DNA of 64,000 nt. It comes from Pycnopodia helianthoides. Lineage: Eukaryota; Echinodermata; Asteroidea; Forcipulatida; Asteriidae. The translations under genes and the position numbers were made by a program. The stretch covers positions 9,809,578-9,873,577 of the forward strand of contig CM063244.1 of the NCBI GenBank assembly GCA_032158295.1. Reading direction: 5' to 3'. Below, in pieces: positions 1 through 64,000 of the stretch (positions are counted from its first letter, which is position 1; every line of letters begins with the position of its first letter). The notes under the pieces were generated by a model that was not told the DNA's origin, did not search any database, and saw only the letters and a program-made list of their open reading frames with translations.

Positions 1-209
1 TGCTTGTTGAAAAGTGAAGAAGTGCACAAGCTTTACATGACAATTTGACATGTAACTAAATTCTTCTAAGCAAGACATTAATGCTAAGCAGATTTGCATC
101 GGGATGCTACAGGTGTCGGTATTGTAGTCTTGGCAAGTAATTATCTATTAGTTGCATATTTCTGAGCATGCGCCCGCTTCTGAGACCTATGGACTTACCT
201 TATTGTAGT

Positions 210-352
210 AAGGCCGTGTCCGAATTGGCCGCTACAGCTACAGCTACGGCTAGATTTCCACGTCATCATGCATTGAAGTATAGTATGTCCTTAGCAACAC
301 CCTCAGCAACAGTTGTAGCCGTAGCTGTAGCCGCCAATTCGGATACGGCCTA
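210..352. mobile_element. Short foldback MITE (GGCCGTGTCCGAATTGGC termini)
   Basis: Left end GGCCGTGTCCGAATTGGC followed by GCTACAGCTAC; right end the reverse complement (GTAGCTGTAGCCGCC then AATTCGGATACGGCC). About 143 bp with terminal inverted repeats of roughly 35-40 bp and TA at both edges. No coding capacity. Confidence 0.75.
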
Positions 353-1984
353 AGTCTGCTGAAAAGTGTCCCGAAAAAAAGTCTCCAAATGGGCCTTGGT
401 AGACTAGCTTATTGAGGTTGTACAATTTGCACAATATAAGCAACACTTATACAATTTTGGAGTTGATACAGGTACATTTGTTGTGTTGTTTTGTTTTTAT
501 AATTTGTATTTGTTGTGTGTGTGGGGGTGTTGACCCATTGAAACCAAGAACTTTTACAAAGGGATCCAGGTGCTTTGAAAGAACGAGGACGCCCTCGCTT
601 CGCTTTTGTGTACGAGAACCAATGAGGACGTCTCTACAAAAAAAACCTTAAGTCCCCACAATGGGAGAACGAAGAGAGGTCGATGATTAACCAGGTTGAC
701 ATGGGTGTGCGACTGCGCATGTGAATGTGTGTACTTGTAGTGACATCCAAACCGAGGACTTATAACAAAAGGGACAATAGGTCCACGATTGCTATCACAA
801 AGGAAAACAATGGGGTCCACGGTTGTCAGGACAAAGAGTTGAAACAATTGGAGGTTGTTACACACTTGGATGGATGTGTGTGTGTGTCACTCTCAATGGT
901 TTTATCTTTATGATTTTTAAAAGTTTGATCTAAAGTACCCCGCCTACTCCCCCCCCCAAACCCCGAAAACAACAACCTTATTTTGCAAATCGACCACAAT
1001 TCGCACATATTGTCATGCTATTTGTGTGTATTGGACCGATGCTAGCTTGTACGCGTGGAGACTGGAGAACCCTTGTTAGGGTGCTCTATGGGTGGGGGGG
1101 GGGGTTGGTCCTAGGCATGTGGTGGGGGGGGGATTGGTCCTAGGCGTGTTCAGAAATTCCATGTAATGCAGAAATGATACTCTGACTGATTGACAAGGCC
1201 TAGACAGATCCTGAATACACTCAGGAAATGGGTAGATGTCCTAGTGATTCAATCCAGTATGATTTGGGCTGATGGAGAATATGGGACAAAGGTCAACCAA
1301 AAGGTCGCCAACAAACGTTAACAAATGCCGTTTGAGCTGTTCACATACATGTGCTCTTGCCATACATGTAGTAGGAGGTGAACCATCTGAAGCATTGCTC
1401 CCATTCAAAGTTTATTTTACGTATCATCGAGCAAGTGAAACTTGGTAGTTATAACTAAATCAACAACCTTTTCTTTGTTCCTAGGTCATTGACCGCAGAT
1501 TGATTGTTATCAATATATTTCATAATCATTTTTGAACTTTGTACCGGCCCAAAACCATCTTTTTTCTGCAGGTCAGCTTTCCCAGTTAAAAGCTTTGAAA
1601 TATTGATTAATGTCAACTTAAATTTTTGGCTTCTTAGCTTCTTTGATAAACCATTACAAATAAATAAATAAATAAATACATGTACATAAAATTTATTTTC
1701 AATAATCACCAAAATTAAAACATGCCTTTGAAGATGCTAGGTTTGATTTTTAACCCCCAAATTTATGTTTAAACTTAAATAAGCTATTTTCATGAATTCA
1801 AGAAAGCTTTCATTTAAGGTTTTGCACGAACAAATCTGGCAAGGATAAGTGGTAGTTAATTAAAAGCAACAAATGAATTATTGTCAGGACCCTGACATTA
1901 AACCACTTCATCAGCCATGTGCAAACAAATTTGCTTGTTACATAAAATGTTTTGTGTATTGAAAGATTTTGCTTGTTTTTCGTA

Positions 1985-2314
1985 TTAAAGGTATTGTACA
2001 CTTTTGGTAACAGCTCAAAATCAGTGTCCACATTTTGTGTGATTCAACATATGCATGAACAAACAAACCTGTGAAAGTTTGAGCTCAATTGGTCATCGAG
2101 GTCACGAGGAAATAGTGAAAAGAGATCTGTTTTTTCAAATTATCGCGTGCGATAATTACTATTGTTTTACTCGTTTCTCAGAAACGATAGCATTTTAAGC
2201 AGAAATATTTTAAGGAACCCTTTCTACCATTACTTACTTTAAATCATGTAAGTTATGTGTGAATCTGTGAACATTGTGTTTTTCGATCTTACCAATAGTG
2301 TACAGGGCCTTTAA
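1985..2314. mobile_element. TTAA-flanked MITE, copy 1
   Basis: Begins TTAAAGGTATTGTACAC and ends as the inverse of TTAAAGGCCCTGTACAC, with TTAA on each edge. Interior closely matches 52059-52396 in opposite orientation (CACAGGTTTGTTTGTT, GAGCTCAATTGGTCATCGAG). TTAA target sites are typical of piggyBac-type transposition; no transposase is present. Confidence 0.75.
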
Positions 2315-2692
2315 AAGAGCATCATTAGTTAAAATTCAGAGAACAAATTATTTAACAAAATTTTTTCCGCAGAAATCAGGCAATGCAGCTTTACAGAAGA
2401 ATTTCCAGAAGAAAAAAATCCACCAAAATCATCTAACAAATTTTATTATTACAATTTTTTTTAAACGGTGAACACACACATTTCTCTCTGCAGTACATTG
2501 TTGTTTCCACGAGTAAATACAGCTTTCTTTACGAGATCATTCTTAAAAAAGGACAATTATTGACAGATTTTGACAGGCTGCATTTATTTCCATCCATAAC
2601 AGAAGACCATAATTTGAATTTATCTGGTCTGAATTTAACGAGCCTAAGGCTGTGTATTGTGGGTGATTAGGCATTTTATGTGATGTCCTGTT

Positions 2693-2717
2693 TGTGTGTG
2701 TGTGTGTGTGTGTGTGA
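2693..2717. repeat. (GT)n microsatellite
   Basis: A run of about 12 GT dinucleotides beginning near tgtttgtgtgtg. Confidence 0.9.
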
Positions 2718-2887
2718 AAGGCCGACACTCTGCTCTGTTGGGTAAAAAAATAATCTTGTGAAACTGATAAGTGTTTACACTAAAATACATTATGGTGATT
2801 TTTTTGTTTAATGGTGCATTGTTTGTGAAAAAAACAAACATGCAGACCACTTTTGGTCAGTATTGAGTGTACATGTACTAGTGCTAC

Positions 2888-3283
2888 CAGGGCTTGAATT
2901 CTTGGGGAAAATCTACAAGAGAGCAGGGCTTGTAGCTCAAAATGTTCACTGGACCAGAATTCTTTTTAGACGAGACCAGATCAAAATGAGAAAAATACTT
3001 TCTGACACAGCTTAACTGTTTTTGTTTGAACAAGGAGCACTAAGACGTCTGACATTAGTCAGAGAATTTGTCTTTTATATGCTTCATTACTCAACCGAAT
3101 TGAAAGGTATTTACCAGACTCAAAGTCAACAATTTGAACATAATTTGTTTCAGTTCAGAGTGAGGTACTTACTGTTATTCAATTGAACCGACACAAGACA
3201 GCCGGACTTGTCTGATCATGAGTTTACTGGCCTGACACTAAAATCACTAGCTTCGGGGTCCAGTGTAAAATTGAGCCCTGACT
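2888..3283. mobile_element. Probable foldback element (CAGGGCTTGAATT / AATTGAGCCCTG ends)
   Basis: Left end CAGGGCTTGAATTC and right end AAAATTGAGCCCTG are imperfect inverted repeats. A related piece with GACTGGACAAGTC and GGCCAGTAAACTC lies at 9128-9195. No open frame of note. Confidence 0.45.
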
Positions 3284-3454
3284 ACTGCTGTAGTTATGTG
3301 TTGAGGTTTTTTTGTTCTTCTTCTTCTGGCAGTATGCGTACACATGTACATGGTATTTTTGACCTTAATTGTTTTGGTTGTACAGTATGACATCTACATC
3401 TATTGCAGTGTACGGCGCCATTGTGGATACAACAATCCTACAGCAGCATGAAAG

Positions 3455-3535
3455 TGTGCACATTGTACATGTGTGCACATGTACATGTGCACATGTACAT
3501 GTGCACATGTACATGTGTGCACATGTGCATTGCCT
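3455..3535. repeat. Alternating purine-pyrimidine ACATGTGC microsatellite
   Basis: About 80 bp of near-perfect alternating purine/pyrimidine built from TACATG and TGCACATG units. Self-complementary throughout, so it can form hairpins or Z-DNA. Confidence 0.85.
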
Positions 3536-4427
3536 ATACATGTTGCCAAACGCAACTGTCATTTTTTTTAGCAGAGTGTAGCTGTATGGAAAAATACTCA
3601 CAGTAACGTGTGTGAAGCTTTCATAGGAAAAAAAAAAAAATAATAATAGACTAAAATCAATACAAAAATCTAGCCCATTATTTGTATCGATCGTTTGTGA
3701 TGGCTCACATGATTGGAATAAACCAAACGTAAATTGACAGCTTTTAGTATTTAATAAACTTGTCACAACTTACCTTGTCCGGAGAAATATTGCCTTCCTA
3801 AATACAGTTAGTGTGTGAGAAATTTGTCCCTAAATATCTTGGTCCATATTTCCATTTGCTAAATCAACATAAAGCATTCATAATGTGTTGTGAACGTGCA
3901 CAGTATCTTGCATAAAAAAAACCAAATATTTTTGTTGAATATTCTCAAAATTGTATCCACCTGAAAAAATATAAATTTCCCCCAGAGATTCTGTCGGCGA
4001 ATTGTGCAGAAATTTCCTCTTATAGTGCCCTCTTTTGACTCAATTTTCTTCAGCCAATGTTAATTTACCGTATGGGGGACACTCACAGTGGTGCAGAAAA
4101 TCCTTTTACATCGGCTTAGGCACTGTCCGTCTGTTCGAAATCCCAATTATAAAAACCCGTTTTGTTGAAAAGTGTAAAAAATAAAGGAAAAACTGTAATT
4201 AAACTTGTCTGTTTGGTAAAATTTGTCAATTCCTGTCCTCTGGCATAGTTTTCGCGAAGGGTCAACTTGCGTGGGACACTCAATGGTTGTGTTGCACATG
4301 TTTTTATATTGAGTACCTCGGTATGTATTGATTGCGTTAATGTGTTATTTTGCGTCCGCATAAGCTTGCGCGCCAACTCGCGCACCAACTTGCGTATGGC
4401 TGAAAGCACCGAATGGGCCTTAGCCAA

Positions 4428-4683
4428 CAGGGCCCAATTTCATGGCTCTGCTTACCGCCGAATTCTGCGCTTGCGGTGACCATTCTCCGCTTACTGTTCA
4501 AGCGCCAAATTTCTGCGCTAGCTGTGTAAGCATAGAATGCCTAGTAACGTGGAGTACGCACGCGCACAAGCCAAAAATTCCCCGCCAACCCGCGAAATAC
4601 GCTTGACGTAAGCGCGGAATTCCCTGCTTCCGCAAGCGCCGATTCTTTGCTTACGGTAAGCAGAGTCATGAAATTGGGCCCTG
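4428..4683. mobile_element. GGGCCCAATTTCATG foldback MITE
   Basis: Ends CAGGGCCCAATTTCATGGC and its inverse GTCATGAAATTGGGCCCTG; the inverted repeat continues into CTCTGCTTACCG. Member of a family found in five other places here (11399, 22946, 30916, 39213, 51592). Confidence 0.8.
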
Positions 4684-6050
4684 GTCTTAAACAGCTCTAG
4701 CTTTGTAATTATTGGCTGTTTAATGCCAGGATTGCCGGTGATTATTGTTCATGTGACCACCTTTCCACCAATAGGACTTCCTTAATCGTCCGAGGTATTT
4801 ATGAATTGGTTTTAAAAGCTTAAGTAAAGCAATCTGGAGCATTTAAAAAAGTAGGAAAAAAAAGAAGATCTTTGTGAATTTGCTCTTTAAAAAAATAAAT
4901 AAATAAATAAAAATCGTGGGTATCACTAACAATTTGCATGTGTCGGCCCGGATATGCTAACGTTGTGCACGGAGAGAGCTGTGATGTTTTGTGCACACTG
5001 AATGCCAGCATTGGGCTAGCGAATGGTAAAATTTGAGTAGCAACTGATACATCTTTATGTGGCATTTTTGCTACACAGTGTACATACTTTGCATGTGTAG
5101 TTATCGCACCGTTAGTTTTTGACCTCAAATATTAAATGCCAGTAACCTTGACCTACTTACTGTGCATGCAGGGTTGGTTTTTTCCAAATGACATAGTTAA
5201 AGATAAACATCAATTGGCGTTCTAATTTTATACATTGTGAAGATTGTAGCTTTACTGTGACGAAGAAATTTAGGGGTCACATTATGTGCACATTACATTA
5301 TCCATCGGGAAGAAAAAATCCACTGTATAGTTCACGCCATACGTTGGTTAAGTAGTGAAATTGGTACATGTGTAGTATTTGCATTGGATTGGCTGCCCGG
5401 AATGTGCACTGAGATTATTTTACTATGTACATTTCCCACACATGCATAATGCTGAGTTACCTGCATACAGAAGAGAGACCTGTCCCGTCTGGTAATGGAT
5501 TTTTGTAACTGTCAGATTAAAGTTGGCACTGACGGCGTTTTTTGGGGCTGGATGGCAGACGGGCGACCAGGTTCTCTTGCGTCTGCACCGAGACTTTGGG
5601 CCTCGGCCATTTTTTTTTGCAGTGCGGGTGGTGCACAATTTCTAATGAAGAACTTTTTGTATTGAAAATGTGCTCAAGTGTGTTGCGTACATGTATGGGT
5701 TGAACTTCAATGTTCATGTCGTGGGAAAAAACTTCATGACAGAAAGTAAAAGTGCTCGCAGAGTCGTTGACAATGGGTAATTTAAGACTTTCCATTCTTC
5801 CATTGTTTGAGCCTCCGTGAATGGAGCTTGTTTCCTGAAGTTGTGTTCACCTTGTTTTTGAGTGGTATTATTTTTGGGGGGTCTCGAGGTCTTAAATGCA
5901 AGCGTGAATGACAACAATGATGAAAAGAAGAACAAAAAAAGAAGCTTAAGATTCTGTATATTTTGCCATTTTGTTAACAACAAACATTTGTACGTTCTTC
6001 ATACTTGCTCTGAAATTGTTGTGCATACTTTTGTAACAAGGATGTCTACG

Positions 6051-6243
6051 GCAGGCCTGGAATTACATGGAGGCCTTTGAGGCCACAGAGGCCACAGAGG
6101 CCATGGCCTCCATTGCCCTGGTCTTGGTCTTGGCCTTGGACCACCTTCAAAACTTCCCCATATACTTTAAGATTTTCCAATGAAAGTGCCCTTTACAAAA
6201 CGAAGATGGCCTTGCCCTCTCCAAGATGAAATTCCAGGCCTGC
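6051..6243. mobile_element. GCAGGCCTGGAATT MITE, complete copy
   Basis: Terminal inverted repeat GCAGGCCTGGAATT / AATTCCAGGCCTGC. Interior has CCACAGAGGCCATGGCCTCC and a conserved AAAGTGCCCTTT block. Diverged copies lie at 27266-27432, 46737-46855 and 61399-61470. Confidence 0.75.
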
Positions 6244-6401
6244 TACCGTAAACATTGCAAATGCCAAAACTCTAAATTAGCCTATTCTGAATGGCAGACC
6301 CATTTTGAAATTTATACAATTCTGAATTTCATACCATTTTGAATTTTGAACTGAACATAAATCCGATGCATTTGTCTCTCCCTTCTCGCTCATTATCAGA
6401 T

Positions 6402-6590
6402 ATGATGCAGCAGCACCAACAGCTGATGGTGTCACCGGCCAAGCGAGGGCGTAAACCCAAGGAGGGCAAACAGAAGAGAAAGAGACGACCCAAGCCTACA
6501 GACCACATCAAGAAGCCCAAGACGGGCTACTTCTACTACCTGGAGGCATTCAGGAAGAACTTCGGCAAGAATGGAGAGCAGATTCCACGG
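6402..6590 (+). CDS. HMG gene exon 1 (visible): basic N-terminus and first half of HMG box A
   Basis: 63 codons from ATG ATG CAG to the donor CGG|gtaaga. It carries the AT-hook-like RGRKP motif, a Lys/Arg-rich run and the first helix of HMG box A (KTGYFYYLEAFRKNFGKN). The acceptor ag at 6398-6399 follows a pyrimidine-rich tract, so the spliced exon may begin at 6400, two bases before the ATG. The frame is open upstream to 6339, so translation from an earlier exon is possible. Confidence 0.85.
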
Positions 6591-9500
6591 GTAAGACGGA
6601 GGAACAGCTTAGCATTTCATTTCAAGATGCTAGGTCGGAATTTTCGGCCACTTTGGTCCCAAAATCTATATTACTATTTCAAATCTATTTGCTATATAGC
6701 TATCTAACAGCTATGTATAGCTATTTTTGTTGATTCGAGAAAGTTAGTATTGCATGAACAAATCTGCCAATGATAAGTGGTAGTTAAAGGAACATTACAG
6801 AATTGGTAAGAAAAGAACTTGTAAAATATACTTTTTGATCACAGATTTACATAAAACTTACACGGTCTAATGATGATGTTAGTAGAAAACATCCCTTGAA
6901 ATATTTCTGTCTGAAATGCCATATTTGATGAGAAATGAATAAACTAATTTTCCGATTGGAGTTATCGCTCTGTGAGCGTTTTATTCATTTGTTGAATCTA
7001 TATGATTTCATGCAAAGTGTTTTTCAGTATTTTCTCGTGACCCAGATGGCCGATCGATCTCAAACTTCTACAGGTTTGTCAGTTTATGTATATGGTGGAT
7101 TACATAAAGTGCTTACACTGCCAGCAACTGTTTTGTTAGCAAAAACCAATTCTGTAATGTTCCTTTAATTAAAATGGGAAAAATGAATAATTGTCGGGAT
7201 CCAGAGATTATCTCATTCTCACGCCCTTCAGCCATGTACATGTACATGTACCACAAATTTGCGTGTTACATGTATTTTGTGCATTGTCTGTTGCCTGTAT
7301 GAAAGATTTTGGATGGGGATTTTTAGTTTGAAACGGCATACTGTCAAAATTTGTTCCGGGAAAAAGTTCTTTAAACAAAATTTGTTTCGGCGAAAACTGG
7401 GCCATGCAACTTTGAATGAAAAAAAAAAAAGAGAAGGAAAAGGAATTATCCGATTGAAAACTACTTACCAACCGAATTAACCTGTGGTATAGTATTCAAA
7501 ATGTGGTATTAACGGGCTCGATAGTCTTACTACTTTAATGTGATTTTTACTTTTTTTTATTATTTGCCCTTAAAAAAGTCAGCAAATTGACTATTAAATA
7601 GACTGAAAAGTCTATAATCACTAGACCATATGGACATGTAGGTCATCCCTTTTACTCAATAAAGTTTGAAATTATAATAATAAAAATTTAAAAATAATAA
7701 TAATGACAAAACTGTACGTCCAAACAGTTAAAACTGGTTTCCATTGGGTCCCTGCATACATTACCACATTTCTGTTTGGTGGTGTGGTCCGAAGGTGAAC
7801 TATACGAACCAACTGTGGTTGAGTAACTGGAAGTAACATGAATTGAAAATTTGAAGAAAAAAATAATAATAATAAAATGATTGGGAATGGAAATCCTTCG
7901 CCTTGTGTCTGTAAGGTTGACATTCTGGCCCTTTTAAAAAAAGATTTTAGGGTCGAACGAATAGAAATTGACTAAAGTGGGACTTGAACCTGCGACCTCT
8001 AGATTGACAAGCCAGGGCTCTACAGACTGAGCTATCTACTGGCGGTCTTCCATTAGAGGCCTGTCACGATCTGTATAATCGTTGCACAATGCCCAGAATT
8101 GGCTACTATTGATTTGTTCACACATTTTGTCAGTAAAAAATGTATAAACAAGTAATGCAACTCTAGACATAATTTTTTCTTCTTCAGGGTTCTCTCCTGA
8201 TATGCATGAATTGTGGCGATATATCTAATTCAAGGCTAAGACACTAAAAAAGTTGGTTTATTTTACTTCAGGTCAAATTAACAGAAATCATAAAGACAAA
8301 ACTGTTTAGAATGCCCCAGATGCTCCAAATTCAGAAATTTTGATCCAGGATGCCCCCCCTGCTCTTGTTTAAAAAAATTCCTTGGAAGAACCCTGGTTTT
8401 GTAATGCAAAGTAGATACTATGTTCACATGGGAAACCATTGGAAATTGTGACCTTTACTTTGATCTTTTGGGTTGACTGGAGAAAGGGCAAGTCATGCTT
8501 CCATTTGTGGCTGCTGTGTGTTTTTTGGTAGAATCCACTTGCAGTCGCTAATGGGCTTAAAGTAGCTGTCTTTTAGAAGAGATCAATATTTTAATTATTC
8601 AGGGATGCCAGTTTTTCCGGCTATTGCTGGGATTCTGGCTCTTTTCATATTTTTTCCCCAAAGAAATCCGGCGCTCCTTTTTCCATTTAGCCGGAATTTT
8701 TTTTATTTTACAGCGCGTGCAAAATGTTTTCTAGCTCTGAGGCAAAGAGTTACTGGCATCCTTGATTATTCAGTGGACAGAGAACCTGCCGAAGCCAACG
8801 ACAACAAAGTTGAAGCATTTATAGGAGAAAAAATAACCACACTGACCTTGCAATCATCCTGATAATGTTTTTCAGTTTTGTTGTTGTACGAATTGAAAAA
8901 AATAAAATGATACTTGTTTTTTTTTTGTGGCATCTCCCAGGCCAGTGAAATAACAAAAGCATGTGGAGCCAAGTGGACCTCTATGAATGAAACCGAGAGG
9001 AAACCGTATGCCGAGCTGGCGTTAACTGACAGAGAGAGGTACCTTGCCCAGGTGAGTTTTGGATTCACTTTTGAGAAGTTTCTGTATCCCATATCTTCCT
9101 ACTGTCACCTCAATTTTTACACTAGTCCGCAGGCCCGAGGCCAGTGATTTAAGCGCTGGGCCAGTAAACTCGAGACTGGACAAGTCTGGCGTTTTTTTTG
9201 TTTTTTCCCCAATTTTGTGATATAAATTCATTCAAAGAAGGAAGGAAAGAAGGAAGAAGCATTTCAGTATTGGTTGGAGGGGTGGGGTCGGGTTGGGCAA
9301 GGTTTTAGCAAGGATTTGGAAAAAGGGTGTCCAAATTTGCTGGAAATCTAAAAACTTGGCGTCCAAATTATTCACTTACAATATATTTAAATGACAGACA
9401 AAACAGGGTGTCCAGATTTACACCAGGACGTCCAAAAGACACCTGGACACCCCTCTGGCAAACACTTTGGGGTGGGGTGGGGATGGGGGTGGGGTTGAGA

Positions 9501-10941
9501 GACACGTATTGTTACACTTGCACAAAACAAAGTACTGTGACTTTTTGTTGCTGCTACAACATCCTGTCATTCGTAAAACATTGTCAGGTGTTCATAAATG
9601 TAATTAACAACACTATCCCATGCCTTAAATCCACAGAGAGAAATGTTCACAAAGAAGCGTGACCCCGACAAGCCCAAGAAGCCTGCCACGGCATATTTCC
9701 TCTTCCTGGAAGACTTCCGCAAGAAGATGAAGGGTATCCCGCTGGAACCAGGCAAGCGTCTGACCGTCATCTGCGGAGAGGAGTGGAATAAACTGACCGA
9801 TCAGCAGAAGAAGCCCTACCAGGACCAGGTGGCCATCAAGTATCAACTCTATGAGGAGGCCATGAGAGAGTGGAGGCTTAAGGTGAGGGGTGGCGGTCAC
9901 TGTCTCATTGGGCTTAGCTGTCCTATCTGAGTAAGGGAGACTGAAGGGTGGTAGACGAGGCTTAAAGTTAGGGGTGGTTGTCACTGTCTAATCGGGCTTA
10001 GCTGTCCTATCTGAGTAAGGGAGACTGAAAGGTGGTAGATGAGGCTTAAGGTGAGGGGTGGCGGTCACTGTTTCATTGGGCTTAGCTGTCTCATCTGAGT
10101 AAGGGAGACTGAAGGGTGGTAGACGAGGCTTAAGGTGAGGGTGGCGGTCACTGTTTCATTGGGCTTAGCTGTCTTATCTGAGTAAGGGAGACTGAAGGGT
10201 GGTAGACGAGGCTTAAGGTGAGGGGTGGTGGTCACTGTTTCATTGGACTCAGGCGTCTTGTTGGACTCATGCGCTGAACTTTGTTTTTGAAAGGGGGCAG
10301 CAATTTTATGAGGAAATTTAAAGTTTTGAACTAATTTTTCAAGGGGCACCAAGAGGATCATGACAAAAGCCCAATAGCTTTTGGTGTCATGGGCTAATCA
10401 TAGCCAATTTGGGGAATAGAGATATATAGGTCTGGAAATGGTTGAGAGCCACTGTCTTTGTAAAGCACTTTATACTCGGTACTATCCCAAGTTTTGTGAA
10501 AAAAGTCAAAACAAATTAGACTAACTTTAATTAAGCTGGCATTTTCACAGTTTTGTTGATGGTGTCTGAACTCTTCTGTAATTCTTTTCAAAGCAGAAAG
10601 GTATTCCTGAACCACACAAATCGCCAGCACAACCTGCACAGCCGAGCATAAGTCATATGCAGGCAGCCACCATGCAGCAGCAACATCAGCAGCAGCAGCA
10701 GCACCAGCAACAACAGCAGCAGCACCGGCAGCACCTCAGCCAGGTAGGCCTGGGCATGAGCAGCAGCTACAACGGCAGCACGCAGGCGGCCGCTGTCCAC
10801 CAGCAGATGCAGATGCAGAGGATGCACATGCAGCAGCAGCAGCAGCACCACCACCACCAAGCGCCGCAGCCGGATGAGGAAGACGAAGAAGAGTACGACG
10901 ACGAGGACGACGACGATCTGGAATATGGGGACGACGAGTAA
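6402..10941 (+). CDS. Two-HMG-box chromatin protein (HMGB-like), 4 coding exons
   Basis: Exons 6402-6590, 8941-9051, 9637-9882 and 10597-10941 all join in phase 0 with GT/AG sites, giving 296 residues. Order: basic stretch with AT-hook-like KRGRKPKEG (about 14-22); HMG box A (about 37-100, IKKPKTGYFYYLEAFRK to RERYLAQ); HMG box B (about 108-180, DPDKPKKPATAYFLFLEDFR to EEAMREW); Gln/His-rich linker (about 203-274); acidic tail (about 275-296). Tandem HMG boxes with an acidic tail are the HMGB plan: nuclear, sequence-nonspecific DNA bending. At 296 residues it is longer than vertebrate HMGB1 (about 215) because of the basic N-terminus and Q/H linker. A strong acceptor (ctcattatcag) lies just before the first ATG, so a 5' UTR exon or further coding exon upstream is likely and the start is uncertain. 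Exact orthology is not assigned. The next gene, FBH1, is convergent. Confidence 0.9.
6784..7168. mobile_element. TTAA-flanked MITE, copy 2, in HMG intron 1
   Basis: Perfect terminal inverted repeats of 24 bp (TTAAAGGAACATTACAG... and its inverse), TTAA at both edges. The interior is distantly related to the 1985-2314 element (GATCGATCTCAAACTTC, ACAGGTTTGTCAG). Perfect ends suggest relatively recent insertion. Confidence 0.8.
7540..7660. repeat. Dispersed repeat shared with 53595-53690
   Basis: Contains GACTGAAAAGTCTATAA, then ACCATATGGACATGTAGGTC. Its partner at 53595-53690 has GCCTGAAAAGTCTATAA and CCATATGAACGTGTAGGTC. Ends of the element are not defined. Confidence 0.55.
7668..8050 (-). 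mobile_element. tRNA-derived SINE (family with GGTCGCAGGTTCAAGTCC head)
   Basis: On the - strand the 5' end reads like a tRNA: box A TAGCTCAGTCTGTAGAGC and box B GGTTCAAGTCCCACTT (8041 to 7979), followed by a unique body and an ATT-rich tail at 7668-7700. The anticodon stem is imperfect, so it is a SINE head rather than a functional tRNA gene. A related head lies at 57478-57545. Confidence 0.6.
8941..9051 (+). CDS. HMG gene exon 2: second half of HMG box A
   Basis: 37 codons between a T-rich acceptor (catctcccag) and donor CAG|gtgagt, phase 0 on both sides. It encodes ASEITKACGAKWTSM, then ETERKPYAELALTDRERYLAQ in two steps, the helix 2/3 part of an HMG box (conserved W and KPY). Box A is interrupted by a 2.35-kb intron. 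Confidence 0.9.
9236..9257. repeat. (GGAA/AAGG)n microsatellite in HMG intron 2
   Basis: Short GAAGGAAGGAAAGAAGGAAG tract. Confidence 0.7.
9329..9460. repeat. GTGTCCA-type repeat, related to the 52.7-kb array
   Basis: Several irregular copies of GTGTCCAAATTTG, GGCGTCCAAATT, GGGTGTCCAGATTT and an inverted piece CACCTGGACACCC. The same GGTGTCCA core forms the 20-bp tandem array at 52728-53003. Confidence 0.5.
9637..9882 (+). CDS. HMG gene exon 3: complete HMG box B
   Basis: 82 codons, acceptor ccacag and donor CTTAAG|gtgagg. A complete HMG box lies on this exon: DPDKPKKPATAYFLFLEDFR, then GEEWNKLTDQQKKPYQDQ, then YEEAMREW. Reading past the donor stops after 18 codons (TGA near 9930). The donor is reiterated downstream by an 84-bp tandem repeat. 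Confidence 0.92.
9877..10250 (+). repeat. 84-bp tandem repeat that reiterates the HMG exon 3 donor
   Basis: CTTAAG recurs at 9877, 9961, 10045, 10129 and 10212 (spacing 84, 84, 84, 83). Each unit contains the last bases of exon 3 followed by the donor: CTTAAG|gtgagg is intact in units 1, 3, 4 and 5 and mutated to CTTAAAGTTAGG in unit 2. About 4.5 copies. Confidence 0.92.
10597..10941 (+). CDS. HMG gene exon 4: Gln/His-rich linker and acidic tail
   Basis: Starts after acceptor ttcaaagcag; 114 codons then TAA at 10939-10941. Residues begin KGIPEPHKSPAQPAQP, pass through CAG/CAA/CAC-encoded Gln/His runs with interspersed Met, and end in a 22-residue Asp/Glu tail (DEEDEEEYDD... to GDDE). The phase fits exon 3 exactly. 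CAG-tract length is likely to be polymorphic. Confidence 0.9.
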   Translation, partial: KGIPEPHKSPAQPAQPSISHMQAATMQQQHQQQQQHQQQQQQHRQHLSQVGLGMSSSYNGSTQAAAVHQQMQMQRMHMQQQQQHHHHQAPQPDEEDEEEYDDEDDDDLEYGDDE

Positions 10942-13900
10942 GGCCATACTCAGACCACACTGCCCCCCTCCCCCTCCTCTCCCCCCTAAACTTGTGTCAA
11001 TACAGACTGTTCCGTAGTGCTTCAGTGATAATAGGTGCAGGTCATTTGTGTCCCATAGAGGCAAGGACCAATCCACAGACTAGCAAAGCAAGAAAGCTAC
11101 AAGCTTGAGGTTGTAAATGGCCAAGTATCAACTTGCAGCAAGTTCAGAAGCTGGTGTTTTTTTTCTAAATTCAGCCGCTCATCTCGTTTTGTCGTATTTG
11201 TTTTTAAACAGGGCAGACATTCTCTTCGCAAATTCTTTTGTTTGTTTGTCAAGAGATCCAAAAAGATCCTCTTGAAAAATTGCAGGTCAGTCACTATGGA
11301 AGCTGTTGCTGTACTCGGCTGATTTAACTTATTTTCATCTGGTACAGATAATTTTCTGAGTTTCCAATCGGTTTGAGATGAGTTCGTTGCACTGATGAGC
11401 TGGGCTCAATGTTAACACTCTGCTTACTGTGGAATTCTGCGCTTACAGCATCATAGAATCATGCGCTGTACAGGGTGCCCTAAGCGCAGAACTCTGCGGT
11501 GAGCTGAGCCGTGAAATTGGGCCTTTAATAGTGATTTTCCTCCACAGTCGGACATCTCAAATCCACAAACACAAACGGAGGTTTGGACAGACTAAAAAAA
11601 GAACGGACTGCTTTGCTGAAGCTGTTCGGCATCAAAGGATGCCAAAGTTATCATCCATGGCCCCCACACCATGGGGTACAAATGGCTGTGCCGATGTTGT
11701 CATTGTACATTGTGGGTATTGTTTACTTTTTAGAAGAGTCAAAACAAAAGCATAAGCCATATTTGAGCGTGCACAACGTAGTGTTGTCATCGTCGTTTTT
11801 TTGTTTTTGTTTTTTATTATTATTATTTTTTTTTTTCCTTTCACTTGCCGTAGGCTGTTTTAGCAGTTTTTTGTTTTTTTTAAAGTGTGCTGTCGGAGGT
11901 TCTCCTTACCCTAACCCTTGCCTGGATCCTAATGAATTAATTACAGAAATTAACGAATGACAGAAATTGATTACTGACCAATAATTGTTGGCAGCGTTTT
12001 TAGTCTTCAGGTTCTGCCCTGAAGTTTGTTCCAAATGACTCACAATTAGTAGCGTGTCACAAAAGTGAATTCAAGGCCAATCATTTGTCGGAAAGGACTT
12101 CTAAACTGAAATGTTGTGGATAAGAAATGTCACTATTTGTTATCATTTTATTTTTTTATTTTTTTTAAAATAACTTTTGTTGATGCCTTCGGTGTGGTTT
12201 TAGTAGTACATTTTATGTAAGTATGGGATGAGCTTCTCTACACACGAGGCAACTGGATACAAAGTCAGTCAGTTTCAAGTTGGAATATTTGAAAGTTAAC
12301 AGTCAAACTGTTTGGTGAACTGGTGCAAAGTTTTTTAGGTGGGACAAAACAATCGTGGTGGCTACATATTGTGTCCTTTTTCTGGTTGCTACGACTCGAT
12401 GCTTAGATTTGAGTATACTGTATGTCTCTCTTGATTCTGACTGTCCCAATAACTCAAATCAGACTTGATGTCAAAGCAATGTGAACTTTTAGTTTTAAAA
12501 ATAACCATAACCAAAAAGTAAAGCTATATAAACTTTCTGACACTCAGAGCACGATGGAGTTAAACTTTTAAACAAAGCAATAAATCACAAGAAGATAGTT
12601 GTGGTGCTGACATTGTAAAACACTTGTACTTAAAACAAACTAATGACCATGCCTTTGTAAAACGGAATGCTAAGCAGCACATAGACTCTGACGGCTAGAT
12701 GTTTGTTCGCACGCCTTTCTTTATCAACAACCGTTCAGCATTTTTTCTTATAAAATTTTTACTTTGTACCAAAGGTGTATGTAGGCATTGAGCTCTTTTC
12801 CCAGAGGCATTCTGTTTGGAAAGAAGGTAACGGAACGAGAAGGAAATCTTGTATACGGCATTTTAACTAAAATTTGGTATAGTTTGACGGACAGAACGCG
12901 GTAATAAATAAACGTGTGACACTCAAGATTGGGTATAAAGCCTGATTTCGACTGATCCATTTCATGCAATAGGCAGTTTACAACTACGGCAGATATCAAT
13001 TTTTGAGCAAGCCCAAAAAACAACAACCTGGTATTGTTTTGTGATTTCAAGTTCAAACTTGCTGGAAGAGCTTGGAGGGAAGTTTTCCTTTTTTACGGAA
13101 TGATTCAGTGTCGTGAACGTAAACCATGAATACTTTTGTCCGGGTGCCAAATTTGAGACGATGAAGTGACTCAGCCGAAGTGTTGCAAACTGGCTATTAC
13201 ATTGGGCCTACATTGAAGTGGCCAACGCAGCTAAATGTTAACAGTGGATCCATTTTGTGTATACAAAGTCAAGTGCCAACATGGTGATCAAAAATAGTAA
13301 GTTAAAAAAGAAGAAAAAAAAAAACAAAAACGAAAAAAAAAATTAACTTAAAAACTTTAGTGCTTGAGACATAAAGCTGATAGTAGAAGTAGATATTACG
13401 AAGAGAGAGACGGAGAGAGAATTAAGAAGAAGAAGAAAAAAAATGGCGGTTCTTTGTTAAAAAAAAACAAACCTGTAAGCAAGCATTGTATTTTAGATTT
13501 GTAACTGTGCGTTTAATTGTCTTTGTGTTCCACACGTAAACAGTGTGTTTTAATGCTGTACATGATTCCCCCACCCAGGGGTCGGCAAATCACGGTTGAG
13601 ATCTGACACCCACCGAGCTCCAAAACTCAATCAATCTCAGAAGAAAAAGATTAGATAATGTGTACAAAATAATTTGCAGAGGGGGTTACTTGACTTGTGC
13701 ATTGAAATCTGGTGTAGACAAAGTGACAGAAGTGAGGGTGGGCATTCTAACCGAGGCTTTTTCTTATTTCTGTGGCGGGGCTTTACACTTTGAAACCAAA
13801 GACATCGTCGAGTGTCAGACATTTTTGTTTGATTGGTGGAGCACCGATACAGCGATTGGAAGGTAATGGGTTTGAATGCTGCTTTGGCAAAGTTGTCTTT

Positions 13901-15660
13901 GTTTACAGGCAGAAGGATTCACTTAACGAAGTGGACCGATTTTTTTTATCACAAAGCATTTGGAGGCGGAAAAAAAACTCTTTAAATTGCGTAGAATCTT
14001 GCCAAAAGGGAGGTGCAATATTGGTAGATTTCAGATTACTCTAAAATCAGGATTTTTTTTTGTTATAACGCTGGATTGCTGTGAAAATCTTGCTATGAAA
14101 TAGTTTTGTCCGAATAGAATTCAGCTCAAAGAAAAAAATACTGCATCTGAAATGTTTAGGTCTTAAAAATAAAAGACAGTAAAAAAAAAAAAAAATCAAA
14201 AACTTCACCCCTTAAAAGAGGCAAGTATGTTGATGATACATCCACAAATTACGAGCGGTCTTAAAAACCTTTCTATGAAATGCACTTCAGGAAATTCTTA
14301 CCAATGTTGTACCTACCCTTTTCACGAACACAACAGCAACTTCACAACATCTCTTGAGAAATATATAAGGGTCTCGTTTTCTTCCTTTTTCCAAATTTTC
14401 ATTTCACTTCTCTTTTTTTTCTTCAGAGGTGTGTACTATAAAAATGTATGATTATTCTTTTCACGTTATGGACGTAACTGTTAACAAAAAAACCAATACA
14501 ACTGCATCGGGCTTCCAGTTTGACAACTTGGCGAGTATAGTATGTCGTTAAATAATGAAGCCCTGTGTTGTTTTTTCCGGTCTCTCGATTTGTCAACCTA
14601 GGGAACAGACCTGATTTTTTTAATGGATAGGTGTCAGTAGATGACACGGAAAAGTAAGCGGCGCCGACACAAGGGGCAGAAACAAAGTGCGTAGGTTGTC
14701 GTTTCATGTAATAAAAAAAAGGAAAAAAGTGTTAACGATTAGTGGAAGCACAACCATGAGGGAAACAAAACTGTTGTGAAGATGGGAAAATGTTGTAGAC
14801 ATCCATGACATTTGTGACTTTCTTAGGATCTTTTTAAGGAAGTATAAATATTTGTGATCCCCGTTCCCATCCCCATCCCCCCTCCCCCCTCCCCCAAGTG
14901 TCTTGAAAACGGTGTGAACTTGACCGTCGTTGTGATGAGGCCATTTTGAAACAACGTTTCAATCGAAGAAACCAAAAGTGAAATTTTGTATGTGTCGAAC
15001 CAAATGATTCTGTTATTGTCAGATTTGAAAAGAAGGAAGAAAAAAAAAAAGGAACTTGTTATTCATAACATGATATGAAAAACCATATTTTATTCCCTGT
15101 TTTATTGTGTAAAAACAGTATTAAATTATCTTGAAATTGTTTTTTTTTCCTACAAGTGCCCAGTGTATGAAGTGTGTATACATTGGAAGCAATTATATAA
15201 AAATGCCAAATTTTTTGGTGGCATTTTTTTCGTATTCAGGGATTGGCACGTGTTTAAATTTTTATAAATGCCAGCCACTTCTTAAAGCTAACGTCCAGGA
15301 AGAGGCGTTACCCTGCCCTTTTTCAGTAATTAATATTTAATGTACTGTTCTCCCCGTCATGTTGAGGTTGTTGTACAAACTGAGAGTGACAAAATCAATC
15401 TATCCGATTAAATCACTGCCAAAGAAACACCAGTAACACACACACAGACAAACAAATAACCTTTTCCCCGTAAGAAAACAACACAAAAAAAACCCTCCCC
15501 ACCCCCTGTTAATTTTCTAAATAAGTATCAAATAGTTTGGACTATTTTAAGAAGATTTCTGATAGAAAAATTATAAAAAGGACCATTCTCAAAATTAAGT
15601 ATTAGGTGTTTAGGTATTTATGCTGCGTAGCGTTTAGATATTGTTATTCAATAAATGTAT
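10942..15660 (+). other. Probable long 3' UTR and downstream sequence of the HMG gene
   Basis: No credible coding exon is visible. AT-rich, with poly(A)/poly(T) runs and little repeat content apart from a MITE remnant (11399-11525). Candidate AATAAA signals lie near 12579, 12903 and 15648. The transcript end cannot be fixed from sequence alone. Confidence 0.4.
11399..11525. mobile_element. GGGCCCAATTTCA-family MITE, shortened
   Basis: Left end GCTGGGCTCAATGTTAAC, right end CCGTGAAATTGGGCC; interior TTCTGCGCTTACAG matches the 4428-4683 copy. Confidence 0.6.
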
Positions 15661-16611
15661 ATTTAAACCGTTTTGTTTTTAGAGTAATTAACGATTAATT
15701 AATTAATGAATTAATTAAATCCTATTCTTCAAAGCATATCACATATTTTGGAAGGATGAGATTCCAATCTTGTCTAAAAATTAACGAACCTAAACGATAA
15801 TTATGCTCTAAAAGATCTGAAGGCTACATGAAAAAAAAAATTGCTAATTTAAAACATCGTCTTCCTTTACTGTCTAAATTAACTAAATTGGATCGATTTG
15901 GCATTGCGTTTTCACCCGGGGAGACAACAGTAATTGTATTTAAACCCTATTATATCCCAGAAGGGTTTTGGTGCAACCTCATTTTCAAAACTATTCCAGA
16001 AGAGAGAGGCCAACCGAATCTGTGAACTGAGTGCACCATGTCATAATGCACTACGCAGAAATCAAAATGGTGGCACAGATTGTATTGAGATTTAAATTTG
16101 CTGTTTTTGTCAGACCTTTTGAATTGCAGTTGTGATTAGCTCTCCTAAAACCAGTATTGTTAAACCTGTAAAACAAAAAAAAACCATACCAAGACTTCTT
16201 AGCCATTTTGTAACCAGTGTGAGGTCAAATTTATGTGGATAATTCTATCTGTTTGGGGTGTTGGTTTTTATTAAACAATGTAGTAGTTAAGGTCATGTGG
16301 TTCGTAAACATGGGTCAATTTCCCAAGCAAAGAAAAAAATCTTGCGTAATAAATAGGGAAACGGGTTACCAGCTAAAATACCACGCAACGTATTCTGTTT
16401 TTAACTGATGCACTGGTAATTTTTTTCACTTAGCAGAAACAAATTTCCTGAGCAACTTATGATCCTGGTCAGGTAGAGAAAGCAAAGGATACATTTCATC
16501 TGTATTCCATGCTGGGCTTTACAACAAGAAGAAAGAAAAAAAACTCCTGTGTGAAAACATAGCCTGTATGCAACTCTAAAATTACAATGTAATGCAAAGT
16601 TACAACTCTAT

Positions 16612-16827
16612 TTAACCCTCCTGCTCTCAGTGACTCTTGGCAACATTTTCCAGTGAGTTGACCAACCATTTGAAACCATTCGACTGCCAACTGTGCACAG
16701 AACTAACTGTGTACTGTGTACATGCGTTCCCTCATGGTATCATATTGCAGGCTGGCTGGCATAGTTTATCTATCATTCAAAACCACAGTGAATGGTATTG
16801 AATGGTCAGACAGCAAGAGGGTTAAAC
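16612..16827. mobile_element. Foldback MITE (TTTAACCCTCCTGCT ends)
   Basis: Left TTTAACCCTCCTGCTCTCA and right AGACAGCAAGAGGGTTAAAC are imperfect inverted repeats; AACCATTCGACTG and AATGGTATTGAATGGTC also pair internally. Confidence 0.6.
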
Positions 16828-17856
16828 CACACAACCAGCTCTGAGAATAATGTACAGAATTTGGTATCTGTGACGTCCTCTTTTTATATTTATAGATGCA
16901 AATCATCACCCATTTGCCAGTTTAATTTGAATAACGACTGGTACAACGACTTGCTTGGTCACAAAAGAAGGGTCAACGTTTGAATTTCTCAGATTAAAGA
17001 CAGTTTTTGCAACGTCTAATGGTTTGAGCCAAGCTTTTGCATAGTTACTAAGAGGTGTCGAACACCACCTATTCACAACTTCTAATGAATGTGCATAGCA
17101 CAAGGGTACCGGGCGTTGCTGATTTAGACGTTGCTATGCAAAGCTTTGCACCAACGCACATGAAGTCGTTAAATTCATGAAACCAGACATTATTCAAATT
17201 TGACGCGGAAGTGGCTAATTTGAGTGCAGACTGTAGCCCTGGGTCTAGGAATGGTTGTGCAGCACAATTTCTATTTATTTTATCTTGCTCTTTTTAGAAA
17301 ATTGAATGCAAATATGCATATGAGAATCAAAAAATTCAATTTAACTGTCCACCTTTGAATTTAAATTATAATTAAAATTATGAATCTAAATTAAGCCCTA
17401 ATGTAAAATCTTGGATTTTCAAGTAAAAAGTTTCGTGCACTAGGCCAAAGTATTGTTGAATTTAAAACAAAAATCACCTTTTGATACCCTTGATTTTGTA
17501 TGTATCTCTGCTGGGGTGATTTTATAAACTAATTTAAGACCATCCTTGCCATTTTGTTGATAAAAAGACTATCAAAGATTCCATGTTTTAACTCGGACCA
17601 TTTATAAACAAAGTATTGTATTTTTCCTGATCTTTTTAGCCTATTTTGTTGTTGTTATCACTGTACATTATTGCAAAATCTTGTTGCTTAAAAATCAAAA
17701 TATTTTTATTTCGTAGACTTTGTGAGTACTGTCAGTTAGTGTTCTAAAGCAACTCAAAAAAAAAAAATAAATGAAAAAAAAACACCAAACCTTTTTGAAG
17801 AAATGACTGTGTTATAACTGTTTGTGCAACTCCAATAGGGAGTACAATAAATACGC

Positions 17857-17968
17857 AAGAAATTGGTCCCCAAACAGTTGGTGGTGGTTTTTCTTATTTT
17901 GTTGATCTTCTTGAAGAAATTGGTCCCCAAACAGTTGGTGGTGGTTTTTCTTATTTTGTTCATCTACT
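17857..17968. repeat. 57-bp direct repeat, two copies
   Basis: AAGAAATTGGTCCCCAAAC followed by AGTTGGTGGTGG occurs at 17857 and again at 17914 with almost no differences. Confidence 0.85.
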
Positions 17969-17991
17969 TGAAAATTAGTTTCAAGCAATTA

Positions 17992-18173
17992 GTCACGTGA
18001 CTCATAGTGGGTATAAAATGTAAACAAACCAAGTAAGCAACATGCAGTGTGCATGGAAAAGCATGGCTGCTTCCTACCTTACGGCAGAAGCACTCAGGTC
18101 ATGCTTTTCTATGCACACTGTTTGTCGCTTGCTTGGTATGTTTACATTTTATACCCACTACGAGTCGTGTGAC
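17992..18173. mobile_element. Long-arm foldback MITE
   Basis: About 182 bp with arms of roughly 75 bp: left GTCACGTGACTCATAGTGGG, TATAAAATGTAAAC, CAGTGTGCATGG; right the inverse with few mismatches. Only about 30 bp separates the arms. No coding capacity. Confidence 0.8.
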
Positions 18174-18454
18174 TGCAGTTGCCAATTGTGTCTATTGAAG
18201 GTCATAGATTGGTTTTTGTCAACGTAATGCTGATTAATTGGCAAAGTTATCAAGAAAGATACAATCCAAGTTGCCTGCGAATGTTTCAACTGATTACATT
18301 GTCCGAGAAAACGGCAAAAAGAAAAACTGTCAAAGTATGCAACCGGTTTGAAATGGAATTGGTTGGAAAAGCAAGTTGACGAGACTTATCTTGCATTGGT
18401 TATATATAAAGGCCTACACTATACAAATAACAAAACAAGAACAAGAATATTCAA

Positions 18455-19988
18455 AAAATTACAAGGGTTTTATTAAATTTAGGCCAAATATTGAAAAAAT
18501 GACAAGGGGCAAGTCCAGCGGTTTTTATGAAATTTTTGCCAAAGATTGAAAAAATGACAAGAGGTAAGTCCATCAGTTTTTATCAAATTTTGGCCAAATA
18601 TTGATAAAATGACAAGGGGTAAGTCCAGCGATTTTATCAAATTTAGGCCAAATATTCTAAAAAATGACAAGGGGTAAGTCCAGCAGTTTTATCAAATTTA
18701 GGCCAATATTGAAAAAATGACAAGGGGTCAGTCCAGCGGTTTTATCAAATTTAGGCCAAGTAATGAAAAAATGACAAGGGGTAAGTCCAGCGGTTTTTCA
18801 AATTTTGGCCAAATAATGAAAAAATGACAAGGGGTAAGTCCAGCGGTTTTATCAAATTTTGGCCAAATATTGATAAAATGACAAGGGTAAGTCCAGCGGT
18901 TTTATCAAATTTGGCCAAATATTCTAAAAAATGACAAGGGGTAAGTCCAGCGGTTTTATCAAATTTAGGCCAAATATTGAAAAAATGACAAGGGGTCAGT
19001 CCAGCGGTTTTATCAAATTTAGGCCAAAGTAATGAAAAAATGACAAGGGGTAAGTCCAGCGGTTTTGTCAAATTTTGGCCAAATATTGAATAAAATGACA
19101 AGGGGTAAGTCCAGCGGTTTTATCAAATTTTGGCCAAATATTGAAAAATGACAAGGGGTAAGTCCAGCGGTTTTGTCAAATTTAGGCCAAATAATAAAAA
19201 AATGACAAGGGGTAAGTCCGGCGGTTTTGTCAAATTTTGGCCAAATATTGATAAAATGACAAGGGGTAAGTCCAGCGGTTTTATCAAATTTAGGCCAAAT
19301 AATGAAAAAATTACAAGGGGTAAGTCCGGCGGTTTTATCAAATTTTGGCCAAATAATTTGAAAAAATGACAAGGGGTAAGTCCGGCGGTTTTATCAAATT
19401 TTGGCCAAATATTGAAAAAATGACAAGGGGTAAGTCCAGCGGTTTTATCAAATTTAGGCCAAATATTGAAAAAATGACAAGGGGTAAGTCCAGCGGTTTT
19501 GTCAAATTTTGGCCAAATATTGAAAAAATGACAAGGGGTAAGTCCAGCGGTTTTATCAAATTTAGGCCAAATAATGAAAAAATTACAAGGGGTAAGTCCG
19601 GCGGTTTTATCAAATTTTGGCAAATATTGAAAAAATGACAAGGGGTAAGTCCAGCGGTTTTATCAAATTTAGGCCAAATATTGAAAAAATGACAAGGGGT
19701 AAGTCCAGCGGTTTTGTCAAATTTTGGCCAAATATTGAAAAAATGACAAGGGGTAAGTCCAGCGGTTTTATCAAATTTAGGCCAAATAATGAAAAAATGA
19801 CAAGGGGTAAGTCCGGCGGTTTTATCAAATTTAGGCCAAATATTGAAAAAATGACAAGGGGTAAGTCCAGCGGTTTTGTCAAATTTTGGCCAAATAATGA
19901 AAAAATGACAAGGGGTAAGTCCAGCGGTTTTATCAAATTTAGGCCAAATATTGAAAAAATGACAAGGGGTAAGTCCAGCGGTTTTATA
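18455..19988. repeat. 54-bp minisatellite, about 28 copies, with 108-bp dimer order
   Basis: The unit runs ATGACAAGGGGTAAGTCC, AGCGGTTTTATC, AAATTTAGGCCAAATATTG. Spacing between successive TGACAAGGGG motifs is 54 bp in most of the array. Two unit types (ATCAAATTTAGG and GTCAAATTTTGG) tend to alternate. Because 54 is divisible by 3, frames stay open on both strands for up to 223 codons, but the peptides are pure repeat and no start, splice or homology evidence supports a gene. Confidence 0.95.
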
Positions 19989-20277
19989 TTGAAAATATTG
20001 AAAAATCACATGTGTGTAGGGTCAAAGCATACACATTTTACAAGCCTACATGAGGCTTCATATGTGTGTAGGGTCAACATACACATTTCCACTGGGTGTA
20101 TTATGTTATACCTAGAGAATACAAAAATTAATTTGTGGTTCTTTAGTAAGCATAATATCACAGCCATCAAACAGTTTAATATGTATCATGTGGTGGTTTT
20201 TGGAATGGGAAAATACATTTCAAATTGTACCCACTTCTTAAAAAAAACATAGGATTCAAACTGCTTCTATCTACCAT

Positions 20278-20450
20278 GTCTACCGGGCAATTTCCGTCAT
20301 CTAGTTGGTAAGACATCTTCTCTAGAATGGCAATGTTTTTGGGGGTTCGAATCCCGCCCGAGTAATATACCTGAGGATTTTTGTCACAGAACTCGGGAAA
20401 GTACTGAGTATACATACATCGGTGTTGGGGTAAAAACCCAAATGGGAAAA
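20278..20450 (+). mobile_element. tRNA-derived SINE (GGTAAGACAT head), + copy
   Basis: Box A-like CATCTAGTTGGTAAGACATC and box B GGGGTTCGAATCCCGCCCG, then a body ending CATCGGTGTTGGGGTAAAAA. The same element is present inverted at 48745-48915. Confidence 0.65.
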
Positions 20451-20730
20451 TACATGACAATAGCACTCTGCACTTGCAAAATCACTTCAGCTTAAAAATA
20501 CTTTTATGTCGGACAAATAATTCCTCCCAGCTCTAACGCTTTCACTGTGTCTCTCTGCAGACCTCAATAGTAGAGTCAGTATCCGTGAGTAAACCAAAAG
20601 CTTGGACATGTACAAGCGCGTCTGTTTGTGAATTTTGATATGCTGTCCAAGATCTAGGCAGAGCGTCTATTGTAAGCATTAGTGCCGAGTGCTATTTATT
20701 TGATAAAATGAAAGAAGTGGTGGTAGCACA

Positions 20731-21000
20731 TTAAGGTTTGCACAATACTGGATAAGATTGAAAATAAAAATGTTCACAGATTTGCACATAACTCACAAGG
20801 TATAAAGATGGTCATGGTGGGAAACTTCCGTTGAAATATCTTTGCTTGAAAAGCCATAGTTTTTGAGAAATGAGTATTTAAACAATTAGTTTTGATCTCG
20901 CAAGTCCAAAACTTGTGTGTGTGTGTTATTAGAAATTCGGGTACTGCTGCTGTCGTGGCTGTGCTTGCCTTTGTAGGAGTCAACTTGTACAATGTGCACA
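20731..21000. mobile_element. Fragment of a TTAA-flanked MITE
   Basis: Starts TTAAGGTTTGCACAATACTGG; then TTCACAGATTTGCACATAAC and TTTTGAGAAATGAGT match the 52059-52396 element. The right end is not recognisable. Confidence 0.5.
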
Positions 21001-21829
21001 CGTCACGTCACCTAAAATGATGTGCACCACACTGTATTACACATAGGACCACGGAAAATTGAATCAAATTTTGTGACAACCTTTTATTGACTTCAATCAT
21101 TTTGCAGGATGCTCACCACCATTACCATCTTTATTGCCAAAGTATGACACTACTTTTAACTAAAAGCACCAGTTAAAACTTTTTAAAAATACAGCACAAG
21201 CTTTCGAAGCATCAACTACTTCACCAAAAGCAATAAAGTGGACAATCTTATCAAAATTCAAGAAGTGATAAACCACAATGGAAACTGACTAGTTAAATAT
21301 ATAAATAATTTTGAGTTGAACAAAGAAAAATACGGCATGAACTTTTGTAGCATCAACTACTTCATCTAATGCATCAACTACTTCTTCATCCGCTGGCACG
21401 CTTCCGGAGGTCGCAGGTTCAAGTCCTGCTCTGTTCAATTTTTCTTTGTTCAACCCCCCAAATTAAAAGAAGTCTACAGGTGAATGAGTCAAGACCCCGG
21501 TTCGAATCCCACCTCAGACCTGGAGCCTTGCATGTGGATTGGGTTTTCAGACACAAAATTTGTGCATGTGCAACCAATATGTGCGTACGGCGCATTGACT
21601 TTTGAGTGTTGTCATTCAGGCAACCAGACTATTAACTTGCCTTGTTTGCAGGTTGAAACCACCCTTTCCAAAACATCATCTACTTTGGTGAGTTGAAATG
21701 AAAAAGCTGTATTCAGTTCCTATTGTCAGAAATGAACAAGTATTTGTAATTACCAGACTATCAGTAACTTGACTGGTGTACTGTAGCATGCTGGCTACGG
21801 AGAGGGATTCTACAATATATCATCAATGT

Positions 21830-22045
21830 ATCATTTTCACCCTGGGGTATAAATGGGTACCTGCGAGGGTAGCGGTTGATATTGTTTTGAAAAAGCCTTT
21901 GGAGCGCCATGGCAGCCCGGGGCTGTATACTCCCCAGGGAGCTGAGAAAGATAACCAGGGCACCAATGTAAAGCGCATTGTTACGGTATTGTAAAATGCG
22001 CTACGTAAGACCTAGTTATTAGTATTATTAGTTTTTATTATCATG
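21830..22045 (+). mobile_element. 3' part of a SINE or LINE
   Basis: CCTGGGGTATAAATGGGTACC, then AAAGCGCATTGTTACGG, AATGCGCTACGTAAG and an ATTATTAG-like tail. This kind of tail is common to retroposons of marine invertebrates. No head is recognisable. Confidence 0.5.
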
Positions 22046-22084
22046 TCTCTCTTTCAGATCAACTCAGACCACGCAAGAACTTGA

Positions 22085-22345
22085 GTGCACTGAACTCGGG
22101 TTCTGGTGTTGTCAGGGTGCGAGTTCAGTTCCAGGTCATGGCACTTGTGTCCTTGAGCAAGACACTTAACCATAATTGCTTTGTCCATTGGATGGGACAT
22201 TCAATCATAAGTCCTGCGTGTTGTGCACATGACTTATGCACTTAATGCACATAAAAGAAAGAAAAAAACAGTTAAAAAAAGGGCTTTGTCCCAGTGTGTT
22301 TTCCAGCATGGTTGGCTGCCGATTGCACTACACCTTCTAAACCTT
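22085..22345 (+). mobile_element. Diverged tRNA-Leu-type SINE
   Basis: GCACTTGTGTCCTTGAGCAAG, then ACACTTAACCATAATTGC and GGATGGGACATTCAATCAT match the body of the 33922 and 56781 SINEs. The tRNA-like head (CTGAACTCGGGTTCTGGTG) is badly eroded. Confidence 0.6.
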
Positions 22346-22945
22346 TTACAAGGTGCTATGTCTCATAATTCAAACATAACTGCATACCTGTCGTAATAAT
22401 GAGTGCTTTGAGACACCAGTCATCTTACCTGTAGCTGGTGGCTGGCGTGGAAGCCCCACCACATAAACATTCAACAATCTCTCAATTTTTTACTTTTTCA
22501 GGCATGATAGTTGGTTCTTGGGGAAAAAGTCAGAACATTTCGTTCAGTACAATAGCTGACCTACTTGTGGGCTTTTATAGAATTTCCGGTTATTTAAGCA
22601 CCATTTGTCTGATTTTCCAAGTGCAAAAATCAGAAATCAGACAAAAGTAGGACGAATACCATGCCTGCTTTTTATTGCATCTCTATTATATTTAAAATAT
22701 ATATTTTTTTGTAATCCTATAAATTTACAAAAATATATAATCTCAAAATACAAAAATGTCATATGGCTGTTTAAATACAAAAAGTTTGACCCAAAAATGG
22801 GTGAACATGTAGCTGAACCTCACTGACCCGATCAAAAAGGATCGATGACAGAGCTGATATGTAACCCTTATGGGCTAACTGTTCTTGAGGTCAAGCGAGG
22901 TCACAGCTACTTGTTACCAATTCACTCATATCTGCCTGAGACTGT

Positions 22946-23144
22946 GGGGCCCAATTTCATGTAGCTGCTTAAGCAGATAATATATTGCGTAAACATTTTC
23001 TGCTGAGCAAAAAAAAAGCAGGATACCAGTCACAGCTTGAACGTGGGACATAGTAATTTGGCTGGTAACCTCGTTCTGGGAAGCATGATTTTGTTGTGCT
23101 TAGCTACTTTTTGTGCTTAAAGCAGGTCTATGAAATTAGGCCCT
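22946..23144. mobile_element. GGGCCCAATTTCAT foldback MITE
   Basis: Left GGGGCCCAATTTCATGTAGC, right GTCTATGAAATTAGGCCCTGG. Interior has GCTGCTTAAGCAGAT and an inverse GTGCTTAAAGCAGG. Confidence 0.75.
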
Positions 23145-23715
23145 GGTCACAGTAAAAATTTATTAACACTGTTCCTGCCTAAGCCCATTAAGCACTTATT
23201 GCTACCCCATTACAATAAAAAATCAATATTTACTGCCTTGCAAAAAATACACATATCCCAAAAGCTGTGTACACTGTTGGAAAGAGTACATGTACATCAT
23301 TCTAAATGTCATTATTTCTTTATACCATATTTTACTGTTTATTTTCCCAACTATTTTCCTGTTAAAATATTCCCCTCTATAATGAAGTGATATAAAATAT
23401 TTTTAAAAACCTGTACCTGAATACCTTTAAAAAAAGCAACAGCTGATTTTGGTTGTTACAACCAAAATTAAGGACAATGTGTTTACATGCTAAAAACTGT
23501 GCATGGTTTTAAGTTCACTATTTTTTCCCGACTCACACAACGGATTAATCCCAAATTGTCACAGGTTTGTTATTTCATGTGCACGGTTGATCACACAAAA
23601 ACATGAACACAGTGTCTGCGACTATTTTGTCACCTCTACCAATCCTGTATAATTCCCTTAAAAACTTTCAGTGCGGATACTGGTCTCTGACAATAACCAA
23701 TGTTGTCCGTGTGCT

Positions 23716-23829
23716 TTAGGAGTGGTCTTGGTCCTCAAAGTTGTGAAAGCACTGGAATGATGGGTAGCTCTTCAGGCTGCACTCGGGGCAGAGGACCCCG
23801 ACTCCTTGGCGCCTGCTTGTTGGGTAAGC
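23716..23829 (-). CDS. FBH1: FBH1 terminal exon 20: second CxxC and stop
   Basis: Acceptor ccatcattag, then [20 protein letters not shown] and a tail ending EDQDHS, stop TAA at 23716-23718. CPEC pairs with the CxxC of exon 19. The acceptor was chosen because it is the one that keeps phase 0 and the CPEC frame; the longer open frame in another phase lacks both. Confidence 0.88.
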   Translation of the reverse strand, partial: AYPTSRRQGVGVLCPECSLKSYPSFQCFHNFEDQDHS

Positions 23830-26800
23830 CTAATGATGGAGAGAGGATAAAAGAAAGGAAGAGGAAGTCAAACGCTTTACATGTAAAATATCGTTGGCTC
23901 AGTGCTTTAAGGTCGTTAATTGCAGTTTCATTTTTTTGCAATGAGCAAAAGGTCATTCAGTGAAAAATGCGTATAAGTTTGAAGAAAAATAAAATAAAAA
24001 TCTGCAAATAATTGTTGTACTTTAAAAATGATTGTTTCTTTTGGCAAACAATTACTTTGGAGACCACTCTTGATCAACAAACTCCATTTACCAAGAGCTC
24101 CAAAATATGCAAAACATTTTTTTTATGAAAACCACACTAACTGCACAAATGACCTTATAATCATCCTGAGGGGACGATTTCGATTGTTGGGAGAGGAGAT
24201 TAGTCTACATCGATCGTCTCATTTTATTTTTGGTTATGAAGCCAAGGACTCTCAGAAAGCGAACTTAATCACTATACTAGCCAAGAACCCTGTGGAGAGA
24301 AGCTAGGAAGGAAGTTTCAGTTTAAGAGGAAAACCCCAGAGAAATATTCCAGGGAAAACCCGTACAATCAGGCAGGGACTGAAAAACCCAATCCACGTAG
24401 TGCCCCGAGGTGATTTGAACCGGGGTCCCCAGAGGCGGAAGGCAAGGCGAGATACCACTACGCCAACCTGACTGCCCAAAGTTAAACCAAGTAAGGCTTT
24501 GTAACTATTCTTTGAATGACCAACAATGGTTGGCAAGCATTATGGACAGCAGGAGGTTTCTTGAAGCAGAAAGTGTCTCCCTAAAGGACTGGAAGATAAA
24601 GGCAAACCCTGGAGTTTCTCACCAACTTAAAGTCCTTAATCTTGAGGAGCACCACGGCATTTTGCGGGACGGCCTGTTTGCATGCAACGCAGATTTGGGG
24701 CTCTTCATCCTCTGTTAGCTTTGCTGGGACAGGGTAAATGAACTTCTCCTGGAAACAAACGATGGAGGGAATCGGTAGAGTTAATGTGGGTTATAGATAG
24801 TTCCCAATAAACGCCATCTTTACGGGCAAATTGCCATTTGGCTTGCAGACGCGTCAAGCGCTAGAGCTATTAACGCAGCCGTGTGTTTCACTAACCAATC
24901 GTGCAAAGAGTTTTGTGAAATGCTCACGTACTGCACGCCGTTCTCAAGCGAAATGCATGACTGCGTGTTCCTAATTGCCCGTAAAGATGGCCGGTTTACG
25001 TCAATTTGCAACCTATCTATTGATATCTGATCAAGGTCATCTTGTGCCAAAAGGCAGGTTTAGGCGAGGAAGAAAGTGCCAGAAACTCCTCCATCTGGGC
25101 AGAGAAAGTTCTCTCGATTTGTATGTTTCCTTTTTCCTGGATGGCTTTAGTAAGAGTGGGATACACCACATCGCCCATCACATGTTTACAAAAAGACACA
25201 CAGAGCCTGGACTTCCTTCAGGCACAATTTATACAATTGGAAGAAAGTTCAATGGAAGAAAACTATAAATTCTAAAAAACTATAAATAACTTGTTTCATC
25301 TTTCGATATGAAGGGAGGACGTCTCTAAACTTGTGCAGCTTTTTTTTTCTTACAACACTTGAACTTATGATGAAATTACGATGCATAAAGTAAACCTTTC
25401 TAGTTGACAATGCAGTAACTTGCCAGCCAGGAAATGCCCCGGCATGTACCAAGTCACTTTTATCGTAATCAATGTAAGGTTGTGTCTGACTTGGCGACTA
25501 TGGCTATGGCTGTGGCTGTTGCCAAGGGTGTTGCTAACTGTGTTGCTAAGGGTGTTTCTTAGGGTATCCTACAGCCTCGCTACCATGGGCAGCGCGCCGT
25601 ATCGATACCTCTCGTCACTAACCCCTGGTAGGGATGTACTGAAAAACAACGCTGATTGGCTCCCAAAAGTGACTACAATTAAACAATTCTGAGCGCTTGT
25701 ATGGCACTTGTAGAATGCTTAGTACGCGCGTGTGAAAATACAAGTATTTCGACGCGATTCCATTTCAAATGAATCCTGTTTTTACACTGTCACCCTAAAC
25801 TGCATAGAGTTAGACATATCACAAGATCAAAGAAGAATGGGAGGGGACCAGTTGCTCTTTGACTTCAGGCCTCTTTTGCGGGTTACCATACTTGAGCGGG
25901 CGCCTAGAGTTGATCGGCCACAGGCCTAATTAAAATGTGCTGGATTCGAGCACATTTGAATGCACCAATTTCAGGGGTTATGAGCGAGCAAGGCATGCTG
26001 GACAAAATGGCGCGGCGAGACCGATCATGCTTCAGTGCATGTTGACATGATGGTCAAGCTGCAGCCGCTACTGGGGACACAGCCAGACTACGAAACACAA
26101 TTGCTTCAGGAAAAAATAAACTTGAAACGTACCTTTGCAGGACACAGACCTAAAAACTGCAAAAGGCTGGAATTCAGGACAAGGCTTTTCTTGGCTCGAG
26201 TCAAGGCAACGTAGACCATATTGAGCTCATCCGCCTGAATAGCGCCTAATGAATCTGTCGAGTCAAAGTGAGAAATTTATCTTGGGTTATTGTGTAATCC
26301 CCGATTCCAGACCTTTGCCTTTTTGTTATACAAATGTGGCATACAAGAATGGACAGGCTACCACCATTGTTTATCATTGTATCCGGCTCAATAGAAGGCA
26401 AGTCGGAGCGTCCTGAGATTCCAGCATACCATGGCTGATTATCGGCTATGGCTTACGTCCAAGGCTCTTTGATTTACATGCTCTAGAACACTGTCTGAAA
26501 TTTTGAGACCTTACAAACGGCTCTTCTCAGAGCCACCACTACTCCAACAAGATTTAGCACATGGTGTTACTGCAAACTTACACACAGTATCTGTTTGCAC
26601 CATGCATATAGCTTCAAGTTTTACATTACCAATTCTAAATATATTCCAACATACTTTGTCTGCTTGCTCTGATAGCAAAGTCATCGGTGATCTTCACAGT
26701 ATCGAATTCTAGTCCCTTGCTCTTGTGCACTGTGCTGAGAACAAAAGCTGCAAAAAAGAGAGGACAAAAATGAAAAAAAAAGTCATATTTTTCGATCCTA

Positions 26801-29800
26801 GCGGATTATTCCTGTAAAGAGGGGCTCCAAGGTCGAATTCAGTTTTGTGATCCACTTTAGATGGAGTCCTTATGAAAATGAGGGGAAAAAATGATAAGTC
26901 TCTAACCTCACGTTACAGTGGTCTAAAATGCCACTGTGTTTGATACCTTGTGTTTGAAGTTGTCTGACTTTGGGTTAAGGGAAATCGGGTTGGTAGAGAG
27001 GTTTCTTTCCTCGCCTTCTACCTCTAGGACCCCGGTTCAAATCCTGCCAGGGGCACTATGTGGATTGGGTTTTCAGTCCCTTCCTGATTATGTGCGTTTT
27101 CCTTGGAATAACTATCTGGGGTTTTTCCTCCCACATCTAAGAATGAAACTTTCTTCCTTGTCTTGTCTCCGTGGGGCTCTTGACTAGTATAGTGATTAAG
27201 TTCACTTCTCTGAGAATCCTTGGCTTCACAAGCAGAATTAATAAATGACTTTGCAGGACACTCCCACAGGCCTGGGATTCCATCTTTGAGAGGGCAAGGC
27301 CGTTTTCATTTTGCAAAAGGCACTTTCCATTGGAAAATCTAAAAGTCTATGAGAAACTTCTGAAGGGACACCAAGGCCAAGACCAGGGGCAACAGAGGCC
27401 ATGGCCTCCGTGGCCTCTGTGTAATTCCAAGCCTTCTTTACTCCAGGTTTATCCAAGTATAGCCCATTAAAAGCTGCAAATGGACTGTTTTACTGAAAAC
27501 TGAAGACTGAAGGCCCAAACGAATTCAATCAAAATGAAGACGTCTACAAACCTGCTAAGCTTTCATGTCTGGTTCTACTCTGAATAAGCTTGATGAGCTC
27601 GGGAATCTTGATGTTATATTGCTCCACAATACGGACCTTATTGAGTAAATCAATTTCTTCCACCTGATTTGCATATTCCTTCAGGGAAGCTATCGACTTA
27701 TGATGCTTGACTAGTTGATTCTTGATAACAACTCTCTCTGTCGGAAAATTGTAAAAAATTATAATAGTTGTGACCCTCCGGGCCAAAATGGGGTACTTCA
27801 ATCCTGGTTTATCAACCCTAAAAAATAGGTGAGAGTAAGAGCTTTCAAATAGCACAAAATCTAGGCTTATAAATTGTTGGCTCAGATATGCCATATGACC
27901 TCAATTGTTTTTTAAATACCACGTTTTGGGACAAATTTGGGGGGTTATTGTAACAGATTTAAAAAAAAGACTTTGTAGTCATGTTTGAGACGTCATTACT
28001 GCCCCAAAATTGCCCAACAAGGGCGACATGTCCCTTCAGGGAAAGGATCCCCCCCCAAAAGTACATTGTGAAATATTATACACATATGGACTGACAATGA
28101 GGTCACTAGTGCATGCCTATATGCACCCAGAGGGCTGTGAGTGACCAGAAGAGGGTCCGGAGGAAAACAGGACCCTCACCCACAGGCTAGAGGGGGATAC
28201 ATGTGCACTTTAGTGACTGAATTACGCCAGTCCATTTTTTCCCCAATTTATGCTTCACATACTTCAGTCAAAAATATTTAAAAAGACACACCCCCCCCCA
28301 CCACCACCAAAAAAACAAACCAGACGGGGTTTCTAAACGGGACTGTTTTAATTAACTCATGAATAAATCAACCATAAGTCAGACATACCAGGCAACATTT
28401 TGTTGTTTACGTATGTTCTAACCAAAAACAAAACCATGGTTTCTAAACTAGACTGTTTTAATTAAACAATTAACTCATGAGTAAGTCAACCATAAGCAGT
28501 TCAACAAGGGAAACTTTTGAATGCTAGGTTGCAGCTGACACACCAGGTAACATTTCGTTGTTTACGTATGTTCTAAGCATGCGCACATTGCCAAGAACAA
28601 TGGATTTACCTTGTAAGTCTACTGCCACCTAGCGTCCCAAAAGTCCCCCATTGAAGGAACGCTTTTAGTTTCCCTTAGATTCATTTTTTTTATTACTTGC
28701 TGTTCACTAATCATATCATGAGAGGGCGCTGTAACCAGTCAAAATGTTTATTGCCAGCTTCCAGAACTCTTGCAAACTACGCACGCGCGATGTCGCAACG
28801 TGCGTCCGTCCAGTTCATGGCGGTGCAAATTCATGCCAAGCTTATTGAACCCTATGTGACCGTGTTTCAGCCAATCAGAATACAGAACCAGCGAGACGTG
28901 TTTATGGTTAAAGAGGATGGGCCATGGTGATTGAAGTTGACGTTATTTTTTTGTTTTCTGCTTTCTATAATATGTTGCATTTTTTTTTTTACATTACATT
29001 AACAAAAGAAGTGATATTTGCAAGGACTTTTTACTCCATTCACTAGCCCGCTGCCTAAATTTATCAAAATCCTGTAAATGAGGGCAGCAAACAAACATGA
29101 TGTCACTATACGTACTGAATGCCCGGATGGTCTGTACTGAGCAATGCTTCAATGAGTAACAACAAACAGCCTTTGACAGAGGGGTACGTACTGCTGGCAA
29201 CAACTTTCTGGCACCGACTGCTGTTGTTCCGATTTTGAGTGAAGGCGGGGGTGAAAAGAGGCTTGGAAACTGTGTTGTAAACAAATAACCATTTATTCTA
29301 TAACTCTGTCACAGTGTTTTCTTGGCAGATACATGTATAGGTGTATTTAGGGATGTAAAACTTTTTTTAAAGAGTGACCTCTAGCGTGCCCCAACCTCTT
29401 TAACTTATATAAGTATGGCATTTTCCATAAGCGTCGATCTTTTGCTAATGGGTAGTATAGGTTCATGGAATTTGGCTCGACTGACTTTTTCCTATTCCCT
29501 ACTTACCCGACTGTGGCAGCTGTAGCTGGTAGATATCAAGAATCATCTCCATACCATACCCCTCTATGCCCTGAATGTGTGGATTCAAATGTATGTCTCA
29601 ATAACAACCAACAATGTGTGGATCAAAGTATCCAAATTAGAACAAGGTGTGGATGAAATCGTCATCGTTTTCGCAAAGTGGCGAATCTACACCACAACAA
29701 AAATTCTGTGTTTGGAGAATATCATATTTGCTGTTTGGAGTCTGCTTAAGTTTTCAAATGTTAATCTCTATAACAATCAACAATTTGTGGATCACTTTAT

Positions 29801-32800
29801 GCCCTAAATGTGTGGATCAAAGTATTCAAGTTAGAACAAACAATGTGTGGATGATAAGTGGCGAAAACTGTACCACAACCAAAATTCCGTGTTTGTAGAA
29901 TATTGCATTCGCTGTTTTGGAGTCTGCATAATTTTTCAAATGTAAATCTCAATTACAGTCAACAATGTGTGGATCACTTTATGCCCTAAATGTGTGGATC
30001 AAAGTATCCGAATAAGAACAATGTGTGGATGATATTATCATCATTTTTCAAAGTGGCAAATCTGCACCACAACCAAAATCAAAGTATATCTTAACTAGAA
30101 TCAACAATGTGTGGATAATATCCATGCCATATCCATCTGTGCCCTGAATGCGAGGATTAAGGTATTTCAATAAGAATCAACAATGTGTGGATGTTATCAC
30201 TTTATGTCTAAAGTGTGTGAATCAACGTAGCTATAAGCTAGAATCAACTATGTTTGTATTAAATAGATACTACATCCCCGTATGAGTGAATTCTTACCCC
30301 AGCGAACGATATCATGGTGGTAGTGTCTGCCTTTACAATATTGACAGCTTCTCTGAAGAGAGTGACATTGGTCCGAGTGATGATGGCAACTTGGCCCAAC
30401 TCCTCACCGTCTATATGATCTGTAGGGTCAACATGAGTATTCCACATCTATGAGGAACTCTTACACGCGCGCCATGTGTTGATGCAAAATGTGCATCGCA
30501 TGAAGTACATTGGTCTGAGTGTATGATGGCACTGCCAACTCTCACGCTGCGTAGATTCCATTGTTTTTCATCAAAGATGGTGGTTAATCCATGTATTCCC
30601 AACTCGTTCTGTGCCAGGAAGAAGGGTGTAAGACTCTACGCCCTTCTTCCCGGCACACAAAGTTCTTTTTTCCAGTTACAGAAGGCCAGAAGCAATAAAA
30701 TGGCCCTGACAAAAAAAAAGTGCCATTACTGTTACACTTTTGTTGCTAGAATCAACCCAAGAGATGTTTTCCATTCACATGCAAATTTAACCTTCGTATA
30801 ATGATTTACGAATGGCAGAAAACCTTTCACGCCAAATTGTCCTGAAACACAATTTTGCACATTAGTTGCTTACTCCCTTTCTCACGGGCTCACGACAAAC
30901 TCATATCTGCCTGGCAGGGCCCAATTTCATAGAGCTGCTTATAAGCACAAAAAGAAGCTAAGCACAACAAAACTATGCTTACCAGAATATGGTTACCAGC
31001 CATACTACCATTTCTCATGTACAGTCTTGCGACTGGCATCCTGCTCATTTCTGCTACGCAGATAACTGTTCAGCAATACGTTCTGCTTAAAGCAGGTCTA
31101 TGAAATTTGGCTTTTCCATTTTATTGCCTTGTGAAATGGAGTAATCCAAATTTTACCTTGTGACATTATTCTGAGACATTGCACTCACATGCATCCATAA
31201 TTGGTCGAATATTTTCTTGGGCCAGAAAGACACCGTCAGAAAACATACACAGGCATGCAACTTCAGTTCATCCCAAAACAGAAGAAAAAAAAAGAGAGCA
31301 AAACTGTGTTTTTCAAATTTTCAACGGTATAGCTGAGAAACAAAAAATGAGGAAATCAACTGGAAAATTGCACACCTCAATGTATCTAGTACTACCAAAG
31401 TGTTTGTTGTACTTGACATGTAAAGCAGTTTGCTACCTCAATGTATTCTAGCACTACCAAAGTGTTTTTGTACATGTACATGCAGAGCAGTTTGCTACCT
31501 CAATGTGTATCTAGTACTACCAAAGTGTTTGTTGTACATGTACATGCAGAGCAGTTTGCTACCTCAATGTATCTAGTCACTACCAAGTGTTTATTGTACA
31601 TGTACATGCAGAGCAGTTTGCTACCTCAATGTATCTAGCACTACCAAAGTGTTTGTTGTACATGTACATGCAGAGCAGTTTGCTACCTCAATGTGTATCT
31701 AGCCTACCAAAGTGTTTGTTGTACATGTACATGCAGAGCAGTTTGCTACCTCAATGTATCTAGCACTACCAAAGTGTTGTTGTACATGTACATGCAAGCA
31801 GTTTGCTACCTCAATTGTATCTAGTACTACCAAAGTGTTTGTTGTACATGACATGCAGAGCAGTTTGCTACCTCAATGTATCTAGTACTACCAAAGTGTT
31901 TTTGTACATGTACATGCAAGAGCAGTTTGCTACCTCAATGTATCTAGCTACCAAAGTGTTTGTTGTACATGTACATGCAGAGCAGTTTGCTACCTCAATG
32001 TATCTAGCACTACCAAAGTGTTTGTTGTACATGTACATGCAAAGCAGTTTGCTACCTCAATGTAGGCCTATCTAGACTACCAAAGTGTTGTTGTACATGT
32101 ACATGCAGAGCAGTTTGCTACCTCAATGTATCTAGCACTACCAAGTGTTTATTGTACATGTACATGCAAAGCAGTTTGCTACCTCAATGTATCTTGCACT
32201 ACCAAAGTGATTGTTGTACATGTACATGCAAAGCAGTTTGCTACCTCAATGTAGGCCTATCTAGCACTACCAAAGTGTTTATTGTACATGTACATGCAGA
32301 GCAGTTTGCTACCTCAATGTAGGCCTATCTAGCACTACCAAAGTGTTTATTGTACATGTACATGCAGAGCAGTTTGCTACCTCAATGTAGGCCTATCTAG
32401 CGCTACCAAAGTGTTTGTTGTACATGTACATGCAGAGCAGTTTGCTACCTCAATGTATCTAGCACTACCAAAGTGTTTATTGTACATGTACATGCAAAGC
32501 AGTTTGCTACCTCAATGTAGGCCTATCTAGCACTACCAAAGTGTTTGTTGTACATGTACATGCAGAGCAGTTTGCTACCTCAATGTATCTAGCACTACCA
32601 AAGTGTTTATTGTACATGTACATGCAAAGCAGTTTGCTACCTCAATGTATCTTGCACTACCAAAGTGATTGTTGTACATGTACATGCAAAGCAGTTTGCT
32701 ACCTCAATGTAGGCCTATCTAGCACTACCAAAGTGTTTATTGTACATGTACATGCAGAGCAGTTTGCTACCTCAATGTAGGCCTATCTAGCACTACCAAA

Positions 32801-35800
32801 GTGTTTATTGTACATGTACATGCAGAGCAGTTTGCTACCTCAATGTAGGCCTATCTAGCACTACCAAAGTGTTTATTGTACATGTACATGCAAAGCAGTT
32901 TGCTACCTCAATGTAGGCCTATCTAGCACTACCAAAGTGTTTATTGTACATGTACATGCAAAGCAGTTTGCTACCTCAATGTAGGCCTATCTAGCACTAC
33001 CAAAGTGACTGTTGTACATGTACATGCAGAGCAGTTTGCTACCACTAAGTTGCTTGCAATCTTTAACACGTCTCACCAGGCCCAAAGATCTTGACACAGT
33101 ATCTAAATACTCCCTCAGGGTCTTTCAAATTAATAAAAATGGAGGAACTCAATAAACGTCATCCTTCCGGTTTACCTTGTTGCATTTTCCCAACCAGGAT
33201 ATGTCTGACCTTCGTTAAAGACCTCTCCAGTGTGCAGTCTGCTATGTAGGCAATCCCGGGGCCAAAACGGAATGACTGGAGGCAGAAAAAATACAAGTTA
33301 GTTTTATACATAGTGTGTATGCAGACAATGTTGTACTCAAGTCCGACTCGAGTTAAATCTTTGATGATTCAAACTTGGACTAGAGTCATAATAGTCAGCA
33401 ACCCGACTGTCTGGACTCAGATCAATATTTTTTTTCGGCTCGAGTGACTCATTTCAGGGACTCAGGCTCGACCTTTGTGACTCAAGACTCAGATTCAGAT
33501 TTGACTCAAATTGCTTGTAGGACTTGGGACTGCAACTCAACATTGAGGACTCAGACTCAGATAGTAAAGCACTGTACACTCAGTACTTTCCCTAAGCCCT
33601 GTTATAAAACATATGGGGTGTGATTCAAACCCCAACCCATCTGCTAATCAAACATCAGTATCAAGAAAAAACAAATTATATTCTGGTGAGTTGTTGCCAA
33701 GCAGTTGAGAGCACCAGACTCAAGCTCTGGTGTTTCTGATCAGCAGAGTGTGGGTTTGAGTCTTAGTCTTGACACTTGTGTCTTTGAGCAATCTACAAAT
33801 TACCATAATTGCTTTTGTTCTTCAGATTGGACATTAAACTGTAGGTCCCAAAACTGTTGTTGTTTTGTCAGGGATTTTGTGTACGCACATTATAAACTTT
33901 CGTTTAAATAAATTTATTTGTGGCGTGTCGTGGCCAAGCGGTTAAGAGCACTGGACTCAAGCTCTTGTGTTTCTGATCAGCAGAGTGTGGGTTCGAGTCT
34001 CTGTCGTGGCACTTGTGTCCTTGTGCAAGGTACTTTACCATAATTGCTTTTGTCCTTCGGATGGGACATTAAGCCATAGGTCCCGAGTACTAGGATTGGT
34101 AGTGCACGTAAAAGAAGCAGAACACTTTTTGTGGAAGGGTAAGGGTTAACCCCAGTGTTTCTGGTTCACATAGCAAGCACCCTTGTACACAGGTTTCCTC
34201 AGGCTTGCAAGCTATAGTGATCAAGTTCACTTAATAGGCATCCTTGGTTTCATTACCAGAAATATACAAAAATAACAATAATTCTGCTTCATCCTTGAAG
34301 ACAATATTACATCGTCTTCTAAAAAAGACGACGAAATTTGTATGACAAAAAAAGGTCCTCATACTTGTGTGAGGTGGAATGTGTGTTGACTGTGTACTCT
34401 GCTCATGGCATTGGTGGCACCACGGAAGCTGTAGATCTGTTGATGATCATCACCAACGAGTATCTTAGAGCAGGGTTGATTCATGAGAATATCCTGCTGG
34501 GCTGGAACATTCAAAATCAAAGAAAATCAAACATGACACAACCTTCTCCTTCTTTGGGGTTGTTGCTCATGATCATACATCGGGGCAGCCATTTTGTCGG
34601 CCATCTTCTTGATGGTGGATCCAGTGAGAAATTTTGTGACTTTTTGACATATTATATCAGTGTCAAATCATAATAGTAAATACTCTTTTTGCTATGTGAG
34701 AACAACACTTCCAAAGACTTGTGAACAAACTGTACACTTCCCATGACCCTATTTCTAAATAACCCATCCTTCCCAAACTCTGCTTGTTCGGCCAAGGGGA
34801 TCGATTCAAGCTCCTAGCGACATCAAAATTTGGCACAAAAAGGGAAGAAATAACATTGTTGTCCCACTGCAGTGTATCTCTCCCTAATGCTTGAAATATC
34901 TGACCTGGTGTAAGGTCCTGAGCCTCGTCAATCAGTAGACAGTCATAGTGGAGATTCCGCGGCTTGCTCAGTTGGTACAACTTCAAGTAAACTAGTCATG
35001 GGGAAACAAAACAGAGTTAGAAGTCATGATCTTGCAATTGATTTAATGAGTAATAAATTCCTTTAAAAAATTTGTCACTTCGTGAAAAAAAAACACCCAA
35101 AACAGACGTGCCCTCAGAGTGCTACGTACAAACCAATGCATGTAGATAATTAATGAAAGCGTTCAGCTTCTGGTCTGACAAAAGATTCTGACTTGAAAAT
35201 CTCGGGTCCCGATTTAACGGAGGGCCAGGTAGATTCATATTAAAGGTAGGGTTGTCGTTTGGTTTTTGTCAAAATAATTCTGATTTACAGCAGAAGTTAT
35301 CTTTAAAAAGATACAATAAAAGTCAGCTGTGAAAGTTTCAGCTTAACACAGTGTTGACTTTTTGAAAAACAGTATTTTCATCAAGAACATTGAATCCATC
35401 CACGTTCAGCGAGGTGATAGCAGGTACTAACCACAACTCCGGCTGCAGCATTCACAAATGGACACCACGGAAATCTGAATCTCCAAAAGTTACCTTAAGG
35501 CAAACTTTGGCTCAGAAGAAGAAAACATTCCCTACCAGTCGTCGCTCGTGTCGTTGTGACTAAATGTCGCATTGCCATTTAGTAAATAGCGCCCTCTTTT
35601 CTTAACTGTCCTCTCATTTTTCAAAAATTTGAATTGGTCCATTTTTTGGGGGGTACTAAAACTTAAAAATTGGGCTGAGTCTGATTACATCTGAACAATT
35701 GGCAGGTACGCCAGCATTCATTTTTCTAATGCGGAAGGGTCATATCCCGCCGTCCAACGAGGTTGACGCAACTCTACAAAATGCCAGCATGACACGAGTT

Positions 35801-38800
35801 ATAGCCTGCGCCACACGAGAGGTGAGAATGATCCCCAAACTCTACAATTACCATTCCAGTGGTTTGTAATGCAAGATGAAATAGTGGAAAATGACATCTC
35901 TTTTGTCCATCTAGGTCATCTGCATAGTTCCAAAGCTATAACATGATATGTTTTTCATGATAGCATCGGCAACCATTTCGAATATTGCACAATAGAAAAA
36001 GTTTCCTGTCAATGCAAAGATGTGACCCTACTACACAGGGGTGAAAATTGTCGCAGTACTGACAGATACAACTGGTTCAGGACGTAAAAAATTGACCTAA
36101 AATGGATTTCCCCGATATATTTACCGTCATGTGTTACGCTGACTTCGTGGTTGCTCAAATCCCTCATTTCTTTCCACACTCTACTTGCAGAAACTTCCAC
36201 GCTCTACATGGTCGACAAATAAAAAAAAAACCAATATTAAAGTTGTTGACATTGTTTTATTACGCTCTCATTTCAATTTTAACCAGCATTCATAAATACC
36301 CGGGACAGTTTATCCGTTCTGATTGGTTGAGAGGAGACCATGTGGCCATGTTTAAACGTGCGATACAAACACGGTGAGAAGTGTTTAAACATACGTGTGG
36401 CGCTCAAGCCAACACAATCAATACATACCGGTACAAAATGTAAAATCTATTAGTACGTGCAAGTACACAAAACCGTTGAACGTCGCTCTCAATTGGACCA
36501 ATGATTGCGAAACGACGCCTGCAAGTGGACGTGCATACTAATAGATTTCACATTGAGTACCAGTACGTATTGATTGCGTTACGCCTAAAGTAGCATCACT
36601 TGTCAGCATGCGCGCCGCGTGCATAATTAAACACTTGTCACAGCTTTTATATTGTACGTTTAAACATGGCCATGTGATCTTTTCTCAACCAATCAGAATG
36701 GATAAACTGTCCCGGGTATTTATGAATTTGAAATAATTACCATCCCAGCAACTGGCTTGATGAAACCATCCATTTTAGGGGGTTATTTTTTGGTCATCCT
36801 GACCATGGGTTTTAGGGGTCAAGATAGCTGTCCANNNNNNNNNNNNNNNNNNNNNNNNNNNNNNNNNNNNNNNNNNNNNNNNNNNNNNNNNNNNNNNNNN
36901 NNNNNNNNNNNNNNNNNNNNNNNNNNNNNNNNNNTCCCCCATTGAAGGAACGCTTTTAGTTTCCCTTAGATTCATTTTTTTTATTACTTGCTGTTCACTA
37001 ATCATATCATGAGAGGGCGCTGTAACCAGTCAAAATGTTTATTGCCAGCTTCCAGAACTCTTGCAAACTACGCACGCGCGATGTCGCAACGTGCGTCCGT
37101 CCAGTTCATGGCGGTGCAAATTCATGCCAAGCTTATTGAACCCTATGTGACCGTGTTTCAGCCAATCAGAATACAGAACCAGCGAGACGTGTTTATGGTT
37201 AAAGAGGATGGGCCATGGTGATTGAAGTTGACGTTATTTTTTTGTTTTCTGCTTTCTATAATATGTTGCATTTTTTTTTTTACATTACATTAACAAAAGA
37301 AGTGATATTTGCAAGGACTTTTTACTCCATTCACTAGCCCGCTGCCTAAATTTATCAAAATCCTGTAAATGAGGGCAGCAAACAAACATGATGTCACTAT
37401 ACGTACTGAATGCCCGGATGGTCTGTACTGAGCAATGCTTCAATGAGTAACAACAAACAGCCTTTGACAGAGGGGTACGTACTGCTGGCAACAACTTTCT
37501 GGCACCGACTGCTGTTGTTCCGATTTTGAGTGAAGGCGGGGGTGAAAAGAGGCTTGGAAACTGTGTTGTAAACAAATAACCATTTATTCTATAACTCTGT
37601 CACAGTGTTTTCTTGGCAGATACATGTATAGGTGTATTTAGGGATGTAAAACTTTTTTTAAAGAGTGACCTCTAGCGTGCCCCAACCTCTTTAACTTATA
37701 TAAGTATGGCATTTTCCATAAGCGTCGATCTTTTGCTAATGGGTAGTATAGGTTCATGGAATTTGGCTCGACTGACTTTTTCCTATTCCCTACTTACCCG
37801 ACTGTGGCAGCTGTAGCTGGTAGATATCAAGAATCATCTCCATACCATACCCCTCTATGCCCTGAATGTGTGGATTCAAATGTATGTCTCAATAACAACC
37901 AACAATGTGTGGATCAAAGTATCCAAATTAGAACAAGGTGTGGATGAAATCGTCATCGTTTTCGCAAAGTGGCGAATCTACACCACAACAAAAATTCTGT
38001 GTTTGGAGAATATCATATTTGCTGTTTGGAGTCTGCTTAAGTTTTCAAATGTTAATCTCTATAACAATCAACAATTTGTGGATCACTTTATGCCCTAAAT
38101 GTGTGGATCAAAGTATTCAAGTTAGAACAAACAATGTGTGGATGATAAGTGGCGAAACTGTACCACAACCAAAATTCCGTGTTTGTAGAATATTGCATTC
38201 GCTGTTTTGGAGTCTGCATAATTTTTCAAATGTAAATCTCAATTACAGTCAACAATGTGTGGATCACTTTATGCCCTAAATGTGTGGATCAAAGTATCCG
38301 AATAAGAACAATGTGTGGATGATATTATCATCATTTTCTCAAAGTGGCAAATCTGCACCACAACCAAAATCAAAGTATATCTTAACTAGAATCAACAATG
38401 TGTGGATAATATCCATGCCATATCCATCTGTGCCCTGAATGCGAGGATTAAGGTATTTCAATAAGAATCAACAATGTGTGGATGTTATCACTTTATGTCT
38501 AAAGTGTGTGAATCAACGTAGCTATAAGCTAGAATCAACTATGTTTGTATTAAATAGATACTACATCCCCGTATGAGTGAATTCTTACCCCAGCGAACGA
38601 TATCATGGTGGTAGTGTCTGCCTTTACAATATTGACAGCTTCTCTGAAGAGAGTGACATTGGTCCGAGTGATGATGGCAACTTGGCCCAACTCCTCACCG
38701 TCTATATGATCTGTAGGGTACGACAAAAACACATGAAGTGTTTCCACATCTATAGACCCCTTGCACTGGCCGCCATCGTTGATGAAACGTGCACGCATGA

Positions 38801-41800
38801 AAGGCTATCATTGGCTGAGAGTTGTGCGCAGTGCGTGCACGCGCGCCGATTCCATTGTTTTTCATCAAAGATGGTGGTTAATCCATGTATTCCCAACTCG
38901 TTCTGTGCCAGGAAGAAGGGTGTAAGACTCTACGCCCTTCTTCCCGGCACACAAAGTTCTTTTTTCCAGTTACAGAAGGCCAGAAGCAATAAAATGGCTC
39001 CTGACAAAAAAAAAGTGCCATTACTGTTACACTTTTGTTGCTAGAATCAACCCAAGGAGATGTTTTCCCATTCACATGCATAATTTAACCTTCGTATAAT
39101 GATTTACGAATGGCAGAAAACCTTTCACGCTCAATTGTCCTGAAACACAATTTTGCACATTAGTTGCTTACTCCCTTTCTCACGGGCTCACGACAAACTC
39201 ATATCTGCCTGGCAGGGCCCCATTTCATAGAGCTGCTTATAAGCACAAAAAGAAGCTAAGCACAACAAAACTATGCTTACCAGAATATGGTTACCAGCCA
39301 TACTACCATTTCTCATGTACAGTCTTGCGACTGGCATCCTGCTCATTTCTGCTACGCAGATAACTGTTCAGCAATATGTTCTGCTTAAAGCAGGTCTATG
39401 AAATTTGGCTTTTCCATTTTATTGCCTTGTGAAATGGAGTAATCCAAATTTTACCTTGTGACATTATTCTGAGACATTGCACTCACATGCATCCATAATT
39501 GGTAGAATATTTTCTTGGGCCAGAAAGACACCGTCAGAAAACATACACAGGCATGCAACTTCAGTTCATCCCAAAACAGAAGAAGAAAAAAAGAGAGCAA
39601 AACTGTGTTTTTCAAATTTTCAACGGTATAGCTGAGAAACAAAAAATGAGGAAATCAACTGGAAAATTGCACACCTCAATGTATCTAGTACTACCAAAGT
39701 GTTTGTTGTACTTGACATGCAGAGCAGTTTGCTACCTCAATGTATCTAGCGCTACCAAAGTGTTTGTTGTACATGTACATGCAGAGCAGTTTGCTACCTC
39801 AATGTATCTAGTACTACCAAAGTGTTTGTTGTACATGTACATGCAGAGCAGTTTGCTACCTCAATGTATCTAGTACTACCAGAGTGTTTGTTGTACATGT
39901 ACATGCAGAGCAGTTTGCTACCTCAATGTATCTAGTACTACCAAAGTGTTTGTTGTTACATGTACATGCAGAGCAGTTTGCTACCTCAATGTATCTAGCG
40001 CTACCAAAGTGTTTGTTGTACATGTACATGCAGAGCAGTTTGCTACCTCAATGTATCTAGTACTACCAAAGTGTTTGTTGTACATGTACATGCAGAGCAG
40101 TTTGCTACCTCAATGTATCTAGTACTACCAAAGTGTTTGTTGTACTTGACATGCAGAGCAGTTTGCTACCTCAATGTATCTAGTACTACCAAAGTGTTTG
40201 TTGTACATGTACATGCAGAGCAGTTTGCTACCTCAATGTATCTAGTACTACCAAAGTGTTTGTTGTACATGTACATGCAGAGCAGTTTGCTACCTCAATG
40301 TATCTAGTACTACCAAAGTGTTTGTTGTACATGTACATGCAAAGCAGTTTGCTACCTCAATGTAGGCCTATCTAGTACTACCAAAGTGATTGTTGTACAT
40401 GTACATGCAGAGCAGTTTGCTACCACTAAGTTGCTTGCAATCTTTAACACGTCTCACCAGGCCCAAAGATCTTGACACAGTATCTAAATACTCCCTCAGG
40501 GTCTTTCAAATTAATAAAAATGGAGGAACTCAATAAACGTCATCCTTCCGGTTTACCTTGTTGCATTTTCCCAACCAGGATATGTCTGACCTTCGTTAAA
40601 GACCTCTCCAGTGTGCAGTCTGCTATGTAGGCAATCCCGGGGCCAAAACGGAATGACTGGAGGCAGAAAAAATACAAGTTAGTTTTATACATAGTGTGTA
40701 TGCAGACAATGTTGTACTCAAGTCCGACTCGAGTTAAATCTTTGATGATTCAAACTTGGACTAGAGTCATAATAGTCAGCAACCCGACCGTCTGGACTCA
40801 GATCAATATTTTTTTTCGGCTCGAGTGACTCATTTCAGGGACTCAGGCTCGACCTTTGTGACTCAAGACTCAGATTCAGATTTGACTCAAATTGCTTGTA
40901 GGACTTGGGACTGCAACTCAACATTGAGGACTCAGACTCAGATAGTAAAGCACTGTACCACTCAGTACTTTCCCTAAGCCCTGTTATAAAACATATGGGG
41001 TGTGATTCAAACCCCAACCCATCTGCTAATCAAACATCAGTATCAAGAAAAACCAAGTTATATTCTGGTGAGTTGTTGCCAAGCAGTTGAGAGCACCAGA
41101 CTCAAGCTCTGGTGTTTCTGATCAGCAGAGTGTGGGTTTGAGTCTTAGTCTTGACACTTGTGTCTTTGAGCAATCTACAAATTACCATAATTGCTTTTGT
41201 TCTTCAGATTGGACATTAAACTGTAGGTCCCAAAACTGTTGTTGTTTTGTCAGGGATTTTGTGTACGCACATTATAAACTTTCGTTTAAATAAATTTATT
41301 TGTGGCGTGTCGTGGCCAAGCGGTTAAGAGCACTGGACTCAAGCTCTTGTGTTTCTGATCAGCAGAGTGTGGGTTCGAGTCTCTGTCGTGGCACTTGTGT
41401 CCTTGTGCAAGGTACTTTACCATAATTGCTTTTGTCCTTCGGATGGGACATTAAGCCATAGGTCCCGAGTACTAGGATTGGTAGTGCACGTAAAAGAAGC
41501 AGAACACTTTTTGTGGAAGGGTAAGGGTTAACCCCAGTGTTTCTGGTTCACATAGCAAGCACCCTTGTACACAGGTTTCCTCAGGCTTGCAAGCTATAGT
41601 GATCAAGTTCACTTAATAGGCATCCTTGGTTTCATTACCAGAAATATACAAAAATAACAATAATTCTGCTTCATCCTTGAAGACAATATTACATCGTCTT
41701 CTAAAAAAGACGACGAAATTTGTATGACAAAAAAAGGTCCTCATACTTGTGTGAGGTGGAATGTGTGTTGACTGTGTACTCTGCTCATGGCATTGGTGGC

Positions 41801-44800
41801 ACCACGGAAGCTGTAGATCTGTTGATGATCATCACCAACGAGTATCTTAGAGCAGGGTTGATTCATGAGAATATCCTGCTGGGCTGGAACATTCAAAATC
41901 AAAGAAAATCAAACATGACACAACCTTCTCCTTCTTTGGGGTTGTTGCTCATGATCATACATCGGGGCAGCCATTTTGTCGGCCATCTTCTTGATGGTGG
42001 ATCCAGTGAGAAATTTTGTGACTTTTTGACATATTATATCAGTGTCAAATCATAATAGTAAATACTCTTTTTGCTATGTGAGAACAACACTTCCAAAGAC
42101 TTGTGAACAAACTGTACACTTCCCATGACCCTATTTCTAAATAACCCATCCTTCCCAAACTCTGCTTGTTCGGCCAAGGGGATCGATTCAAGCTCCTAGC
42201 GACATCAAAATTTGGCACAAAAAGGGAAGAAATAACATTGTTGTCCCACTGCAGTGTATCTCTCCCTAATGCTTGAAATATCTGACCTGGTGTAAGGTCC
42301 TGAGCCTCGTCAATCAGTAGACAGTCATAGTGGAGATTCCGCGGCTTGCTCAGTTGGTACAACTTCAAGTAAACTAGTCATGGGGAAACAAAACAGAGTT
42401 AGAAGTCATGATCTTGCAATTGATTTAATGAGTAATAAATTCCTTTAAAAAATTTGTCACTTCGTGAAAAAAAAACCACCCAAAACAGACGTGCCCTCAG
42501 AGTGGTCTGACAAAAGATTCTGACTTGAAAATCTTGGGTCCCGATTTAACGAAGGGCCAGGTAGATTCATATTAAAGGTAGGGTTGTCGTTTGGTTTTTG
42601 TCAAAATAATTCTGATTTACAGCAGAAGTTATCTTTAAAAAGATACAATAAAAGTCAGCTGTGAAAGTTTCAGCTTAACACAGTGTTGACTTTTTGAAAA
42701 ACAGTATTTTCATCAAGAACATTGAATCCATCCACGTTCAGCGAGGTGATAGCAGGTACTAACCACAACTCCGGCTGCAGCATTCACAAATGGACACCAC
42801 GGAAATCTGAATCTCCAAAAGTTACCTTAAGGCAAACTTTGGCTCAGAAGAAGAAAACATTCCCTACCAGTCGTCGCTCGTGTCGTTGTGACTAAATGTC
42901 GCATTGCCATTTAGTAAATAGCGCCCTCTTTTCTTAACTGTCCTCTCATTTTTCAAAAATTTAATTGGTCCATTTTTTGGGGGGTACTAAAACTTAAAAA
43001 TTGGGCTGAGTCTGATTACATCTGAACAATTGGCAGGTACGCCAGCATTCATTTTTCTAATGCGGAAGGGTCATATCCCGCCGTCCAACGAGGTTGACGC
43101 AACTCTACAAAATGCCAGCATGACACGAGTTATAGCCTGCGCCACACGAGAGGTGAGAATGATCCCCAAACTCTACAATTACCATTCCAGTGGGTTTGTA
43201 ATGCAAGATGAAATAGTGGAAAATGACATCTCTTTTGTCTATCTAGGTCATCTGCATAGTTCCAAAGCTATAACATGATATGTTTTTCATGATAGCATCG
43301 GCAACCATTTCGAATATTGCACAATAGAAAAAGTTTCCTGTCAATGCAAAGATGTGACCCTACTACACAGGGGTGAAAATTGTCGCAGTACTGACAGATA
43401 CAACTGGTTCAGGACGTAAAAAATTGACCTAAAATGGATTTCCCCGATATATTTACCGTCATGTGTTACGCTGACTTCGTGGTTGCTCAAATCCCTCATT
43501 TCTTTCCACACTCTACTTGCAGAAACTTCCACGCTCTACATGGTCGACAAATAAAAAAAAACCAATATTAAAGTTGTTGACATTGTTTTATTACGCTCTT
43601 ATTTCAATTTTAACCAGCATTCATAAATACCCGGGACAGTTTATCCGTTCTGATTGGTTGAGAGGAGACCATGTGGCCATGTTTAAACGTGCGATATAAA
43701 CACGGTGAGAAGTGTTTAAACATACGTGTGGCGCTCAAGCCAACACAATCAATACATACCGGTACAAAATGTAAAATCTATTAGTACGTGCAAGTACACA
43801 AAACCGTTGAACGTCGCTCTCAATTTGACCAATGATCGTGAAACGACGCCTGCAAGTGGACGTGCATACTAATAGATTTCACATTGAGTACCAGTACGTA
43901 TTGATTGCGTTACGCCTAAAGTAGCATCACTTGTCAGCATGCGCGCCGCGTGCATAATTAAACACTTGTCACAGCTTTTATATTGTACGTTTAAACATGG
44001 CCATGTGATCTTTTCTCAACCAATCAGAATGGATAAACTGTCCCGGGTATTTATGAATTTGAAATAATTACCATCCCAGCAACTGGCTTGATGAAACCAT
44101 CCATTTTAGGGGGTTATTTTTTGGTCATCCTGACCATGGGTTTTAGGGGTCAAGATAGCTGTCCAGGGTGTTACGGGTGGCTAGTAGGTAAAGCACTCAC
44201 TTCTCACCACTGTGGCCCTGGTTCGATTAATAAATAATAATAATAGTGGCATCTTATATAGCGCTCATATCTGTCACTCTGTGACGCTCAAGGCGCTTCA
44301 ACATTCAGTATTTTTCCTGCAAGGTATTGTGGAGCTAAGTTTTTGAAGTATTAGACTTATTCCTTCACATAGCACCATGTAATGGTTTACAAGGTGCTGT
44401 GGCGCCATATGCTGCCGATCAAACCAGGAACACCGGGGCAAACCCCTTCTCTTTTTGATAAGTGCACTGTTTTTTTTTTTACGTGCATTACACACCACAA
44501 GGGACCAACAGCTTTACGTCCCATCTGGGAATATGTGAGTAGAGTTGTGCTTTGGCTCTCTCCAATGCCACGAGGGCTCTTCTGCGGGCCTGCTGGTTCT
44601 CCTCCCTCAAGAAATATCAAACACTTTCGATCTCAGGCCGTGCTCCGTGGTCCTGTATGGGTCAATGTGGCTGGCTGTCAAAGGCGCCCTTGCATGCCTG
44701 TAGCTTGAATGCGCTGTAGCCGCACCCTTCGCAATTCAGCTTCTCAGCTGCGAGAAACAACGATTACCCTCTCAAAAATGAACAATTCTTTTGATAAATT

Positions 44801-47800
44801 GACTATTACCCACCATCCTGAGACGGGGACTGATGCCTTGTTTCAAGGCGATTAGCCCCTGGGGTGTCTGCTGATATGTCAGGTACTCCTCCGGCACGTG
44901 TCTAGTGTTGAGCTCCTCATCAGCACTGGCACAGTAACTGTTCAGCGTCTTACACACCATCTTGGCATAGCGCATCCAGTGCATTCCTCCTTTGGGCTGA
45001 ATGTTAAGTCCTGAAATCACTTTATGGATCATGTATGGCTTGAAGTCTGATATGAACCTTCCTTTGTACCTGCAGATTCAATTGAATAGCAATCATGCCA
45101 TTTAAAATCCTTCACAGTACTGGTCTTTTTAAAGATAAGCAATCTTGGGATTAACAAAAAATCCTCTAGTTTTCTAAAAACACACGATTCAACTAACCTC
45201 CAAAAAAAATGTCACCAAATTAGGTGGTCACCTTTTTTTTTACAGGAAAAACTCCCCACATTAATCAGGGATTTTAATAATAATAATATTATATAGTCTT
45301 ACAAAGTGCACGTATCTACCAATAAGGTACTCAAGGCACTTGAACAAACAGAAACATTTTAAGTCATTTTGTTTTTTGAGACCAATTTTATCAAGCTCAT
45401 GTGTGCTTATTTCAATTTGACAAATAATTGACCAAAGATATCAAGTGTTAGTGGTCAACTTTTCGGTACACATTTTGACCCCATTCTACTAGTAAGCCCA
45501 CCAGGCTTGTACATTTGACAAACTGAGGTAAATTTAATATACTCTTGACTAGTTTTTGCAAGCTATGCTAGTAACTAAATAAAACCTATACAAACGTAGC
45601 TAAATGAGCCTGCAGTACTCTTAAATAGGTTTTGCAAGCTAGGGTACTGACTAAACCGAGCCCATTGTACTTTTGACTCGTTTTTGCAGGATTGGCTAGT
45701 AATTAAATCAAGCCCCATGTACTCCTGACTAGTTTTTGCAAGCTAGGCTAGTAACTAAACCAGGCCCCATGTACTCCTAACTAATTTTTGCAAGCTAGGC
45801 TAGTAACTAAACCAAGCCTAATGTACTCTTGACTAGTATTTACAAGCTAGGCTATAGTAACTAAACCAAACCCCATGTACTCTTGACTAGTTTTTACAAG
45901 CTAGGCTAGTAACTTAACCAGGCCCAATGAACTCTTGACTAGTTTTTGCAAGCTAGGCTAGTAACTAAACCAAGCCCCATGTACTCCTGACAAATTTTTG
46001 CAAGCTAGGCTAGTAACTAAACCAAGCCCCATGTACTCTTGACTAGTTTTTGCAAGCTAGGCTAGTAACTTAACCAAGCCTAATGTACTCTTGACTAGTA
46101 TTTACAAGCTAGGCTATAGTAACTAAACCAAACCCCATGTACTCTTGACTAGTTTTTACAAGCTAGGCTAGTAACTTAACCAGGCCAAATGAACTCTTGA
46201 CTAGTTTTTGCAAGCTAGGCTATAGTAAGTAAACCAAGCTCCATGTACTCTCCTCGACTAGTTTTTGCAAGCTAGGCTAGTAACTAAACCAAGCCATGTA
46301 CTTTGGACTAGGTTTTGCAAGCTAGTCTAGTAACTAACCCTAGAAGCCCTATATTCCAGTCTCTTGGTGATCCTGGAGCAGTCTAACTTTCTTGGGGAAA
46401 TTCGAATACTCCAGGGTTAACCTGAAGATGATAGTTTTACTGTTCTGGAACGATATCAAGAGGATTTACTTACCTCCAGCCTATTGCCTTGAATGCCAGA
46501 GAATGCATCGTACTACTCGTCACGTTTCTTGAAAATACTTCCTCAGCATGTTTCTGAACAGACCTGTGACAGAATCGAGGAGCAATTTCAAATTTACAAA
46601 GTATCTTTGGAAATGTACGCATACGTTCCTTTCTCCAGTTTCTACTTGTGTAACAGGAAATGAGAAGACGGACATTTGAAGATTGTGAATTCAAACACAG
46701 TTCTTGAGAAATCTTTTCCGAAGATAACAAGCGCAGGCCCAGAATTACATGGCCTCTGGTCTTGGGCTTGGGCTTGATGCCCCTTTTCAAATGTTTTCCA
46801 GATTTTTCAACGGAAGTGCCCTTTGCTAAATGAAAATGGCCTTGACCTCTCAAAGATAACGTACTGCTGTGTTTCACTTAGGCTCACTAAAATATCAATG
46901 TAACCTAGACAATGTGTGTAGCATGCTTTGCTGCAACAAACAGGTGTGCAACTAAAAGAAGAGTAATCTGCCAGGAACATTGAACATTTGTAGTGTTTTT
47001 TCGGTTTTTCTGAGGCACCAAAATAAAAAGGAAAAAAGAAGGGAAGAAAAAAAAAAAGAGAATCAGCTGATCCACTGAATAATTGCATGCTTGAACAAAA
47101 CAAATGGGGAGGAAAAATCATTCACAACTGGGAAAAATTATTTTCTAAATTGAAAAAAATTATAATAAATATACATGGTGCTAAGCTTGGGCGATATCGC
47201 TTTTTCTGAGTCACGATATATCGTCGACAATATATCGCGATATTCGATATAATCGCGATTATTTTTTTATGACGTCAATCTACTACAAATTTCACGGTGT
47301 GAGTTGTGGCTACGATTGACCTATCATTTATAACGTTGTTCCAATCACCTATTCTTCGGGTTTTACTCTAAACCTATGGTTTGAAAACCTGGGCCTATTA
47401 CTTACACACATTTAATGTGTTAACTGCGCATGACAGACTGTTCTTTATGCGTGCATAGCTAATTAGATCACGCTACTCGCACGTCCGCAACACGCACGTG
47501 ATATTGCACGTGATAACACCCGTCTGTGTGAGACCGCCTGACCGCTAAGGCTTTGATGTTGGTTTTTTCCGAAGACTAAACCCCGTCGGATCGGATCTGT
47601 TTGGGAATCTTGCGGTTGCGGTCTGTGACTTGCAACTCTTTGTTGCAGCAAATCGTCTCGACAAGGAGATTTATTGTTGAAATATCGTCTCAACAAGGAG
47701 ATTTGTTGTTGCAAGATCGTCTCGGCTAGGAAATACATCGCGATACTTAACGGTATCGCGATTTACCGATATCACGATTAAAAAAAACGTGACCTGATAT

Positions 47801-50800
47801 CGTAATCGTTTCAGAACTAGTATCGCGATATTCGATAATATCGTGGCATCGCCCAAGCTTACATGGTGCAAATGTTTACCAGAGCCTATTTTCAAACTAA
47901 CCACTTGAGGTCGGATGACATCTCATGACTGTTGATTTTTTCCAAATGGCGGACCTTTATATAGGTGTGGGAACAATTTCGGAACGTTCTCTTTTGGTTG
48001 CAGTTGATTGACGTATAATTTTGCCCAAACATTCCACTGTGTTGTGTACACAGGCATGCACTTACCCTCCTATGCTTTGTTTCTCCTCAAACAAAAAGGG
48101 CCAAAGGATACTGGAATTCATGCTTTAAATTTCCCTTTTTATGGGGGGGGGGTTAAAGAAATGAGGATTACAAGAGATCTTTAGACTGCTGCTACTGTTA
48201 ATCATTGTATTCTGAATATGGGAGGTAAGTCCGAGATTCGGCATACCATGGTTAATCATAATTAGCCATGGTAACATCAGCTTTTAACCTTTTGCATCTT
48301 CACTCTCAATTTTGTAGAAGCCTGATGCATTTCGGCGCATATCAGTGCAAAAACGTTTCTCGATTTTCCCAAAATAATTGTATCTCGTACAAAAAATACT
48401 CCGTGCAAGAGCGTTGTATCTTGGCGTGTATTTGTTTTGCGAGTACACCTAGCTAGGCTACTCTAAGCGAGATACAACCTCTTTTGACAATTTTAAACTG
48501 GCATGTAACACAAGTGCTGTTTTAGGAGATACAACGTTTTTTGCACTGACACAGCGATTTCTAAATACTGAATCTCAAAATGCATTTCTTACTTGTTGAA
48601 AGCTACATAAAGGAAGGACATGTTGGGTCGCTGTCTGGCGTACCTCACTAGCGTTGTCGTCTTTCCAGTACCTTCATAATTTGGACAAGGATAAGAAAAT
48701 CTTTTTAAGAGATGTAACAAGTGCATTGGGGATAAAGAATATAATTTTTGTTTTTACCCTACACCGATGGGCAATAAGCACATAATGCTTCTCACCTCCC
48801 TGAATCCTGCAGAAAATTAATAAATCCACAGGCATGTACTACCCGGGTGGGATTCGAACCCATAATCTCGTTGTTCTAGAGCGGATGTCTTACCACTAGA
48901 TCACCGAGCGTGCCCTAGTGACAAGAGCTCAGTTCAAATACTATAATTTGTAGCATGTAGCAACAATTTTAAGACATGAGACATTTGCATCAGGGGGTCA
49001 TCATCATCAGCCCCAGTCCATGACATCCCACTGCTGGGCGCGAAGGCCTGGTCATCATCATCTTTAGCCCCAGCCCTTGTCATCCCACTGCTGGGCGTGA
49101 AGGCCTGGTCATCATCATCATTAGCCCCAGCCCATGTAATCCCACTGCTGGGCACGAAGGCCTGGTCATCATCATCATCAGCCCCAGCCCTTGTCATCCC
49201 ACTGCTGGGCGCGAAGGCCTGGTCATCATCATCATTAGCCCCAGCCCGTGTCATCCCACTGCTGGGCGTGAAGGCCTGGTCATCATCATCATTATCCCCA
49301 GCCCATGTCATCCCACTGCTGGGCATGAAGGCCTGGTCATCATCATCATCAGCCCCAGCCCTTGTCATCCCACTACTGGGCGCGAAGGCCTGGTCATCAT
49401 CATCATTAGCCCCAGCCCGTGTCATCCCACTGCTGGGCGCGAAGGCCTGGTCATCATCATCATTATCCCCAGTCCATGTCATCCCACTGCTGGGCGCGAA
49501 GGCCTGGTCATCATCATCATTAGCCCCAGCCCGTGTCATCCCACTGCTGGGCGCGAAGGCCTGGTCATCATCATCATCAGCCCCAGCCCGTGTCATCCCA
49601 CTGCTGGGCGCGAAGGCCTGGTCATCATCATCATTAGCCCCAGCCCGTGTCATCCCACTGCTGGGCGCGAAGGCCTCTACCACACTGTGCCGAGTATGTC
49701 TGTTCTGTGTATGTCTCTGCCAGGCTGTTGATCCTACTGGCTGACTATCTCGTCTCTCCATCTTGCTCAAGGTCTGCCACTGTTTTCTTTTCTCCCAGAG
49801 AGAGGTTACATTCCTACATGATTTCGCTTTATTTTTCGTCTTTTGTTCTGCCTAAGTGTTCTGCCCATCTCAATTTTATCCTTTCTATTGGTTACTAAAT
49901 GCATCATTGATTCCCTGATCCATATTTTGTTTTTTTCCCACCTAAAAAAACATGTCTTGAAGGTATTTCCTGAACCAATATCCAGGGGCTTTCTCATGAT
50001 AGTGGTATGACAAAATGTCTGCAGGAGTTGGAGGGTGGGCCTGGGGTCGATTTCACAAAACCCTTCCTAAGCAGGACGAGGCCTAAATAATATAAAACCA
50101 CAAACAAGTTTTCGGACGAGGCTGAAATAGCTAAAGCAATGGCTATTTGATGCCTCTATTGCTTCACTAATGAAACGGCCGTCTGAACCTTCAAATTGCA
50201 CATCACAAAAAAAACAGATCGTCAGCCATTTTGTTTTCGCGCGAAAAATGTTTACAGTTTACGGTTGATTTTAGGCCTTTATGATTGAACAATCAATGTG
50301 TGTGTTTATATAGAGCTGAGGTAAGCTGTTTTGTGTAAATTTGTTGATTAAAAGGAGGGAGAAAATGTAATTTGGGTGAAAAAAATGTAAAGAAAGTGCC
50401 GTGTTTGTCAATTTTCCGCGATCGCGGAAAAATCATTGGCCCTACACAGTACACCTGGCCCGTATTTCATGTTTTATTTGTCCACCAACCCTGTCTACGT
50501 CTGTCGGTATCCCCTGCCTCGTAAATCTGTATTTATGGACGATTTCCTCGTCTAGTTCAGACTATCTTACGGATTCCGTCTGCCACGGAAGAGGCGTTCT
50601 CGTATAGCTCCCGTCTCTCTTCATGGTCAGCCATAAGTAGCAGCGCCATTATTATATCAAGCAACGTATCGTTGACATACAAATATAACGCAAAATCATC
50701 CGCTAGGACAACCCTCGTACCCGTCCTAAGTTAGGACAGGTTCCGGGCCGTTTCCAAGGTAATTAGGACACGTCGAACACTTCCTATCTTTTGTGAAATC

Positions 50801-53800
50801 GTTCCTAGGATGCGTCCCAAGTTAGGACAAGTTACTCGAGTTACTCGAGATAAGACAAGTCTTAGTGTTTCGTGAAATCGACCGCAGGTTAGCTAGTGTG
50901 TAAACCACGCCTCTCACCTCTGTGGCCCTGGTTTGATTTCCAAGCTAAGGCGTTGGCTCTCTCCCAATGCATGAGGGTTTTTCTTCGAGCCCTCCGGTTT
51001 TCCTCCCTCCAGAAAAAATCGAACCCCTTTGATCTTTGGCTGTGCTCCACTGTCATTTATGGGTCGATGTGGCTGGCTGCCAAAGGCACCCTTGCATGCC
51101 TGCGGCTCGAACACGTTGTAGCCCCGTCCTTTGCAATTCAGCTTCTCAGCTGCGAGTAAGGATGATTAGCCTCCCAAATTATTCTAATCTTTATTGTTTA
51201 AAAACAGTTTTAAAAAAGGTAAAGATTTACCTGCGAAGGCTTGAATCTTGACGACCTGACCTCTCTCGACGTCATGATTTAGGATGCGGCTCTGCTCATG
51301 AGTGAAACGTACCCTGAAAGAAAAAATGTACGTGATCTTTGTACAAAAAATGACAAATCAAAGGGAAAAAAGTGTCCTGCATTTTTAAGGGAATCTTTCC
51401 AAAAACTAACACTAAATGTACTTCTATTTGCACATAACGGATTTCGGCGCAAGGTTGTTACTGCCAAAAATTGTAGCCTCAATCGGAATAATTATGAGCT
51501 CCCTTGCACCCAAAATGCTTGCAAAGCAATGTCTAGAAAATTGCGAGTACAGCATGTATGCAAAGTGTTCTTCTTGCCACCTGGGCCCAATTTCATAGAG
51601 GTGCTTAAGCACAAAAAGTTGCTAGGCACAACAACATTATGCTTACCAGAATAAGGTTACCAGCCAAAATACCATGTCACAAAATTAAACCATTTGTGAC
51701 TGGTATCCTGCTCATTTCTGCTTCTGCTTAGCAGAAAACTAGTAATCAATATTTTCTGCTTAAGCAGCTCTATGAAATTAGGCCCATGTCTGCGGCAGAG
51801 CTGCCAACATTTGCATCTTGCAATCAGGGAGAATTTGTACAACAATCAGAGAGATATTTAGAATTACATTCAACATAAAACAAGTTTCCATTACCAAATT
51901 TTTGGAATTTGTTCTTCAGAACACGGAAAGATTGGTTTATTTTCAGGGAACATTCTGCAGAATCAGGGAGAGTTGGCAGCTCTGCCTTGGCCCTTCAGTG
52001 GAGGACAATAATGAATGACAATGAGGAGTGGTCAGAAGGCACCCACAAGGATAATAGCTTAAAGGCCCTGTACACTATTGGTAAGATCGAAAAACACAAA
52101 TTTTCACAGATTCACACATAACTTACATGATTTAAAGTAAGTAATGGTAGAAAGGGTTCCTTAAAATGCTATCGTTTCTGAGAAATGAGTAAAACAATAG
52201 TTTTTATCACGCGTGCTAAAAACTTGATGTTTGAAAAAACAGAAAACACATAAGGTCTTTTTTCACTATTTTCTCATGACCTCGATGACCAATTGAGCTC
52301 AAACTTTCACAGGTTTGTTTGTTTATGCATATGTTGAATCACACAAAATGTGGACACTGATTTTGAGCTATTACCAAAAGTGTACAATACCTTTAAAAGG
52401 AGTCAATGATTCTTCAAAAGAAAAAATCACCTTAAATTTTTCCCCAAAAACTTGTACAGGAAGATGCAATTGACTCATGGTTAATATTTAGGTTTGTGAA
52501 CACAATGTGGATTTTAGACAGTGATGTGAGGACTGAGTGAGAAAAAAAATGTGAGAAAATGATGTTTTCTTCAATATTCAGGTTTGCAGGTTGTTAAGAC
52601 TTGTTAAGACTCTTGTTTGACACTTTTTCGGGGGTACAACAAACATGTACATACACAATGTATGTGGATCAACATTGAAAAAACAACAGGTCAACAACTT
52701 TGTACTGACCCTACATGAATGATAAAACTGGGTGTCAAAACTCAAAAAATGAGTAAACAATTTAAAAGCTGGATGTCAAAATTCAAAACTGGATGTCCAA
52801 ATTCAAAACTGGACGACCAAAGATATTCAAAACAGAGTGTCCATTTTCAAAACTGGGTGTACATTTTCAAAACCAGGTGTCCATATTCAAAACTGGGTGT
52901 CCATATTCAAAACTGGGTGTCCATATTCAAAACTGGGTGTCCATATTCAAAACTGGGTGTCCATATTCAAAACTGGGCGTCCAGATTCAAAACAGGGTGT
53001 CCAACACTATGCTAATTTTTTTGTTACTTTTATTAAAATTATGCGTATCCTTAAAAAAATACAGCGATCAGAATGTACCCTTCTAAAGTAAAAAAACAAA
53101 AAGATTTGTGGTTGTGTAGATTTCTGTCAGGTTGGATTACACGTGTACCTTGGATCCTCTATGGAGCTTGGGCCCGCTGTCCCTCCACCTATTGATGAGC
53201 CGTCTGGTGTGAGATACATGGGCGACTGACTGTTCTCAAACAGGTACAGCGTGTAGTAGACTCGATAATGCCACCTGCAGATGAGGAAGAAAGGTGTTTC
53301 AAGATACAAGTTGTCAACCTTGTCACCTTGTTTGTAAAACCTTGTGCATTCCATGGCATTCCATAAGCCATTTTGAGATATGGTGGACAAAATACTATGA
53401 CACAGTTAGGTTTGGGTAAATCTGTCTGTTTACACCCAAACCAAAAAGTGCGCTCCTAAGTGTCGACCATATTTCGAAAAGGCTAATGGCTTTTCCTGGC
53501 AAGCATTGTACTACACTGCTGATATAGGAAGTTTGAATGGGCACAATACAGGCATGATATTCTTCCTACTTAAGTCTGATTTCTGATTTTTTGGGGCCCT
53601 CAGAAAAATTAGAATTTTTTTTTAAAAATAGCCTGAAAAGTCTATAAAAACCAATACCATATGAACGTGTAGGTCAGCCCTTGTACACAATCAAGTTTTC
53701 CTACTTTTTTTCCAAAAGCCAAGTATCGCTTAAAATCTTTCAAAACTTTGCTGTTTGGAATTACTGCTTATCCTATTATTTAAAGATTTTTTCAAGCACT

Positions 53801-56800
53801 AAAACACCCATAGTGTTTCAATTACTGAGTAATGATTTAAAAACATAAATCTGCCTCTGGATTAACAACCATGCAGCGGAACACATGGTCCGCCATTTTG
53901 TGGAGAACAAAATTTGGTTCTACATAATAGCTGGCCGTATTCTGTCATGCAATTACACCAACAACAACAAAAATTCATGGGTCTATTTATGTGAATCATT
54001 ATGTTCTACTTTTAAAATATCTTTCCAACCATATTAAGTTCATAACAAATGCTTTTTATAGCCCATAGTGCTCAAACATTTTTTTTACTGTAATTTCAAC
54101 GAAAAATCACACATTGTCAACGATTTGCCATGATTGATTACTACAAGCAGCCATTTTTGTCCTTCTTTTTATAGCATTGTCACTCCTTTATTTAATAAAA
54201 AAAGAAGGCACTTTTGAAGTAGTGCCACGAAGTTTGACACAAGTCATTGGCCATTTGGTGCTCGATATGTTGCAGGGTGTACCCCTCCTCCTATTGTGTC
54301 TTTATTGTGTTCTGGGAATCTCAGGAATTCTTTGGAAAATTATGTTTTTGTTCGTGGGGGGTACAAGAGTACAGGAACATGTTAAGTGACTCTCTGCCAC
54401 ATTCCGAGACTGATATATCATTATTGGCTTTCAATATTGGCTTTCATCCTACGCAAAATCATGTTCAATGGTTATAAAGAGGAAACCATCCAATAACCAA
54501 GATCTTCAATTCAGTGACCACATAATATGTGTATCATTCGTGTATTTAAAGTGCATATTATGCACTTTAAATACACGAATGATGGCGTGTACCGTATCTG
54601 CAAAGCAAGCCCGGCGCCTATATATTTCCTTAAAAAGACAACAGACAGAATACCTGGCTCATCTGTTATTCTTCAGATACGAGCGAATCAAAGCAATTGC
54701 TCTTCAACACGGACAAGTTCACGAGGAGGGGACGACCACGACCGACACTACTGGCACAAGTCTGTAACAACCACACCAAAACGACTGATGAACTGCTTGA
54801 AGACGCGCCGAAGAAGGAAGGTTGTAGTTCGACTTATGCCACCCGATATCTGGTCAATTACCGGATGGGTTAAACTCTGTGTATGTATGTACGTATTACT
54901 TACCCAATGTTGTGGCCAAACAGTCTCTTATATATCCAGAGATGAGATGCGATACAGTACATGCATTCCAGTAGCTCCATGGTGGTGCACGTAGCCGTAG
55001 GGTGCAGGAGACATCTCAGAATTGCAGACACGTCATGTACAGTCTCAGAGAGGAAGACCAGAAGTGCGATGGTTGACCAGGGATTCGGTATCTGTCGCAA
55101 AAAAAGGAAAAAGAGTCAACGTTGAAAAGAGACAATTCATCAGATTGTCAATCCTCTTCCATCATACCTCTTTCATTATCAAAAACAGAAGGGCATTATG
55201 CAAATAAATATCTAAAAAAATGAACATTCAAAATTTGGCATTTTAGCACGCTAACAGACTGTCACCACAAATAGACAACCCAGAGATTTTGACAAAGCAG
55301 TGCCGTCTTTCAAGTCCAAACTGTATGTTCACATTTTCAAGATAATGGAAGACCTTTGAAAAGCAATCATGGAATCCCCCCAAATCCTTACAAATCAAAC
55401 ATTTCAAACAAATCACTTACTCCCCCCTACGAGGCTAGCAAGTCATGGTAGGAACCTAAGGAACAGTAACCACATAACTCAATTCCCTATTAGAACCAAG
55501 CGCTTCCAACAAAGTCCCATCCCTTACTTCATTAACATTTTAAATGCCGGCCCTGCGTGATTTTTCTTAGCGTATTGTTTTGTCTCCCTGGTTTTGTGTT
55601 TTTAGTTTACGATTATTTGTTTGTTTTTCTTGCCTAGCATTTTGCTATTTTTACCATTTTTTTTTCTTCTACTATTTCTATTTTTTTTACTATTTTATTG
55701 TTTTAATGTTATTGTCTTTTGGAATTTGGCCTCCGGGCCACGATTTGAGACAAATAAAAGAAATGAATGAAATGAATGAATGAATTTGAAACATTCAACT
55801 GCTTTGCAACTCTCTTTCCAGGCGAGGAAATTTGGGTGCTTAGGGAGCATCTCAACAGTCTGAATGGTAAGAGCGTTCTACTTGGACCGGTCAAGTATTC
55901 CAGCAGGCATACAGTGACTGCCGGCGTGTTACATTGAAACAACCAAAATGCCAATGCGCACATTCAATCCTGTAGTGTAGGAATGTGCCCCTAGTTCAGC
56001 ACAGTGTCGCGGTCAAGCGGAACCTTCTGGCGGTCAACCAGATTGTGGAAGTATGCCGACGGGAAAGTTCCTTCACGCCAAGAATGTGCCCAACTTTTAA
56101 GACACTCCCTTAAGAAATAGGTAATAATAACATTAACAAGCCGCAGCGGTGATTGCATTAATGCGGTCACCGCTGCGGCTTATACGACGGGCGGTCCTTC
56201 GTGGTTGGCGGGTGGCACATCAGTCATTGTACATCGCCACAAAGTGCGAGTTGCGTTGCATTGAAGTAAAACATGTATTGAAGTTAACACCATCGATCGT
56301 TACTGAAATCGTTATTTAGAATGATCTGCAAGAACAAGAGTGTTTTTTTCATCCCCAGAATATTTTACAAACGATCTTTTAAAAAAAGTGTATGCTGGTT
56401 TTTGTTCTTCATTATTAACATGTCATGGTAAAAGCCACCCGGTATATAAGCCGCAGAATTTTTCTAAGGGCCAAAAATCAATGTATAAGCTGCGGCTTAT
56501 ACGCTGAAGATTACGGTAGATCACAGCACTGTGCCAAGCATCAAACCTCATCAGATAGATACATGTAGAATAATCCAGAAAAAAGGATGTGATTGAATAG
56601 TGTCAAACAATTAGACTTGAGATGGCAGTTCATTTAAAAGTCTGGGTTTTGCATAAGAGAAAAGCACTGTCACCAGCAGAATTTACAGTTCTATATTCAG
56701 AAAGAAAGGGGCAGTCAGAGCCAGAGTGTAGGCCAGGTCTTCTATGTACTCCATGAAAACACCTAAATGCATATAAGTGGAGTGTCGTGGCCGAGCGGTT

Positions 56801-59800
56801 AAGAGCACCAAACTCAAGTTCTGGTGTTTCTGATCAGCAGAGTGTGAGTTCGAGTCCCGGTCGTGACACTTGTGTCCTTGAGCAAGACACTTTTAAACCA
56901 TTATTGCTTCGTTCTTCAGATGGAACGTAAAGCTGTAGGTCCCGTGTGTTGTATTAAAAGACCCCAGTACACACTTATCGCTAAGAGAAGGGGTTCACCC
57001 GGGTGTGTCTGGCAGTACGTTTATCTTCAATCATTTGAAGGCTGCACTCAAAAGGAAGAAGTAGAAGAAGTTCATTTTAAAGTGTATTCCTTGTTGGTGA
57101 TTTGTACAGTGATTTTGCGTTCCACTTAATACTTACGCCACATTGTAGAAGCTCGGGGGCTCTGTCTTCAATGATGTCCTTAGCTAGACTATACTTTGGG
57201 TGCTTCTGAAGATCTCGGTCCATGGAGGGGCCAAAACGAGCCTGGAAATTAGGCATGTTCCTTGGTTTGTAAAAAATGAAAAGAGAAAAGGATTCAGATC
57301 AAGGAGGTAGGGTGTAAAGATTGTTTATCTCAGACTCTTTTGTGTCCGTTTTTTGCTTTCGGAAAAGATTATAGTTTAAAGTTGCTTGACCTGGTTTCAT
57401 GCCAGAAATGTTTTTTCAATTAATTTGTTTTTCAAAGAATTTGTTCTCTTATTTTTGGGTTGCACACACAAAAATGGACTAGAGCGGGATTTGAACCTGC
57501 CACTTCTGGATTATTGTGCCGGCATTCAACCAACTGAAATATTTTCATTATAGGCATGTCCATTTACAATGTTGAAACACATTTATTGCAAGGAGTCCCC
57601 TTCATCGAGAAAAGTTGCAATATACTTTACAGGGGTTTCCCCGGTATTTTTCAAAACTGTTGGGCATTCTGGACCTAAGTTTGGCCAAAGCATACTGAAT
57701 TGAAACAAGGTCCTTGGAATGGTCTTCACTTGGTGCTTATCTTTAGTTTTAAAAACCCCTACTGTGCAATCTGTGCCATTCTATATGGTTTTATGATTTT
57801 TGTGAATTTGATCCAAAGTTTGAAACAAAACAAAAACAGCCAAAAACAAAAAAATTGCTATAGGCTGTAATTCGCGCGTATCGGCCCACAATTAGTGCGT
57901 ATTAACCCGATATGAAATCATTCGTAAAAACCAAATTTGTCAAACCAAAATAAACGCCCAACAGAAAATATTTTCAAGCACTTATCTGAAATCAATTCAG
58001 TGAACAATTTTCCTTGTTACACCAAGGTAATAGATTGTGAATTTGATTGGTCGAGAACCAATCACGTGACGTGCTACAAAGACGCATGTTTCCAGCAATG
58101 GTGGTTTCTATCACCTTGTACAATATTTAAAATAGCCCTGGGTATGAGGTTATAATTATGAAGCAATATTTCTGTCAACAACCTGTTAGTCTGCATTTTT
58201 AACTGTGCCAATTTCGTCGTAATAATGTTGGAAATTACAACAGTTCCTCTCCAGATATTATTATTATTATTATTATTATTTTATTTGCCATAACAGTACA
58301 AAACAAAATACAAGACAATATACCCCGAGATGGGCAAGGGACAACAAAAGCAAATACATACTATGATCCGTAGATCTGTTGCCCCACATCTGGGGTAAAA
58401 TATCTATTACCATGATTACAAAACAATTGTTGCTTTGCTTTTTGGGTGCCATTTGCCCCCTCGGGTGTACAAAACACCATGGATCCCCCATCACAGCTTG
58501 CAACAATTGTACATGTGTATAATGTCTAGCATAGCAAAGTCCTACACAAATGTATCAGTTTCTACACAAAAATCATAGTTTGCCACTCCATATTACATAG
58601 CAGTCCATTTGCACAAAACACGTTCAGTCTAGATATTTTGCTATTATGCAAAATTGCTGAACAAAATTTTTCCCGGTCAACTGACCTGACAAGTTCTAGC
58701 ATGAACTTAGACTCTGCTACTGGCGCATTGCCTAGCTTGGTGAGCAGGTTCTCTCGGTCACTCCGGTTAATCTCAACCTTCTGACGTACTCGGTGATAAG
58801 TCTTCTTCCATGGTAAGAACTGGTCAAAAATAGTATCAATAGTAACAATGACCAATCAAAACTTGCATGAATTACTCACGGTGATAAGTCTTCTTCCATG
58901 GTAAGAACTGGTCAAAAATAGTATCAATAGTAATAATGACCAATCAAAACTTGCATGAATTACTCACGGTGATAAGTCTTCTTCCATGGTAAGAACTGGT
59001 CAAAAATAGTATCAATAGTAATAATGACCAATCAAAACTTGCATGAATTACTCACGGTGATAAGTCTTCTTCCATGGTAAGAACTGGTCAAAAATAGTAT
59101 CAAGAGTAATAATGACCAATCAAAACTTGCATGAATTACTCACGGTGATAAGTCTTCTTCCATGGTAAGAACTGGTCAAAAATAGTATCAAGAGTAATAA
59201 TGACCAATCAAAACTTGCATGAATTACTCACGGTGAAAGTCTTCTTCCATGGTAAGAACTGGTCAAATAGTATCAATAGTAATAATGACCAATCAAAACT
59301 TGCATGAATTACTCACGGTGATAAGTCTTCTTCCATGGTAAGAACTGGTCAAAAATAGTATCAAGAGTAATAATGACCAATCAAAACTTGCATGAATTAC
59401 TCACGGTGATAAGTCTTCTTCCATGGTAAGAACTGGTCAAATAGTATCAATAGTAATAATGACCAATCAAAACTTGCATGAATTACTCACGGTGATAAGT
59501 CTTCTTCCATGGTAAGAACTGGTCAAATAGTATCAATAGTAATAATGACCAATCAAAACTTGCATGAATTACTCACGGTGATAAGTCTTCTTCCATGGTA
59601 AGAACTGGTCAAAAATAGTATCAAGAGTAATAATGACCAATCAAAACTTGCATGAATTACTCACGGTGATAAGTCTTCTTCCATGGTAAGAACTGGTCAA
59701 AAATAGTATCAAGAGTAATAATGACCAATCAAAACTTGCATGAATTACTCACGGTGATAAGTCTTCTTCCATGGTAAGAACTGGTCAAAAATAGTATCAA

Positions 59801-62800
59801 GAGTAATAATGACCATTCATAAATACCTCGGAGAGTTTATCCATTCTGATTGGTGGAGAGCGTGTCACGTGGGGGTGTTTAAACGGATGATATAGACATG
59901 GCTAGAAGTGTTTAAACACACCTGTGGCGCGCAAGGTTACACGCAGGCACTAATTTACGCGAAACGCAATCAACACATTTTGGTATTTAATCTAAAAACA
60001 TGATAGTGTTATGACGCGCGCGTACGCACAACTGTTGATCGTCACGGGTTCGAAATTAGCGGTCGCCCGGTCGCCAAATGCGAGTGAAAGTAGCGGCGGG
60101 CGAGTCAAAACCCTTCCTTTACTAGCCCGCCGGGCGAGTCAAATAATTGTTCCTTTTTACAATAAATGTGGGAACAGTGGTAAAATCCCAAAGAAAGCTT
60201 TTAAAATAGTTTGACAAGTCTGGATATTTGCTAGATTTAATGTTGCCGCGATCGCGATCAAAAATTGCGATCGATCATTTCGGTATACAGTCGTTAAAAC
60301 ACTATGCACATAACCACATGGTGCTGACTGCTGAGAATCCACCCGTGCACCCGCCCCCACACACAACGTTCGGTCGCCCACCGGTGGCAGTCCATGCATA
60401 GCGTATACACAACACACAGTCCACTGTTCAAAGTCCAAGCTAACCAACATTCCGCAAGCTGTGATTGGCCGTTGATGGCCGTTGATAATTACCATATTCA
60501 TAAGATCTTGGCTAGACTTTACCGCAGTACACGTTCACGAACGGAGTAAAGAATTGCCGCACATTGTTCAGCACGTCTGCAGATTGTGTACAATACACAG
60601 CCTTGGATTAAGTCTAACCAAACATCACCAACTTTGCCGATAGAGGGCGATGCGGTTCAAAGTTCATTGAATTATTTCTCAATGTGTGTTGTCGACCGAT
60701 CGCTGATTCACGAAGATTTTATTGCAAACGAAGTTCAAAACAACCGATCCTCAAAATATGAATCCATAAAAATGGTTGTTGATGGAAAAAGGATAATTTA
60801 GGGCAGAAATTAAGGGATAAAAAACGTCCCAAAACGCAATTTTGCTAACTTGTTTTGAAGTTTTTTTTTTTTTCCTTTACGTTTTCAAAATTTTGTGTGT
60901 ACATACATATACATGCGGGCTAGTGAAAAAACCTGCGGGCGATCCAAAAGTTTGGTTGAATCACCCGGCCGGCGAGTGGAAAAAAAAGTTAAGGGAAACC
61001 CCTGTTGACGTGGCATGTATATCCTTCGCGAAACAGGGCTCGAGGACGTGACAGGAAATGAAAGTTAACAGAAAAGTTGAGATTTTTCCAACAATATTAC
61101 GCTTTTTACCAAAAAGGCCATTTATGAATGGGAATAAAAGAGTAGTGACTTGGTCTTAACCGGCCGTCTAAAACCTTGCAGGGCCGTGGCCGTGCGATAA
61201 AGGACCTCACCTTCGGCTCGGTCCTTTATTACACGGCCACGACCCTGCCGGTTTTAAACGGCCGGTTAAGACCGCGTCGCTACCCTTTTATTCCCTTAAT
61301 CAAAACTCACATGAATTACTCACGGTGATAAGTCTTCTTCCATGGTAAGAACTGGTCAAATAGTATCAAGAGTAATAATGACCAAGACACTACAACTCCG
61401 GCAGGCCTGATGCTGCTTTGTTGTTTGAGAGGGCAAGGACACCAAGGTGTTTTCTCCTTGGTAAAGGGCACCTCTATGGGAGTGTCGTGGCCGAGCGATT
61501 AAAGAGCTCTGAACTCAAGCTCTGGTGTCTCTGATCAGCAGAGTGTGGGTTCGAGACCCGGTCGTGACCTTTTTGTCCTTGTAAGCAAGAAACTTAACCA
61601 TTATAGCTTCGTCTTTCATGAGACGTAAAGCCGTCTTGCAGTGCGTTTATTTTCAATCATTCGAAAGCTGCACTCAAAAAAGAAGAAGAAGATATTGTAA
61701 AACCTTCTTGAAGTACCAGGCCAGCAACTGTATGCAAACCATCATACAAATCTTTCAGAAAGTTGACAACTTAAAAAAAAACCAAGGTGCCCCCCCAAAA
61801 ATCCCCCCCCCCCACAAGGCACACAAAAAAGTTAGTCTGTGGAGTAGACCACTTTCCATCACCGTCATCACTGAATGACATAATGCATGGAAATAAACCT
61901 CTAGGGGTGTACGCACCATGAAAACTCTCAAGCAATGAGAGGTCTTCCTTGGACATCCACCAAGAACAACTGAAGTTACTTTGAAACCCATTCTCATATT
62001 TTGTATAATTATATATATTTATCCTTTTATTTTCTGTCACTGTTTTATTTTGTTGAAAGTACCTTTTAATGACTTATAGTTGTTTTGCCAGTGTAAAGTG
62101 TAAATTTAAATAATAAAAAAAAAATAAAAAACACCCAATAATAATAATAAAATGAATTCTTACTGGTCACGCCTGCCCCATAGTAAAGCCTAAACATTTG
62201 TTGGCACCCCTATTTTAAAAACCCCCAAGGTTTTTAATTAAATTATGCCATTTATTGAAAACTTCACAAACAGCTCTCCTCTATTTGTGTCATGCAAAGT
62301 ATAAACAAATCAAATAAATTAGTTACTGTACAGATTTTTCTTCATTTTGATCACTTACCTCTTCTTTTGAGATGATTTCATTCCAGAGTTTACAAACGCG
62401 GCTGAGGTGTTGACACATGTCCACCAACGGCACAAAGCAAAAGATCCTCTGCAAGACCTCGATGGGAAGTTGAGCAAACCCCGAAGAAGCCACCGTCTCC
62501 TCATCGTTGAATCCCTCTCCCAAGAGGCCGAAGGTGTTCCATGGATTGTTGTCCGTTTGAGAAGAAGGCAATGAGTGGCTATTGGCGGAAAGCATCTCAG
62601 GATCGATGTTGTCGAAGAAGCTGTCGTTATTGAAGGCCTCCAGGTTGCTATCGACTCCAGAACTGTGCGCTTGGCCAGCACCAGGTGTCAACACAGCTGC
62701 ATCAAAATTTAAACCGTCGAATGTGGTGTCGTTGTGAAAATTTTCAATGTCACTCTCGAGAGTGCTTTTCACAGACTTGGCAGGATTAAGGACTGATGAA

Positions 62801-63947
62801 GAGCTGAGTTGTATGGAAACTGGTTCAGGCAAAGTTACATCAAAATCTAAGTCATCAAATGAGGTGTCATTGTGAAAATCTTCAATGTCACTCTCAACTG
62901 TGCTTTTCTCAGACTTGCATGGACTCGGGCTTTGTTTTGGTTTCAAATACATGAACGTCTTTGTTGGGGTTCTTTCTTGAGAACTGGGCGGTAATGGTTG
63001 GCTGAGACTGTTTGAGGGCAGTCTTGACCAGCTCTTTGGAGATTCTTGAGCACCATGGTTCTCACCATCAGTAGCTTGTCTTGGACTTAGTGTTGGGCTA
63101 CTCATATTCTTGTCAGCGGTGTAACTGGATTGAGTCTGACTAAGATACAATTTGGTTGGTGTTCTGTGGGGCCAAGATTGAATGTTCCTGTGAGACGGTG
63201 ATCCACCATGAGGACCAGCTGGTTGACTTCTCCCAGATGCCGGGCTGAACAGTCCTTTGGGATGATCTTACAGGGTCCATTGCAGCAAACTGAGAGTTTA
63301 AAATTTTTCCTTGGGATTGGAGAGTTTCCTGAGGTTCCTTGGGACATTGGCGACATTAAAAGTTTCTGGATGAGAGCCTGCCCGACCAATGTTTTCAATG
63401 ACCGAGTGCTCAGTCTTGCGTGGTGAAGCAGGGAAGTAATGAATTCCAGATTGGTTTTTCAATTTCATCTTCTCCGGACTGGAGCCCTACTTTAATTGGA
63501 CTAACTGCATGTCCTTTTGCTGGCAGTTGTTGCCTGAGAGTGGGAGATGCAGCCGCAGCCCTTTGGCGATAGGAAGGCCTGGCTACGCAGGTCTTGGGTA
63601 CAGCCCCCTGTTAACATCTTTGCTTGATGTCTTGACCAGCTGTTGGATTCTTCAGTGCCATAGAGCCTTGCACGGTCTGCGCTATGCTCGGCACAGTCCA
63701 CTGAACTCATATGCAGAGACGTTTTTCGTTTTACACACCGGCTGCATTTGTCGAACAGTTGTGGGAACTTGGGCCGGGGAAGATACATGTAAGCTGTGTG
63801 CATTTTTTCCTCCTGATGGGTTAGTAGTGGTCGCAGCCTCAATCTCATCATCAGTGTGTCCTACGTTGTCCTGACTGAAGCTGTTGGGTAACCGGCAAAA
63901 TTTTTTCCCAAGGCCACGAGATGCCTTTGTTGCTTCTTCCCGTGTGC
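23716..63947 (-). CDS. FBH1: F-box DNA helicase 1 (FBH1/FBXO18), about 20 exons
   Basis: Spliced gene. Six exons in the middle are present twice because of an assembly duplication. It encodes an F-box and a UvrD-type superfamily 1 helicase: Q-motif FTHEQ, Walker [20 protein letters not shown], Walker [44 protein letters not shown] and YVALTRAKK, then two CxxC pairs. These match vertebrate FBH1 in order and spacing. Known role of the family: 3'-5' DNA helicase and SCF (SKP1-CUL1) substrate adaptor acting in the nucleus at stalled forks, limiting RAD51 filaments and homologous recombination. Exons 3-20 total 2157 nt (718 codons plus stop) with consistent phases. Exon 2 to 3 is out of phase, and the N-terminus upstream of 63265 is frame-broken. 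Estimated length is similar to the human protein (1043 residues). Confidence 0.93.
24240..24478 (-). mobile_element. tRNA-derived SINE (GACCCCGGTTCAAATC head), - copy
   Basis: On the - strand: head GGTTGGCGTAGTGGTATCTC and box B ACCCCGGTTCAAATCACC, body TGGATTGGGTTTTTCAGTCC, 3' tail TAGTGATTAAGTTCGCTT and TCCTTGGCTTC. Same family at 26968-27232 on +. In FBH1 intron 19. Confidence 0.75.
24623..24748 (-). CDS. FBH1: FBH1 exon 19: first CxxC
   Basis: 42 codons, phase 0 to 0. [18 protein letters not shown], then [20 protein letters not shown]. The CVAC pair is in the position of CCVGQC in the vertebrate C-terminus, a probable zinc-binding half. Confidence 0.9.
24812..24992. mobile_element. Short MITE (CGCCATCTTTACGGGCAA ends)
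   Basis: Left GCCATCTTTACGGGCAA and right TTGCCCGTAAAGATGGC are perfect 17-bp inverted repeats; total about 181 bp, in FBH1 intron 18. Confidence 0.7.
26133..26254 (-). CDS. FBH1: FBH1 exon 18: motif VI
   Basis: [20 protein letters not shown], then [24 protein letters not shown] is motif VI, carrying the Arg finger. Phase 1 to 0, donor GCAAAG|gtacgt. Confidence 0.94.
26655..26747 (-). CDS. FBH1: FBH1 exon 17: motif V
   Basis: [19 protein letters not shown], then [21 protein letters not shown] is helicase motif V. Phase 1 to 1, acceptor ttttgcag, donor CAAA|gtatgt. Confidence 0.94.
26968..27232 (+). mobile_element. tRNA-derived SINE (GACCCCGGTTCAAATC head), + copy
   Basis: Box B ACCCCGGTTCAAATCCTGCC, then TGTGGATTGGGTTTTCAGTC and 3' tail TAGTGATTAAGTTCACTT, TCCTTGGCTTCA. 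Inverted relative to 24240-24478. Confidence 0.75.
27266..27432. mobile_element. GCAGGCCTGGAATT-family MITE copy
   Basis: CAGGCCTGGGATTCCATC at the left and GTGTAATTCCAAGCC at the right, with CAACAGAGGCCATGGCCTCC inside; reverse orientation to 6051-6243. Confidence 0.65.
27552..27737 (-). CDS. FBH1: FBH1 exon 16
   Basis: 186 nt, phase 1 to 1. [20 protein letters not shown], then [18 protein letters not shown]. Aligns without gaps to the FSGFKRY...IAVVEKYNIRIPELV stretch of human FBH1. Acceptor ccgacag, donor GCAG|gtttgt. Confidence 0.93.
28328..28576. repeat. Two-copy direct repeat in FBH1 intron 15
   Basis: GGTTTCTAAACGGGACTG / GGTTTCTAAACTAGACTG, ATTAACTCATGAATAAATC / ATTAACTCATGAGTAAGTC and TTGTTTACGTATGTTCTAA recur in the same order about 110-150 bp apart. 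Confidence 0.75.
29507..29570 (-). CDS. FBH1: FBH1 exon 15, copy A (assembly duplicate)
   Basis: [14 protein letters not shown] exon, same as 37798-37861 at offset 8291. This copy is contiguous with exon 16. Confidence 0.88.
29571..30250. repeat. Degenerate tandem repeat with ghost copies of FBH1 exon 15
   Basis: Intron 14 is made of degenerate units of roughly 150 bp with ACAATGTGTGGATCA, TATGCCCTAAATGTGTGG and ACCACAACCAAAATTC. On the - strand a site at 30143 reads attcag|GGCACAGATGGATATGG, an altered copy of the exon 15 acceptor and start (attcag|GGCATAGAGGGGTATGG). Other units keep only AGGGCATA. Equivalent region 37862-38541 in copy B. Confidence 0.75.
30298..30419 (-). CDS. FBH1: FBH1 exon 14, copy A (assembly duplicate)
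   Basis: ITRTN exon, same as 38589-38710 at offset 8291. The intron immediately upstream of its acceptor is strongly diverged between the two copies. Confidence 0.9.
30916..31111. mobile_element. GGGCCCAATTTCATAGAGC foldback MITE, copy A
   Basis: Left AGGGCCCAATTTCATAGAGC, right GGTCTATGAAATTTGGC; interior GCTTATAAGCAC, ACTGGCATCCTGCTCATTTC. Allelic copy at 39213-39409. Confidence 0.75.
31374..33043. repeat. 62-bp minisatellite, about 27 copies, copy A
   Basis: Unit: ACCTCAATGTATCTAGCAC, TACCAAAGTGTTTGTTG, TACATGTACATGCAGAGCAG, TTTGCT. A subset of units carries a 5-bp insertion giving GTAGGCCTATCTAG, clustered in the second half. In FBH1 intron 13. Confidence 0.95.
33176..33275 (-). CDS. 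FBH1: FBH1 exon 13, copy A (assembly duplicate)
   Basis: SFRFG exon, same as 40557-40656 at offset 7381. Confidence 0.9.
33686..33900 (+). mobile_element. Diverged tRNA-Leu-type SINE, copy A
   Basis: GTTGTTGCCAAGCAGTTGAG head, then CCAGACTCAAGCTCTGG anticodon arm and ACACTTGTGTCTTTGAGC body. 3' end lost. Copy B at 41068-41282. Confidence 0.65.
33922..34262 (+). mobile_element. tRNA-Leu(CAA)-derived SINE, copy A
   Basis: Head GTGTCGTGGCCAAGCGG with anticodon arm CTGGACTCAAGCTCTTG, variable arm, and box B GGGTTCGAGTC; body GCACTTGTGTCC, CTTCGGATGGGACATTAAGC; 3' tail CTATAGTGATCAAGTTCACT, GCATCCTTGGTTTC. Sense to +, antisense to FBH1. Confidence 0.82.
34365..34501 (-). CDS. FBH1: FBH1 exon 12, copy A (assembly duplicate)
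   Basis: Motif III exon ([13 protein letters not shown]), same as 41747-41883 at offset 7382. Confidence 0.9.
34905..34991 (-). CDS. FBH1: FBH1 exon 11, copy A (assembly duplicate)
   Basis: Walker B exon (LIDEAQD), same as 42287-42373 at offset 7382. Confidence 0.9.
36125..36203 (-). CDS. FBH1: FBH1 exon 10, copy A (assembly duplicate)
   Basis: Same sequence and splice sites as 43457-43535 (offset 7332). Treated as the other haplotype, not an extra exon. Confidence 0.88.
36288..36727. mobile_element. ATTCATAAATACCCGGG MITE, copy A
   Basis: About 440 bp with long inverted ends: ATTCATAAATACCCGGGAC, AGTTTATCCGTTCTGATTGG and CATGTTTAAAC, mirrored at the right (GATAAACTGTCCCGGGTATT, TATGAAT). 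In FBH1 intron 9. No coding capacity. Confidence 0.82.
36835..36934. other. Assembly gap, 100 N
   Basis: Exactly 100 ambiguous bases, the conventional filler for a gap of unknown size. It separates the two copies of the duplicated block. Confidence 0.99.
37798..37861 (-). CDS. FBH1: FBH1 exon 15, copy B
   Basis: 64-nt exon: [20 protein letters not shown] then S. Aligns with [20 protein letters not shown]. Phase 0 to 1. Copy A at 29507-29570. Decayed copies of its first half sit in the upstream intron. Confidence 0.88.
37862..38541. repeat. Degenerate exon 15-containing tandem repeat, copy B
   Basis: Same as 29571-30250 at offset 8291, with single-base length differences (for example one fewer A near 38155). 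Confidence 0.75.
38589..38710 (-). CDS. FBH1: FBH1 exon 14, copy B: motif IV
   Basis: [20 protein letters not shown], then FREAVNIV and [15 protein letters not shown] corresponds to GQVALLSRTN of vertebrate FBH1. Phase 1 to 0, donor GCTGGG|gtaaga. Copy A at 30298-30419. Confidence 0.92.
39213..39409. mobile_element. GGGCCCAATTTCATAGAGC foldback MITE, copy B
   Basis: Allelic counterpart of 30916-31111, with GGGCCCCATTTC at the left end. Confidence 0.75.
39673..40424. repeat. 62-bp minisatellite, about 12 copies, copy B
   Basis: Same unit as 31374-33043 but less than half the length, with the AGGCC insertion in a single unit near the right end. Confidence 0.95.
40557..40656 (-). CDS. FBH1: FBH1 exon 13, copy B
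   Basis: [20 protein letters not shown], then [13 protein letters not shown]. Follows LTQ of exon 12 to give LTQSFRFG as in vertebrates. Phase 0 to 1. Copy A at 33176-33275. Confidence 0.9.
41068..41282 (+). mobile_element. Diverged tRNA-Leu-type SINE, copy B
   Basis: Allelic counterpart of 33686-33900 (offset 7382). Confidence 0.65.
41304..41644 (+). mobile_element. tRNA-Leu(CAA)-derived SINE, copy B
   Basis: Allelic counterpart of 33922-34262 (offset 7382). Confidence 0.82.
41747..41883 (-). CDS. FBH1: FBH1 exon 12, copy B: motif III
   Basis: [20 protein letters not shown], then [16 protein letters not shown]. GDxHQQIYxFRGA is motif III of UvrD-type helicases; vertebrates have GDPHQQ. 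Phase 1 to 0, donor ACACAA|gtatga. Copy A at 34365-34501. Confidence 0.92.
42287..42373 (-). CDS. FBH1: FBH1 exon 11, copy B: Walker B
   Basis: [16 protein letters not shown], then [17 protein letters not shown] is helicase motif II (Mg/ATP hydrolysis). Acceptor gactag, donor CACCAG|gtcaga, phase 1 to 1. The junction codon reads Val where vertebrates have Gly. Identical copy at 34905-34991. Confidence 0.92.
43457..43535 (-). CDS. FBH1: FBH1 exon 10, copy B
   Basis: [20 protein letters not shown], then VSVTHD(G); matches EASRLWDNMRKLGE...MTHDG. Acceptor catgtag, donor GACG|gtaaat. Second copy at 36125-36203. Confidence 0.9.
43619..44058. mobile_element. ATTCATAAATACCCGGG MITE, copy B
   Basis: Allelic counterpart of 36288-36727, differing by a few substitutions. 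Confidence 0.82.
44167..44770 (+). mobile_element. Second SINE-like family with a nested insertion
   Basis: Head GGCTAGTAGGTAAAGCACTC, CTGTGGCCCTGGTTCGATT, and body ATGTGGCTGGCTGTCAAAGG, CGCAATTCAGCTTCTCAGC match 50885-51165. Between head and body about 300 bp is inserted (44227-44520) containing TTATATAGCGCTCATATC and CTCAAGGCGCTTCAAC. The outer element begins right at the edge of the duplicated block. Confidence 0.6.
44814..45069 (-). CDS. FBH1: FBH1 exon 9
   Basis: 256 nt, phase 2 to 0. Reads [20 protein letters not shown], then [20 protein letters not shown]; the second block is nearly the vertebrate AKLVCKTLENFFASADEEL. Donor AGGATG|gtgggt. This is the last exon before the duplicated block. 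Confidence 0.92.
45280..45345. repeat. ATT-tract plus TATATAG...CTCAAGGCACTT repeat
   Basis: TAATAATAATATTATATAG, then GGTACTCAAGGCACTTG; a diverged relative of the piece nested at 44227-44520. Confidence 0.5.
45541..46336. repeat. 52-bp minisatellite, about 15 copies
   Basis: Unit: CTTGACTAGTTTTTGCAAGC, TAGGCTAGTAACTAAACC, AAGCCCCATGTACT. Spacing between successive AGCTAGGCTA motifs is 52 bp. A higher-order variant with GGCTATAGTAACTAAACC recurs at intervals. In FBH1 intron 8. Confidence 0.93.
46474..46563 (-). CDS. FBH1: FBH1 exon 8
   Basis: 90 nt, phase 2 to 2. Encodes [14 protein letters not shown], then [15 protein letters not shown], equivalent to AKQAERVFPSNV...TFHSMAYGHIG of human FBH1 (helicase motif Ib region). 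Acceptor tgtcacag, donor TGGAG|gtaagt. Confidence 0.92.
46737..46855. mobile_element. GGCCTGGAATT-family MITE fragment
   Basis: GCAGGCCCAGAATTACATGG at the left and CGGAAGTGCCCTTTGCTAAA inside match 6051-6243; right end missing. Confidence 0.55.
47181..47860. mobile_element. hAT-type nonautonomous transposon with 8-bp target duplication
   Basis: Ends AAGCTTGGGCGATATCGC and GGCATCGCCCAAGCTT, flanked on both sides by ACATGGTG (47173-47180 and 47861-47868). Interior has ATATCGCGATATTCG-type palindromic runs at both ends and a short tandem GATCGTCTCGAC/AACAAGGAGATT piece. 8-bp duplications are characteristic of hAT elements. No transposase frame. In FBH1 intron 7. Confidence 0.82.
48593..48671 (-). 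CDS. FBH1: FBH1 exon 7: Walker A
   Basis: 79 nt. With exon 6 it completes [17 protein letters not shown], then FLYVAFN(K). GxGKT binds ATP phosphate; an intron splits the motif. Donor AACAA|gtaaga. Confidence 0.93.
48745..48915 (-). mobile_element. tRNA-derived SINE (GGTAAGACAT head), - copy
   Basis: Inverse of 20278-20450: CTACACCGATG..., then GGGTGGGATTCGAACCCATA and TGTCTTACCACTAGATCACC at its 5' end. Confidence 0.65.
48998..49676. repeat. 57-bp minisatellite, about 12 copies
   Basis: Unit: GTCATCATCATCATTAGCC, CCAGCCCGTGTCATCCCACT, GCTGGGCGCGAAGGCCTG. 57 is a multiple of 3, so both strands stay open (a 278-codon frame on -, 215 on +; the - peptide repeats [19 protein letters not shown]). 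It lies in FBH1 intron 6 with no splice or homology support for coding. Confidence 0.93.
50044..50885. mobile_element. Foldback element (GGTCGATTTCACAAAA ends)
   Basis: Left GGTCGATTTCACAAAACCC and right GTTTCGTGAAATCGACC are inverted repeats; internal CCTAAGTTAGGACAGG, TTTTGTGAAATCGTTCC repeats. About 840 bp, no coding capacity. In FBH1 intron 6. Confidence 0.65.
50885..51165 (+). mobile_element. Second SINE-like family, uninterrupted copy
   Basis: CTGTGGCCCTGGTTTGATTT, GCGTTGGCTCTCTCCCAATG, ATGTGGCTGGCTGCCAAAGG, TTCAGCTTCTCAGCTGCGAG; same order as 44167-44770 without the insertion. It ends about 65 bp from FBH1 exon 6. Confidence 0.65.
51231..51313 (-). CDS. FBH1: FBH1 exon 6: helicase Q-motif
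   Basis: Reads [19 protein letters not shown], then VVKIQAFA(G). FTHEQ is the UvrD-family Q-motif, and AFAG is the first half of Walker A. Phase 2 in, phase 1 out (GCAG|gtaaat). Confidence 0.93.
51592..51785. mobile_element. GGGCCCAATTTCATAGAGG foldback MITE
   Basis: Left GGGCCCAATTTCATAGAGG, right AGCTCTATGAAATTAGGCCC. Interior GTGCTTAAGCAC... and GCTTAAGCAGC. Confidence 0.78.
52059..52396. mobile_element. TTAA-flanked MITE, copy 3
   Basis: TTAAAGGCCCTGTACACTA at the left, inverse of TTAAAGGTATTGTACAC at the right, TTAA on both edges; reverse orientation to 1985-2314 with high similarity. Confidence 0.75.
52728..53003. repeat. 20-bp minisatellite (ACTGGGTGTCCATATTCAAA)
   Basis: About 13 copies; the central five are identical, edges diverge. 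20 is not a multiple of 3, yet all three + frames stay open because the unit lacks stops. In FBH1 intron 5, about 150 bp from exon 5. Confidence 0.92.
53149..53274 (-). CDS. FBH1: FBH1 exon 5
   Basis: Phase 2 to 2. [17 protein letters not shown] matches HYNIFYCLYLQENS of vertebrate FBH1. It continues [18 protein letters not shown], a low-complexity linker before the helicase core. Acceptor tctgcag, donor CCAAG|gtacac. Confidence 0.9.
53595..53690. repeat. Dispersed repeat shared with 7540-7660
   Basis: GCCTGAAAAGTCTATAAAAA and CCATATGAACGTGTAGGTC. Confidence 0.5.
54533..54583. repeat. Perfect palindrome, 24-bp arms, 3-nt spacer
   Basis: ATCATTCGTGTATTTAAAGT|GCAT, ATT, ATGC|ACTTTAAATACACGAATGAT. 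All 24 positions pair. In FBH1 intron 4. Confidence 0.95.
54579..54767 (+). other. Unassigned small open frame beside the palindrome
   Basis: 62 codons from ATGATGGCG, reading [20 protein letters not shown] and [20 protein letters not shown]. The composition is protein-like, and a second frame continues past it ([19 protein letters not shown]). It could be a transposase remnant, but I do not recognise it. Antisense to FBH1, inside intron 4. Confidence 0.2.
54904..55091 (-). CDS. FBH1: FBH1 exon 4
   Basis: 62 codons plus 2 nt. Starts [20 protein letters not shown], passes [20 protein letters not shown], and ends KRLFGHNI(G). Aligns with the helical region between F-box and helicase in vertebrate FBH1 (VNDIQRLLFCLRRP). 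Acceptor gcgacag, donor ATTGG|gtaagt. Confidence 0.88.
55365..55795 (+). mobile_element. 5'-truncated LINE 3' end
   Basis: A frame at 55369-55560 ends [18 protein letters not shown], resembling the C-terminal end of LINE reverse-transcriptase polyproteins, followed by T-rich sequence, TTTGGCCTCCGGGCCACG, an AATAAA and a (GAAT)n tail at 55760-55792. In FBH1 intron 3. Confidence 0.55.
56130..56515. mobile_element. Element with TATAAGCCGCAGC inverted units
   Basis: Left end carries a 44-bp near-perfect palindrome (56138-56181: AAGCCGCAGCGGTGA ... TCACCGCTGCGGCTT). Right end has TATAAGCTGCGGCTTATACG, then CTGAAGATTACGG. Likely a nonautonomous DNA transposon; family not assigned. Confidence 0.55.
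56781..57050 (+). mobile_element. tRNA-Leu(CAA)-derived SINE
   Basis: The head folds like a tRNA: acceptor strand AGTGTCG pairs with TGACACT; GGCCGAGCGGTTAAGAGC box A; CCAAACTCAAGTTCTGG anticodon arm with CAA; GTGAGTTCGAGTCCCGG box B. Body GATGGAACGTAAAGCTGTAGG, 3' end TCATTTGAAGGCTGCACTC plus AAG-rich tail. About 85 bp from FBH1 exon 3. Confidence 0.82.
57137..57241 (-). CDS. FBH1: FBH1 exon 3
   Basis: 35 codons, phase 0 to 0, acceptor atttccag and donor TGTGGC|gtaagt. Reads [20 protein letters not shown], then [13 protein letters not shown]; corresponds to the CSPSVDPERV... region of vertebrate FBH1. The preceding intron has an unresolved phase problem. Confidence 0.8.
57478..57545 (-). 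mobile_element. tRNA-like SINE head fragment
   Basis: Inverse reads GTGGCAGGTTCAAATCCCGC with TTTCAGTTGGTTGAATGCC; same family as 7979-8041. Confidence 0.45.
58257..58283. repeat. (ATT)n microsatellite
   Basis: Nine ATT units followed by TTATTTGCCATAACAGTAC, a typical retroposon 3' junction. Confidence 0.85.
58686..58819 (-). CDS. FBH1: FBH1 exon 2
   Basis: Acceptor ttgaccag then TTC; donor GTCAG|gtcagt. Encodes [18 protein letters not shown] and continues to ESKFMLELV(R), matching the segment right after the F-box in vertebrate FBH1 (FIPWKKLYHRY). Length 134 nt leaves phase 2, which does not fit exon 3. Its acceptor and first 28 bases are reiterated in the adjacent 87-bp array. Confidence 0.85.
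58820..59815 (-). repeat. 87-bp array of reiterated FBH1 exon 2 start with splice sites
   Basis: Eleven units plus the authentic exon. In gene orientation each unit has acceptor tatttttgaccag, then 28 nt identical to the start of exon 2 (TTCTTACCATGGAAG ... TATCACC), then gtgagtaattc, a strong donor that the real exon lacks. Mini-exons are 59 nt apart. Example: 58880-58907. Units differ mainly by a 2-bp deletion (TCAAAAATAG to TCAAATAG) and aTAg/aGAg variants. Confidence 0.95.
59816..61129. mobile_element. ATTCATAAAT-family element inserted in the 87-bp array, with a nested element
   Basis: Left ATTCATAAATACCTCGGAG, TTTATCCATTCTGATTGG, GTGTTTAAACGG resembles the 36288-36727 MITE ends; right GGCCATTTATGAAT. 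Between about 60049 and 61010 a second element is nested, with inverted GCGGGCGAGTCAAA / ACCCGGCCGGCGAG blocks. No complete protein is visible. Confidence 0.6.
61130..61295. mobile_element. Long-arm hairpin element
   Basis: Arms of about 75 bp: GGGAATAAAAGAGTAG, TGGTCTTAACCGGCCGT, GGGCCGTGGCCGTG, AAAGGACC against their inverses (GGTCCTTTATTACACGGCC, CGGCCGGTTAAGACC, CTACCCTTTTATTCCC). The loop is only about 10 nt. Confidence 0.85.
61303..61386 (-). repeat. Orphan 87-bp unit beyond the insertion
   Basis: One further unit (ATCAAAACTCACATGAATTA, CTCACGGTGATAAGTC, CCATGGTAAGAACTGGTCAA) separated from the main array by the 59816-61302 insertions. Confidence 0.9.
61399..61470. mobile_element. GGCCTGGAATT-family MITE fragment
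   Basis: CGGCAGGCCTGATGC, TTGAGAGGGCAAGG, GGTAAAGGGCACC; interrupted by the SINE at 61481. Confidence 0.45.
61481..61690 (+). mobile_element. tRNA-Leu(CAA)-derived SINE, short copy
   Basis: AGTGTCGTGGCCGAGCG head, TGAACTCAAGCTCTGG arm, GGGTTCGAGACCCGG box B. The middle of the body is deleted; 3' end TCATTCGAAAGCTGCACTC plus AAG repeats as in 56781-57050. Confidence 0.8.
61691..62358. other. FBH1 intron 1, left part; nothing firmly identified
   Basis: C-run (61786-61813), AT-rich sequence and a - strand open frame (about 61771-62040) with [18 protein letters not shown] that I cannot assign. No splice evidence ties it to FBH1. Confidence 0.3.
62359..63265 (-). CDS. FBH1: FBH1 F-box exon
   Basis: Open on the - strand from just after a TAA near 63266 to donor AAAGAAGAG|gtaagt (62359). 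The N-terminal two thirds is Ser/Pro-rich and includes three imperfect copies of an acidic motif ([18 protein letters not shown] and relatives). The C-terminal part is an F-box: [18 protein letters not shown], then [19 protein letters not shown]. The F-box recruits SKP1. The 5' border is uncertain; the frame continues from the broken upstream region. Confidence 0.88.
63266..63947 (-). pseudogene. FBH1: FBH1 N-terminal coding, interrupted by several frameshifts
   Basis: An excellent acceptor (T-run then cccaag, 63966-63948) opens a frame reading [17 protein letters not shown] to YEFSGLCRA, stopping at 63682-63684. Plausible low-complexity coding then continues in other frames: [17 protein letters not shown], then [18 protein letters not shown], then [17 protein letters not shown], and finally the F-box exon frame ([15 protein letters not shown]). 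Two switches sit at or next to homopolymers (ggggg, aaaaatttt). Either uncorrected read errors or a truly damaged N-terminus explains this. No complete frame is claimed. Confidence 0.5.
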
Positions 63948-64000
63948 CTTGGGAAAAAAAAAAAAAACCTTGAAAAAGTGAGGTGGAGATACCTCTTGGC

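Follow-up and report, generated by a model that had tools for sequence, protein, structure and literature searches.

A minisatellite across the intron 1/exon 2 junction of FBH1 in the sea star Pycnopodia helianthoides, with a potential mini-exon in each unit

Intron gain by tandem duplication has been described for the RNA-dependent RNA polymerase gene of potato, where the new intron is reported to be spliced (PMC4974935). For human duplicated genes, internal tandem repeats at exon-intron boundaries are stated to be capable of forming novel introns and alternative splicing (PMC2812944). A paper from 1995 (23:1854) deals, by its title, with a minisatellite containing multiple splice donors, and an abstract on the human TERT gene describes an intronic variable tandem repeat, VNTR6-1 in intron 6, that alters splicing of its gene (PMC11830802). 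The FBH1 array described here, located in a 64,000-nucleotide stretch of the Pycnopodia helianthoides genome (the window), belongs with the published boundary repeats and junction-duplication introns. Its unusual feature is that each of the 12 units, as read from the DNA, is a complete potential mini-exon.

The comparison with these systems reveals likenesses and differences. The array would share with the potato case the same kind of junction duplication; however, the latter involves one duplicate, for which splicing was shown by RNA reads, whereas the FBH1 array comprises 12 intronic units read from the DNA. In addition, and unlike in potato, the FBH1 units lie upstream of an intact exon, and their donor apparently required a further insertion of 2 nt (PMC4974935). 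The human repeats have the minisatellite size and the position at an exon-intron boundary in common with the FBH1 array, but they occur in paralogues in segmental duplications, with transcript support, and a row of complete mini-exons is not described in the passages compared (PMC2812944). The 1995 case, by its title, concerns donors only, whereas each FBH1 unit has both an acceptor and a donor. VNTR6-1 is likewise a tandem repeat within an intron, but it is located some 3.5 kb upstream of exon 7 and, in the abstract and passages compared, is linked to G-quadruplexes and not to splice sites within the unit (PMC11830802). The C. elegans minisatellites associated with alternative splicing are, as summarised, motifs in introns, not repeated exons (PMC4039745). 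An earlier note on this DNA knew of no equivalent in FBH1, and indeed none is described among the literature matches listed (titles and beginnings of abstracts, with subscription journals mostly outside the coverage), but repeats of the same kind have been published for other genes (PMC4974935 and PMC2812944). Among the 10 of 32 matches listed for one of the queries, neither FBH1 nor FBXO18 was named. A query for starfish minisatellites, introns and genome assembly gave no match within the same coverage.

The assignment of the gene to FBH1, already proposed in the earlier note, was confirmed by several searches. The gene lies on the minus strand; two F-box Pfam models exceeded their cut-offs at 62323-63267, and the joined exon translations matched the solved F-box DNA helicase 1, the sole distinct sequence with an E value of up to 0.01. 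A protein search with a rough model covering most of FBH1 yielded five proteins with E values no higher than 1e-40, with an F-box DNA helicase 1-like protein of Asterias rubens as the top match to this rough model (72% identity, 100% of the query) and an F-box DNA helicase 1-like protein of Patiria miniata at 49% identity and 92% of the query, which points to a starfish closer to Asterias than to Patiria. A tblastn search with the Asterias protein placed the FBH1 exons from 63636 down to 23719. The 3' coding part of exon 1 used here (62359-62658, minus strand; exon model and protein match) ends at 62359, with the donor GTAAGT from 62358 down, and the real exon 2 (58686-58819, minus strand, 134 nt; exon model and Asterias protein match) starts at 58819 in phase 0 and has the donor GTCAGT at 58685 down. 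In the tblastn alignment, the Asterias protein reads IISKEEFLPWKKHYHR, without an insert. The exon 2 motif was found once in 60 of 120 listed proteins and twice in none, the other 60 being outside the pattern, and a looser pattern yielded one double match in 125 proteins. It should be noted that the exon model is automatic: an exon at 37799-37861 is absent from it and was found by tblastn with the Asterias protein, and exon boundaries may be misplaced because the donor scores are low after E5, E9 and E10.

On the minus strand, there are 13 occurrences of the exon 2 start, 12 of them in repeat units and one in the real exon. In transcript order, the first unit (61298-61385, minus strand; the "orphan") carries its 28-nt mini-exon at 61324-61351; 11 contiguous units, delimited by TRF and the exon-start matches, occupy 58854-59815 on the same strand, and the terminal repeat (58792-58853) is the real junction, where the genuine end of intron 1 (58820-58853) meets the initial 28 nt of the real exon 2 (58792-58819). 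The first bases of the mini-exons are 61351, 59780, 59692, 59604, 59518, 59432, 59344, 59258, 59171, 59083, 58995 and 58907, and that of the real exon 2 is 58819. Every unit contains the end of intron 1 (32-34 nt), the first nucleotides of exon 2 and, directly after them, GTGAGT; the intron stretch common to units and junction measures 34 nt, reduced to 32 nt in four units by the lack of two T. The exon piece covers 28 of the 134 nt of exon 2 and is identical in 11 of 12 units, the exception being the unit at 59258 with 27 nt; there are few further places at which the units vary among themselves. GTGAGT is present in 12/12 units, whereas the real exon has GAGTAC at this place. The earlier note was thus correct about the number of units and about the restriction of this donor to the repeats. 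Its uniform picture of 87-bp units with 28-nt mini-exons and 59-nt introns needs correction: between 59780 and 58819 there are 11 spacings, of 88 bp (seven), 86 bp (three) and 87 bp (one), the mini-introns that separate adjacent units are 58 or 60 nt long, and the mini-exon length is valid with the one exception mentioned.

TRF reported the region 58791-59819 with 11.8 copies, 98% matches and a score of 1953, and therefore the array is not a product of chance. The real junction at 58819 lies inside this region, so that near-identical head-to-tail units overlap a splice junction, as befits a minisatellite at an exon-intron boundary. The stretches of 58-60 nt between the mini-exons run from GTGAGT to CAG and represent new intron-like segments, for which the origin of the tail from the exon is probable, not certain. 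Within the 64-kb window, the unit had no match beyond the array and the orphan, and an introner or another dispersed element was set aside on the strength of this 64-kb scan. A cluster of mutually exclusive exons was also rejected, because the exon pieces are not diversified, and the changes between units are too few for reading selection from them.

The array is interrupted by a transposon-like insertion of about 1.48 kb (59816-61297), recognised by matches of its end to two elements in the window; its left edge at 59816 is uncertain by a base. The left end of the insertion matches both ends of the elements at 36289-36726 and 43620-44057, a near-palindrome is located at 61130-61295, and no target-site duplication was identified for 59816-61297. 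As the unit runs on across both sides of the insertion, the possibility that the orphan is an independent duplicate was rejected, and the segment is read as an insertion, possibly a composite one, into one array. The count of 11 contiguous units plus one orphan in the earlier note was accurate, but the orphan is an array unit separated by the insertion; similarly, the interval given there for the array (58797-61386) has units at both ends, but 57% of it is the transposon-like insertion.

The best explanation of this arrangement, and in our view a likely one, is a minisatellite founded by a tandem duplication that spanned the boundary of intron 1 and exon 2. A duplication would have copied about 85 bp, comprising 34 nt from the end of intron 1 and 51 nt from the start of exon 2. 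The upstream copy would no longer have been coding, so that its exon 2 nt 29-51 could drift and gain 3 nt, including a 2-nt insertion that would turn CACCGAGTA into CACCGTGAGTA and thereby generate the donor. The resulting 88-bp form would have been amplified through unequal exchange or slippage, and the transposon insertion would have split the array later. Exchange with the real junction would homogenise only the common stretch, and one working exon 2 would be left after every change in copy number. With the real start of exon 2 as the last repeat, expansion or contraction would leave it intact.

This scenario depends on the origin of the 26-nt tail of the units, which includes GTGAGT and for which nt 29-51 of the real exon 2 (58769-58791, minus strand) are the probable source. 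The sequence that follows the 28 nt common to both is GTGAGTAATTCATGCAAGTTTTGATT in the unit and GAGTACGTCAGAAGGTTGAGATT in the real exon. When aligned in register, the two agree at 17 of 23 exon positions, and the unit has 2 + 1 extra nt; the alignment is short, and its compared length of 23 was chosen after the data had been seen. Equal in-register scores were reached by 28 of 20,000 shuffles of the tail and by 27 of 20,000 random 26-mers of the window, and by 62 and 70 of 20,000, respectively, when GTGAGT was held fixed. When the register was not fixed, and targets of 24, 30, 60 and 100 nt were used, 48, 76, 100 and 54 of 5000 shuffles and 32, 42, 130 and 108 of 5000 window 26-mers were as good. 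A scan of 2630 positions in intron 1 and exon 2 (array excluded) yielded one position with a score of 8.5, and 7.5 was reached by seven of the best eight listed, the in-register place included. The first unit starts at TTGGTCATT, roughly at the end of the tail alignment, as predicted if 34 intronic and 51 exonic nt were duplicated. Judging by these alignments, the tail probably derives from exon 2 nt 29-51 by divergence, and the donor probably arose via the 2-nt insertion after this exon copy had ceased to be coding.

Drift at an even rate does not account for this pattern: the 28-nt stretch is intact in 11 of 12 units, whereas the tail shows 6 differences over 23 positions and 3 inserted nt. 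Homogenisation therefore has to be assumed. Exchange through the common stretch only would keep this stretch uniform while the tail drifts; an origin of the tail elsewhere would make the assumption needless. Alternatively, exon 2 might formerly have comprised only 28 nt, with an intron beginning GTGAGT behind it, so that whole mini-exons were duplicated and the last copy lost its intron precisely. The stretch common to the units stops exactly at a usable donor, which would suit this proposal, and the in-register resemblance between tail and exon is not overwhelming; nevertheless, we regard it as rather improbable, because an exact intron loss is required and the tail does resemble exon 2 nt 29-51 in register.

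The splicing potential of the units was estimated using approximate matrices. The acceptor is identical in sequence to the real one in 8 of the 12 units and has the same score of 5.5; the score is 3.6 in the other four. The donor of the units has a score of 5.3 and is outscored by 11 of the 16 modelled FBH1 donors, while 5.4% of all GT on the minus strand have scores at least as high. The shortest of the 16 modelled FBH1 introns have 400 and 403 nt, in contrast to the 58-60 nt of the mini-introns. The splicing apparatus generally recognises very small exons, like very short introns, poorly. Exon 1 would mostly be joined to the real exon 2, since the decoys have the same acceptor but their exons are poorly definable, and occasional use of a decoy would lead to frameshifted or stop-containing RNA. 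Judged from these features, splicing is expected to be normal for the most part, with frameshifted RNA arising through some leakage.

Inclusion of mini-exons does disrupt the reading frame, as would be demanded of decoy or poison exons. One 28-nt inclusion results in a stop 24 codons past exon 1 and two inclusions in a stop after 47 codons; in exons 1-3, which were checked, stops were found for 1, 2, 4, 5, 7, 8, 10 and 11 inclusions of the 28-mer, and no stop for 3, 6, 9 or 12. The rule of the earlier note that one or two inclusions shift the frame and three keep it is therefore valid for the 28-nt units, but the 27-nt unit at 59258 included alone keeps the frame, without a stop within exons 1-3. 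If a repeat acceptor is used without its donor, a stop follows at the 12th codon.

To judge how particular these features are, 7 of the 33 TRF rows were selected by us, six in the gene span and one outside. For an 88-bp segment placed at random in the gene span, the probability of covering a splice junction is 0.082, and only the 88-bp array among the seven overlaps an exon. An acceptor-like site with a score of 3.6 or better is present in all six other arrays, and a donor of 5.3 or better in none of these six; the repeated donor is thus particular to the 88-bp array, which is a point in favour of a decoy function. Such a functional cluster, in which decoy acceptors would capture exon 1 and the frameshifted or retained-intron RNA would lower FBH1 output, could also draw on the acceptor shared with the real exon in 8 of 12 units, on the intact donor in all 12, and on the early stops after one or two inclusions or after acceptor use without the donor. 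We nevertheless consider it unlikely, because the donor is mediocre, the exon very small and the introns only 58-60 nt long, and intact sites tell little about selection when the units are near-identical. The more elaborate idea of a length-tunable splicing rheostat, in which the 12 mini-exons divert FBH1 pre-mRNA to decay, the number of units sets the level and the array is kept for that purpose, appears very unlikely.

Further minisatellites are present within FBH1, as detected by TRF, and one of them has 26 copies at 31374-33043 versus 12 copies at 39673-40424, likely an allelic length difference. This allele-like variation, the mediocre donor and the mini-introns, which are far shorter than 400 nt, favour the benign interpretation, and most likely the array is a largely innocuous repeat that does not serve regulation; so far, nothing supports a regulatory role. 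From the three readings offered in the earlier note, the benign minisatellite is thus preferred, nonproductive isoforms are likely a minor by-product, and the splicing decoy is unlikely. If the duplication origin is true, the locus would offer a clear snapshot of a minisatellite absorbing a splice junction without killing the gene, in which each unit would supply a ready acceptor and, following one small insertion, a donor. It would also be a natural test of splicing choice, with one to be selected among 13 nearly identical acceptors.

The allele-like contrast in copy number lies in a region that bears on the quality of the assembly. The only N run of the window, 100 N at 36835-36934, separates the blocks 28644-36834 and 36935-44165; the blocks share 96.8% and 97.5% identity in the two main alignments, the same FBH1 helicase exons are matched in both, and the modelled 10,853-nt FBH1 intron runs across the doubled block. 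On the basis of this similarity, the two blocks are probably two alleles put in tandem by the assembly, which would indicate that the assembly is imperfect. An assembly error that inflated or invented the intron 1 array, for which this doubled block could be cited, is nevertheless highly improbable: the sole N run is elsewhere, away from the array, and the array contains unit variants in mixed order, one private deletion and an insertion. The copy number of the array may be off in the assembly.

Several other repeats were observed. An FBH1 intron contains a 57-bp repeat of about 12 copies (48998-49676), with open frames of 305 aa on the minus strand and, in two frames of the plus strand, of 254 and 235 aa. 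The segment 61479-61679, with relatives at 56779-57053, 33925-33997 and 41307-41379, is by its appearance presumably a tRNA-derived SINE; ARAGORN and Rfam gave no match at 61479-61679. ARAGORN found no tRNA in the window, and the single Rfam match in the window is tRNA-like (7969-8041). Outside FBH1, minisatellites are located at 18466-19987 (54 bp, 28 copies) and 9873-10246 (84 bp, 4.5 copies).
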